This document shows, in pieces, positions 1 to 64,000 of a stretch of 64,000 nt of DNA. Source of the stretch: Arenicola marina. Taxonomy: Eukaryota; Annelida; Polychaeta; Arenicolidae. The first letter of the stretch is position 1; every line of letters starts with the position of its first letter. Below the pieces are notes generated by a model. It ran no database searches and was not told the origin of the DNA. It worked only from the letters and a program-made list of their open reading frames with translations. The position numbers were made by a program, and so were the translations under genes. The stretch lies in the NCBI GenBank assembly GCA_964019135.1, contig OZ025252.1, positions 10,122,823 through 10,186,822 on the forward strand, in the 5' to 3' direction.

Positions 1-1858
1 TTTTATTTATCTTTCTCTGTAGCTTCTTGCTCCCGGACAAAGCTATGCCGTGTCTGTTTTCCTTGTGTCTTCTTGGTTAAGTAAATATGTTCATTATATA
101 GAATGAAGCAAACAATAATAATAACTTGTCTTTGCTCTACCTTATTCACGCTTAACCCCCTATTTCACATTGTAAATTGGAATATGGTGTAGTGTGTTTG
201 GGTTGCAGATCTTAACTCAGTAACGTTTACTCACTATTTACTTAATGGTAGTGGTTGAGGGTGTGTAACTTATCATGTATGTTGTCCCAGTAAACCTGTA
301 ACAGCCCATATCTATTCTGTATTGTGGCAGACCCCAAGTCCACCATTCATACGTATTTGTGTTTACTGTTAGCGTAAACAAGAGCTAAGCCGCGTACACC
401 AAGGTCACGTTCAAAACAAAACTTTGTAAACAATATTAAATACAAACTTTGAACAGCATTATCTTCGGTGGTTTATCTCGTCATCATGTGGCCTTACCAC
501 ATAACGTGTCTATATAATGTGGTCGACCAGTGGCCTTGATATGGCTGTAGAGCTAGTTGTGCTGCGGTGTTTGCGTGACCCTGGCGTGACCCTGGTGTAC
601 GGCGGCCGTCCCCGTTCCTGTCACATGGCGTATTCACTGTCCATTGCAAGCTTTCTGGTCTTGTTTCCGTTGCACAGACAACTCCAGGAGTGCCGAGACA
701 GGTAACACTTCCTGCCTGTCTGGCCGGCCCCGCCTAGTGCCACATGCAGTAGGAGGCCGTGCTTGTTCAACTGTCGGTTCATGCCTCTTCGTTCCACGCA
801 GTTGTTGTCCATTTATTTATCCATCTTTTCACTGGCTGCATTTAGCATGTTTCTCCGACCCTTACCTCACACGACTGTAGTTTGAACCGTTTATCATTTA
901 TCATTGATATGGTGGCCCTGTACATGTCGGTCTTCAGTCCGAAGACCTGAGATACGGGGATTACTGTTTGTGTGATGTAGGTTCGGTTACGGCATGACCC
1001 AAGTAGTTGATGGATCTCCCAGTCTACCCTTGACGGTGTCATACCTTCTATATGGACACCATGGACTAGTAATTGGGTCCACACGTTATGTGTCCTTTCA
1101 TGCGTATAACGAAATGGCCCTTCCTGCAAACAAGCCAGCATCTCCAAATGCCCGGACCACTTAACATGTGATAGGAAGCAAAGAGCCCGTGCGCCGACAG
1201 GGTGCTGACTACTGCCCTGTAATATTAGCCCTCTTGTGTCAGCTAGTTGACGACTAACATGGCCACCGGGCAAGTTTTCCGTAGTGTGTCCCACGAGTCC
1301 TCATGTGGTATAATTCCGATGATGTATATCTAGGCTAGTCTAGTGGTGTGAAACGTATCCTATGCCTCCCTCATAATAATAGCGTAACAGTCCCTCTCTT
1401 ACTGATGTTGTTAGTACGACGTGAGTGTTTGTATTTACATCTTTGCGTTGATCGTGGTGTTGTGCCATATATCCTCTGTCAATTGCCTCTTCGGTTACTT
1501 TGAAATACGTATATCTTAGATAGCCAACAAGTGCATCAAAACTATAATAGGAAGAACATAGAGCCACACGAAACCTCAAAGCACTTTACTAAAACACACT
1601 AATGTGAGTTTGATATTCGCGTGTCCTTGACCCTCTACTGAGTAATCACTGTTCACTTGTATTTATTGCTGGACCGAATCCAGGTGTGCTGATGTGTTTC
1701 CTAATGAGCATTCGTGCGAGTACGAATAATGTATAGATTCGGAAAATGGACCTAAATGGTTACCTAATTTGTGTTTACGTTTCCCCCCACCCCACCCTCG
1801 CCTCGCCTTCCTTAACGTGCCCCCCCCCCCCCCCCCACCCCGGTGCCCACTCCCACAG
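1..1858 (+). other. intron of beta-spectrin, no exon recognised
   Basis: This stretch precedes the first recognisable coding exon and ends in a C-rich acceptor tract (about 1821-1858). I found no spectrin-like peptide bounded by splice sites in it. A 150-codon open frame on the - strand at 842-1294 has no recognisable domain and is taken as chance. The preceding spectrin exon (first half of repeat 9) must lie left of the window. Confidence 0.6.
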
Positions 1859-2031
1859 CACTCGCTGGAGGAGGCTGAGAACAAGATCAAGCAGCACGAT
1901 GCCTTCATCACGACGATGGACGCCAATGACGAGAAGATCAACGCCGTGCTGCAGTTCTCTGACCGCCTCCTGGACGAGGGCCACTTCGCCTCGGACAAGA
2001 TCCGCAGCAAGGCCGACAACATCAGAGACAG
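1859..2031 (+). CDS. beta-spectrin exon 1 of window (end of repeat 9)
   Basis: Phase 0 at the start after CCCACAG; donor AG|GTCAGT leaves two bases of a codon. The peptide starts [16 protein letters not shown] and contains [10 protein letters not shown], matching the second half of repeat 9 of SPTBN1-type spectrins. Confidence 0.93.
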
Positions 2032-5000
2032 GTCAGTGCCTCCTACACACCGGGTCAATACATCAATGGTGAAGATAATATACAACTCTGTTTGTAATTG
2101 GATATAGTAACTATTATATATATGTTTCATATATTATGAGGTTTTGTATTGTATGAGTGTATCAATATATAGCAAATGCTATTAAAGCATAAAACTTGTG
2201 GGACCGTCAACGGCCCCACGTTGTCCACGATGATCTGTAGATGGCAAGCGCCTTGATGGTGAGCCGTTGCGACTGTCTGCTATATATGGTGTGTCCCCGT
2301 TGCTTGTTGTAGGAGAGATGCCAACCGCCAGAGGGCGTATGACCAGCTGAACCGCCTGAAGGACTCCCAGGTCCTGCAACAGTTCATGCAGGATTGCGAC
2401 GAGGTACTAAGCTTTGCGACCCACAACCATGTTAATAATAGTGTTAATTCCAGGCTAGCCTTTCATTTATTTTCCACGAGATACGTTTTTCTCTCTCAAA
2501 TCGATCTTCATTTTGGTATGTCACTTGAATATTAATTAGTGTGCACGTTAGTATTGAGTGACTTGCTCGACCTACCCACCGTTGGTGACCGCCAGTGCCA
2601 CGTGTTTGTCTTGCCTTAGGTTGCCGACTGGACGGCCGAGAAGATGATCGCTGCCCAGGACGAGACGTACCGCGAGGCCAAGAACATCCACAGCAAGTGG
2701 ATGCGGCACCAGGCCTTCGAGTCCGAAATCAAGTCCAACAAGGACAGACTGGAGAAACTACAACAGGTCGGTTCTATACGCCCCTGGTAGTCTCGGCACG
2801 AGCTGGGTCTCCCAGCTCTATTCATAGCATAGCGTTGCTCATATGTTGGTGTAGTCTACTACTTATGGCTTATCTCTAGGATTGCAGGTGGATTCTGAGA
2901 GATCTTCGCACACGGTTGTGACATTTGTATTCGGTCTAGTTAACCTACGAAGCTACGTGTAGCGGTGCCTGTGTTCTTGCATGTGGAGTATGTATAATGG
3001 CGGGCCTGTGTGTTGGTTGGCTGCAGGAGGGAGAGGACCTCATTCAGCAGAAGCCGGATTTCGCCCCCGTCGTGCAGCCTCGCCTGGATGAGCTGAACCG
3101 CCAGTGGCAGGACCTGGAGGGTACGACCACGAGCAAGGGCGAGAAGCTCTTCGACGCCAACCGCCACATCCTCTACGAGCAGAGCTGTGACGACATCGAC
3201 GGCTGGATCAACGAGCTGGAGTCCCAGATCATCACAGAGGACGTGGGCCACGACCTGACGACCGTCAACCTGCTGGTGCAGAAGCAGAACATCCTCGAGA
3301 GCCAGCTGAAGATCAAGCAGCAACAGGTGCAGGAGCTGGAGACGCAGGCGGTGACGCTGCAGGCCATACAGCCTGAGAAGACGGAGCAGATCTCCCTGAA
3401 GAAGGTGATCGTCCAGGAGCGCTTCGCCAAGATGCTGGAGCCCCTGCAGCAGCGCCGCAGCCAGCTGGAGAAGGCGAAGCGCGTGCAGCAGTTCATGCGT
3501 GACGTGGAGGACGAGCGTCTGTGGATGGAGGAGAAGATGCCCCAGGCCCTCTCCACCGACTACGGCACCAGCCTCATGAGCGTACAGGTAGGTCCTCACT
3601 ATTCCGCGTCAGGTGGACACCAGGAAACTATAATAAGCGGTATTGTGCATCTCGTGTTCGACGATCAGCTCATGTTTCGGCTGAGCGGCTATTTAGGGAA
3701 AACATTTCTGAAATGTTTACCTATGACCACGTAGAACGACTTAAGCTTGAGTAACTCAGGCCTCCGTCCCCCGGTAATAAGGGGCAACGAAGAGGAAGTG
3801 AACACCTGTCTAAAGCCTCCGTGGTCAGATATGGGGCCGGGTGCGATGTGCTGTTCCATAGTGTGTGCTGTGACCGCCGTGTGTTGCCGTTACAGATGCT
3901 GCAGAAGAAGAACAAGTCTCTGCGCAATGAGGTGGACAGCCACGAGCCGCGCATCCAGTCGGTGATGCAGGTGGGCCGCGAGCTCATCGACGAGGACCAC
4001 CCTCAGGCCGACGAGTTCAAACCCATGCTGGACGACCTGACGGAGCGCTGGGAGACACTGCTCCAGGCCGTCGACAACCGCAGAACGCGCCTGGAACTGT
4101 CTGAGGTTGCCCAGCAGGTCAGTCAGGTTACTGGATGCCGCACGGCCATCCGTACTTGCCAGCCCCTTGCCAGCCGCCTGGTCCCCTGACCTATATGGAC
4201 CTCATTTAGACCATGGCGGCACGAGAGGGTTGTCATTTACGTCTCACTGTATCCCCATAGGCAGCAATCGCGTAATAGATAACATATAAGCAATAATGTA
4301 TGGTGGCGAGTTCCGCAGTTCCACCGGGTTCGTCAAAATTAATCGCCAATAACCAAGAGATGCGAGTATCAACAGAACCCATAAGTCTGTACTAATGTTG
4401 AGACCACGCTACGTCTGTCTTTGGCCGTTGACCTTGACCTTTGCCCTTGCGCTGTGTTGCCAGTACTTTTTCGACGCGGCGGAGAGCGAGGCGTGGATGA
4501 GCGAGCAGGAGCTGTACATGATGGGCGAGGACCGCGCCAAGGACGAGCTGGGCGCCAACAACATGCTGAAGAAGCACGGCGCCTCCGAGACGACTGTGGA
4601 GGACTACGCCGAGACCATCCGCCTGCTAGGCGAGCGCAGCCGCCAGCTGGGCGAGGACTCGCACCCAGACAGGTACTCAGTCTGGACCCCAACGCCCTAC
4701 TCTACACAGCGGCGGTTGCTTACGCTTTCGTAACAATAAGTTTATTAGACTCCCATATATACACTTTACATATATAGATCTACGTGCAAATTAATAGTTA
4801 CGGAAATGTGAAATGTTATGAAACATCAGTCAAAATGCATATTTATAAATTTACTACATGGACTTGTAATGGCTGCTATACTTTGATAAGATTGATTAAT
4901 CCGACAGTTCTGTGTGTGTGTGTGAGCCGCTGTTTCGTACCCGTTGTGACGTGTGTGTCGTGGTTGCAGCGACGCGATCGCGGTGAAGCAGGCGCAGGTG

Positions 5001-8000
5001 GACAAGCTGTACGCCAGCCTGAAGGACCTGGCGGGCGAGCGCCGCAGCCGCCTCGAGGAAGTCCTCAAGCTGTACATGCTGAACAGGGAGATCGAGGACA
5101 TCGAGCAGTGGATCGCCGAGAGGGAGGTCGTCGCCGGCTCGCACGAGCTCGGCCAGGACTTCGAACACGTCACCGTGAGTCTACCGACGGGTTGTGGGTC
5201 CACACCTCACCCGTGTCTGGGGCCCTGTCATCGCATTGCCTTATGGGATCCTTGGCCTGATTTAGCTGCTGTCACCAAAAGTGGCCTAAAACACCAAACC
5301 ACCAATTTTAGCACCTCAAAGTGCAAGTTTTTAAAGGGCAGCTTCTTAAATCCTTACGATATTATGCAAGTATAATATTTCGCAACGTGTCGGTTGTTGT
5401 TGGTTATATGGCCCCACTTGTTACGTCCGTCAGATGCTGCGCGACCGCTTCAAGGAGTTCGCTCGGGACACGGAGACCATTGGCCAGGAGCGGGTGGCGG
5501 CTGTCAACGAGATCTGCGACCAGCTGATCCAGGCCGGCCACACGGACGCCGCCATCATCGCCGAGTGGAAGGACCAGATCAACGAGATGTGGGCCGACCT
5601 GCTCGAGCTCATCGACACGCGCACCCAGATGCTGGCCGCCTCCTGGGAGCTGCACAAGTTCTTCCACGACTGCAAGGAAACCCTGGAGCGCATCAATGTA
5701 AGGCTGGCAGCAGTACCCGCTACAATCGTGCTGACGGGTTAGCAACTGGGGACCGATTTCTCACGTCTGTCACGTCTATCTCGGTGAAGTGGTTTTGTAT
5801 TGTCACTTTCTTTTACCGGATATAATAAGATATATGTTACCTAGTAACATTTTTGTATCCCAGTATTTACGTGGTAATTAAATAACATGTTTTAGCCTAA
5901 TTGGTACTTAATTGACAAGGCTGGAGTATCAGTGATTATATCAAGGTTATTATACTTGGACGTGTCATTGGGATGGGGCTGCTTGTCAGTGACGGTTAAC
6001 CTCTGACCTCTAGGAGAAGAAGATCCAGATTCCCGATGAGCTGGGACGTGACGGACAGACGGTGGCGGCGCTGCAGCGTCGTCATGCCAACTTCGAGCAC
6101 GACCTCGTCACACTGGGCGCCCAGGTAAGACCCCACGAACTGTACCCCATAGCGGTAACTGTCGAACAAGTAATATTACCGGCACACGGGGAAGAAACAA
6201 CAGATTGTACCCCATAGCGGTAACTGTCGAACAAGTAATATTACCGGCACACGGGGAAGAGACAACAGATTGTACCCCATAGCGGTAACTGTCGAACAAG
6301 TAATATTACCGGCACACGGGGAAGAGACAACAGATTGTACCCCATAGCGGTAACTGTCGAACAAGTAATATTACCGCCACACGGGGAAGAAACAACAGAT
6401 TGTACCCCATAGCGGTAACTGTCGAACAAGTTATATTACCGCCACACGGGGAAGAAACAACAGATTGTACCCCATAGCGGTAACTGTCGAACAAGTTATA
6501 TTACCGCCACACGGGGAAGAGACAACAGATTGTACCCCATAGCGGTAACTGTCGAACAAGTTATATTACCGCCACACGGGGAAGAAACAACAGATTGTAC
6601 CCTATAGCGGTAACTGTCGAACAAGTAATATTACCGGCACACGGGGAAGAAACAACAGATTGTACCCCATAGCGGTAACTGTCGAACAAGTAATATTACC
6701 GGCACACGGGGAAGAAACAACAGATTGTACCCCATAGCGGTAACTGTCGAACAAGTTATATTACCGCCACAGGGGGAAGAAACAACAGATTGTACCCCAT
6801 AGCGGTAACTGTCGAACAAGTAATATTACCGGCACACGGGGAAGAAACAACAGATTGTACCCCATAGCGGTAACTGTCGAACAAGTTATATTACCGCCAC
6901 ACGGGGAAGAGACAACAGATTGTACGCCATAGCGGTAACTGTCGAACAAGTAATATTACCGCCACACGGGGAAGAAACAACAGATTGTACCCCATAGCGG
7001 TAACTGTCGAACAAGTAATATTACCACCACACGGGGAAGAAACAACAGATTGTACCCCATAGCGGTAACTGTCGAACAAGTTATATTACCGCCACACGGG
7101 GAAGAAACAACAGATTGTACCCCATAGCGGTAACTGTCGAACAAGTTATATTACCGCCACAGGGGGAAGAAACAACAGATTGTACCCCATAGCGGTAACT
7201 GTCGAACAAGTAATATTACCGGCACACGGGGAAGAGACAACAGATTGTACCCCATAGCGGTAACTGTCGAACAAGTAATATTACCGCCACACGGGGAAGA
7301 AACAACAGATTGTACCCCATAGCGGTAACTGTCGAACAAGTTATATTACCGCCACACGGGGAAGAAACAACAGATTGTACCCCATAGCGGTAACTGTCGA
7401 ACAAGTTATATTACCGCCACAGGGGGAAGAAACAACAGATTGTACCCCATAGCGGTAACTGTCGAACAAGTAATATTACCGGCACACGGGGAAGAAACAA
7501 CAGATTGTACCCCATAGCGGTAACTGTCGAACAAGTTATATTACCGCCACACGGGGAAGAGACAACAGATTGTACGCCATAGCGGTAACTGTCGAACAAG
7601 TAATATTACCGCCACACGGGGAAGAAACAACAGATTGTACCCCATAGCGGTAACTGTCGAACAAGTTATATTACCGCCACACGGGGAAGAGACAACAGAT
7701 TGTACCCCATAGCGGTAACTGTCGAACAAGTTATATTACCACCACACGGGGAAGAAACAACAGATTGTACCCCATAGCGGTAACTGTCGAACAAGTAATA
7801 TTACCGGCACACGGGGAAGAAACAACAGATTGTACCCTATAGCGGTAACTGTCGAACAAGTAATATTACCACCACACGGGGAAGAAACAACAGATTGTAC
7901 CCCATAGCGGTAACTGTCGAACAAGTAATATTACCGGCACACGGGGAAGAAACAACAGATTGTACCCCATAGCGGTAACTGTCGAACAAGTAATATTACC

Positions 8001-11000
8001 GACCTCTGCCTGTGTTGAGATGTACCGTGTTCAGTTTGACACTATTTGACGCCCCCCCCCCCCTAGTTCTACATGTGTGCGGTGATTGGTTTTACCCCAT
8101 ACTCTGTGAAATTTACTGGTAAACGATACTGTGCTGTGGTTGTGCAGGTACAACAAGTGCAGGAGGAGGCAGCCAAGCTGATCGTGGCCTACTCGGGCGA
8201 CAAGGCCCAGGAGATCAACGACCGCGAGCAGGAGGTCGTCAACGCCTGGCGCAACCTCCAGATACACGTGGAGCACCGCAAGAACCGCCTCGCCGACTCC
8301 AGCGACCTCTACCGCTTCTTCGGCATGGTCCGCGACCTCCTCAACTGGATCAACGACATGACGCGCCAGATGGACACCCAGGAGAAACCACGGTCAGTCA
8401 CACGCTCCAGCGGCTCGGCTGCGCCTCTGGGCAGCTCGTTGCTGGGGCACTCCACGAGCTGGGGATATCTGTGTGTTGTAGGGACGTGTCTGGTGATATC
8501 TGTGTTGTAGGGACGTGTCTGGTGATACCTGTGTTTGTGGGACGTGTCTGGTGATATCTGTGTGTGTGGGACGTGTCTGGGGATATCTGTGTGTCGTAGG
8601 GACGTGTCTGATGATATCTGTGTGTTGTAGGGACGTGTCTGATGATATCTGTGTGTTGTAGGGACGTGTCTGGGGTGGAGCTGCTGATGAACAACCACCA
8701 GAGCTTGAAGGCTGAGATCGACGCCCGCGATGAGAACTTCACCATCTGTGTCAACCTTGGCAAGGACCTGTTGGCCAGAAAGCACCAGCGCTCGCAGGAG
8801 GTACGGACTATTAACCTTGTGAGGGACTTGCCCCGTGGTTTAAACACAATGTCATGTCATGTCCGACATTTAAATTCACTCCAGTTAAAGTTACCTTAGC
8901 GCGATCCACGAATAGCAAGTGAGTAGTATGTGGGTTGTATGGTGTGGACTGGAGTAAGCACTCTAAGTGGTATGTGTGCTGTATGGTGTGGACTGGAGTA
9001 AGCACTATAAGTGGTATGTGTGCTGTATGGTGTGGACTGGAGTAAGCACTATAAGTGGTATGTGTGCTGTATGGTGTGGACTGGAGTAAGCACTATAAGT
9101 GGTATGTGTGCTGTATGGTGTGGACTGGAGTAAGCACTATAAGTGCTGTATGGTGTGGACTGGAGTAAGCACTATAAGTGGTATGTGTGCTGTATGGTGT
9201 GGACTGGAGTAAGCACTATAAGTGGTATGTGTGCTGTATGGTGTGGACTGGAGTAAGCACTATAAGTGGTATGTGTGCTGTATGGTGTGGACTGGAGTAG
9301 GCACTATAAGTGGTATGTGTGTTGTATGGTGTGGACTGGAGTAGGCACTATAAGTGGTATGTGTGCTGTATGGTGTGGACTGGAGTAGGCACTATAAGTG
9401 GTATGTGTGCTGTATGGTGTGGACTGGAGTAGGCACTATAAGTGGTATGTGTGCTGTATGGTGTGGACTGGAGTAGGCACTATAAGTGGTATGTGTGCTG
9501 TGTGGTGTGGACTGGAGTAAGCACTATAAGTGGTATGTGTGCTGTATGGTGTGGACTGGAGTAGGCACTATAAGTGGTATGTGTGCTGTATGGTGTGGAC
9601 TGGAGTAAGCACTATAAGTGGTATGTGTGCTGTATGGTGTGGACTGGGTAAGCACTACATCTATGTCGTTACGCTGGCTGCAGGTGCGCGAGAAGCTGAT
9701 CCAACTGGGGACAAACCGTGGCGGCATGATGGAGAAGTGGGAGGAGCGCTGGGAGTACCTGCAACTCAGTGAGTGACACGCCTCGGGCACGGCCTCGGCG
9801 GCGGCAATGTCCCTTGGCCATGGCCTTCAGCGGCGGCAATGTCCCTTGGCCGTGGCCTTCAGCGGCGGCGGCAATGTCCCTTGGCCATGGCCTTCAGCGG
9901 CGGCAGTGTCCCTTGGCCGTGGCCTTCAGCGGCGGCGGCAATGTCCCTTGGCCGTGGCCTTCAGCGGCGGCGGCAGTGCCCAGTCGCATACCGCAAACCA
10001 CAATCGCTGTACCGTAGTTGTATGAAACTACCCTGGCTTCTTTTAGCTGCGGGGCCTAAGGGGGATCTCCGTTAAAACGTATATTTATATCAGAATACCT
10101 GGATGTTACGTTGTCTTTTGTCTGCGGCCTACAATGTTCTCGTGCTGATTAACACGGCGTAAGGCTCTGTGGGCTCAGGGGACGTCAGGGGCTACAGCAG
10201 CGTCACGTCCGATGTAATACTACTATTTCACATTCTGACATATCCACAGCCTTTCCATTTGTTCACATCAGTTTATTAATTAACCAACCGTAGATGGATA
10301 ACCGGTTTGCCAATATGGAAGTGCGAGCATGCGACAGGTGGTATGTGTGATAAATGCGGTGTTTGTGGTGTGTTCCAGTCCTGGAGGTCTACCAGTTCGC
10401 CCGCGACGCCGCTGTCGCCGAGGCCTGGCTCATGGCCCATGAACCCTACCTGACCAGTGGCGACTTCGGGGTAAGTGGACCGGCTCACATCTCCTCGCTC
10501 CCCCGTCAGCAACCGTTACTGTGTAAGCGGTGCCCACTAGCTACCCGGCAATACTTATACCGTTATATTGTGGAGATGATAATGTTTTAAAGATGGTTCT
10601 TTGTATTGTGTACGTGTTTTAATATTCATGTTACGAAACGTGGCAGATGATAGATTTGATATGCTTTCTTATATGGGTTATGAGTGCTTATATCTTATAT
10701 GGCAGACTACAGGTCTGATCTTGTTTCGTGTCATGTGATAAACCGAAGGATTCATGACGACTCTGACCTGATGACATGCTAAAGCTTACAAACGCTAGAC
10801 GCCCAATGTATGTGAGAGCTGTACGAGGGGCGAGGACACCGGTAACACATCTGTTTGGACTTGCAGCAAACATTAGACATCGTGGAGGCGCTGATCAAGA
10901 AACACGAGGCCTTCGAGAGATCGGTAGCCACACAGGAAGACAGATTCTCAGCACTGGAGCGGCTAACAACTGTAAGTCCACCGGCCGCATTCACCAAGGA

Positions 11001-14000
11001 AGTTAGCTTCCATTTATAACATCAGTGGTTATAGACCCATTCGGTGGAGATGCTTAGTTATAAGCTGTTATTAGGTAGCGTTGTGAAACCCACCACCGGG
11101 GCTCGCACGACCATCAGTGGTTGTGGATCAATTGAGAGTAAAATCATCTAAAGGAAGAAGAGGACTTTCTATAGACATGTTTGGAAGTAAGTGGGTGTTA
11201 CAATTACCATTGCCAGTGCGCTCGGTGTGTGTCATATTAAGGTTGCATTGGGGATGACACTGTTGCTAAGAAGAGGTTTGTAGTGAAGGGACACTGTTGC
11301 TAAGAAGAGGTTTGTAGTGAAGGGACACTGTTGCTAAGAACAGGTTTGTAGTGAAGGGACACTGTTGCTATGAAGAGGTTTGTAGTGAAGGGACACTGTT
11401 GCTAAGCAGAGGTTTGTAGTGAAGGGACACTGTTGCTAAGAGAGGCGTTGCCGTGTGTTCAGTTTGAGATCCGGGAGCGCCAGAAGCGCGAGGAGGAGCA
11501 GTACCGGCGTGAGCACCCCGAGGCGCCCTCCCCACACAAACAGAGCTTCGCCGAGCGATACATCGAGGAGTTCCTGCCGCCGCCAGAGCCAGAGTACGTA
11601 TAGGATCACGTGTACAACGTTAGTAGCGTGGTGCAGACATTTTTTTTTTATGAACGCATAAAAGCGGTTGTTGGACGAGCCTTTATAAAAGCGGTTGTTG
11701 GACGAGCCTTTACCTGGTCTGGTAGAGTTAAATTGAAAGCAAGCCCGGGAGCTAGATGTGACCTGTTGTAAGGTAATGGTACTGGCTGATTAACAGATAG
11801 TGCTCCGCAGTGGGAGACCTGCTACGACGTAACATTCACTTCCCATGTAACCCATTCTAATAGATCTGATAAGATCTGGTGAGCACGGTGTTATCAGTGA
11901 AGCTGCAATGGAATGGCTATAATCTGTGTACAGTTATTGCTTCCCGCCTGTAGCGTGACGTGGATTGGTAAGTTGGGACTCAGATTGGTGAGTTGGGACT
12001 CGGAGTGGTGAGTTGGGACTCAGATTTGGTGAGTTGGGACTCGGAGTGGTGAGTTGAGACTCCTGTTGGTTGTTGTAGACCGGAACCAGAGCCGGAACCA
12101 GAGCCCCCGAAGGTGGAGGCGGCCCCTGTCCTGGAGGAGGCGCCCGTCACGCCTGCCCAGGCCGAGCGACAGGCCTCGGAGACCCAGCAGGCTGAAGGTA
12201 GGCCCGCCCGCCCCCTCCACACACACACTCAGCCCGTCCGCCCCGCCAGCGCCACTCACTGACAACTGTAGGGCTCCAAGTGTCTCTGGCCAGGGGCTGT
12301 GATTGCGACCTTCGCTCGGTCACACGTTGTCCCTTTGCCCCAGTATTGTAGTGCGATGTGTCCGTTTGACCGGGGACCACCGATTGGTCCAGTCTGTCCT
12401 ATCGTATCTGGTCGCGTTGAGCGTTTAACCGCACAGGTTACGGCCAACAGCGCGTAGTCCTCACCCAGCACTGTTCTTTAATGTTACTTAATGTAATGTT
12501 AATCCTCGTCCTGAAGGTAATGTTACCACCGTTGTGTACTGTTGCATGCTACTGTCGTGTTGTAGTGGGACTGTACTGCTTGTTAGTTAATAACATTGGT
12601 GTGCACTGTGACTCTTTGTACTGGTTAACTTCCTTGTATTGTCATATTGTAAACATCTCTGTTAGTATTTCAACTTCAATCTTCTGTTCTGGTGTCAAGA
12701 GAACACGTCGTAGATCTGACAAAGAGAGCCTATTTATGCTTTCATCAAATCAACATAATTAACATGACGAAGTTGGTAGATTCCTAGGAGCGAGTGGGTA
12801 TTGTCGCATAGGCACTGATACTGCTAGGCTATATCAGTATTTAGGAGTTACTGTTGGAGTATAGGCTGGGCATTAATGAGTTACTGTGGTCGTTGTAAGG
12901 TGCAATCCGCAAGGAACCAGCCAAGACCGCTCAGGCGAAGGCGGCCACCCTGCCAGGTAGTGGTGAACACGTGATTACTGCCGGCTGAATATCTGTGGCT
13001 GGGGTCTTACAGAATTTGAACGCCAATCAATGAGCTTGCTGTGTGTTTGTCTGCCGGTTACTCTCGGTTACTTGGGATGCGGAACAACATTTTAGTTCTC
13101 TCTGGCTTGCCATCTATTATCTTATATCAATACATTGTATGATCAAAACATCACGTCGCTACTGGCATCTAGTTGAACCCGTTTGATTCTATCAATGTTT
13201 AAGATACTTCTGAAATCAGAGCCTAGTTGATATGTAAAACTTATCAGTTATACAGATGTTTTTGCACCTTCTCTCTCTTACCATATCCAAGCTCAGAATA
13301 ATAAACTGGGTGTTTTTTCCCGGCACCTTTCTCTCTGCTACCATATCCAAGCTCAGAATAATAAACTGGGTGTTTTTTCCCGGCACCTTTCTCTCTGCTA
13401 CCATATCCAAACTCAGCCTATCAAGCTGGTTGTTTTTTGTCGCGGCACCTTTTGTTACCAAGCTCAGAATGGTCAGCTTAGTGTAGTTGGACTGGCACCA
13501 TCTCTCTGCTACCATAAATGTCACTGCGAACGCGTTCTGATCGCCTTCTGAAATTCTTTATACTCTGGGTATATGGACTGCGTTACATCTGATATGTTAT
13601 CGACTTAACCATTGATTGTTAATACATGTTTCGTGTGTTAATACATGTTTCGTGCACGTGGTCGGTATTTTTGTCTTAGCAAGTAGACGTTTAAGTTTTC
13701 ATATCACACTTTCAATCTCGTTACTAAATGATTTGTTTACAAGATTGTTCTCGTGATGACGAAGTCTTTACGTCATGTGGCTCAATCTAGCACTTCATGT
13801 GCACAACAGTGCCACAAAACATTTTCTTTTCTTACTCTATGTTTGGTATAAGTTGATTATCATTGTGTTGTTTGGCATGTGTCTGTCACGTAAGCTGCTT
13901 TATCACGCCGAGGTGTGTTGTCTGTGTAGCCCAACAGAGGGAAGCCTCCACTCTGGAACGACAGAGCCGGGCCGAGCCTTCCAAGAGTAAGTAACCGGGC

Positions 14001-17000
14001 CCCGACTTGTTCAAGACTGACACACGTCTCCGCCTCCACGCCACCGCCCAGACTTCCCGCTACCCCCCCCCCCCCCCACCCCGCACCCAGACACTCCGTT
14101 GCCCCCCCCCCCCCCCACCCCGCTGGCGCTTCTCACGGTCCATGACCTTACCAAAGTAATCAATTCGGCAATTTTATGTGTTTTATGTTCGCCTTTCTTT
14201 TAAGTTTTAATTTAATATTTGGCCTTTAGGCCGTGAAAATTAGCTTAAGAGTTGAAATGAAGTAACTCAAATAATCCCCATTCCCCAGCACGATGTTTAG
14301 TAGAGATAGCTGGATTAGCTGTGTATGCCCTGGTCTTTGCTTACCCCTCACCGTGTTAATTGCCGATTACTCGATTTATGCTTGTGCTCGCCCCTCTCGG
14401 TCCGGACTGTGTACCGCAAAAACCACAAAGATTATCCCTGTGACCGACTGACGAATCTGAATGAATTACCTGTATACCACTGATAATACGTCATCATTGG
14501 CATCACTTGATATATTATTGTTACCGTTTGCTTGCTTGTTACGTTACGCTCACTATCTGTATTTAATATTTCCCCTCACGTCTTGTGTAAGTGGACTAAG
14601 CTAAAGCTGTTATATAAGTTATACCTTACTTAAGCGTTTGCTGTCGTATATATAGTTGTAACATATTGTGTTGTGCGTGCGCCCCGCCGGACACCGGCCA
14701 GACGCCGGCCGGTCGGTGGGGGCGTCCCTCCCGTACTCTCCAGTCTCTAACGCCTTTCTGCCTCTGTCCCGATTCTCGCCTGTCTTGTCGTTTGGTCTCT
14801 GGTGCGCTGACCGCTCACAGAGGAAAAACGATCCAAGTCACCCTTTAAGCGTCGCTCCAAATCCGCCGAGCGCCAGGAAGCCGCCGAACTGCCACAAGGT
14901 AAATCTGCGCGCGCACGCGGCGCGGCGTGGCTCCCCCTGGGAAGGAGTGGCCGCACTGGGGTCGGTGGTAGGCGTAGTGGGCTTGGTTGGCTGTAGGTCT
15001 CCACCTGGCTTGGACTGCCTGACGTTCTCCCTGCCTGTTTTTTTATCTGTCTCCGGCCTTGGGACCCTCACCTGCCCACTTGTATAATAGTCCGCTGCGT
15101 GTCCTCACAACGGCCGGCCGCTCACTCACCCTTGCCATGACGCGCGAAGCGGTCAGACAGATCCCTGCTTTCTCTTCTCTCACATCACCTCTCACCTCTC
15201 ATCACGTATGTACTAGTCTTAGTCGACTCACGGAAAGTGCCGTTTAACCCAATGAAACCGGTCTGCATTTCATCTCTTCATCTCATCTGCTTCTCAGAAC
15301 TACAAAACGCGCATCGGGTAGAATTGAAACACAGATGTGGAGAGTCGTGCCTATAACTTTCTTCCTGGTCACCAAAGCCAGCGTTCTTCTGGGTAGATAG
15401 CGACCTAACCATGGGTTCACTGACTCGCCTCCATGTGCCTATAACACATGTTCTGGCTGAACATTCATCGTGTTCTCCGCCAATGACAATGGTGTAAGGC
15501 CATTGGTTGTGCATCAAGCCGTCGAGCCGGGAACTGAAGTCTTGGCCCCGATGTCCCAGTGAATTTACTTTCTGTGCATGTTCATTCATCATTAGTATTT
15601 AGCATTGATAACTGATTATTTGCCGTAGATTTACCATGACATCTCCTGCCAGCTAACCTCTACCGCATTGCAGTTTGGTAGTCGAGACTTAGACATGCAC
15701 GTTGCTTGGTTGAGAAGGCCTTCCTTCAGCAGTTCAACAGCCGATTGGCTTCACTCTATCTGTAAATAGACTGAGATACCGTTCGTTAGAATGCTTTACC
15801 TCTGGAGGCGCGCTTACATAGCACACCAACCATGGTGACTTTGTCGTCCTGGAAAAAACTCGGAGGGACTCCGCTTCTTCGAGATGTCCTCATTTAAAGC
15901 AATATATTCCGTAATTTTTTGCATTACCAACCTCTTCTCTATGTCAAAGAAGTACATTTTGTCCTGAATTTAAATCCTGAAAGCCTGTGGGCTATCCGGA
16001 GAGAAGCATTTTGGTCACCGGAGCAGAAGTTAGTAGCCGGCTTTATATTCCTGCGCGCCTGTTCGCTGTTCGGTATTTTGTGTGATGTCGACCGCGGCTC
16101 GCTATCACGTCCGCGCGCGATAAAAATAAACCGCGCAGTTTTATGTTGAAATGTTTGTTTCACAGACTCAAAGAGATATAAAACATATGCATCATGATTT
16201 TTGAGATACTTTTAGTCTTGATTCTAAAATGTAAACAATCTAAGATGGCGCATATTGCTTTAATTGATGCTTTGTTGTTCAGCCTCCATGTCGCCACTGT
16301 CCCTGGCATGTTACAGTGTGGCGCACTAAGCTGGCAAGTTGTTCAAACACATGGTTGTTGTTGTAAATTATCCTTCCATCGTCACCACAGCTCGTATTGA
16401 TAGCGTAACTATGGTCTTAGTTCTGCATGGGAAATTGATGTTGTAAGCTACGCTTGGTTACATTTCTTACGATGCTAAGATATACTTTTACGTCTTTTAA
16501 GTTTTTACGTCTGTTATACACTTCGTCTGATTCCATAAGCTGTCGCGCTCTCCCAGTATGACTCGCGCTCCCCCAGTATGACTCGCGCTCCCCCAGTATG
16601 ACTCTCGCTCCCCCAGTATGACTCGCGCTCCCCCAGTATGACTCGCGCTCCCCCAGTATGACTCTCGCTTCCCCAGTATGACACGCGCTCCCCCAGTATG
16701 ACTCGCGCTCACCCAGTATGACTCGCGCTCCCCCAGTATGACTCGCGCTCCCCCAGTATGACTCGCGCTCCCCCAGTATGGCTCGCGCTCCCCCAGTGTG
16801 ACTCGCTGGACGCCTTGAAGGGACGGTGATTTGCTGGTTGGTAGCCGGTGACGTGGTCTTGTGGTGGGTTGACGCTGACACGGTTGTCTGGTTGACGTTG
16901 CAGCGCCCGGGGCGGCCGGCGGCGAGGAGGTTGCCCAATACGAGGGTATGCTGAGCAGGAAGCACGAATGGGAATCGACCACCAAGAAGGCCAGCAACAG

Positions 17001-20000
17001 GTCTCGTCAAATACCTTCATTACTCAACTAAAACGTCTTTACACACATAATGGTGGAATGCATACATAGTTTTGACTGACAAAAAATGTACATGATCAAT
17101 GTTGATAGATGGCGCACTTGGTTGTGACATGTGGACGTTTATCCTACAGGTCCTGGGACAAGGTGTACTGCGTGCTGGATAAGAAGAGTCTGGCTGTCTA
17201 CAAAGACCAGAAACATTACAAGCAGGTGAGATATGCGTTAATGACTTTGGTATTTTGTCCAAGCGGCTATGTGACCGTGCGGAGAGCCGGCTTTGGAACA
17301 TGTGTAGAAAGATACGCCTACTGGTCGCCTTCCTGAGAGAAGGTTAACAAGTTATTCCGTGTCTGGGGTAAGTTTCTGTGGAGTGAGTCGGCCTGATAGA
17401 GAGACGTGTAGTGGTGTGAGATGTAGCCGGGTTAAGTTTCTGTGGAGTGAGTCGGCCTGCCAGAGAGACTTGTAGTGGTGTGAGATGTAGCCGGGTTAAG
17501 TTTCTGTGGAGTGAGTCGGCCTGCCAGAGAGACTTGTAGTGGTGTGAGATGTAGCCGGGTTAAGTTTCTGTGGAGTGAGTCGGCCTGCCAGAGAGACGTG
17601 TAGTGGTGTGAGATGTAGACGGGTTAAGTTTCTGTGGAGTGAGCCGGCCTGCCAGAGAGAGACGTGTAGTGGTGTGAGATGTAGACGGGTTAAGTTTCTG
17701 TGGAGTGAGTCGGCCTGCCAGAGAGACGTGTAGTGGTGTGAGATGTAGCCGGGTTAAGTTTCTGTGGAGTGAGTCGGCCTGCCAGAGAGACGTGTAGTGG
17801 TGTGAGATGTAGCCGGGTTAAGTTTCTGTGGAGTGAGTCGGCCTGCCAGAGAGACGTGTAGTGGTGTGAGATGTAGACGGGTTAAGTTTCTGTGGAGTGA
17901 GTCGGCCTGCCAGAGAGACGTGTAGTGGTGTGAGATGTAGACGGGTTAAGTTTCTGTGGAGTGAGTCGGCCTGCCAGAGAGACGTGTAGTGGTGTGAGAT
18001 GTAGACGGGTTAAGTTTCTGTGGAGTGAGTCGGCCTGCCAGAGAGACGTGTAGTGGTGTGAGATGTAGCCGGGTTAAGTTTCTGTGGAGTGAGTCGGCCT
18101 GCCAGAGAGACGTGTAGTGGTGTGAGATGTAGCCGGGTTAAGTTTCTGTGGAGTGAGCCGGCCTGCCAGAGAGACGTGTAGTGGTGTGAGATGTAGACGG
18201 GTTAAGTTTCTGTGGAGTGAGTCGGCCTGCCAGAGAGACGTGTAGTGGTGTGAGATGTAGACGGGTTAAGTTTCTGTGGAGTGAGTCGGCCTGATAGAGA
18301 GACGTGTAGTGGTGTGAGATGTAGACGGGTTAAGTTTCTGTGGAGTGAGTCGGCCTGATAGAGAGACGTGTAGTGGTGTGAGATGTAGACGGGTTAAGTT
18401 TCTGTGGAGTGAGTCGGCCTGCCAGAGAGACATGTAGTGGTGTGAGATGTAGACGGGTTAAGTTTCTGTGGAGTGAGACGGCCTGCCAGAGAGACGTGTA
18501 GTGGTGTGAGATGTAGCCGGGTTAAGTTTCTGTGGAGTGAGTCGGCCTGCCAGAGAGACGTGTAGTGGTGTGAGATGTAGCCGGGTTAAGTTTCTGTGGA
18601 GTGAGTCGGCCTGATAGAGAGACGTGTAGTGGTGTGAGATGTAGCCGGGTTAAGTTTCTGTGGAGTGAGTCGGCCTGCCAGAGAGACGTGTAGTGGTGTG
18701 AGATGTAGACGGGTTAAGTTTCTGTGGAGTGAGTCGGCCTGCCAGAGAGACGTGTAGTGGTGTGAGATGTAGACGGGTTAAGTTTCTGTGGAGTGAGTCG
18801 GCCTGATAGAGAGACGTGTAGTGGTGTGAGATGTAGCCGGGTTAAGTTTCTGTGGAGTGCGTCTGCCTGCCAGAGAGACGTGTAGTGGTGTGAGATGTAG
18901 ACGGGTTAAGTTTCTGTGGAGTGAGTCGGCCTGCCAGAGAGACGTGTAGTGGTGTGAGATGTAGACGGGTTAAGTTTCTGTGGAGTGAGTCGGCCTGCCA
19001 GAGAGACGTGTAGTGGTGTGAGATGTAGACGGGTTAAGTTTCTGTGGAGTGAGTCGGCCTGCCAGAGAGACGTGTAGTGGTGTGAGATGTAGCCGGGTTA
19101 AGTTTCTGTGGAGTGAGTCGGCCTGCCAGAGAGACGTGTAGTGGTGTGAGATGTAGCCGGGTTAAGTTTCTGTGGAGTGAGCCGGCCTGCCAGAGAGACG
19201 TGTAGTGGTGTGAGATGTAGACGGGTTAAGTTTCTGTGGAGTGAGTCGGCCTGCCAGAGAGACGTGTAGTGGTGTGAGATGTAGCCGGGTTAAGTTTCTG
19301 TGGAGTGAGTCGGCCTGATAGAGAGACGTGTAGTGGTGTGAGATGTAGACGGGTTAAGTTTCTGTGGAGTGAGTCGGCTTGCCAGAGAGACGTGTAGTGG
19401 TGTGAGATGTAGACGGGTTAAGTTTCTGTGGAGTGAGTCGGCCTGCTAGAGAGACGTGTAGTGGTGTGAGATGTAGACGGGTTAAGTTTCTGTGGAGTGA
19501 GTCGGCCTGCCAGAGAGACATGTAGTGGTGTGAGATGTAGACCGGTTAAGTTTCTGTGGAGTGAGTCGGCCTGCCAGAGAGACGTGTAGTGGTGTGAGAT
19601 GTAGACGGGTTAAGTTTCTGTGGAGTGAGTCGGCCTGCCAGAGAGACGTGTAGTGGTGTGAGATGTAGACGGGTTAAGTTTCTGTGGAGTGAGTCGGCCT
19701 GCCAGAGAGACGTGTAGTGGTGTGAGATGTAGACGGGTTAAGTTTCTGTGGAGTGAGTCGGCCTGCCAGAGAGACGTGTAGTGGTGTGAGATGTAGCCGG
19801 GTTAAGTTTCTGTGGAGTGAGTCGGCCTGCCAGAGAGACGTGTAGTGGTGTGAGATGTAGACGGGTTAAGTTTCTGTGGAGTGAGTCGGCCTGATAGAGA
19901 GACGTGTAGTGGTGTGAGATGTAGACGGGTTAAGTTTCTGTGGAGTGAGTCGGCCTGCCAGAGAGACGTGTAGTGGTGTGAGATGTAGACTGGTTAAGTT

Positions 20001-23000
20001 TCTGTGGAGTGAGTCGGCCTGCTAGAGAGACGTGTAGTGGTGTGAGATGTAGCCGGGTTAAGTTTCTGTGGAGTGAGTCGGCCTGATAGAGAGACGTGTA
20101 GTGGTGTGAGATGTAGACGGGTTAAGTTTCTGTGGAGTGAGTCGGCCTGCCAGAGAGACGTGTAGTGGTGTGAGATGTAGACGGGTTAAGTTTCTGTGGA
20201 GTGAGTCGGCCTGCCAGAGAGACGTGTAGTGGTGTGAGATGTAGCCGGGTTAAGTTTCTGTGGAGCGAGTCGGCCTGCCAGAGAGACGTGTAGTGGTGTG
20301 AGATGTAGACGGGTTAAGTTTCTGTGGAGTGAGTCGGCCTGCTAGAGAGACGTGTAGTGGTGTGAGATGTAGACGGGTTAAGTTTCTGTGGAGTGAGTCG
20401 GCCTGCTAGAGAGACGTGTAGTGGTGTGAGATGTAGACGGGTTAAGTTTCTGTGGAGTGAGTCGGCCTGCTAGAGAGACGTGTAGTGATGTGAGATGTAG
20501 ACGGGTTAAGTTTCTGTGGAGTGAGTCGGCCTGCTAGAGAGACGTGTAGTGGTGTGAGATGTAGCCGGGTTAAGTTTCTGTGGAGTGAGTCGGCCTGATA
20601 GAGAGACGTGTAGTGGTGTGAGATGTAGACGGGTTAAGTTTCTGTGGAGTGAGTCGGCCTGCTAGAGAGACGTGTAGTGGTGTGAGATGTAGCCGGGTTA
20701 AGTTTCTGTGGAGTGAGTCGGCCTGATAGAGAGACGTGTAGTGGTGTGAGATGTAGCCGGGTTAAGTTTCTGTGGAGTGAGTCGGCCTGCCAGAGAGACG
20801 TGTAGTGGTGTGAGATGTAGCCGGGTTAAGTTTCTGTGGAGTGAGCCGGCCTGCTAGAGAGACGTGTAGTGGTGTGAGATGTAGCCGGGTTAAGTTTCTG
20901 TGGAGTGAGTCGGCCTGCCAGAGAGAGACGTGTAGTGGTGTGAGATGTAGACGGGTTAAGTTTCTGTGGAGTGAGTCGGCCTGCCAGAGAGAGACGTGTA
21001 GTGGTGTGAGATGTAGACGGGTTAAGTTTCTGTGGAGTGAGTCGGCCTGCTAGAGAGACGTGTAGTGGTGTGAGATGTAGACGGGTTAAGTTTCTGTGGA
21101 GTGAGTCGGCCTGATAGAGAGACGTGTAGTGGTGTGAGATGTAGCCGGGTTAAGTTTCTGTGGAGTGAGTCGGCCTGATAGAGAGACGTGTAGTGGTGTG
21201 AGATGTAGCCGGGTTAAGTTTCTGTGGAGTGAGTCGGCCTGCCAGAGAGAGACGTGTAGTGGTGTGAGATGTAGACGGGTTAAGTTTCTGTGGAGTGAGT
21301 CGGCCTGCTAGAGAGACGTGTAGTGGTGTGAAATGTAGACGGGTTAAGTTTCTGTGGAGTGAGTCGGCCTGATAGAGAGACGTGTAGTGGTGTGAGATGT
21401 AGACGGGTTAAGTTTCTGTGGAGTGAATCGGCCTGATAGAGAGACGTGTAGTGGTGTGAGATGTAGACGGGTTAAGTTTCTGTGGAGTGAGTCGGCCTGC
21501 CAGAGAGACGTGTAGTGGTGTGAGATGTAGACGGGTTAAGTTTCTGTGGAGTGAGTCGGCCTGATAGAGAGACGTGTAGTGGTGTGAGATGTAGACGGGT
21601 TAAGTTTCTGTGGAGTGAGTCGGCCTGCTAGAGAGACGTGTAGTGGTGTGAGATGTAGCCGGGTTAAGTTTCTGTGGAGTGAGTCGGCCTGATAGAGAGA
21701 CGTGTAGTGGTGTGAGATGTAGACGGGTTAAGTTTCTGTGGAGTGAGTCGGCCTGCTAGAGAGACGTGTAGTGGTGTGAGATGTAGACTGGTTAAGTTTC
21801 TGTGGAGTGAGTCGGCCTGCCAGAGAGACGTGTAGTGGTGTGAGATGTAGCCGGGTTAAGTTTCTGTGGAGTGAGTCGGCCTGATAGAGAGACGTGTAGT
21901 GGTGTGAGATGTAGACGGGTTAAGTTTCTGTGGAGTGAGTCGGCCTGCCAGAGAGACGTGTAGTGGTGTGAGATGTAGACGGGTTAAGTTTCTGTGGAGT
22001 GAGTCGGCCTGCCAGAGAGACGTGTAGTGGTGTGAGATGTAGCCGGGTTAAGTTTCTGTGGAGTGAGTCGGCCTGCCAGAGAGACGTGTAGTGGTGTGAG
22101 ATGTAGACGGGTTAAGTTTCTGTGGAGTGAGTCGGCCTGCTAGAGAGACGTGTAGTGGTGTGAGATGTAGACGGGTTAAGTTTCTGTGGAGTGAGTCGGC
22201 CTGCTAGAGAGACGTGTAGTGGTGTGAGATGTAGACGGGTTAAGTTTCTGTGGAGTGAGTCGGCCTGCTAGAGAGACGTGTAGTGATGTGAGATGTAGAC
22301 GGGTTAAGTTTCTGTGGAGTGAGTCGGCCTGCTAGAGAGACGTGTAGTGGTGTGAGATGTAGCCGGGTTAAGTTTCTGTGGAGTGAGTCGGCCTGATAGA
22401 GAGACGTGTAGTGGTGTGAGATGTAGACGGGTTAAGTTTCTGTGGAGTGAGTCGGCCTGCTAGAGAGACGTGTAGTGGTGTGAGATGTAGCCGGGTTAAG
22501 TTTCTGTGGAGTGAGTCGGCCTGATAGAGAGACGTGTAGTGGTGTGAGATGTAGCCGGGTTAAGTTTCTGTGGAGTGAGTCGGCCTGCCAGAGAGACGTG
22601 TAGTGGTGTGAGATGTAGCCGGGTTAAGTTTCTGTGGAGTGAGCCGGCCTGCTAGAGAGACGTGTAGTGGTGTGAGATGTAGCCGGGTTAAGTTTCTGTG
22701 GAGTGAGTCGGCCTGCCAGAGAGAGACGTGTAGTGGTGTGAGATGTAGACGGGTTAAGTTTCTGTGGAGTGAGTCGGCCTGCCAGAGAGAGACGTGTAGT
22801 GGTGTGAGATGTAGACGGGTTAAGTTTCTGTGGAGTGAGTCGGCCTGCTAGAGAGACGTGTAGTGGTGTGAGATGTAGACGGGTTAAGTTTCTGTGGAGT
22901 GAGTCGGCCTGATAGAGAGACGTGTAGTGGTGTGAGATGTAGCCGGGTTAAGTTTCTGTGGAGTGAGTCGGCCTGATAGAGAGACGTGTAGTGGTGTGAG

Positions 23001-26000
23001 ATGTAGCCGGGTTAAGTTTCTGTGGAGTGAGTCGGCCTGCCAGAGAGAGACGTGTAGTGGTGTGAGATGTAGACGGGTTAAGTTTCTGTGGAGTGAGTCG
23101 GCCTGCTAGAGAGACGTGTAGTGGTGTGAGATGTAGACGGGTTAAGTTTCTGTGGAGTGAGTCGGCCTGATAGAGAGACGTGTAGTGGTGTGAGATGTAG
23201 ACGGGTTAAGTTTCTGTGGAGTGAATCGGCCTGATAGAGAGACGTGTAGTGGTGTGAGATGTAGACGGGTTAAGTTTCTGTGGAGTGAGTCGGCCTGCCA
23301 GAGAGACGTGTAGTGGTGTGAGATGTAGACGGGTTAAGTTTCTGTGGAGTGAGTCGGCCTGATAGAGAGACGTGTAGTGGTGTGAGATGTAGACGGGTTA
23401 AGTTTCTGTGGAGTGAGTCGGCCTGCTAGAGAGACGTGTAGTGGTGTGAGATGTAGCCGGGTTAAGTTTCTGTGGAGTGAGTCGGCCTGATAGAGAGACG
23501 TGTAGTGGTGTGAGATGTAGACGGGTTAAGTTTCTGTGGAGTGAGTCGGCCTGCTAGAGAGACGTGTAGTGGTGTGAGATGTAGCCGGGTTAAGTTTCTG
23601 TGGAGTGAGTCGGCCTGATAGAGAGACGTGTAGTGGTGTGAGATGTAGACGGGTTAAGTTTCTGTGGAGTGAGCCGGCCTGCCAGAGAGACGTGTAGTGG
23701 TGTGAGATGTAGCCGGGTTAAGTTTCTGTGGAGTGAGTCGGCCTGCCAGAGAGACGTGTAGTGGTGTGAGATGTAGCCGGGTTAAGTTTCTGTGGAGTGA
23801 GCCGGCCTGCCAGAGAGACGTGTAGTGGTGTGAGATGTAGACGGGTTAAGTTTCTGTGGAGTGAGTCGGCCTGCCAGAGAGATGTGTAGTGGTGTGAGAT
23901 GTAGACGGGTTAAGTTTCTGTGGAGTGAGTCGGCCTGCCAGAGAGACGTGTAGTGGTGTGAGATGTAGACGGGTTAAGTTTCTGTGGAGTGAGTCGGCCT
24001 GCTAGAGAGACGTGTAGTGGTGTGAGATGTAGACGGGTTAAGTTTCTGTGGAGTGAGTTGGCCTGCTAGAGAGACGTGTAGTGGTGTGAGATGTAGACGG
24101 GTTAAGTTTCTGTGGAGTGAGTCGGCCTGATAGAGAGACGTGTAGTGGTGTGAGATGTAGACGGGTTAAGTTTCTGTGGAGTGAGTCGGCCTGCTAGAGA
24201 CGCGTGTAGTGGTGTGAGATGTAGACGGGTTAAGTTTCTGTGGAGTGAGTCGGCCTGCTAGAGAGACGTGTAGTGGTGTGAGATGTAGACGGGTTAAGTT
24301 TCTGTGGAGTGAGTCGGCCTGATAGAGAGACTTGTAGTGGTGTGAGATGTAGCCGGGTTAAGTTTCTGTGGAGTGAGTCGGCCTGCCAGAGAGACGTGTA
24401 GTGATGTGAGATGTAGACGGGTTAAGTTTCTGTGGAGTGAGTCGGCCTGCCAGAGAGACGTGTAGTGGTGTGAGATGTAGACTGGTTAAGTTTCTGTGGA
24501 GTGAGTCGGCCTGCTAGAGAGACGTGTAGTGGTGTGAGATGTAGACGGGTTAAGTTTCTGTGGAGTGAGTCGGCCTGATAGAGAGACGTGTAGTGGTGTG
24601 AGATGTAGACGGGTTAAGTTTCTGTGGAGTGAGTCGGCCTGCCAGAGAGACGTGTAGTGGTGTGAGATGTAGACGGGTTAAGTTTCTGTGGAGTGAGTCG
24701 GCCTGCCAGAGAGACGTGTAGTGGTGTGAGATGTAGCCGGGTTAAGTTTCTGTGGAGTGAGTCGGCCTGCCAGAGAGACGTGTAGTGGTGTGAGATGTAG
24801 ACTGGTTAAGTTTCTGTGGAGTGAGTCGGCCTGCTAGAGAGACGTGTAGTGGTGTGAGATGTAGACTGGTTAAGTTTCTGTGGAGTGAGTCGGCCTGCTA
24901 GAGAGACGTGTAGTGGTGTGAGATGTAGACGGGTTAAGTTTCTGTGGAGTGAGTCGGCCTGCTAGAGAGACGTGTAGTGGTGTGAAATGTAGACAGGTTA
25001 AGTTTCTGTGGAGTGAGTCGGCCTGCCAGAGAGATGTGTAGTGGTGTGAGATGTAGCCGGGTTAAGTTTCTGTGGAGTGAGTCGGCCTGCCAGAGAGACG
25101 TGTAGTGGTGTGAGATGTAGACGGGTTAAGTTTCTGTGGAGTGAGTCGGCCTGCCAGAGAGACGTGTAGTGGTGTGAGATGTAGACGGGTTAAGTTTCTG
25201 TGGAGTGAGTCGGCCTGCCAGAGAGACGTGTAGTGGTGTGAGATGTAGCCGGGTTAAGTTTCTGTGGAGTGAGTCGGCCTGCCAGAGAGACGTGTAGTGG
25301 TGTGAGATGTAGACGGGTTAAGTTTCTGTGGAGTGAGTCGGCCTGCCAGAGAGACGTGTAGTGGTGTGAGATGTTGACGGGTTAAGTTTCTGTGGAGTGA
25401 GTCGGCCTGCCAGAGAGACGTGTAGTGGTGTGAGATGTAGACGGGTTAAGTTTCTGTGGAGTGAGTCGGCCTGCCAGAGAGACGTGTAGTGGTGTGAGAT
25501 GTAGCCGGGTTAAGTTTCTGTGGAGTGAGCCGGCCTACCAGAGAGACGTGTAGTGGTGTGAGATGTAGCCGGGTTAAGTTTCTGTGGAGTGAGCCGGCCT
25601 GCCAGAGAGACGTGTAGTGGTGTGAGATGTAGACGGGTTAAGTTTCTGTGGAGTGAGTCGGCCTGATAGAGAGACGTGTAGTGGTGTGAGATGTAGACGG
25701 GTTAAGTTTCTGTGGAGTGAGTCGGCCTGCCAGAGAGACGTGTAGTGGTGTGAGATGTAGCCGGGTTAAGTTTCTGTGGAGTGAGCCGGCCTGCCAGAGA
25801 GACGTGTAGTGGTGTGAGATGTAGACGGGTTAAGTTTCTGTGGAGTGAGTCGGCCTGCTAGAGAGACGTGTAGTGGTGTGAGATGTAGACAGGTTAAGTT
25901 TCTGTGGAGTGAGTCGGCCTGCTAGAGAGACGTGTAGTGGTGTGAGATGTAGCCGGGTTAAGTTTCTGTGGAGTGAGTCGGCCTGATAGAGAGACGTGTA

Positions 26001-29000
26001 GTGGTGTGAGATGTAGACGGGTTAAGTTTCTGTGGAGTGAGTCGGCCTGCTAGAGAGACGTGTAGTGGTGTGAGATGTAGCCGGGTTAAGTTTCTGTGGA
26101 GTGAGTCGGCCTGATAGAGAGACGTGTAGTGGTGTGAGATGTAGACGGGTTAAGTTTCTGTGGAGTGAGCCGGCCTGCTAGAGAGACGTGTTGTGGTGTG
26201 AGATGTAGCCGGGTTAAGTTTCTGTGGAGTGAGTCGGCCTGCCAGAGAGACGTGTAGTGGTGTGAGATGTAGCCGGGTTAAGTTTCTGTGGAATGAGCCG
26301 GCCTGCCAGAGAGACGTGTAGTGGTGTGAGATGTAGACGGGTTAAGTTTCTGTGGAGTGAGTCGGCCTGCCAGAGAGATGTGTAGTGGTGTGAGATGTAG
26401 CCGGGTTAAGTTTCTGTGGAGTGAGTCGGCCTGCCAGAGAGACGTGTAGTGGTGTGAGATGTAGACGGGTTAAGTTTCTGTGGAGTGAGTCGGCCTGCTA
26501 GAGAGACGTGTAGTGGTGTGAGATGTAGACGGGTTAAGTTTCTGTGGAGTGAGTCGGCCTGCTAGAGAGACGTGTAGTGGTGTGAGATGTAGACGGGTTA
26601 AGTTTCTGTGGAGTGAGTCGGCCTGATAGAGAGACGTGTAGTGGTGTGAGATGTAGACGGGTTAAGTTTCTGTGGAGTGAGTCGGCCTGCTAGAGAGACG
26701 TGTAGTGGTGTGAGATGTAGACGGGTTAAGTTTCTGTGGAGTGAGTCGGCCTGCTAGAGAGACGTGTAGTGGTGTGAGATGTAGACGGGTTAAGTTTCTG
26801 TGGAGTGAGTCGGCCTGATAGAGAGACGTGTAGTGGTGTGAGATGTAGACGGGTTAAGTTTCTGTGGAGTGAGCCGGCCTGCCAGAGAGACGTGTAGTGG
26901 TGTGAGATGTAGCCGGGTTAAGTTTCTGTGGAGTGAGTCGGCCTGATAGAGAGACGTGTAGTGGTGTGAGATGTAGACGGGTTAAGTTTCTGTGGAGTGA
27001 GTCGGCCTGCTAGAGAGACGTGTAGTGGTGTGAGATGTAGACGGGTTAAGTTTCTGTGGAGTGAGTCGGCCTGATAGAGAGACGTGTAGTGGTGTGAGAT
27101 GTAGACGGGTTAAGTTTCTGTGGAGTGAGTCGGCCTGCCAGAGAGACGTGTAGTGGTGTGAGATGTAGACGGGTTAAGTTTCTGTGGAGTGAGTCGGCCT
27201 GCTAGAGAGACGTGTAGTGGTGTGAGATGTAGACGGGTTAAGTTTCTGTGGAGTGAGTCGGCCTGATAGAGAGACTTGTAGTGGTGTGAGATGTAGCCGG
27301 GTTAAGTTTCTGTGGAGTGAGTCGGCCTGCCAGAGAGACGTGTAGTGATGTGAGATGTAGACGGGTTAAGTTTCTGTGGAGTGAGTCGGCCTGATAGAGA
27401 GACGTGTAGTGGTGTGAGATGTAGACGGGTTAAGTTTCTGTGGAGTGAGTCGGCCTGCCAGAGAGACGTGTAGTGGTGTGAGATGTAGCCGGGTTAAGTT
27501 TCTGTGGAGTGAGTCGGCCTGCCAGAGAGACGTGTAGTGGTGTGAGATGTAGCCGGGTTAAGTTTCTGTGGAGTGAGTCGGCCTGCCAGAGAGACGTGTA
27601 GTGGTGTGAGATGTAGACGGGTTAAGTTTCTGTGGAGTGAGCCGGCCTGCTAGAGAGACGTGTAGTGGTGTGAGATGTAGACGGGTTAAGTTTCTTTGGA
27701 GTGAGCCGGCCTGCCAGAGAGACGTGTAGTGGTGTGAGATGTAGCCGGGTTAAGTTTCTGTGGAGTGAGTCGGCCTGATAGAGAGACGTGTAGTGGTGTG
27801 AGATGTAGACGGGTTAAGTTTCTGTGGAGTGAGTCGGCCTGCTAGAGAGATGTGTAGTGGTGTGAGATGTAGACGGGTTAAGTTTCTGTGGAGTGAGTCG
27901 GCCTGCTAGAGAGACGTGTAGTGGTGTGAGATGTAGACGGGTTAAGTTTCTGTGGAGTGAGTCGGCCTGATAGAGAGACTTGTAGTGGTGTGAGATGTAG
28001 CCGGGTTAAGTTTCTGTGGAGTGAGTCGGCCTGCCAGAGAGACGTGTAGTGATGTGAGATGTAGACGGGTTAAGTTTCTGTGGAGTGAGTCGGCCTGATA
28101 GAGAGACGTGTAGTGGTGTGAGATGTAGACGGGTTAAGTTTCTGTGGAGTGAGTCGGCCTGCCAGAGAGACGTGTAGTGGTGTGAGATGTAGCCGGGTTA
28201 AGTTTCTGTGGAGTGAGTCGGCCTGCCAGAGAGACGTGTAGTGGTGTGAGATGTAGCCGGGTTAAGTTTCTGTGGAGTGAGTCGGCCTGCCAGAGAGACG
28301 TGTAGTGGTGTGAGATGTAGACGGGTTAAGTTTCTGTGGAGTGAGCCGGCCTGCTAGAGAGACGTGTAGTGGTGTGAGATGTAGACGGGTTAAGTTTCTT
28401 TGGAGTGAGCCGGCCTGCCAGAGAGACGTGTAGTGGTGTGAGATGTAGACGGGTTAAGTTTCTGTGGAGTGAGTCGGCCTGCCAGAGAGACGTGTAGTGG
28501 TGTGAGATGTAGACGGGTTAAGTTTCTGTGGAGTGAGTCAGCCTGCCAGAGAGACGTGTAGTGGTGTGAGATGTAGACGGGTTAAGTTTCTGTGGAGTGA
28601 GTCGGCCTGCCAGAGAGACGTGTAGTGGTGTGAGATGTAGCCGGGTTAAGTTTCTGTGGAGTGAGTCGGCCTGCCAGAGAGACGTGTAGTGGTGTGAGAT
28701 GTAGCCGGGTTAAGTTTCTGTGGAGTGAGTCGGCCTGCCAGAGAGACGTGTAGTGGTGTGAGATGTAGACGGGTTAAGTTTCTGTGGAGTGAGTCAGCCT
28801 GCCAGAGAGACGTGTAGTGGTGTGAGATGTAGACGGGTTAAGTTTCTGTGGAGTGAGTCGGCCTGCCAGAGAGACGTGTAGTGGTGTGAGATGTAGCCGG
28901 GTTAAGTTTCTGTGGAGTGAGTCGGCCTGCCAGAGAGACGTGTAGTGGTGTGAGATGTAGACGGGTTAAGTTTCTGTGGAGTGAGTCGGCCTGCCAGAGA

Positions 29001-31130
29001 GACGTGTAGTGGAGTGAGATGTAGACGGGTTAAGTTTCTGTGGAGTGAGTCGGCCTGCCAGAGAGACGTGTAGTGGTGTGAGATGTAGACGGGTTAAGTT
29101 TCTGTGGAGTGAGTCGGCCTGCCAGAGAGACGTGTAGTGGTGTGAGATGTAGCCGGGTTAAGTTTCTGTGGAGTGAGCCGGCCTGCCAGAGAGACGTGTA
29201 GTGGTGTGAGATGTAGCCGGGTTAAGTTTCTGTGGAGTGAGCCGGCCTGCCAGAGAGACGTGTAGTGGTGTGAGATGTAGACGGGTTAAGTTTCTGTGGA
29301 GTGAGTCGGCCTGCCAGAGAGACGTGTAGTGGTGTGAGATGTAGACAGGTTAAGTTTCTGTGGAGTGAGTCGGCCTGCCAGAGAGACGTGTAGTGGTGTG
29401 AGATGTAGACAGGTTAAGTTTCTGTGGAGTGAGTCGGCCTGCCAGAGAGACGTGTAGTAGTGTGAGATGTAGCCGGGTTAAGTTTCTGTGGAGTGAGTCG
29501 GCCTGCCAGAGAGACGTGTAGTGGTGTGAGATGTAGCCGGGTTAAGTTTCTGTGGAGTGAGCCGGCCTGCCAGAGAGACGTATAGTGGTGTGAGATGTAG
29601 CCGGGTTAAGTTTCTGTGGAGTGAGTCGGCCTGCCAGAGAGACGTGTAGTGGTGTGAGATGTAGCCGGGTTAAGTTTCTGTGGAGTGAGCCGGCCTGCCA
29701 GAGAGACGTGTAGTGGTGTGAGATGTAGCCGGGTTAAGTTTCTGTGGAGTGAGCCGGCCTGCCAGAGAGACGTGTAGTGGTGTGAGATGTAGCCGGGTTA
29801 AGTTTCTGTGGAGTGAGTCGGCCTGCTAGAGAGACGTGTAGTGGTGTGAGATGTAGACGGGTTAAGTTTCTGTGGAGTGAGTCGGCCTGCTAGAGAGACG
29901 TGTAGTGGTGTGAGATGTAGCCCTGTTAAGTTTCTGTGGAGTGAGTCGGCCTGCTAGAGAGACGTGTAGTGGTGTGAGATGTAGCCGGGTTAAGTTTCTG
30001 TGGAGTGAGCCGGCCTGCCAGAGAGACGTGTAGTGGTGTGAGATGTAGACGGGTTAAGTTTCTGTGGAGTGAGTCGGCCTGCCAGAGAGACGTGTAGTGG
30101 TGTGAGATGTAGCCGGGTTAAGTTTCTGTGGAGTGAGTCGGCCTGCTAGAGAGACGTGTAGTGGTGTGAGATGTAGACGGGTTAAGTTTCTGTGGAGTGA
30201 GTCGGCCTGCTAGAGAGACGTGTAGTGGTGTGAGATGTAGCCGGGTTAAGTTTCTGTGGAGTGAGTCGGCCTGCTAGAGAGACGTGTAGTGGTGTGAGAT
30301 GTAGCCGGGTTAAGTTTCTGGGGAGTGAGTCGGCCTGCCAGAGAGACGTGTAGTGGTGTGAGATGTAGCCGGGTTAAGTTTCTGTGGAGTGAGTCGGCCT
30401 GCCAGAGAGACGTGTAGTGGTGTGAGATGTAGACGGGTTAAGTTTCTGTGGAGTGAGTCGGCCTGCCAGAGAGACGTGTAGTGGTGTGAGATGTAGACAG
30501 GTGACTGACGCGGTGTGTGTCTCTCTGCCCAGGACCCAGCCACTTACCTACGCCACGAGCCGCCCGTGGAGCTGGAGGGCGTGTCTGCTGCCGTAGCCAG
30601 CGACTACGTCAAGCGGCCATTCGTCTTCCGCCTCAAGCTGCCCAACGGCGGGGAGTTCCTCTTCCACTGCAAAGATGAGGTACGTACACTAACCGTCACC
30701 TGTGTGCAGGCAATCTGCTCGCTTTGGCATTGATTTCTGTACGTCAGTAGGTCTTACTGAACGAGATTAATCAGTAAACAGTGGCTCCAATGTGCATGTG
30801 ACGCAACTAAAAGCATCGGTCGTCTGAATTTGTTGGTTTTGATTAATAATGACCATGAATACTTGATGTAGATAATGTGATGCAGGCCTGTATGTGTGAT
30901 GGCGAAGTGCTGCCGCTGGTGCCGTGTAACGTGGAGTTCAGTATGAGTGACGCCCGCTGTGTGTTTGTGTGTGTTTACAGGAGGAGATGACTACCTGGAA
31001 CAGCAAGATCAACGAGGTGACTGGCGGCGGCGATGTGGGCTCGCCGTCCCGCGCCCAGACCCTGCCGTCAGGCGCCGACAAACCCGCCGACAAGAAACGC
31101 AGCTTCTTCACCCTGGGCAAGAAGAAGTAG
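1859..31130 (+). CDS. beta-spectrin, 3' half (repeats 9-17 and PH domain), 23 exons
   Basis: Beta-spectrin is the long actin-crosslinking subunit of the membrane skeleton. It pairs with alpha-spectrin and is tied to membranes by ankyrin and by its PH domain. The 23 exons listed separately join without a phase break into about 1,186 residues ending at TAG 31128-31130. Triple-helical repeats follow at about 105 residues. Their starts are near residues 79 (repeat 10), 182, 291, 398, 503 (repeat 14), 607 (repeat 15), 716 (repeat 16) and 818 (partial repeat 17). Repeats 14-15 are the ankyrin-binding pair of the family, and repeat 17 forms the tetramer site with alpha-spectrin. Residues about 884-1030 are a charged linker, residues 1036-1150 are the PH domain, and the end reads FFTLGKKK, like the vertebrate tail. 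Closest remembered match is vertebrate SPTBN1 (about 2,360 residues), so the window holds roughly half. Calponin-homology domains and repeats 1-8 lie outside. Confidence 0.96.
2313..2403 (+). CDS. beta-spectrin exon 2 (repeat 9/10 boundary)
   Basis: Acceptor TTGTTGTAG, donor GAG|GTACTA. It completes the split Arg codon and encodes [10 protein letters not shown], the first helix of repeat 10. Confidence 0.93.
2620..2766 (+). CDS. beta-spectrin exon 3 (repeat 10)
   Basis: Acceptor TTGCCTTAG, donor CAG|GTCGGT, phase 0 at both ends. It encodes [17 protein letters not shown] and [14 protein letters not shown], the conserved Trp helix and middle of repeat 10. Confidence 0.95.
3027..3587 (+). CDS. 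beta-spectrin exon 4 (repeats 10-12)
   Basis: The largest exon here, 561 nt, phase 0-0, acceptor GGCTGCAG, donor CAG|GTAGGT. It covers the end of repeat 10, all of repeat 11 ([14 protein letters not shown]) and the start of repeat 12 ([13 protein letters not shown]). Confidence 0.96.
3896..4117 (+). CDS. beta-spectrin exon 5 (repeat 12)
   Basis: 222 nt, phase 0-0, acceptor CCGTTACAG, donor CAG|GTCAGT. It encodes [18 protein letters not shown] through [11 protein letters not shown], the rest of repeat 12. Confidence 0.95.
4464..4672 (+). CDS. beta-spectrin exon 6 (repeat 13)
   Basis: Acceptor GTTGCCAG; donor AG|GTACTC in phase 2. It starts [20 protein letters not shown], a stretch nearly identical to vertebrate SPTBN1 repeat 13. 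Confidence 0.96.
4970..5174 (+). CDS. beta-spectrin exon 7 (repeats 13-14)
   Basis: Acceptor GGTTGCAG, donor ACC|GTGAGT. It encodes [16 protein letters not shown] and the strongly conserved [18 protein letters not shown] of ankyrin-binding repeat 14. Confidence 0.97.
5434..5697 (+). CDS. beta-spectrin exon 8 (repeats 14-15, ankyrin-binding)
   Basis: 264 nt, phase 0-0, acceptor CCGTCAG, donor AAT|GTAAGG. It encodes [36 protein letters not shown] and [13 protein letters not shown]. In the family this is the repeat 14-15 junction that docks ankyrin ZU5. Confidence 0.97.
6014..6124 (+). CDS. beta-spectrin exon 9 (repeat 15)
   Basis: 111 nt, phase 0-0, acceptor GACCTCTAG, donor CAG|GTAAGA. It encodes [19 protein letters not shown] and [10 protein letters not shown] 65-bp tandem array starts only about 15 bp after its donor. 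Confidence 0.95.
6139..8000 (+). repeat. 65-bp minisatellite, about 28 copies
   Basis: A tandem unit beginning TGTACCCCATAGCGGTAACT fills nearly all of the intron between exons 9 and 10. Copies differ at a few fixed positions (GTAATATT/GTTATATT, CCGGCAC/CCGCCAC/CCACCAC, GAAGAAAC/GAAGAGAC). The 62-codon open frames on the - strand at 65-bp spacing are products of the repeat. Confidence 0.97.
8148..8392 (+). CDS. beta-spectrin exon 10 (repeats 15-16)
   Basis: Acceptor GTTGTGCAG; donor CG|GTCAGT in phase 2. It encodes [20 protein letters not shown] and [15 protein letters not shown], the end of repeat 15 and start of repeat 16. Confidence 0.96.
8458..8661 (+). repeat. 29-31-bp array copying the exon 11 acceptor
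   Basis: Six tandem copies of GGGACGTGTCTGGTGATATC plus TGTGTGTTGTA run directly into exon 11, whose first bases are the same GGACGTGTCTGG. Copies ending in GTAG at 8481, 8510, 8599 and 8630 repeat the real junction TTGTAG|GGACGTG at 8661. Two copies have lost the AG. Confidence 0.93.
8662..8800 (+). CDS. beta-spectrin exon 11 (repeat 16)
   Basis: The start is fixed by phase: CG|G GAC GTG continues [16 protein letters not shown], matching SPTBN1. It also encodes [19 protein letters not shown]. Donor GAG|GTACGG. Confidence 0.95.
8917..9658 (+). repeat. 44-bp minisatellite, about 17 copies
   Basis: The unit contains GTGTGCTGTATGGTGTGGAC followed by TGGAGTAAGCACTATAAGTG. AAGCAC and AGGCAC variants alternate in blocks, and one unit near 9131 lacks its GTGGTATGT part. 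It lies in the intron between exons 11 and 12 and stops about 25 bp before exon 12. Confidence 0.96.
9684..9768 (+). CDS. beta-spectrin exon 12 (end of repeat 16)
   Basis: Acceptor GGCTGCAG; donor A|GTGAGT in phase 1. It encodes [16 protein letters not shown] and [10 protein letters not shown]. Confidence 0.93.
9789..9985 (+). repeat. 32-35-bp GC-rich minisatellite, about 6 copies
   Basis: The unit is GGCCTTCAGCGGCGGCAATG TCCCTTGGCCRT, with an extra GGC in some copies. It begins about 20 bp after the donor of exon 12. The overlapping open frames are repeat artefacts. Confidence 0.9.
10379..10470 (+). CDS. beta-spectrin exon 13 (repeat 17)
   Basis: Acceptor GTGTTCCAG completes the split Ile codon; donor GGG|GTAAGT. 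It encodes [17 protein letters not shown], the start of partial repeat 17. Confidence 0.95.
10471..10866 (+). other. intron 13, nothing else seen
   Basis: Ordinary AT-rich intron with a clear acceptor (GGACTTGCAG). No repeat or open frame of note. Confidence 0.7.
10867..10971 (+). CDS. beta-spectrin exon 14 (repeat 17)
   Basis: 105 nt, phase 0-0, acceptor ACTTGCAG, donor ACT|GTAAGT. It encodes [20 protein letters not shown] and SALERLTT, conserved in the tetramerisation end of beta-spectrins. Confidence 0.96.
11250..11441 (+). repeat. 34-bp minisatellite, about 5.6 copies
   Basis: The unit is GGGACACTGTTGCTAAGAAG AGGTTTGTAGTGAA. It ends about 20 bp before the acceptor of exon 15. Confidence 0.93.
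11463..11593 (+). CDS. beta-spectrin exon 15 (linker)
   Basis: Acceptor GTGTTCAG; donor GA|GTACGT in phase 2. It encodes a charged stretch ([20 protein letters not shown]) and [12 protein letters not shown], the start of the linker before the PH domain. Confidence 0.93.
11594..12078 (+). other. intron 15 with short direct repeats
   Basis: It contains two copies of AAAAGCGGTTGTTGGACGAG at about 11660-11710, and five copies of GGTGAGTTGGGACTC at 11965-12060 just before the acceptor GTTGTAG. Confidence 0.8.
12079..12197 (+). CDS. beta-spectrin exon 16 (Pro/Glu linker)
   Basis: It encodes a (Pro-Glu) run, [20 protein letters not shown], then [19 protein letters not shown]. Donor G|GTAGGC in phase 1. 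The composition is that of a flexible linker, not a spectrin repeat. Confidence 0.9.
12198..12899 (+). other. intron 16, nothing recognised
   Basis: About 700 bp without repeats or a convincing coding segment. Confidence 0.6.
12900..12956 (+). CDS. beta-spectrin exon 17 (57-nt phase 1-1 linker exon)
   Basis: It encodes [18 protein letters not shown]. The acceptor (GTTGTAAG) has a poor pyrimidine tract, and the donor is G|GTAGTG. Both ends are in phase 1, so skipping keeps the frame. The small size and weak acceptor suggest a cassette exon. Confidence 0.75.
12957..13929 (+). other. intron 17 with 60-bp repeats
   Basis: At 13256-13510 a unit of about 60 bp (CCATATCCAAGCTCAGAATA ATAAACTGGGTGTTTTTTCC) occurs about four times, the last copy degenerate. 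The rest is plain intron. Confidence 0.85.
13930..13986 (+). CDS. beta-spectrin exon 18 (57-nt phase 1-1 linker exon)
   Basis: Acceptor TCTGTGTAG, donor A|GTAAGT. It encodes [19 protein letters not shown]. It is a symmetric phase 1-1 exon of the same length as exon 17. Confidence 0.82.
13987..14820 (+). other. intron 18 with two poly-C tracts
   Basis: It contains two C-rich tracts at about 14064-14082 and 14103-14120 in a short repeated context (CACCCCGC). Nothing else is recognised. Confidence 0.7.
14821..14898 (+). CDS. beta-spectrin exon 19 (basic 78-nt phase 1-1 linker exon)
   Basis: Acceptor CCGCTCACAG, donor G|GTAAAT. It encodes [18 protein letters not shown] then EAAELPQ, a basic Ser/Lys/Arg-rich stretch with several possible phosphorylation sites just ahead of the PH domain. 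Symmetric phase 1-1. Confidence 0.85.
14899..16542 (+). other. long intron 19, mostly featureless
   Basis: No spectrin-like exon was found. Open frames at 15278-15592 (-) and 15919-16149 (+) have no recognisable family. Confidence 0.55.
16543..16803 (+). repeat. 20-bp minisatellite, about 13 copies
   Basis: The unit is CTCGCGCTCCCCCAGTATGA with single-base variants. It sits about 100 bp upstream of exon 20. The 103-197 codon open frames on the - strand here exist because 20 bp is not a multiple of 3 and no phase of the unit has a stop. Confidence 0.95.
16904..17000 (+). CDS. beta-spectrin exon 20 (start of PH domain)
   Basis: Acceptor GACGTTGCAG, donor AG|GTCTCG. It encodes [17 protein letters not shown] and TTKKASNR, matching the first strand and basic loop of the beta-spectrin PH domain. 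Those Lys/Arg residues contact phosphoinositides in this family. Confidence 0.96.
17150..17225 (+). CDS. beta-spectrin exon 21 (PH domain)
   Basis: Acceptor TATCCTACAG, donor CAG|GTGAGA. It encodes [20 protein letters not shown], the second to fourth strands of the PH domain. Confidence 0.96.
17365..30503 (+). repeat. 13.1-kb satellite-like array, 64-bp unit, about 205 copies
   Basis: The unit begins GGGTTAAGTTTCTGTGGAGT and continues GAGTCGGCCTGCCAGAGAGA CGTGTAGTGGTGTGAGATGTAGAC. It fills nearly all of the intron between exons 21 and 22, inside the PH coding region. Variants are few (CC/AC before GGG; CTGCC/CTGCT/CTGAT; rare 66-bp units with an extra GA). Larger duplications are visible: about 1.5 kb from 20270 recurs near-identically 1,798 bp later, and a segment near 27691 recurs 704 bp (11 units) later. 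The two 70-codon open frames at 20841 and 22639 are copies of the same repeat artefact. Confidence 0.98.
30533..30679 (+). CDS. beta-spectrin exon 22 (PH domain)
   Basis: Acceptor CTCTGCCCAG, donor GAG|GTACGT, phase 0-0. It encodes [20 protein letters not shown] then FHCKDE, the C-terminal strands of the PH domain. Confidence 0.96.
30981..31130 (+). CDS. beta-spectrin last exon (PH helix and tail)
   Basis: Acceptor GTGTTTACAG. It encodes [13 protein letters not shown], the closing alpha helix with its conserved Trp, then a Ser/Pro linker and a basic tail ([13 protein letters not shown]) before TAG. Confidence 0.97.
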   Translation, partial: EEMTTWNSKINEVTGGGDVGSPSRAQTLPSGADKPADKKRSFFTLGKKK

Positions 31131-32590
31131 AACGCCTGGTCGCTGTGTGTTACGGTGACGGAGATAGACAGGCCGAGATAGCTGGCCCTAGACTCATTGT
31201 GGGCGTGGTCAGCCGCACCCAATGCCCATCACTGCGTATCCAAGGCCCTGCGGCACAAGAGAAAGAACCCCGACAGCCTGACAACGGTCAGCCCTCCCCA
31301 CCCACCACCGGGGCTCAGGCGAGCATCATTGCCTTGTCTGGGACTATTACTACGAAGAGTAGTTGCTATTATGGTTAGAAAAGCAAGTCCTCTTGAACTA
31401 CTACAAAACTTATCTAATGGTAGCTTTAGTGAACCCCTTTCCACTCGACACTATGCCTGATGAAAGCCTATTGTTTAGGTGGTACTATCTCTTGATGTAG
31501 CTGGTCCCGGCATTGAGCCTGTGTATATATATAACCCCCCCCCCCCCCCCCCCCTGCTTGCCTGTTGCCTGCGCCGCGCTTGCACAGCGCTAAGCACCAG
31601 TTTCTCTGGCTGTCTCTCTGGTGCTGACCTTTTAAATAAGAGTACGTCGTATAGGCCCTTATCACGCTATTTCTCTAGTCTTGTCTAAACTCGTGTTGGC
31701 ACTACTCGCCGGATTAAGCAGTGTTTATATTTTATAGACGACCTCGTTCTCTAACGCCTGGAGCCGTTTTAAGAATGTACCACAAGAATGTTTAAGGGGT
31801 CCTTTTGAACAACGTGTGTGTTACATTCTCCACATTATGGAGTGAACACTGCTCCGCCCGTGTGCACGTAATGCGCTCCCCGTCAGTGTGTGCACGTAGT
31901 TCTCGCTCTCCACCAGTGTGTACGTAATTCTCGCGTTCCCGCTAGTGCGCACGTAATCATTGTGCCGAGCCCCTGCGATGGCTTCAAGCCATTACTTTCA
32001 GGGCGCTGCTATTGGACACCCCGCTAGAAGAGTTGCTAAACTGCCTTGGGCCGGCCGCGTACTTTTGCCCTATTGTGTGCACGGTGTGGGCTGTGGGGTT
32101 TCAGTCTAATCGTTTGTGTAGTGCAGATCACTGGTGAGGTGTATTGGAAGGGAAAACCTATGTACATACAGGTAGCAAAGTAGATTTTGGCTATGTTTGC
32201 CGCTAGAGGCATTGTAGACTGCGCCCGCCGCCTGTTCAGTTACACGGCTTCAGGGCCGGACGGCCGGGTGGCTGGAGACGTTGCTATGTGGTGTGTGGGT
32301 CGCTAGATGGCGCTATGTGTGTTGGTGACAGTTGTCGGGGTGTGGGGAGCATGGTAGCCAGGTTTGGCAGTTACTGCAGTGCGCTGGGCACGTTCGGTCA
32401 ATGGCGAGCGAGCGTTCCCACCACCAATCTCCCCACCCCCAAGCGGAGTCACCAACATGTGAAACCGCTTCATATATAGACAGATAACACAGGATGGGGT
32501 ACTTTTTTAAATAAGTTTTTGCATGTATGTACAATTGCACTTAGACGGAAGCTTTCAGTCTTCAATAAACTTAATGATAAGACCTCAGTT
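31131..32590 (+). other. 3' UTR of beta-spectrin
   Basis: A non-coding stretch from the stop codon to the first clear poly(A) signal. It contains a C-rich run at about 31535-31554 and repeated GTGTGCACGTA-like words at 31860-31960. Confidence 0.75.
32564..32569 (+). promoter_or_regulatory. polyadenylation signal AATAAA (proximal)
   Basis: CTTCAATAAACTTAATG, followed by T-rich sequence (TTTATTTTTGTTG) about 20 bases on. It is a likely end of the beta-spectrin transcript. Confidence 0.7.
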
Positions 32591-34339
32591 TATTTTTGTT
32601 GCCGAGGGTCTTTGTCACTCGTCACGCATCGTCTGTATATCCTATTGTTTATGGAAGTTAGTGCAATTTAGTTGTGCGTAGATGTGCTAACCGATCTAGA
32701 GATATTTAAGGTTTGTAGTCCGTGCAATGAACATTAACTGTGCCTGCCGTAAGTAGATCCTGGCCTCCAATTTTAATTGGCCTAGCTTTAAGTACCGATA
32801 GCATTTGACATGTATGCTTCATCTATATATGTATCCCTACAAGAAGGAAGACACGAAAAGCAGTGGCTTTAAGTATATATGGCCTTGACTAAAAAAAGTA
32901 ACCAGGGTTAGACTGGTTTCGATTCGTCGCTAGATGTGTAGATGTGTAAATCCGCATTCATTAACACTAGTCAGTGATCGCTATTAAACACCATCCAACT
33001 TCCAACGGTCGAGTTATCAGCTGCATGATGCTGGTTAGTACATTACTGGACATTTAAATAGTACACATAACAGAATGGGAGAAAAAATCTCTGAAAGTGG
33101 CCCGGACCGGTACCGGTTGGTTCGAAGGTTGGAAAGTAACCAATCGGTAGACTCCTTTTTTTGCTTTCCGTTTTGTCATTAATTTTGTAGCGGATACAAT
33201 CATGTCGATTTGCCTTGCATTGCATTCTAATATTTTTTTTGTGAAACACTTAACTTGAACAACGCGATTTTTCGCTTGTATTTGTACAATTCCAATTGCA
33301 AAACAGAAAGCCACATTGTACGTACGTTATCTAATCTGTTCTGTGTTCTCACTATATAAACATTTTTCACTGGCGTTTTCTCGCCAGGTTATTAATAACA
33401 TATTAGTCCATTTCTAAATGCTTGAAGATAAGGGTTTGATTGGTTGGGTTGTAGCCATCTTACAACTTTGTAGTGCGCGTAAAGTTGGTAACCGGCGCCG
33501 CCAGAGGTCAGCTCCTCGTGTGCGTGGCATTTAAATTAGCTGAATGTGTGCTGCCACCTAACGACCTGCGTGGGGCTATCACAACTCCAGTGTTTTGTAT
33601 TAACACGGCCTTCTGATAAATAAACCTGTGGTTACAAAGCACTACACTATACTTTTCTTGTGGCTTTTTTCAAGATGTCCAACTCCATGGAAAGGTATTA
33701 ATGAAGACAACGGAACGTCTCAGATTTGGACAGAATATTTATATCCCGACAAAGATACCAAGTATAGATACAAAACAAATTATTTGAGCAATAACTTACA
33801 CAACGTTCATGCGACTACTGGTAATACAATAAGTTGTCCATTTTCTACACACAAAATTCCTGATCCTCTTCATATAACCACTCTTAAAGCCTTTCACTTG
33901 GAAACGAGGACTTGTTGAGAGGACATTCCGGTGGCGCGGCATTCAGTGTACAACAAGCAGATATATGGCGGCCTTTCATCAATGGAGTAGCGGCGAAAAC
34001 TAATTAAACATTTTCCCCACCAAAAATATTTTTAAGATGCACAACACGAAATCAATAAAATCCCGTTGAACTTATATAATAAACACTTCGTAACAACTGA
34101 GTGGTGAATTAAGTGAAACGGAGCGACATTTTGCCATCTGGTAACCATGGGTGATGATCTGGCTGGTATGAAAAAGGCTATTATTGTTCACTCAATTAAC
34201 CTACAAACCTCGCCACGTTGGCAAAGACAATACACGCGATCTCTTGTACTCGTATATAAACTGGTGTCAAGCAGTTCGCCCCTTGCCAATGCCATAATGT
34301 CTGGTGGGTGTTCGAAGGTTGGTAAAGTGAGACTGGCGT
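32591..34339. other. intergenic region between convergent genes
   Basis: AT-rich. Open frames such as 33628-33918 (+) lack any recognisable domain. No RNA gene seen. Confidence 0.6.
33619..33624 (+). promoter_or_regulatory. possible distal polyadenylation signal
   Basis: GATAAATAAACC with T-rich sequence downstream. It could give a longer 3' UTR or belong to nothing. Confidence 0.35.
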
Positions 34340-34344
34340 GAGGA

Positions 34345-34890
34345 CGCCGCCATATAGAGGCGGTGGTCGCTGGACCGGTTTCTACAACCTCTGTCGCCAA
34401 ACAGGCGGGGGTCGCTGGACCGGTTTCTACAACCTCTCTCGCCAAACAGAGGCGGTGGTCGCTGGACCGGTTTCTACAACCTCTGTCGCCAAATAGAGAC
34501 GGGGGTCGCTGGACCGGTTTCTACAACCTCTCTGTGGCGTCAGGACATCGCCCAACAGAGGCGGGGGTCGCTGGACCGGTTTCTACAACCTCTCTGTGGC
34601 GTCAGGACATCGCCCAACAGAGGCGGGGGTCGCTGGACCGGTTTCTACAACCTCTCTCGCCAAACAGAGGCGGGGGTCGCTGGACCGGTTTCTACAACCT
34701 CTCTCGCCAAACAGAGGCGGGGGTCGCTGGACCGGTTTCTACAACCTCTGTAACCGGGTTCTACAACCTCAGGACATCGCCCAACAGAGGCGGTGGTCGC
34801 TGGACTGGTTTCTACAACCTTTCTGTGGCGTGAGGACGCCGCCAAACGGAGGCGGTGGTCGGTGGACCGGTTTCTACAACCTCAGACCCC
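34345..34890 (+). repeat. GC-rich minisatellite of mixed 46-68-bp units, about 11 copies
   Basis: The core GTCGCTGGACCGGTTTCTAC AACCTCT recurs with spacers CGCCAAACAGAGGCGGGG or a longer GGCGTCAGGACATCGCCCAA form. Three-phase open frames across it (34363-34940) are artefacts of the repeat. Confidence 0.92.
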
Positions 34891-35517
34891 CATGTAACGG
34901 CGCTTCCCGTGCGGGCTCCATATTCGTTTTTCAGGTGTAAATATCGCGGCTATTTGGCGAGAGTTGGTAGAGTGGGCGGCACGTTGTTGGGCCTGATGAG
35001 AGGGGGAGGCTGCTGTAGCACTGTCCTACCGGAGGGCGACAGAGTCATTCTGAAACAGACCCCATTATAACCATAAGAACTCCAGGTACAGACAGTTGTA
35101 AAATCGTGTGATATATTGGACGTGTGCAGCGATTCAACAAGTCACTGAGCCCCAAACAGCATTGAAGCTGCTGATACAGCAATTACAGCGCTCTGTTAGA
35201 GAAACCCCCTGGACACAGTGTCTTGAGGCAGCGATGGCCGAATTTTGATGACGTAATAATACACACTAATAAGTCACACTTTCCCGCAGGAAATGCACCA
35301 TGTTAGAAAAAAAAGTCTTATCAACATGCCCTGGCATATATAGGATACCATATATATATACGTACTAATACATTAGGAACCTAAACCGACATCACTTCAT
35401 TCAAACATTTGTCAAGTTTTTGAGTGAAAATATTGCAATATGAGTGACTGTAAACATACCGAAGTGTCACCAAATACTCCGACCAAACTACGGATACCAC
35501 TGTATGTCTTTCAGCTA
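34891..35517. other. intergenic, possible RCOR 3' UTR
   Basis: This lies directly downstream of the RCOR stop on the - strand. I did not find a convincing AATAAA on that strand here, so the transcript end is open. Confidence 0.5.
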
Positions 35518-35808
35518 TTATGGGCCTGAAGAATGAGGTCGGGTGGCCCCGCTGTGGCTACCGTACCTGGGTGGCTGATGGTGCTGCTGCTGTAGTGTAG
35601 GCGGCTTGAGCGTGGCCCCGGCGGGCGGGTCGCGACAGGCGGCGGGGTCCGACTGGCTTGTCAAGGCCTCTTTTAGCAGCGGGGGCGGGGCCGTGGTCGT
35701 GCCGCCGGGGCAGCCGGCCGGCGGGTCCGTCCCCCCATTGGCCGCAGTCTGGCAGGGCTGCGAGGACTGGCTGCTGGAGTCTTCCTCCTTCGGGTTCTCG
35801 ACCCCCAT
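35518..35808 (-). CDS. RCOR last exon (Pro/Gly/Ser/Gln-rich tail)
   Basis: Acceptor CTGCTTACAG, phase 0. It encodes [20 protein letters not shown] through [20 protein letters not shown] and ends SGP before TAA at 35518-35520. The tail is low complexity. An internal AG|GTACGG near 35574 could serve as a donor, so the exact C-terminus is less sure than the domains. Confidence 0.75.
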   Translation of the reverse strand: MGVENPKEEDSSSQSSQPCQTAANGGTDPPAGCPGGTTTAPPPLLKEALTSQSDPAACRDPPAGATLKPPTLQQQHHQPPRYGSHSGATRPHSSGP

Positions 35809-38800
35809 CTGTAAGCAGAGCGCGGGACATCCAGTCGCTGACACAAGACACAGCCGGGCACACTAGCACGACACCAACCGGCACAGCAGCCGAACCCAGA
35901 CACCCGCACCGGTTACCCTGGCAGCCGTCAGCCATTGGGTGGCGGGCCATCCCCACGTTTATTCCCTAATTATTTATCTAACGATTTCATGACATAAAAA
36001 CTTGATTTTCTTCATATGTCAAATTACATTAAGAATTTAGAATTTGATTGGTCAATCAAGATTTTGTTCTTGTATTTTTCTCCTTCCACACTTGGCAAGC
36101 ACACAAGACCAACTAATAAAGTACATGTAGTTCCCCATCTTCGGTTTATGTTTTCTCCATTTCCAACGTAATCCCCCTATCGCCCTTGGCGTTCTGGCAG
36201 CCGCCAGCCCATTCTAAACCCACCTCCTCCTTGTCGCCCTTGGCGTTCTGGCAGCCGCCAGCCCATTCTAAACCCACCTCCTCCTTGTCGCCCTGGGCGT
36301 TCTGCCAGCCGCCAGCCCATTCTTAACCCACCTCCTCCTCGTCGCCCTTGGCGTTCTGGCAGCCGTCAGCCCATTCTAAACCCACCTCCTGCTCGTCGCC
36401 CTTGGCGTTCTGGCAGCCGTCAGCCCATTCTTAACCCACCTCCTCCTCGTCGCCCTTGGCGTTCTGCCAGCCGTCAGCCCATTCTTAACCCACCTCCTCC
36501 TCGTCGCCCTTGGCGTTCTGGCAGCCGTCAGCCCATTCTTAACCCACCTCCTCCTCGTCGCCCTTGGCGTTCTGGCAGCCGTCAGCCCATTCTTAACCCA
36601 CCTCCTCCTCGTCACCCTTGGCGTTCTGGCAGCCGCCAGCCCATTCTAAACCCACCTCCTCCTCGTCGCCCTTGGCGTTCTGGCAGCCGTCAGCCCATTC
36701 TTAACCCACCTCCTCCTCGTCGCCCTTGGCGTTCTGCCAGCCGTCAGCCCATTCTAAACCCACCTCCTCCTCGTCGCCCTTGGCGTTCTGGCAGCCATAT
36801 TCCTGTTGATACTCTTGCAGCACTTCATCGAGGTTGTAGCGGCGCCTGTAGTTGACGAAGAAGCCGCGCACATGCGCCTCTGTTTTGTTACCGATAACCT
36901 CCGCGATTGCCGTGAAGTTCTTGCCATAGCGTCGTACACCTACAAGCAGGACACACATGTATTGACACCCCATGGATCCTTCAGTCCTTCCCAACCACAT
37001 CATGCTAACAAAGTATCAAATATAGTAAAACTACACGCCGTACACATATCGTCTTTCACGAAGCGTCGTACCTCTGATTGAGATCATAAATGAGGTTTAT
37101 ACATGTGAACATGTGCGAACGAAGGACTAGGCTCGAGCGTCGGCGGGAAATCACCTTGTACCGCCAGCAGCAGCTCTTCATTGGTCCACCGCGCGTTGAT
37201 TCGCAGACTGGCCTGAACGTAATAGAAACAGTATAGCCCGGTCACACACACAGGGAGGCACACGATACCAAACAGTATAGCCCGGTCACACACACACAGG
37301 GAGGCACACGATAGCAAACATGTACAATGTATATTTCGTATAGATCATAACAAGTTTCTCTTTAATGGGGCCCCCAGTTGTACACCTGTGTGTAACCTCC
37401 ACGTAATGTCGGTTCATCCGTGGACCACGGGAGGACCAGATCGTAAGCACGGACATCATGATGAAATACCCAAACCGAGCATCACACATTTTCATATTCC
37501 ATAAATGATACTGGCTCATAAACGTTCAGGGTGTATAGAGTTTCACCTAACTTAGAACCTTGGTCTGCAGACCCCACGAAAGCAAAATTCAACGCCATTC
37601 ACTTCAACCTTTGTCTGCATATCCCAATGAGTCACAGTCCCTCTAGACCTATAAGCCTACACTGCCCCTTAACTACAGTGCACAATACCCCTAGACAGTG
37701 TACACTGTCTATAGACTCTTGTCTATAGTCTATAGACAGTGTACACTGACCCTTCAGTTACACTGCCCCAAAATTTATTTCAGTTACTTTGCCCCTAGCC
37801 CAGTGTACACTACACCAGACACCACTTACATTGTCGGTCAGTGTACACAGTTACATTGCGTGTCAGTGTACACTGTCCTCATACGACAAGTGTAATACTT
37901 ACATCCGGGTTCCTCCAGCTGTCAATGCCCGATACGGTCTTCTGTTTGTGCATGCTGATGAGCTGTTTGTTATTCTGAACCTAAAATGTAAAAATATATA
38001 TGTTTAAAAACGAGATGTGAAAAGCATTATTCATCACAGGAGCTCAAAAACAATCTGCATGGATTGTGGCCCATCCATATGTATGAAAGCTCAGTTATAC
38101 ATGCCACCGTCGGACAGTTATGTGTGTTTGAAACAACTTGTTTCCGGTGTATTGCTAGTGACAGGTGACACTGAAGTAATCTCTAACTGTAAACGAAAGA
38201 CCTTTTACTTCCTTATACGGTTCCCCTCACTACATGGCGGCTGGTGAAGATACAGTAATGGAGTCATACGAGAACTATATTTCGCGAAGTGAGCTCCTGG
38301 CAGCAAGCCATCGCCGTATGGCCGCCGTCCGATCCATCTACTACAATGATGTACACAAAAATCGTGACAACGCGCCAATCAAAAGAAAGGTGTTCACCGC
38401 ATAGCTGCATATATCTAGCTTGCGTCCGTCCCACCACCCACCGTAGCCTTCAGGCGGACTGATCGTTCAATGTTTAGAGCAATTCCGACATTCTTTTTCG
38501 AAAAGTGACTACGGTCGTGTAGAGACCGACCAACCACCAAGCCGCTGACCTGTCGCTTGAGTGAGACGAGCTCGGCATCGAGTTGTTTGAGAATGGCTTC
38601 AGCCTGGCCGGGCGGTCCGCTCAGCACGGCCACAAGGTCGTCACTGTTGAGGAACATGCCACGTGGCGGCCGACGCTTGTTCTTTAACCGCGCATGGCTG
38701 TCCGGCTTCTTGGCGCCCAGACTGGTGCGTAGCGAGTTCTTAGACTCCTCCCTCTGTTCACCAACAATTAAATACATATATATACATATATCTATATATT

Positions 38801-41800
38801 CAGCTACACCAAATTGTGACACATATTCGGCTAGTATGGCAAACTGTGCCAGACTTCACAAGACGCGGTAAACACTGTACGTTGTTATATTTTTCTCTGC
38901 AGTTAGAAGATGTGAAGTTGATATAACAGTCGTAGTAACGTTTAATTTGTTGTAACATTTCCGGATTTTTATCAGCGCACCATTCACCAGGAAACAATTG
39001 TTTCTGCTCTTTAAAAAAAGAAAGGTTAAGGTCAAGTTTATTAATCGTCGGTAACTACATTTCTATTCACGTTCACTCAAGTGAAAGGCCAGACATACAC
39101 ATTATTACAGTTTGTTCTATATTGTGGGATTTTGTTACATGAGTCTTTCCAATTTTTTTTAACAAATTAAAAAAAAAAAAAAAACTATTGTAGTACGTAT
39201 CAAAACCAGTCTGCGTTGGCTTACTTACCCCGTTTTCTCGCGTGTTCTCGAAGTCGCTGTCACTGTTGCCGCTGCCGCCCACCTCGTCCTCGCTCTCCTG
39301 ACGGCGGTGAGCCAGCTTGCGGGCCTGGCGGTCCATCAGACTCGTCCGAGACCGAGTCTTCTTCCACGAATAATAGTACTTGACTAGACTGGCAATCGAC
39401 TTGTCCGGTAGCTAAAAAAACAACCAAACAAATATTAATTCTATATTAATTATAATAATTACTTTTACTTCAGTATTATCATCACATTTTACACGGACTT
39501 ATTACTAGTACCAAAGATAAGACATCATGATAGATTAGGGCGGCGCCGCATATATTGTGGTGACACATGGATTATGACAGCTCCTCATCTATTATGGCGA
39601 TAAATAGGATTCACCATGTTACACAGGTTAACTTTTTTAAATGACACCACTGTTATCGAGATATCCGTGTTAACTTTTTTATCCACGCTATGCGCGCAAG
39701 ATGATATTTAGTAGCGACGATTTGAATAGGCATATTAAGCATTTTACCATTTGTCTTATCCTGTGGAAGCTCTTGCCGTGGAAACTAAAAGCTTGTTCAA
39801 AAAGTACTTTGTCTTCAACTGTCCATTCATCTGGGAAAGGTGTGAAGTTGGCCAAGTCTGTAAGGGCTTTGTCTACGCTGTGCTTGTGCCAGAAAAGCAT
39901 TCCCAATGCCTAGAATACAAGAACGTGAATCGTAAAACGAACAATGTTTACCACGTAATAACGTTAGGTGTGACAATAATTTGTGAAAAATGTAGAGGTG
40001 ATGTGCCTGATATGTTCAGACCAAAACTGTACATTGTACCCCGCGGGAATCGCCATAAACTAACTATAAGCATATCATGAAATCGATCCATATTTAACAA
40101 ATAAAAAATATAATGAATTACCGGTAATATGCACTTACCTGTTCAGTATTATAGCCATGTTTTTCCTTAGCTACTGTTGAATATTCATCCACTAAAATGA
40201 TACAAGTAATAAAAAAACAATGTTCGCAGTGTGTGCCAAGGATTTATCAAATAACAACTTTAGTAACAATCATCAGCATACATTTAAACTAGTGAGACAA
40301 TGGTTAAACGAGCTTAACTTACAACCATGGCAACAACCAGCAAGATACTGTAACTATGGTAATGAACATCACTGTACAAGAGTGTCGAGTCAACCATGGC
40401 AATTTTCAGTCTCAGCAGCATATAGTAGCAATCAGAAAGTAACCATACTAAACACTGATGCCATGTTAAAACCTCAACATGCAGCCACTCCCAGGCATGG
40501 GGACTGGAGAACGATAAAGACTGGGGAGAAGACTTCTCTCTATAGGACTGATAGACACTGGTTAAAGATTTACTCAACTGTGGAGTACTTACACATAGGT
40601 TCTGGCACATCAGGATGAGGAGCCCAAACAAGCATAGCATCAAGCTTGGAATCGGCCTTGGCTCCTAGACAAGGAAAGGAACAAACATCATAACAATAGT
40701 GAATTAAAGCATGCAAAATATTGAGGTACAATGACATACTATAATAATTGTTTGTAAGTTCTGTAATAAGAGATTGTCCAGTTTGTTAGTACATGTAGGA
40801 TTTAATACATGTATACATTGTGTAGTGTGTTCCTACCCAGTGTATTATGAGCTAACATCAGTTATATGGTAAAGTATCTTATCAATAAGTTATATGGTAA
40901 AGTATCTTATCAATAAGTTATATGGTAAAGTATCTTATCAATAAGTTATATGGTAAAGTATCTTATCAATAAGTTATATGGTAAAGTATCTTATCAATAA
41001 GTTATATGGTAAAGTATCTTATCAATAAGTTATATGGTAAAGTATCTTATCAATAAGTTATATGGTAAAGTATCTTATCAATAAGTTATATGGTAAAGTA
41101 TCTTATCAATAAGTTATATGGTAAAGTATCTTATCAATAAGTTTATCATATTTACATGTTTTACCAGTGCAACAATCCAATTTTTCTTTACAGCGCATGT
41201 TGTCAGCTACCAAGGCAGAGGTTATTAAATCTCTTTCCTGTTAGCTACAGTCTAAAGCGTCAACTTCCAGAACACGATTTTGTTTTGCATGTTTAACCAG
41301 ATATCACATGGCCTCCATGTATGTGTATCTTCAATATCACTACCATAACTATCAGACCATACAACTAACGTTGGAGCCCTTTGAATCAAGGAAGTTGTCT
41401 TGGAACCAGATTCAGAGGTACATTTCTCAACAGCAAGTATTTTTTGTTTATGATATTTTAATATCTATCGGATGCAAATAGCAGCAATAATAAAATCAGG
41501 ACATTTGAACTGTCAACAGCCTGTAGAAACAATGCCTTATTGACTTGCCCACTTTTTTGGTCAACTGTTAGCTGTTATCAACTTTCTTAATGGCCCACAG
41601 TCCATGGCAGCAGATGTATCAAGATATACCATCGACTGCCACTTCCCAAACCATGAACCACGACTCTACGAGTCAAGCAATCGACACCCTGCCAACGATG
41701 ATGATGGGACCCCTAGATCACTCTACTCCCTCCCTACAAATGCAACGCGGCTTAAATGACCATGCAACACATCAACCACCTATATAAACAATGCCTAATC

Positions 41801-44800
41801 AGGGTTCATACAGGCAAGGTTCCATCAAATTCAAGCCTTTTTAAGGCCAGCACTAGACAAATTCAAGGACTTTTCAAGGACAATTTTTACATTTTCTGAT
41901 TTAGTTTAAGCATACAAATTGCAAAACTTGGGACTTAATTTTATGCATACAATCTTTCATATGTGGAAATAAGGAATGACAACAAGAAGGCAGTGTCCAT
42001 GTTTATTTATTACCAACCAACAGCATTTATTGGAGTTAATCACTTTACTTTTATTAGTTGCTACTTCTTCAATTCCAGTCAGCTTTTGTTTGATTTTTTC
42101 TTGGGTCTTTGCCAGTGCCCAGTCCAGTTTGAAATCAAGTACTGGGCTCGCGTTAGCATTCGCCAATAGCCATTTGGCGAGAAAATTCAGGATTTGACGA
42201 TAAGAACTTCCTGGACACTCGCCAAAATGGCGAATATAAAATTTCAACTACAAACACATTTTTCTTCATGTTTTTTTCAACAAATGGAACCAGATAATTC
42301 TCGAACAAATATTGGCTAATGTTTTTCCACGGAATTAGCCAAATTGGCTAATGAAAAAAATATCCTAGCGCGAGCCCAGAAGTACTTTTCATTGTAACGC
42401 TATTTTCAAGCAAATTCAAGTACCATGGATTGACCTCAAGGCCCATTTCTGTTTTTATGACCTTTTCCAGTCATCAGTCAAAATTCAAGCACTTTTCAAG
42501 CCTGTGCGCACCCTGCTAATTGACTTGCCCACTTTATTGGTCTACTGTATACAGCGGGTGTTAAGCCAGTGCCACTGAAACTGTGCTCCAAGCCAAAAAG
42601 AAACATGGATCTTTCAGTTGTTATGGCCTTTGACAACAAACAGTGTGGGAGCACTGTGTTAAATGCAATTACGGCAATAGTTAACAATGGTGGGCAGAAT
42701 ATCAAGTCCAGCTTCCGCAAGGTAGAACTGTGGAAGTCCATGCACAGGCAAGTGTACAGTCATCACTTTTCGAATAAAATCCTCTATGCTACTATGCAAT
42801 TCTAAGACATTAAGAAGATTAATTTAGGCAGCCTTAGAGATTCACTTTTGTTATTATTTTAATTTTTTGCTTCATTTTATTATACATTTTACTAATCAAT
42901 CTGTCATCAGGATGTTATTGATACAAATTACCAGTTTTTAAACAAACAAATAGAAAAAGTTATTTATAAGGAAAAAGAAATTTCAGTATTTGCCTAATAC
43001 CGATCTCCTGGCCAGCCAGGTTGGGGGGGTTGCCAGGAATGGGGAGGGTGGTGCCAAGAGACAAGCTTGGACTTGTTTCATATATAAGTTGCACCGGTGT
43101 AATTAGTCACATACCCCAGCCATGAGGAAAAAAGGTGAGACTTATATACCAGAAATTATGGTATATAAATAACAGTTAATATATAACAGTTTAGAATTGA
43201 ATACAATTTAGGTTAATACTGAATACCTTTTTAGATAACAGACGAGGCAAACATTTATGAATAAATTAAAATTAGTCTGGGGTATTAAAATTAGGCATAG
43301 AGCTATGCCTCAAACATAATATACAATACCTACAATATAAAAACAACCTAGAGTGACTTAAATTACTCTTAATTCGGTTTTGTATCATTTTAATATTGTG
43401 TAAATAAATGTCAAACCTATTCAGGGTTCCCACAGGACACACAAAAACGAATTCCCTGATTTTTCCCTGATTTCTCCCTGACCCCATTGAAAGTTTTTCA
43501 GAGTAACTAAAAAACACGTGGCCTTCACCCTCCCCTTGTAGCCGCACAGACCAAATAATAGCCCTTAATTATTGGGCAGCACTCTTACACAATTCTGGTG
43601 GGGGGGTTCTGCGGATGGCCCTTGATGCCCGAGGGAGCGGACATTTATGTTAAAGAAGATACACCACTATAGAATGGATATTTGAAAACTTGCGACCGGG
43701 GACTGGGTGGGGGTGGGGGGTGTGGTCAAAATGATATGCGTTCATAGAGCAGGGGCTTGCCACGAACAAATACCCCTTCCGTGTAGATTTCGGCCTGGCA
43801 GGTTTTGGGGGCAAAAAACCTAGACCAAGCATATTTTGGCAGTAAAGCCGATTTTGCCGGTCAAGCACCCAGACCGAGTGGATTTTGGTGGTGAAAAAAG
43901 GGTGCTTTCCTGCGGAACCTCCCTTCCCACAGCAACATATTAAGTACGCCCCCAGGATTACAATCATCATGCAGCGAAGGACGTGAAGTCTTTCGGGATT
44001 ACCGGTATATCAAGGATTATGTATTTCACAAATGGTGCACACATTTCGATACAGAAATAGCCAGATTAATTAAAATTCCTCAAGGTAAGGTTCAAGTGAC
44101 AACTTTGTTGAAGGAGGCATGCAACGTTCTACTTGAGAACAAAGTTTGTTTCCCACAAATCACCCACAGCAGTGCAATGCAAGGAACATTTCTTGACTTG
44201 GCACACAATTCTAACTACAGTCTTAGAACTCACAAGACAATTAATTCCCCTCTTTTACTCATCTTTTGCGTCCTCTTAAAATATAACTGTCTGCTAAATA
44301 TCTTATTTGCAGCCAAATAGTGAAATATATAAATTAACAAAACAGTGAAAACATTGCTCAGATATTGAATCAGTAATTAATGCCTGACCGTTTTTACTGA
44401 TATTGTTTTTAACTACATGTCTATTTTGCATAAAAACATGGTAACTTAAAAAAAAAAATATTTGCTAACCGTGACAACTTCTATATTTTGGGTTGTATGT
44501 AAACCCACCAGTAGTAAATTAGGTAAAAATTTCTTTTGAAACAAAGCGAACGACGAATTGGAAAAGTTCACAGCCTATAAATCATGTCTCAATGTAGATT
44601 CTTAGAGTATGAACTTCTTAAATTATAGCAAGAGCACTTATGTCATACATGGCGCCATTGTATAAGTAAACAAGATCATACCCATAATCATTTACATATT
44701 AGAATATAATTAACCATTTATGTTAGAATATTAATAATCATTTAGATATTAAAATATTAATAACCATTTACATACTAGAATATTAATAACCATTTACATA

Positions 44801-45620
44801 TTATGATATTAATAACCATGTAAGGCAGGGAATTCTTAATCTTCCAGATATTAGTAATGTGAAGTTATCAAAATGTGATCTAGGCTTCTGAAATTCCCTG
44901 ATTTTTCCCTGATTTTGTCTTGAAAATGAAATTCCCTGATTTTTCCCTGCAGGGATTTTTTTTCTTCTCCATTTTCCTTGTTTTCCCTGACCTGTGGGAA
45001 CCCTGCTATTTTAATCTTTGTCTTGAAAAAATTATAATCTCTGAACTTCTTAAGTTCCTACTTTAAAAGATCTGGATCTAAGCTTATTAGACTACATTAC
45101 AAATAAAAATGGTTAAGTTATATACAAAATTGCAACTCAATCCCAGAATATCTAAGTTTCAGGTAAAAAATAAATGAATAGTATCTAGATGCTTATACCT
45201 TTTAGATGTGTATCAAGTTTGTCAAACTGGTGTACTAAGATGACAAATAGCCCAGGCTGGTTCAAGTGCAAGAATAAAATGTTGGAAGGTACAGTTCGAT
45301 TTTCACCCACCAGGATTAAACTCTGGAATCTTGGCTTGGTAGTCTGATCCGACACGCATCCCGTTTTCTGAAAGTAAATCAAATATGTTACTTTGGCATA
45401 GCGCATACGCTGAGCCTGAGAATGCAGTCGCACAAGCTGAACGCACTGAGTAAATTATTGTTTACATGAATAAGTTGTTCATATATTTCTCTCTCGGGGA
45501 CATACCGTGGTCAGAATCGTCGGTGGCGCTGCTGTCGTCTGACAGATGGCCGTTCGGGCTCGGCCCGCGAGAACGTCTGCCATTTCGTCCCTCGTCCATG
45601 TTTCTGTCTCCAACAACCAT
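35518..45620 (-). CDS. REST corepressor (RCOR1/CoREST), complete, 11 coding exons
   Basis: CoREST bridges LSD1/KDM1A and HDAC1/2 and lets LSD1 act on nucleosomal H3K4. Exons join in frame into 482 residues, close to human RCOR1 (485). The ELM2 region is at about residues 42-125 ([34 protein letters not shown]). SANT1 is at about 134-180 ([33 protein letters not shown]). The LSD1-binding linker and coiled coil is at about 240-300 ([27 protein letters not shown]). SANT2 is at about 314-370 ([28 protein letters not shown]), followed by a Pro/Gly/Ser/Gln tail. Human RCOR1 ends soon after SANT2; this tail is longer and different. The first ATG (45620) follows a pyrimidine-rich AG, so a 5' UTR intron is possible. 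A second in-frame ATG lies at 45599. Confidence 0.95.
35809..36182 (-). other. RCOR intron 10, remainder
   Basis: Unique, AT-rich between 35960 and 36170; nothing else seen. Confidence 0.6.
36183..36800 (-). repeat. 54-bp array copying the exon 10 donor, about 11 copies
   Basis: Read on the - strand each unit carries CAGAACGCCAAGGGCGACGA GGAGGAGGTGGGT, so it is a copy of the last about 30 bases of exon 10 plus its 5' splice site. Five units read GGGTTTAGAA (open in the exon frame) and six read GGGTTAAGAA (stop). The copy next to the exon is open and the next one has the stop. Confidence 0.95.
36764..36939 (-). CDS. RCOR exon 10 (SANT2)
   Basis: Acceptor CTGCTTGTAG. It encodes [36 protein letters not shown] and an acidic end, [10 protein letters not shown]. 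The chosen donor is GAG|GTGGGT at 36763-36762, the first of a tandem series of identical donors. Using the next one would add 18 residues in frame before a stop further on. Confidence 0.88.
37155..37212 (-). CDS. RCOR exon 9 (SANT2 start)
   Basis: Acceptor TTACGTTCAG, donor G|GTGATT. It encodes [19 protein letters not shown]. Confidence 0.94.
37213..37902 (-). other. RCOR intron 8 with short repeats
   Basis: Two copies of GTATAGCCCGGTCACACACA lie at about 37230-37320. The palindromic word CAGTGTACACTG recurs in full or part about five times between 37690 and 37880, interleaved with CTATAGAC. Confidence 0.8.
37903..37980 (-). CDS. RCOR exon 8 (coiled coil)
   Basis: Acceptor ACATTTTAG, donor GAT|GTAAGT. 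It encodes [19 protein letters not shown] then DSWRNPD, the end of the LSD1-binding coil. Confidence 0.92.
37981..38549 (-). other. RCOR intron 7, nothing recognised
   Basis: No repeat or coding segment seen. Confidence 0.6.
38550..38753 (-). CDS. RCOR exon 7 (LSD1-binding linker)
   Basis: Acceptor GGTGAACAG, donor CAG|GTCAGC, phase 0-0. It encodes [20 protein letters not shown] and [16 protein letters not shown], the linker segment that lies along the LSD1 tower domain in RCOR1. Confidence 0.95.
38754..39228 (-). other. RCOR intron 6
   Basis: Contains a 65-codon open frame on the - strand (38800-38997) with no counterpart in CoREST and no matching splice donor. Taken as intron. Confidence 0.6.
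39229..39411 (-). CDS. RCOR exon 6 (SANT1 end, basic/acidic linker)
   Basis: Acceptor TTTTTTTAG, donor GGG|GTAAGT. It encodes [19 protein letters not shown], then [19 protein letters not shown] and a Ser/Asp-rich end. Confidence 0.96.
39748..39909 (-). CDS. RCOR exon 5 (ELM2 end and SANT1)
   Basis: Acceptor GTATTCTAG, donor ATG|GTAAAA, phase 0-0. It encodes [20 protein letters not shown], then [20 protein letters not shown] into SANT1. Confidence 0.97.
40139..40191 (-). CDS. RCOR exon 4 (ELM2)
   Basis: Acceptor TCATTTTAG, donor CAG|GTAAGT. It encodes [18 protein letters not shown], the most conserved helix of ELM2 in this family. Confidence 0.95.
40593..40664 (-). CDS. RCOR exon 3 (ELM2)
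   Basis: Acceptor CTTGTCTAG, donor T|GTAAGT. It encodes [20 protein letters not shown], equivalent to the LGMLVWSPN part of ELM2. Confidence 0.92.
40862..41145 (+). repeat. 28-bp minisatellite, about 10 copies
   Basis: The unit GTTATATGGTAAAGTATCTT ATCAATAA is repeated almost without change, so the array is young. Confidence 0.97.
41800..42515. mobile_element. non-autonomous hAT-like TIR element, 716 bp
   Basis: The left end CAGGGTTCATACAGG and the right end CCTGTGCGCACCCTG form imperfect inverted repeats. CTAAT flanks both ends as a 5-bp target duplication. The words AAATTCAAG and TTTTCAAG are repeated near both ends. An empty-site relative lies upstream at about 41530 (AATGCCTTATTGACTTGCCC). 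It is interrupted by a second element at 42142-42379. No transposase. Confidence 0.85.
42142..42379. mobile_element. nested 238-bp MITE
   Basis: Inverted ends CTGGGCTCGCG and CGCGAGCCCAG with AAGTA duplicated on each side (42137-42141, 42380-42384). Inside, short inverted words such as GCCAATAGCCATTTGGCGAG and GCCAAATTGGC occur. Confidence 0.85.
43422..45005. mobile_element. non-autonomous hAT-like TIR element, 1.58 kb
   Basis: Ends CAGGGTTCCCACAGG and CCTGTGGGAACCCTG are near-perfect inverted repeats flanked by CTATT (5 bp). TTCCCTGATTTTTCCCTGA is repeated subterminally on both sides, a layout typical of this hAT-like group. Inside are a G-rich block (43600-43970) and a 28-30-bp AT-rich repeat, about 5 copies at 44690-44820. 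Confidence 0.85.
45311..45367 (-). CDS. RCOR exon 2 (ELM2 start)
   Basis: Acceptor TTACTTTCAG, donor G|GTGGGT. It encodes [18 protein letters not shown], matching the conserved GMRVGPQYQA start of ELM2. Confidence 0.93.
45506..45620 (-). CDS. RCOR exon 1 (N-terminal)
   Basis: It encodes [19 protein letters not shown] then [19 protein letters not shown], an acidic Ser/Asp stretch like the N-terminus of other CoRESTs before ELM2. Donor G|GTATGT, phase 1. Confidence 0.8.
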
Positions 45621-46546
45621 GCTACTAGAAAAAAACGATCGAATACCAGTGATATCCTAATGCACTGCAACCTACTGGAAGTAGCAGTATACCTTTTAGG
45701 GACGTTTATTCGACTTATTCTCCTCTCCACACGCGTTCTGTTTCCCAGTGCCCCAGGACATACAACCGACTTCACATCGTTACGCGGTAAAACATAGAAC
45801 TACACTGTAGCGACGTGTCAAACTACTGCGTGTAAAGTGCCATCATAGATCGCAGAATTAAAACCATAAAGAATTAGCAAAACTAATTATACGAGACATG
45901 ATTTGTTTCTCACAAAAGAAACCAAATAAATTGACTTTCACAAATACGCGGATGGATACAATATTAAAGCCGTAGAACTAATTTTGAAAGTTGGTTTCGT
46001 TGACTGCGAATAAACTCTCTCGTCATATCCACGGACAAATGTTCTTGGATATTCTTTTTGTACATTTTGTTTGGTCATCACATTGTTACATGTACTTTCT
46101 CCAGGTTTGCCTACGCAGTTGTCTACAAGTTGTGTCCACGAATTTTAAACCTTACACGGGGAAAGACATAAAGGATCACAAAGGCCAGGTCCGGGAATTT
46201 TGACTGTTCATTTGAGGCCACCGTACATCCACTCCGCTGTCTTTATCTATTGTAACACTTCATCTCATGTTGTGCCTCAAGACGATGCCACAATGACAAA
46301 GACGATTCACTGCTTACCACGTTGTTCTTATTAAGTTAAGCACATAAAGACTTCACGTAAAATAATGCGACAAGTCGCGAATGAGTTTTCAATTTGACTG
46401 ATAATAGGTGTTTCACTTAAAGGACGCTATACTATCAAACGCTGGCGAGACCAAACTCCACCGCATAGTGGCGCTCCCAGCACTTTTATCCCCGATCTCC
46501 CGACAGAGGGCGTTACGCTTGAGCCATCTCTGTCCCACGTCAAATA
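45621..46546. other. region upstream of RCOR (promoter side)
   Basis: Expected to hold the RCOR promoter and any 5' UTR exon. I see no TATA box at a fixed distance or other site that I can defend. Confidence 0.4.
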
Positions 46547-49500
46547 GGGCTATAAAGTCTCGTTCGATTAGACTTCCGGTTTACTCATTTTGGGGACAAA
46601 CAAACGAAGCACGTGTTCGGAACGAGTTTAGAATCTCTGCGCACACTGGTATCCTGACTATCTGTGACGTAGGCGTGACGTGTATGTTACGCAAAGAGAG
46701 AGACTGGGAACCAGACTACCTGCGCAAAAGCCAGGCGCCGAGGGGTGGGTCCACTGCGGAAAGCCTAGCGCAATGATTAAGAATATTTAAGAAATATAGC
46801 TTCACAAAACGGATAGATGACATATTTTTTATTCGTTTACGCCATCACAGTGACGAATATTTGTTATGACGGGACAATACGACTGAGAAACTAACGTTTT
46901 TTTGCATTTCCTACGAAAACGAGGCATTATGACGTCACACAGATTCTCCCTGGTGACAACGTTGGCGCAACGCTTCAAACAGAAAACTTAAAAAATGAAG
47001 AAACTTGGTCTTTTCGTGATCCAAAAATGATACGAAAACATCCAACTGGTCTTATTTTATCTTTACCATGTTTTTTAATGACGCACCCGTGTGTTGTTAC
47101 TCCATGCACTGCACATTTTGACAGCGGAATGGTTAAGTCGCTCACTTCCTCTCGCCATTTTTGTTACCGCGGAGGCACGCGAAACTCTGTGACGTCACTC
47201 TCTGTTTGGTGAACTTGCGAAAGCCCGGGTGCAGGGCTAAATTTAGAACGTTATTTTTAGCTTTCGAGTGTTTTGAAGACGGATTTTTCCTTGTATATTC
47301 CCAAAGTTCTGCGCTTCATCGCCTCCAGATATTTTAACGTATATCTCCCATAGCCATGTTTAGTGAAATGGTACTCATAGTCTTTAGAATAAACCTGGAA
47401 AGAAATTGACTTCCAGCTGCCTATGCTTCAACATGGAGCACGTGTGTTTGTTTGTCCCCAAAACTGAAGTCTCGCGGCCCGATCGCGAGAACTGTATAGC
47501 CCTATTTAAGCATCAGAATTATCCTTCATGCGCGAAAATTGAAATTAATCTAATCAAAGATAAATTCGCAGTTTGGCGTTAAATACACCACTGTTTAGCA
47601 TTTACTGTCCCACTGGTACCATACCTGACAAATACATTTGATTTTGATTCTGTTCAGTTTGCAGAACGGGATCTGAAGAGTCCATCCGGATCTTAGGGGT
47701 CAAATTGGGATACTAGGGATCGAATCCGGATCCAAGAGGTCCATCTGGATCAATGTGGATCCTAAGTGTCAAATCGGGATCCTAAGGGTCAAATCAGGAT
47801 CAGTAAGGTCAATCGGGATACTAGGAGTCGAACACAGATTCTAAGGGTCAAATTCAGATTCTAGGTGTTCAATCCGGATCTGCGTCAGGTGAAATTTCTC
47901 ACGATCGGGCCGCGAGACTTCAGTTTTGGGGACAAACAAACACACGTGCTCTATGTTGAAGTATAGGCAGCTATAAGTCAATTTCTTTCCAGGTTTATTC
48001 TAAAGACTATGAGTACCATTTACCTAAACATGGTTATGGGAGATATACGTTTGTTAGAACCCAAACCGTCATAGTGACCAAAACGTCATACCTTGGTAGA
48101 ATGAAATATAGTTTAAAGTTTAATTTGAACCATCCCGGTTATCGCTCACACAACCCTGCGTGGCGTTTCTGAAGGAGACAGGGCGGGGCCACTCGGGGCT
48201 AAAGGTTTGATTGATTGACAATTAGAGACCTCTTGGAGGCCGAAATTTGCGAATTAAGGCGCAGGAAAATAAGGAAATCTAAGGTTTCTTAGAATAGAAG
48301 GTTCCAAGGGATGGACCCGGAGGAAGGGGGCGGGGGCGCTACCCATATTCCATCTTTTATGAAAGCACTTAAATATATCTGAAACTGAAGAGTTACTAAA
48401 TCGGAGGGTGGGGGGGCAGTGGATGAGGTAGGGGGGGGGGGCGTGAACAGGGGAGGGGAGGAAGGGTGATGTGCATAGGTGGGGGGGGGGCGTGAACAGG
48501 GGAGGGGAGGAAGGGTGATGTGCATAGGTGGGGGGGGGGGAGTTGCCATTCACGCGCCAGGTGGCGATGGGAGACCGCCGCGCATTCGCGCCGGCAAAAG
48601 CGTTACCCCCAAGAAGCGTTACCCCCAAGGAAAGTTACATCAAACCGTGCCCCTTCCTACTACTCTCGTGGGTCACATTGCCTTCCCGTGGGTCACATTG
48701 CCTTCCCGTGGGTCACATTGCCTTCCCGTAGGTCACATTACCTTCTCGTGGATCACATTGCTTTCCGTCGGTCATATTGCTTTCTCGTGGGTCACATTGG
48801 CTTCTCGTGGGTCACATTGCGTTAAAGAAAATGCCCATGTATGTACGAGGCGCAAGTGGAGATGATATCTTGTCAATAATGAGTAGTTCCTCCTGCCGGT
48901 CAATGATACTTTACCGACTGCACCAACCTGGACTACTTCCTCCTGCCGGTCAATGATACTTCACCGACTGTACCAACCTGGAGTAGTTCTTCCTGCAGGT
49001 CAATGATACTTCACCGACTGCACTGCCTCATATATTCATAGCCCCCGTCAACAGACACTGCGATCGAGGCACAGTGTGAAACTGTACATTTACTCCTAGA
49101 TGGCTCAGACCGTGTGATCTGACGTTTTCGTCACTATGACGTTTTGGGCCCTAACATACGTTAACATATTTGTAGGCGATGAAGCGCAGAACTTTGGGAA
49201 TATACAAGGAAAAAGCCGTCTTCAAAACACTCGAAAGCTAAAAATAACGTCCTAAATTTAGCCCTGCACCCGGGCGTTCGGAAGTTCCTCAAATAGCGAG
49301 TGACGTCACAGAGTTTCGCGTGCCTCCGCGGTAAGAAAAATGGCGAGAGCAAGTGATCGACTTAACCATTCCGCTGTCAAAATGTGCAGTGCATGGAGTA
49401 ACAACACACGGATGCGTCATTAAACCACATGGTATAGATAAAATAAGACCAGTTGGATGTTTCCGTATCACTTTTGGATCACGAAAAAACCAAGTTTCTT

Positions 49501-49952
49501 CATTTTTGTAAGTTTTCTGTTTGAAGCGTTGCGCCAACGTTGTCACCGGGGAGAATCCGTGTGACGTCATAATGCCTTGTGTTCGTACTAAATGCAAAAA
49601 AGCGTTAATTTCTCAGCCGTATTGTCCCGTCGTAACAAATATTCGTCATTGTGATGGCGCAAACGAATAAAAAATATGTTATCTCTCCGTTTTGTGAAGC
49701 TATATTTCTTAAATATTCTTAATCATATCGCTAGGTTTTCCGCAATAGACCCAGCCCTCGGCGCCTGGCTTTTGCGCAGGTAGTCTGGTTCCCAGTCTCT
49801 CTCTTTGCGTAACATACACGTCACGCCTACTTCACAGATAGTCAGGATACCAGGGTGAGCAGAGATTCTAAACTCGTTCCGAACACGTGCTTCGTTTGTT
49901 TGTCCCACAAATGAGTAAACCGGAAGTCTAAGCGAACGAGACTTTATAGCCC
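46547..49952. mobile_element. foldback-type transposon with arms of about 0.95 kb
   Basis: The left arm (46547 to about 47485) and the right arm (about 47902 to 49952, less a 1.1-kb insertion) are inverted copies starting GGGCTATAAAGTCTCGTTCG, flanked by TA. The middle (about 47486-47901) has degenerate repeats of GGATCCTAAGGGTCAAAT. No transposase is seen. The open frames in the arms are mirror images of each other and not genes. Confidence 0.9.
48053..49155. mobile_element. TIR element copy A inside the foldback arm
   Basis: Ends GTTAGAACCCAAACCGTCAT and, inverted, GTTAGGGCCCAAAACGTCAT, flanked by ATACGTTT and ATACGTTA (8-bp duplication, one mismatch). The opposite foldback arm shows the uninterrupted site (AACGTAT at about 47337). 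Compared with copy B it has about 600 bp of extra tandem repeats: a G-rich 60-bp unit (48400-48540), a 20-bp GTGGGTCACATTGCCTTCCC unit (48660-48825) and a 54-bp unit (48885-49021). Confidence 0.88.
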
Positions 49953-51754
49953 TATAACTCAGTCGATAGTGCATGTCGTCGTCGGTCTTTAAATGTTCCA
50001 GTTGGACGCTTGACGGTCTCTTTAAGTATGGCTCCATGGTATCGGGAGGGTGAAGGCCTCCCTATTTAATGGTTCCGGGATAGGCTGCTGTCCGATTTCC
50101 CATGGAATAAACAGGTCAACTGGTCTCCTCCCCCATGAAATGTGGATGAAGATAGAAGCATGAGTGTTGACATGTGTGAGTAGGCCTATTTCATGCTGGC
50201 GTCTGAAAGGAAAGAGCTGATGATCACTGATAACCTTCTTAATAGACACCCATAATATCCACTTTGTGCATACCGTCTTATTTTACATTTAAAGTCTTCC
50301 ACACGACGTCTGTATTTTAATTGATAAACGTAAATGAAAGATCCGTAAGAATTGCAATAATTCAATGTAAAATGAACGAACCCATTTATTGATAAACCAT
50401 GATTCCGCTAAGTTATAAAGTTGGATAAATAAAGGTCGGTTGCAATGAAGATGTTGCTCTCACATTTTATAATATTTAATAAAATTTAACGACGTATAGT
50501 CGCCTATACAATGGACTCCAACATGTTTGATATAAATCTGCTTTTCTTGGGGGATTGATCAGTCGTATACATCTCTCATTTACAATAACACGGTGCAAAT
50601 GACGGTGAGAATGTTTAATTAAAAATTCATTTACTTAAATATGCGTTTCGGTGTTTTCCCGTGAGCATGTCATTTTGGGCAAATTTTGACAATGCCGTTT
50701 CAAGTTAAGTCCTATATTTAAGGCAAAACATGCTACATATATGATGTCATGTCATTTATATTGAAAATGTACGTTACAAGGCTCCTAGCGCAGCTATATG
50801 CATCTAATTGTTCTCTGGCGTAATGCATTCCGTGTCCAGCATTGTAATGTCCGGTGTAGCATGATAATCTGTCCGGCGTGATTAAAGTTGCATGTCGAGT
50901 TGTTTCCCGACTAAGCCCAGGTGAAATTTATATCAAGATTTGCAGAAAACTCGATTGTTCCATTTCATAAATTCAGAAACCTGATAAACCTCGCCGTTTC
51001 GGCTGTGGTGTGGCAAACGTGTCTATCCCGCGACACCACAGGACTCTGTCGCGGCACTGCTACTTATAACAAAGCCTCGCGAAGCACACAAACTGATGAT
51101 GTTTACCACTGAAATGAAAATTTGTGGTAAGTTGATATCACGGGCAAGGCAAAGAGACACTATTTGGCAGTCTGGCATGGGTGGAGTATAGACAAAACCA
51201 ATCTTGAATGATTCAAGGACTGATTCTTATTTGTATTTTGACTTCTTTAGTTTTGGCGGGAAAGAGCTCCACATGCAACTTAAAGTGTCCGGGGGTCTAA
51301 TGCGCGTGCGCAGCGCATGCGCATCCGATGGAAATGCCGCGTGCTGTGATAACTTGTCCGGGTGTTATTCGTCATTAGGAACTCGCTGATTATGGTAGAG
51401 TGGAGAACATAAGCGTGGGTCTCGTGGTAAATGAAATGCCACGAGATCCACAATTATCAATAGGAAAATATCTATCCTGAGGGACAAAGTGACAATAAGA
51501 AGCGGTCCCTCGGGCGATGTTGTCTGGAAGATATCATTTGACTAACATAATTTAAATTGAAGCAATGAAGGGCCGCTGAGAAACGCGACTCACTAGGTCG
51601 AAACTGAGCTATACCTTAGTGTCAATAGTGATTTCATTTTTGTAAGGGTTTACTAGGCCTAATAACAGTGCCAGTAATGGTGTTTTATACGTAGCTAGGA
51701 TAATTCAGAAGGGTCTCTCATGGGCTAGCTTTACCTTAGCTTTGACAACAATAC
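49953..51754. other. intergenic, with one short dispersed repeat
   Basis: Apart from the repeat at 50033-50113 I see nothing supported. Open frames are under 80 codons and unrecognised. Confidence 0.6.
50033..50113. repeat. 81-bp dispersed repeat, copy 1
   Basis: Begins TCCATGGTATCGGGAGGGTG and ends GATTTCCCATGGAATAAACA. The ends are inverted around CCATGG. It recurs at 58050-58130 with one mismatch. Confidence 0.85.
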
Positions 51755-52570
51755 TGTAGAGAGATTTGATAGGGCTAGACGTAGGTTTCAGTGTTAATGG
51801 GAATAGCAGCAGTACGTAGAGCGGTGGTGGACGGCGGGGTCGAGCAGTGGGTGGGGGTCGACAAGTAGGTCGGGGTCAACCGGGGGGGTCACCGGGAGTG
51901 AGTGGCAGCAACAGGCGGACGCTCTCGGGAGAGGGTGGTGACAAGCCCCAAGGTTGGGGTGGTACCCCCAACTTAGCGAGGGGGTGAATCCTGGGTTGGG
52001 GTGGTACCCCCAACTTAGGGGAGGGGCGAGTCTCCGGGTTGGGGTGGTACCCCCAACTTAGCGAGGGGGTGAATCCCTGGGTTTGGGTGGTACCCCCAAC
52101 TTAGGGGAGGGGCGAGTCTCCGGGTTGGGGTGGTACCCCCAACTTAGCGAGGGGGTGAATCCTGGGTTGGGGTGGTACCCCCAACTTAGGGGAGGGGCGA
52201 GTCTCCGGGTTGGGGTGGTACCCCCAACTTAGCGAGGGGGTGAATCCCTGGGTTGGGGTGGTACCCCCAACTTGAGGGAGGGGTGAATCCCTGGGTTGGG
52301 GTGGTACCCCTAACTTAGGGGAGGGGAGAGGCCCCAAGTTGGGGTGGTACCCCCAACTTGAGGGAGGGGAGAGGACCCGATGTAAGGATGTATAAATAGA
52401 GGGGGACAGCGAGTAGAGGGAGAGCTAGGAAGGAGCGAGAACTAGAGCTAGGATTAGAACTAGAAAACCAGAGAGAAGATTGATACATGGAATATTTTAG
52501 CGAAATAAAACTCAGAAAAGGAACGACATGTATTGGAATTTACTGTGCGGCCCGGCGAAAGAACTTTACA
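51755..52570 (+). repeat. 5' LTR
   Basis: Contains about nine 41-45-bp units with the inverted core GTTGGGGTGGTACCCCCAAC (51951-52365), then a TATA-like TATAAATA at about 52391 and AATAAA at about 52503, giving the usual U3-R order. Confidence 0.92.
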
Positions 52571-53267
52571 AATTGGTGTCAGAAGTGGGATCGGAACTTT
52601 AACACGCAGTGGATACTTGGATTGGTTTTTACCTGAGGATTAGCAGGAAAATGTTGGTCATCAACGCGTTTGAGTGCAGCGAGTGCTTTGCTTTGCTGCC
52701 TAGGCTGGAATTTCCTCACGAATGTCCTTGCGTGGAACGATAATTTACTGACGTTTGCAAGATAGCGATGCGCATCTTCGTACATCTATTGAAGAATCAC
52801 AAGGATATGAATGTGCAGTTGGTCATCCACGAAGCCGGTGTGTGCTGACCCTGTTTTCATCTGCTGAAGGGGCTGACATAAGAAATATCGAAGATGCCGC
52901 CAAAAAGGGACAATAAGGAACGGGAACCCGAGGGGAGCGAGGAGGCTGCCGCCTCCGCTGCGGAAAGGGCGCTTAGGGGCGAGATGGAGGCGCTTAGGTC
53001 AGAATTAGCAGAGCAAAGGCGTCTAAAGGATATCGCCGTGGCGGAGGCCGGGGATATAGTGGCAGCGGCTAAGCGCCAGACCGATTCGGCGGAACAGCGG
53101 GCCGATTCGGCGGGAGCGGGCCGATTCGGCGGAACAGCGGGCCGAAGCAAGGCTGGCGGCAGCAACGGGCGCCCCGATGGCCGAGGTGCGGTGCTTCGTT
53201 TGTCAGGAGCTGGGCCACTACGCCCGCTCCTGTCCGAGAGGGAGTGACGGCGAGGAGATCGGCGATA

Positions 53268-54844
53268 GTGGAGCAGATAAGTGAAAAAATCGTTCAGTTT
53301 GTGAGACAAGCACCAAATTTGGCAAGGACGTTCCCCTGGGTCTAGTTTATAAAAAAAGCCCGTTAGCCACTTAAAAATGCAAAATGGCGGCCATTTTTTA
53401 AGATGGCCGCCATTTTCATCATAAAAATACGATTTTCGCCGTTAAAATTGACTGAGTAGTCCAACTTTAAAGATTTTCATGTCGATTTATATGTTTTAGA
53501 CCCCGCCAAAACCGAATTTCCAGATCTTAAAATCAAAATGGCTACCATTTTTCAAGATGGCCGCCATTTTACCATAAAAATACGATTTTCGCCGTTAAAG
53601 TAGACTGAGTGGTCCGATTTTAATGATTTTGATGTCGATTTATATGTTTTAGACCACGCCAAAACCAAATTTCCAGATCTTAAACCAGGCAGGGTGCATA
53701 TGGGGCCAGGCAGCGTGCGAGACTGATACACGAAGTTCTGCTGACTAGGGATGGACGAAACAAGGTGAAACGTGGCAGACCTTCTGGACAAAGCTTCCAC
53801 CAATTGCACAGATGACAAAATGTGGCTGCAAAACAGAATGCTGTAGCAGGTGCAAGTGCTATCGTTTTGGTTTTACTCTGCACAGCTTTGTGCAGTTGCA
53901 GATGTGAGAACTAGCCCGCATTGTCGTGGATAGTTTCAGTGGATCATATTAACTCCCAAGAATGACACGTGGGCAACGCATGCCATAGATAATAGTTATC
54001 TTATCGGGCATATGGCCTCATATGGACAGAATAAATGATAATTAAGTGCATATTGGCATTCTGTTAGCGCCAAAACATAGACACGGTTTCTGTGCAGATC
54101 AAGGGCACTTTACTTAGTATCCTTTAAATAGTGCGGGACATTTTATTTTATTCTATGTTAAACTGGTATTCATCTTGTAATATTGTATGACTCTATATAT
54201 GTACTTTTTGGAAATAAACGATATTGAAATGGTATAACAGTTCTCTGATGACCTTAAGATCTGCTAATTCGGGTTTGTCGTGGTCTAAAACATATAAATC
54301 GACATCAAAATAACTAAAGTCGGACTACTCAGTCAACTTTAATGGCGAAAATCATATTTTTATGATGAAATTGGCGGCCATCTTATCTTCAAAAATGGCA
54401 GCCATTTCGATTTTAAGACCTGGAAATTCGTTTTTAGCGTGGTCTAAAACATATAAATCGACATCAAAATCATTAAAGTCGGACTACTCATTGAACTTTA
54501 ACGGCGAAAATCGTATTTTTATGATGAAATTGGCGGCCATCTTATCTTCAAAAATGGCAGCCATTTTGATTTTAAGATCTGCAATTCGGTTTTAGCGTGG
54601 TCTATAACACATAAATCGACATCAAAAATCATTAAAGTCGGACTACTCAGTCAACTTTAACAGCGAAAATCGTATTTTTATGGTGAAAATGGCGGCCATC
54701 TTAAAAAATGGCCGCCATTTCGGAAATTTGAGTGGCCAACGGGCTTTTTTAGAAAACTAGTCCCAGGGGAACGTCTATGCCAAATTTGGTGCTTGTCTCA
54801 CAATGTGAACGATTCCGCTAAAAAAACACCCTTATCTGCTCCAC
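53268..54844. mobile_element. TIR DNA transposon inside the LTR element, 1.58 kb
   Basis: Inverted ends GTGGAGCAGATAAG, flanked by TA, extend inward for hundreds of bases with repeats of ATGGCGGCCATTTT and AAAATACGATTTTCGCCGTT. A Cys-rich fragment on the + strand at about 53815-53870 reads TKCGCKTECCSRCKCYRFG, followed by AATAAA near 54215. It may be the tail of a former element protein. No transposase core is seen. Confidence 0.85.
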
Positions 54845-56440
54845 TACGAGCGGCGCGGCGAGCGGCGCGGCGAGCGGCGCGGCGAGCGGCGCGGCGAGCG
54901 GCCGGCCAGCGACTCCACCTTCCACCAGGGAAACTAGAAGAGGCCGGCCCTACCGGCCAGTCGTCGGCCCTGGTTGCGAAGGATTGTGTAGGAAGGTACG
55001 AGTTGGGGTCGTCCTTCAGGGAAGTAGATGAGGATATACCACTAAAGGCACGGAGGGTCGGCGTGTCGCAGGTGCCGAAAACGCGGGCGTACGGCGCAGA
55101 CGAGGCGCGCCCCGCAAGGAGAAGTGTGTTTGTTGTGATGTTTGTGTTTGTTGTGCTGTTTGTGTTTGTTGTGCTGTTTGTGTTTGTGTGGTGGTGCGGC
55201 GTCATGTCCTGGGTGGGATTTGGCTGCCAGGAGGTTGTGAGGTGTGGCGCCGAGGGACGTGGCTGGGTGTGGCGGCTCTGTCGTTGGAGTCAGGTCAAGT
55301 GGCGGGGTATGACGCACAGGGAGCGCGATGTGAAACCCCGTGAGCCTACTCCGGCTTTAGGGGAGAGATCCACCGCGAAGGAGAGCCACGAGCCGAGGAG
55401 TAAACCTGTGCTGCCGCGGGACCGGGCTGGATGTCGAAGAGTGACGCGTGGGGAAAAGGGCGGAATGTCCGAGTACCCGCATCAATCTTTAAGTGGGAGA
55501 TTGTCACTAACGACGGATAAGGTGCCGGTCTGCAATATGTCGAGAAGGACAAGGCAGCGGGATGTAGTCCGTCACCAAGACATAAAGCCCGGCGACGCAG
55601 ATGCGTTGTCACGGATACCGTGCGACCCGAGCGAGTGTGATTGCTTCGATGGAGACAAGGTGCTGACCGAGTTACCTTGCGGCGGATGTGATGTTGGTTT
55701 GCAAAGGCACCGACCACGGTCGTCATCCTGTGAGTTGGATGACGTGAAGCCGCTAGGAGCTCAGAGGGTCAGCGTGTCTCAGGCATCAGCAATACGGGTC
55801 GGCGACGGGAAGGTGGCGCGCTCTGGGTGGGCGCGTGTAGTGGCTATGGTCATGGTCTGGCTGAGCTGCCTAGGTCGGCGGGTGGGACCCAGCGGCCAGA
55901 GGGCGAGAGATGGCCAGGAGGAGGGTTCGTTTAGTCGAGTCCGAAGGTGTAGTGGATCTATTTGGCGGGGTTTGAGGCGCATAAAGCGTGATGTGGCACC
56001 CCGAGGGTCGGCACCAGCCTTACGTGGGAGATCGGCCGAGAACGGAAGCCAGCAACGGAAGCGGGATGACGCGGACCAGCGGTTGGAAGGCCCAGGTCTG
56101 TCCTTTGGTGGGAGATCCACACCAGCTACCATTGATAATGCGGGTACAAGCTGCTTCGGGGAGCGGCGCAGGATGAAACGCGGCGACGGGACAGCCCTTC
56201 CCCCGGGCCAGGACCGCCATCAGGTGTGAGGCCAAGTTTGAGTTTAAAGTTTGAGAGATACAACCCCACTCAACGACAACAGGCGGTGGACATAGGCCGG
56301 TCTACTGATCTGACTGTGTGATCGACGGCGCGGCTAGATGATGACATCTTACGAACGAACTATGTTAATTGTATTTTGTGCATGAGTTGTCAAAAGTATG
56401 TGTCATGTCATCGGGAGATGCCAAGGCTAGTGGGAGATAG

Positions 56441-57170
56441 TGTAGAGAGATTTGATAGGGCTAGACGTAGGTTTCAGTGTTAATGAGAATAGCAGCAGTA
56501 CGTAGAGCGGTGGTGGACGGCGGGGTCGAGCAATGGGTGGGGGTCGACAAGTAGGTCGGGGTCAACCGGGGGGGTCACCGGGAGTGAGTGGCAGCGACAG
56601 GCGGACGCTCTCGGGAGAGGGTGGTGACAAGCTCCAAGGTTGGGGTGGTACCCCCAACTTAGCGAGGGGGTGAATCCTGGGTTGGGGTGGTACCCCGAAC
56701 TTAGGGGAGGGGCGAGTCTCCGGGTTGGGGTGGTTCCCCCAACTTAGCGAGGGGGTGAATCCTGGGTTGGGGTGGTACCCCCAACTTAGGGGAGGGGCGA
56801 GTCTCCGGGTTGGGGTGGTACCCCCAACTTAGCGAGGGGGTGAATCCCTGGGTTGGGGTGGTACCCCCAACTTGGGGGAGGGGTGAATCCCTGGGTTGAG
56901 GTGGTACCCCCAACTTAGGGGAGGGGAGAGGCCCCAAGTTGGGATGGTACCCCCAACTTGAGGGAGGGGAGAGGACCCGATGTAAGGATGTATAAATAGA
57001 GGGGGACAGCGAGTAGAGGGAGAGCTAGGAAGGAGCGAGAACTTGAGCTAGGACTAGAACTAGAAAACCAGAGAGAAGATTGATACATGGAATATTTTAG
57101 CGAAATAAAATTCAGAAAAGAAACGACATGTGTTGGAATTTACTGTGTGGCCCGGCGAAAGAACTTTACA
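56441..57170 (+). repeat. 3' LTR
   Basis: Near-identical to the 5' LTR, with about two fewer copies of the inverted-core unit (56637-56965). Confidence 0.92.
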
Positions 57171-57239
57171 ATACATTCATCTCGTGACAGGAGTTTTGAG
57201 CATCCACATGCGTGCCAAAGTGTGCAACACAATGGAGTG

Positions 57240-57728
57240 CAGGAGCGGATCTAGGAAGTTGCCAAGGGGGGGGGGGTGCTCTCTGAAAACTTCCGACCGA
57301 GGGGTGTGCTCTCTGAAAAACTTGCGACCGGGGGGGGGGGGGCAGGGTGCGGAGGGCGTGCTCAGAGGGGCTTTTTCGACACGGCGACACAGCGATTTTT
57401 AAAATCGACAACGCGACATTGGGGTTTTCTTAGAATCGACATGCGACATAAGACTTAGCGACACGCGACATGGAACTTTTCTTCAAATCGACACACGACA
57501 TGGACGTTTTCTTAAAATCGACACGCGACATGGACCTTTTTTTTAAATCGACACGCGACATGGCTACCCTTCCTCAGGGGCCCTAACAGTGTATGTTCAG
57601 GTTCCCAAGAGGGGTGAGGGGTGTTGCTCTCTGAAAACTTGCGACCGGGTGGGGGGGGGGGGCTGGGAGAACCGGACTTTAACAGTGTATGTTCCCCCCT
57701 AACCCCCCCCCCCCTAGATCCGCCACTA
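57240..57728. mobile_element. hAT-like MITE, 489 bp
   Basis: Ends CAGGAGCGGATCTAGG and CCTAGATCCGCCACTA, flanked by GGAGTG on both sides. Long G or C runs lie next to the ends. Inside, about four 36-bp units of CGACACGCGACATGGA are found at 57390-57562. No coding capacity. Confidence 0.85.
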
Positions 57729-57822
57729 GGAGTGGGCCACAAGTTGAGGGGTGGGGGGTGGCGCCTCTCGAGTGGGCCTCAAATGGGGGGAGGTCCTCGA
57801 GTGGGCCCTATAAGTGCTTACA

Positions 57823-57985
57823 GCAGGACTGAGGATGGTCGGACACATTATCACAGCGTGATTTCACCCGTGATAAGGTGTCCGACCCGAATAATGTCTC
57901 TGTCTGTTGCTCTAAGCAGGACTGAGGATGGTCGGACTGCCCCTAATGGCGCGATTTCACCCCCGATAAGGTGTCCGACCGGCAT
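57823..57985. repeat. two about 95-bp direct repeats with hairpin cores
   Basis: Each copy begins GCAGGACTGAGGATGGTCGG. In copy 1 the segment 57837-57887 can fold (GGTCGGACAC pairs with GTGTCCGACC, plus TATCAC with GTGATA). Copy 2 keeps only part of the stem. Confidence 0.8.
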
Positions 57986-58049
57986 CGGAACCAGCTTTCA
58001 TGCGAAGTCCTACTGTAGAACAGAACAGACAATCTGCGTGGCTTCCTCC

Positions 58050-58130
58050 TCCATGGTATCGGGAGGGTGAAGGCCTACCTATTTAATGGTTCCGGGATAG
58101 GCTGCTGTCCGATTTCCCATGGAATAAACA
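58050..58130. repeat. 81-bp dispersed repeat, copy 2
   Basis: Same sequence as 50033-50113 except one base (CCTACC for CCTCCC). Sequences outside the 81 bp are unrelated. Confidence 0.85.
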
Positions 58131-60689
58131 AACTTTCTTGATGTGAGAAGATAGAACAAGGTATAGACCCTTCTTAATATTATCTCATGAATAATCCAGA
58201 ACGGTCCTACTGCATGCGGCGCTATAACATGGCGACTGGCACTAACCTAGCTCTCGGGTGTTTCGCATAATCCGTCGGTTACACAGAGCGATCGTGACTT
58301 TTTATCGTTCCTGGCTATATGTTTACATTTGTTGAAGAATATGTCACAAAATGGAGTAAATCGTCCGGACATAACCACACCAGCAAAGGCTAGTTAAACG
58401 AAGTTTATATCCATAACATGAGAGGCAAGTTTGTTTCTTTATGAAACTGTCATGAAAGCAAGTCCTGGCGTATTCCCAAACTTCCCAAGATACCCTTCAG
58501 TACACGAGCCTGGCATTTGAAAAAGTACACTGAGGCTGATGACAACAGCGTGATCCAGAAGCTTGTAATGGGACATCTAAAATCTGGGGGGCACTCCACG
58601 GATCGTCTAGCTATGGCTAATAAATAAATCGGGTTGAGACGATAAAGGGAACTTGATCAATTAATATTCGAATTAAAAATATTACTATTGCAATAATAAT
58701 AATGCTTCGTGTTACATTATAATTGCATTAATTATTATCGTTCAAGCAATGGATGCCGGTTGTAGGCATATATTGCAGGGAGTCTTTGCAACCTGAAGAA
58801 GCTGGGCTGACGGTTCGAGCCACATGGTAATTAGAAAAGCCTGTAAGAAAAGATTATCATACCATTGTCAAAGTCCAAAACCCCCAATGACGATTTATTT
58901 TCTCATCAATTCAATGTCTTTGTTCTCTTCAGCCAAGTTTGACTGAAGTTCTTGTATTTCTTTCCGGGGAATTGCTTTTCATTTGCACCTGTGTCAGATT
59001 TCTTCTATCACTTGACGCTTCTCTTGGACAGCTTCAGTGGTATATGTGTCGGCTGTGTATGTATGTGGGTCCTACAATGTCATGAGAAACACACCTAATC
59101 ATGTTGATATGTTTTGTTTACAGCACGATGTTTTTTTTCTAGCTCCCATATGTTATATAGTGGGTAAGAATATATGCGGACGATATAAACCACAGTAATG
59201 TTCACTCTATTATGCACCCAATCTTGACGTGAGTCTGGAGGGAACGGCACCACGTCTTTCTTAAGCGCTCCAATTAAAATCGTCTTTGGTAAATGGCTCC
59301 CAGCACATTAGTGCTAGTTGTAATCTGTCAGAAAGAGGAATAGTAAATACATGCAGAATTACATGTATTAACATATCCCCACCACAGTACTCCATGGGGT
59401 AATCCCCCCAAGAAAGAGATGGCCCCAGAGAGGTGACTGTATGGAGGTGGAGACTGCCCCATTAATTTGAGATAAGGCCAACTGACACATAGGACACGCC
59501 ATTAAATTATGTGTTTCTCATTTAGTTTAAACCACTTTAAATAATCAAATAATGATTGAACTTCTTCATTTAGCTCTTTTCAAGCTACTGAGTTGTTGTT
59601 GTTGAGTCAATCCATGCGTCATACCTCACTGTTTAGTGTCAAGGGTAAAAAATAAATCTATCACACAAAGCCAAGAAACAAAATTGGGACTATCATTGGC
59701 CTTGGACAAGGCGGGATCTGGAAGGGCCATCTGGTTTCAATGTCATCTTCACTAGACCATGCAATATCCAGATAGGATACCGGTAGGCCTTGCCAAGCGA
59801 CGACGTGTTACTGTTAGTGACTGTGCAATGTAGGGTCAGTGTTGTATTCCAAGTATACTACATTTTAGGCGATACATTCGACTATTCTCTTCAAATAACA
59901 GTGGCAATAAGTGAACGAATACCTAAAAATTAGGCCCACCATTACTTCGGATTATTACCATCCATTCTTGGCGTATTTTTTTGTCCTTGGGCAATTGGTG
60001 GAAGCCGTTTTCAGCTGCCATTGACACAGTAGGGAACACATCAGTGCGCCATGTTGCCACAGACGCTTCACGTTGCTGCGTGGGCAGCCTCGTTCTGGTG
60101 CCGCATGCATAAATTTTGAGAAGGGCCTATCTAGAATACGTAAGCACTATTATTGTACGCGCCCACATTCTAATAAAAGCTACAGTCGATTCCCTACTAA
60201 CGTCGAAGGATTTTAACACTGTTACCGTTGTGCCTCTAGAGAAGCGGGTTTGCCTGGGGGCACTCAATTGCGCCAAGGCGCAGTATATTCCGCATCTGAT
60301 TGATGTTTGGGGTACGTTTGACTTATCTTTGATTGTGTCATGTCATCAAAACTTTCTCTCGAGCCAGTATCGACTGAGTTCTTACTTTCTTTCAGTGTTA
60401 ATCTTAGATGGCAACAGCCCAGAATCTTTGACTTCCTCTATACTAATTTTAGGTCTAATTAAGTGTGTTAACGCATCCTACATTTCTCTGCGAATATATA
60501 TGTTATTTAAATTATTTAAAGTCTAGAGGAATTATAAGACACTTTATATATGTTTCTTCTACAATGTTTTGAAACCATGACAGTATATATTGCGGGATTT
60601 GCTTTGTGTTTCTCTTTTTTAGTGGGCCATCAAACGCTCTCCCACCCAAAATTGACTGAACCAGCAACATTTCAATGTGGGATACGTAA
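58131..60689. other. intergenic region with gene remnants on the - strand
   Basis: Mostly unique sequence. Only the THAP-like remnant below is recognised. The 136-codon open frame at 60116-60526 (+) has no recognisable domain. Confidence 0.55.
58880..60045 (-). pseudogene. degenerate THAP-domain gene remnant
   Basis: On the - strand, 60045-59922 shows CVPYCVNGS in one frame and FHQLPKDKKIRQEWMVIIRS with GGPNF in the next. Together these are the order of a THAP zinc-finger start: a Cys pair, the FHxxPKD turn, then Trp. Further down the same strand are MTLKPDGP (about 59720), GALKKDVVPFPPDSRQDW (about 59250) and a coiled stretch, EIQELQSNLAEENKDIELM (about 58900-58960). Stops and a frame change break it, so it is not a working gene. 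Whether all the pieces belong to one gene, and whether it was a host THAP protein or a THAP-type DNA transposase, cannot be told here. Confidence 0.45.
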
Positions 60690-61172
60690 GTTAGAACCCA
60701 AAACGTCATAGCGACGAATACGTCATACCTTGGTATGATGAAATACACAGCTTTAAGTCTGACTTCAACCATCCCGGTTATCGCCCACAATACCCTGCGT
60801 AACGTTTCTGAGGGAGACGGGACAGGACCACTTGGGGGTCAAAGAAGTGATTGATTGACAGTTAATTACCTCTTGGAGGCCGAAATGCGCGAATACGGCG
60901 CAGGAAAGATGGAAATCTAAGGTTTCGAAGAGTAGTAGAAGTAGAATAGATCCGGGGGGAGGAGGGGGGGGGGGGGGGGAGGGGCGATACCCGGTATATT
61001 TCATCATTTATGAATTCAAAGCACTTATATATATATATCTGAAGCTGAATAGTTACTGCCTCATAGCCCCCGTCAATAGCCACGGCGATCCAGGCACAGT
61101 GTGAAACTGTACATTTGCTCCCAGATGGCGCAGGCCGTGTGGTATGACGTTTTCGTCACTATGACGTCTAAC
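60690..61172. mobile_element. TIR element copy B, 483 bp
   Basis: Same family as 48053-49155: left end GTTAGAACCCAAAACGTCAT, right end inverted GTTAGACGTCATAGTGACGA, flanked by ATACGTAA and ATACGTAC. It has the same inner GGCCGAAATGCGCGAATACG but only one G-rich run and none of the long arrays. Confidence 0.88.
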
Positions 61173-61354
61173 ATACGTACAGGCCTATTTGGTTATAACG
61201 TTGTGATCACTATTATGAGCTGGACTGAATTTAGAGGCCATCGACAGAAATACTCACGGGATTATATTTTTGAATCTTCTTTGGTTCGTTTTAAGTAACC
61301 CATTTGTACAAATTCTAAATTGCGACAGTAACGAACATTTCACTTTTGAATATA

Positions 61355-62393
61355 AGGCAACGTGGGCTAATCTCGATCCTTCAGTAACCTCGACCCCCAT
61401 GCGCTATTTGGTAGATTACGTCACCAATCGATATTTTTTCGCCGAATTGATTTTTCGATCACAATCTTATGGATGCCCCTGATAACTAGACACAGATTCT
61501 GGATTATATGTATGTATTTTTTTATCAAATTTGAATTAAATAATTCATGTAACCTTACATTAACAGGTGTTTGTGCAGCTTATCTCAAAAGTTAAGACAC
61601 GTGAGTTTAAAAAACAAGTAGTATGCCTGATTAACACTGAGTATTATCTTATTGTATAATAAAGAGTGACAGCAGACGATGTTTACAACAGGTGTGACAT
61701 AATGACAGTTCTTCCCCAGATCGACCTTGACCTTGGGAGAGACCAAGGTTACCCGCCCACCCTTTTCCCGAACATGGTCTAACCTCGACCCCCTTTTTAA
61801 TTCAACATAATTTTCTAACAATATATGTCATACAAATATATCATTTTTTAGCGGTTGATGGTAACAATTACATGCAACAATAACTGTCCTGTCCTGCTTC
61901 CGTAATCTAGACATAGACATAGACGTAATCTATTCTGACGTAAACTAATATAATTTTTTATGATGTGTTGTAACATAAAGAATTTATTTTGGCACCGTAA
62001 CGCATCCGGTCCCAATATGGCATTCCCCGGGGATGGTGCCCATGAAGTATTCTATATTTGCGTTATGGCTACCCGTGTAATAAGACTAATAAATATAGTT
62101 CCAAGGGATTGTTTTATTTATCGTTGGGCAGTAGAGCACGATGTGCAGATTAGGTCACCCACGTATCCCAGGAGGTCGAGGTTCGACCACGGGGATCGAG
62201 GTTCGACCATGGCCCCACTGCCTTTCCGAAAATGAGCACTCCCCATAAACTGTCTATGTTTTCGTTTTTTTATGGAATCATATTATTTGAATACCACTTG
62301 ATACTGTTTGAACAAAAAATAAATTAATTTCCCATTATAAAAGAAAACAGACGTTTTTGTGTCCTAAGGGGTCGAGATTAGCCTAGTTTGCCT
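61355..62393. mobile_element. TIR element with TA duplication, 1.04 kb
   Basis: Ends AGGCAACGTGGGCTAATCTC and, inverted, AGGCAAACTAGGCTAATCTC, flanked by TA. Words like GGTCGAGGTT and its complement are scattered inside. No transposase. Confidence 0.8.
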
Positions 62394-62436
62394 TACATAA
62401 AGCGAGTATTCCTATGGCAATTTCACGTGTCAAATG

Positions 62437-63675
62437 TATCGCAAGCCGTTTTAATAAAAAATCACCTATTATACATATCTTTAATACAATGCCACATATC
62501 CTTATTACAATTTTAGATATCTTTAATTCAATTTTAGATATCTTTAATTCAATTTTAGATATCTTTAATTCATTTTTAGATATCTGTGATTCAATTTTAG
62601 ATATCTTTAATTCAATTTTAGATATCTTTAATTCAATTTTAGATATCTTTAAATAGTTACCACATCTCCATATTTCGTTTATATTTAGATATCTGAAATA
62701 GTATTCAAGATATCTAAAATTGAATTAAAGATATCTGAAAAGCTGACACTATTTTGCTTATCTTGAAATGAAATTAAGATATCTTGAATACAATTTTAGA
62801 TATCTTGAATACAATTTTAGATATCTTAAATACAATTCTAGATATCTTAATAGAGGGCGCCACCATGTGTTTCTGTAATTACCGGAAAGAAGAATCCGTC
62901 CTTCACCTTCACTCTTATCATGGCTGCGCGAAGTACGGAGTCTGGAACTGGGGGTGTTTATGATAGTGTTGCGGTCGCTGCAGGAGGCGGAGCGCATTTT
63001 AATACATGGAGACACGCAAAGGGCCCAAGAAGCAGAGCCAGTCGACCAGCGTCACCGCACAGCAGACCTCGTGCCGCAGACATCTTGCCGGAAGTCAATA
63101 TAAATGTTTTCGGCATGTAGCAACTTTATTTGACATCAGTGGCGCCCTCTATTTGGATATCTAAAATTGAATTCTAGATATCTAGAATTGTATTTAAGAT
63201 ATCAATAATTCCTTTTAAGATATCAATAATTCCTTTTAAGATATCTTTAAAGGTGGCATTTATAGATATCTTTAAAAGAATTTAAGATATCTGAATTGTT
63301 AATTTGGATATGTAGAAATCCCACCTATTTAAGTTGAGAAAAAATAGATGCGTCACATATCCATAATTGCACATGAGATATCCATAATTGAATTTGACAT
63401 ATCCATAATTGAATTTGACATATCCATAATTGAATTTGACATATCCATAATTGAATTTGACATATCCATAATTACACTTGACATATCCATAATTGCTTTT
63501 AAGATATCTTAAATTCAATTATGGATGTGACTCATGTATTTTTTCTCAACATAAATTGATGAGATTTCTACATATCCACATTAACAATTCAGATATCTTA
63601 AATTCATTTAAAGAAATCTTTAATTATTTAAAGATATCTTAAATTGGTGATTTTTTATTAAAACGGCTTGCGATA
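62437..63675. mobile_element. AT-rich TIR element with AGATATCT arrays, 1.24 kb
   Basis: Inverted ends TATCGCAAGCCGTTTTAATA, flanked by CAAATG exactly duplicated (62431-62436, 63676-63681). Arrays of a 21-bp unit (TTTAGATATCTTTAATTCAA) lie at 62500-62650, and CATATCCATAATTGAATTTG at 63355-63495. A further MITE is nested at 62853-63149. Confidence 0.88.
62853..63149. mobile_element. nested 297-bp MITE with GC-rich core
   Basis: Perfect 11-bp inverted ends GAGGGCGCCAC, flanked by TA. Unlike its AT-rich host it is GC-rich and holds a 66-codon open frame from 62920 (MAARSTESGTGGVYDSV). That frame may be a captured gene 5' end or chance. Confidence 0.75.
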
Positions 63676-64000
63676 CAAATGTGCTTATATATATACTTTA
63701 TTCCGTGCCGCACTCTATGCCAGGCGAGTGTTATTTCATTTCCAGTCGCTTGCGCCTTTGATATTGTCGTCTGTGCCAATATAAAGTGATTGATCATTGT
63801 GCATGCATGATGCACAGCGCTATGTTAGCCCAACTCCAAGCCCAACCTATCTTAGCCAAAACCCAAAAGCCCAACCCCCAAGTCCAACCAACCCGAATAT
63901 ATATCGCGTTGCTAAACCTGCAACAAAATCTCACCGTCGGACGCTGCGCCCCCTAGCGAATAAAAGCTCAGCTTGGCAAGTGCCTGGTTCCTCGCTCCCT
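63676..64000. other. window end, short CCAA repeats
   Basis: At 63828-63892 the word AGCCCAACC or AGTCCAACC recurs about five times. Nothing else seen. Confidence 0.6.

Follow-up and report, generated by a model that had tools for sequence, protein, structure and literature searches.

The 3' end of an exon of the Arenicola marina RCOR gene has been multiplied, together with its splice donor, into a minisatellite that carries eleven identical donors. Very probably this array is a mirage, that is, a minisatellite across an exon-intron boundary that is tolerated in an ordinary gene and has not been selected as a switch. It looks like a fresh example of a known oddity previously described in lancelet genes. 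The analysis covers a window of 64,000 nucleotides, by which we mean the whole stretch of DNA examined, holding RCOR on the minus strand and part of a beta-spectrin gene on the plus strand; the exons of both genes are models based on the sequence.

The RCOR gene and its repeated splice donor

The RCOR model comprises 12 coding exons running from 45620 to 34950 in a single open frame of 499 residues, with consistent phases and splice sites. A 417-residue part model aligns by phmmer with residues 1-412 of REST corepressor 3 (4czz_B, E 2.4e-128), an alignment that includes the C-terminal PPPLIRP stretch. Pfam reports ELM2, REST_helical and Myb_DNA-binding (SANT; two stretches) on the 499-residue model, so the RCOR/CoREST domain set of ELM2, two SANT domains and the REST helical region is present. 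Coding exon 10 (36764-36939, minus strand) encodes the second half of SANT2 and is supported by its splice sites, the frame and the phmmer match to 4czz_B. It is joined in phase 0 to coding exon 11 (35567-35808). A sequence-only reading had taken exon 35808-35567 to be the last, but it has a donor of its own and is followed by another coding exon at 35049-34950. This exon 12 ends in ...PPPLIRPNNVPPTLPTLAK before the stop codon, as in REST corepressor 3. Intron 10 contains one AATAAA, at 35963, which would be a candidate signal for early polyadenylation. Separately, a 47-bp minisatellite occupies 34348-34749, 3' of the RCOR stop codon and perhaps within the 3' untranslated region or beyond it.

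The array spans the boundary of exon 10 and intron 10 on the minus strand (36180-36796). Tandem Repeats Finder (TRF) describes it as 11.4 head-to-tail copies of a 54-bp period with 96% matches and 0% indels, far more regular than chance would produce. Exon 10 ends with 33 bp that are identical to the unit consensus and diverges upstream of them; each unit thus consists of 33 exon-tail bases and 21 intronic bases. Eleven GAGGTGGGTT donors follow one another at 54-bp steps, with their first intron bases at 36763, 36709 and so on to 36223. All eleven are intact, and their 9-mers from -3 to +6 (GAG/GTGGGT) are identical. Unit 1 (36710-36763) is open in frame and ends before donor 2 at 36709, while unit 2 (36656-36709) carries an in-frame TAA (GTG GGT TAA) that would be read from all farther donors. 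Unit 11 (36180-36223) is the truncated end of the array and is followed by no further donor. The sequence-only reading had anticipated this layout, with about eleven donor copies, a unit made of some 30 terminal bases of the SANT2 exon plus its GT donor, and a stop in the second unit, and the TRF copy number, the exon match and the translation of the units agree with it.

The ten full units share a mean pairwise identity of 95.5% (range 91-100%) and carry distinct variant patterns. An amphioxus mirage is expected to have homogenised central units and divergent edge units; in the RCOR array, the variants at -18, -9 and +19 cluster at the distal end, with +19 present in unit 3 as well. A stray 18-base relic of the unit, with an exact 15-mer match (repeat family D2), lies elsewhere in intron 10 (35918-35935, minus strand); it lacks one base relative to the corresponding stretch of the unit and lies, start to start, 276 bp from the nearest copy. 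The exon tail can be aligned with the matching part of RCOR3 (GCQNAKGD versus GTQASNGD), and therefore the end of exon 10 is the likely source and the array the copy. The identity of exon tail and unit over 33 bp favours the mirage reading. One tandem duplication of the exon 3' end with its donor would have started such an array, which would then have grown by slippage or unequal exchange. Lying in the intron, it would mostly be spliced out from the first donor, and transcripts ending their exon at far donors would be discarded by decay.

That the array or its copy number arose by misassembly is highly improbable. Precedents exist: a draft genome is reported to have contained a misassembled amphioxus globin mirage, and two genome versions disagreed on the number of repeats in lancelet PGBD5 (PMC3902484). 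However, the RCOR units differ in their variant patterns, a second and unrelated boundary array is present in the next gene, beta-spectrin, and the available text of PMC3902484 has re-examined PGBD5 reads arguing against assembly error.

Donor strength and predicted products

On a matrix of the 31 modelled donors, whose median score is 7.82, the repeated donor reaches 8.05 if it does not itself contribute to the matrix and 8.76 if it does. The same 31 donors served both to build the matrix and as sites to be scored, and the scored site was left out only for modelled donors. Of the 4127 GT sites in both genes, 29 reach this score, and the eleven array donors are among these 29. The U1 duplex energy of the repeated donor is -9.5. 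Because this donor looks as good as the real ones, silent tolerance of the copies is not assured. Two further observations count against a silent mirage, namely a unit length divisible by 3 and an open unit 1.

With donor 1 as the exon end, the predicted protein has 499 aa. Donor 2, which gives an exon length of 230, is predicted to yield 517 aa by adding 18 residues in frame. The sequence-only reading had described this insertion as 18 acidic residues; the length and frame hold, but only 6 of the 18 are acidic. The remaining nine of the eleven donors (3-11) lead to one and the same predicted product of 406 aa, ending at the same TAA. The stop falls at nt 1218 and the last exon junction at nt 1508 or later, so that at least 290 nt lie between them. 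As a general rule, a stop that far upstream of the last junction triggers nonsense-mediated decay, and transcripts from donors 3-11 are predicted targets of it. Since these donors share one TAA and one product, lengthening the array past two units cannot alter the protein. The proposal that copy number decides the RCOR C-terminus is thus contradicted, and copy number may perhaps act only by diverting transcripts to decay. The related proposal, that the TTTAGAA or TTAAGAA state of each unit decides the C-terminus, survives in part: the TTA/TAA state of units 1 and 2 could affect it, but that of the units beyond could not. At most one small in-frame isoform, with 18 more residues, could be added.

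Regulated use of donor 2 in part of the transcripts, adding 18 residues after SANT2, is worth weighing as a switch between isoforms. Such a switch is possible from the sequence: donor 2 is identical to donor 1 and in frame, with its open unit 1 and an exon length of 230. We nevertheless consider it unlikely, as copies beyond two units do not enter the protein, regular splicing is reported for published mirages (PMC3087553, PMC3902484) and the array bears no sign of selection. On this last point, no excess of donor conservation was found in the array: 7 of 54 positions are variable in windows around the eleven donors and 0 within the donor 9-mer, a lack of variation that is no greater than chance would give (P = 0.26). 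TTA is open in 5 of the 11 units and TAA is present in 6, so that an open unit 1 is unremarkable, and no bias in the TTA/TAA state of the units is seen. The chance of a unit length divisible by 3 is one in three. Nothing here points to selection on the array. The lack of donor or TTA/TAA bias and the single prematurely terminated product of the distant donors both favour the mirage reading.

Alternatively, the extra donors might act as decoys that capture splicing, the products of donors 3-11 decaying and array length tuning the RCOR dose. The shared 406-aa product of 9/11 donors, with its stop 290 nt or more before the last junction, is what such a role would use, and the length of a human variable-number tandem repeat (VNTR) in MIR137HG correlates with alternative 5' splicing (PMC6692358). 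The published amphioxus mirages, however, seem silent in the available text of PMC3087553, and we hold this explanation to be quite improbable. It is likewise doubtful, though conceivable from the sequence, that eleven equal donors would compete, with donors 3-11 leading to decay and donor 2 to an 18-residue tail, and that a length-unstable array would vary the RCOR dose. If this were true and the array were length-unstable (perhaps somatically, as reported for Adh3), the dose of a chromatin co-repressor would differ between individuals or cells.

A predicted RNA fold of the array beats 20/20 shuffles (z -2.43) and was not accepted as structure, because tandem copies can pair mutually. Rfam gave 0 matches at the gathering threshold. 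Local alignment with 300 shuffles each brought out no core that the 54-bp unit shares with any of eight other array consensuses; the best candidate partner, a 64-bp unit, was equalled by 52 of 300 shuffles.

Tandem arrays at the splice junctions of both genes

The plus strand holds the C-terminal part of a beta-spectrin gene, modelled as 21 in-frame exons between 1859 and 31130. A 296-residue part of it matches spectrin beta chain 8iah_M best, and the model closes with a PH domain. An intron between two PH-domain exons is filled by a minisatellite 13 kb long (17365-30502), in which a 64-bp unit is repeated 205 times; 30 nt separate its end from the acceptor of the PH-domain exon that follows.

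This gene contains the second boundary array (8459-8673, plus strand). Here the acceptor TTGTAG and the exon start GGACGTGTCTG of model exon 11 (8662-8800, plus strand) are present in seven copies at steps of 29-31 bp, the seventh being the true acceptor. In contrast to the RCOR array, this array lies on the acceptor side, its unit is no multiple of 3 and the signal has been lost in part, the AG being missing in 2/7 copies. A boundary array with such a unit length and such losses of AG favours the mirage reading of the RCOR array.

A scan of the modelled junctions with 24 bases at 80% identity within 3 kb found near copies at only 2 of 62, the RCOR donor and the beta-spectrin acceptor; the control gave 9 of 2000 positions, from which arrays were excluded, so that the contrast is flattered. 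The 63 TRF rows in the window were merged by hand into 42 arrays, comprising 18 in introns of the two models, 1 exonic array (12080-12105) and 23 outside the models, which were not counted. Across the 18 intronic arrays, G excess on the sense strand is mixed and gives no clear lead to an R-loop origin. Two of the 18, at the RCOR donor and the beta-spectrin acceptor, cross a junction. Among the other 16, eight stop 30 nt or less from a splice site, against 2.2 expected if arrays were scattered at random within these introns (P about 1e-4 at this cut-off, which was set after the distances had been seen). One of the eight is the 64-bp array of beta-spectrin; seven further minisatellites stop 13-29 nt from modelled junctions (6141-8001, 8922-9657, 9791-9975, 11256-11445, 11962-12062, 37226-37320 and 37826-37873). 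The proximity has P = 0.04 at a cut-off of 20 nt, 0.02 at 25 nt, 0.004 at 50 nt and 0.01 at 100 nt, and a threshold-free Fisher combination gives P = 0.03; at 15 nt there is no excess of arrays at junctions (1/16, with 1.1 expected). A count of 8/9 arrays within 35 nt of a junction came from a model with fewer exons and is superseded. The eight of 16 arrays near junctions again favour the mirage reading, and arrays at or near junctions speak for a tendency of mutation rather than for selection on RCOR.

Relation to amphioxus mirages and other repeats

Minisatellite-like tandem duplications of exon-intron boundaries have been described at 5' and 3' boundaries of amphioxus globin genes (PMC3087553), where the name "mirages" is used after earlier work on Adh3. 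Examples are Adh3, the globins BflGb6 and BflGb9, PGBD5 and troponin C (PMC3087553, PMC3902484). The RCOR array resembles them in that tandem repeats span the boundary, reaching 33 bases into the exon, in its 54-bp unit, which falls within the published sizes of 10-72 and 150-160 bp (PMC3087553), and in repeats that carry the splice signal (11/11 donors intact). It differs from the mirages in the available accounts by its gene, its eleven intact donors, a unit that is a multiple of 3 and an open first unit. The Adh3 mirage has haplotypes with 6 and 3 units and shows somatic instability (PMC3087553).

According to the available text of PMC3087553, the Adh3 data and RT-PCR of globins suggest that mirages leave regular splicing undisturbed, and the repeats could serve as cryptic splice sites. 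PMC3902484 cites the Adh and troponin C mirages as giving no aberrant mRNAs. By analogy, the regular splicing reported for Adh3, the globins and other amphioxus mirages would favour the mirage reading for RCOR. Counting against a silent RCOR mirage, by the same kind of analogy, would be the lancelet PGBD5 gene, in which a gene prediction (not a transcript) places an exon inside similar repeats; its authors omit this exon (PMC3902484).

Two other systems share features with the array. In tandem-duplication intron gain, described for potato RdRp (PMC4974935), the duplication likewise crosses an intron-exon boundary and copies splice signals, whereas RCOR has a multi-copy array in one intron. The human MIR137HG VNTR (PMC6692358) is likewise located close to alternative 5' splice sites. 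Its donors are next to the repeat, in pre-miRNA sequence, and a correlation was measured, whereas in RCOR the donors are part of the repeat and an effect is no more than conceivable. No paper on an RCOR mirage was found among the open-licence literature matches listed. As to boundary repeats, the available text of PMC2206037, on amphioxus huntingtin, mentions only tandem repeat elements in scaffolds. PMC10721905, on RCOR evolution, does not contain the words 'Branchiostoma' or 'lancelet'; 'amphioxus' occurs a single time, within a reference.

The RCOR array offers a clean eleven-donor case of a poorly explained habit, the formation of minisatellites at or next to splice sites. With its eleven identical donors, a single transcript offers a natural test of how the spliceosome chooses among equal 5' splice sites, and also of whether arrays of this kind give rise to new introns. 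Were the copies in use, a co-repressor gene would be tuned by unstable repeats.

Other repeats are present in the window. Two inverted similar stretches (46408-47212 and 49292-50061) encode alike peptides (AIKSRSxRLPVYSF...) and are perhaps a dispersed repeat; the frame 46408-46773 on the plus strand has no Pfam match. At a threshold of 0.001, Pfam gave no match for six further frames, one of which is the spectrin exon 4970-5174 in the wrong frame. Two near-alike blocks about 4.7 kb apart (51835-52373 and 56521-56973) contain 18-bp and 43/86-bp repeats with the same consensus each, which suggests a segmental duplication.
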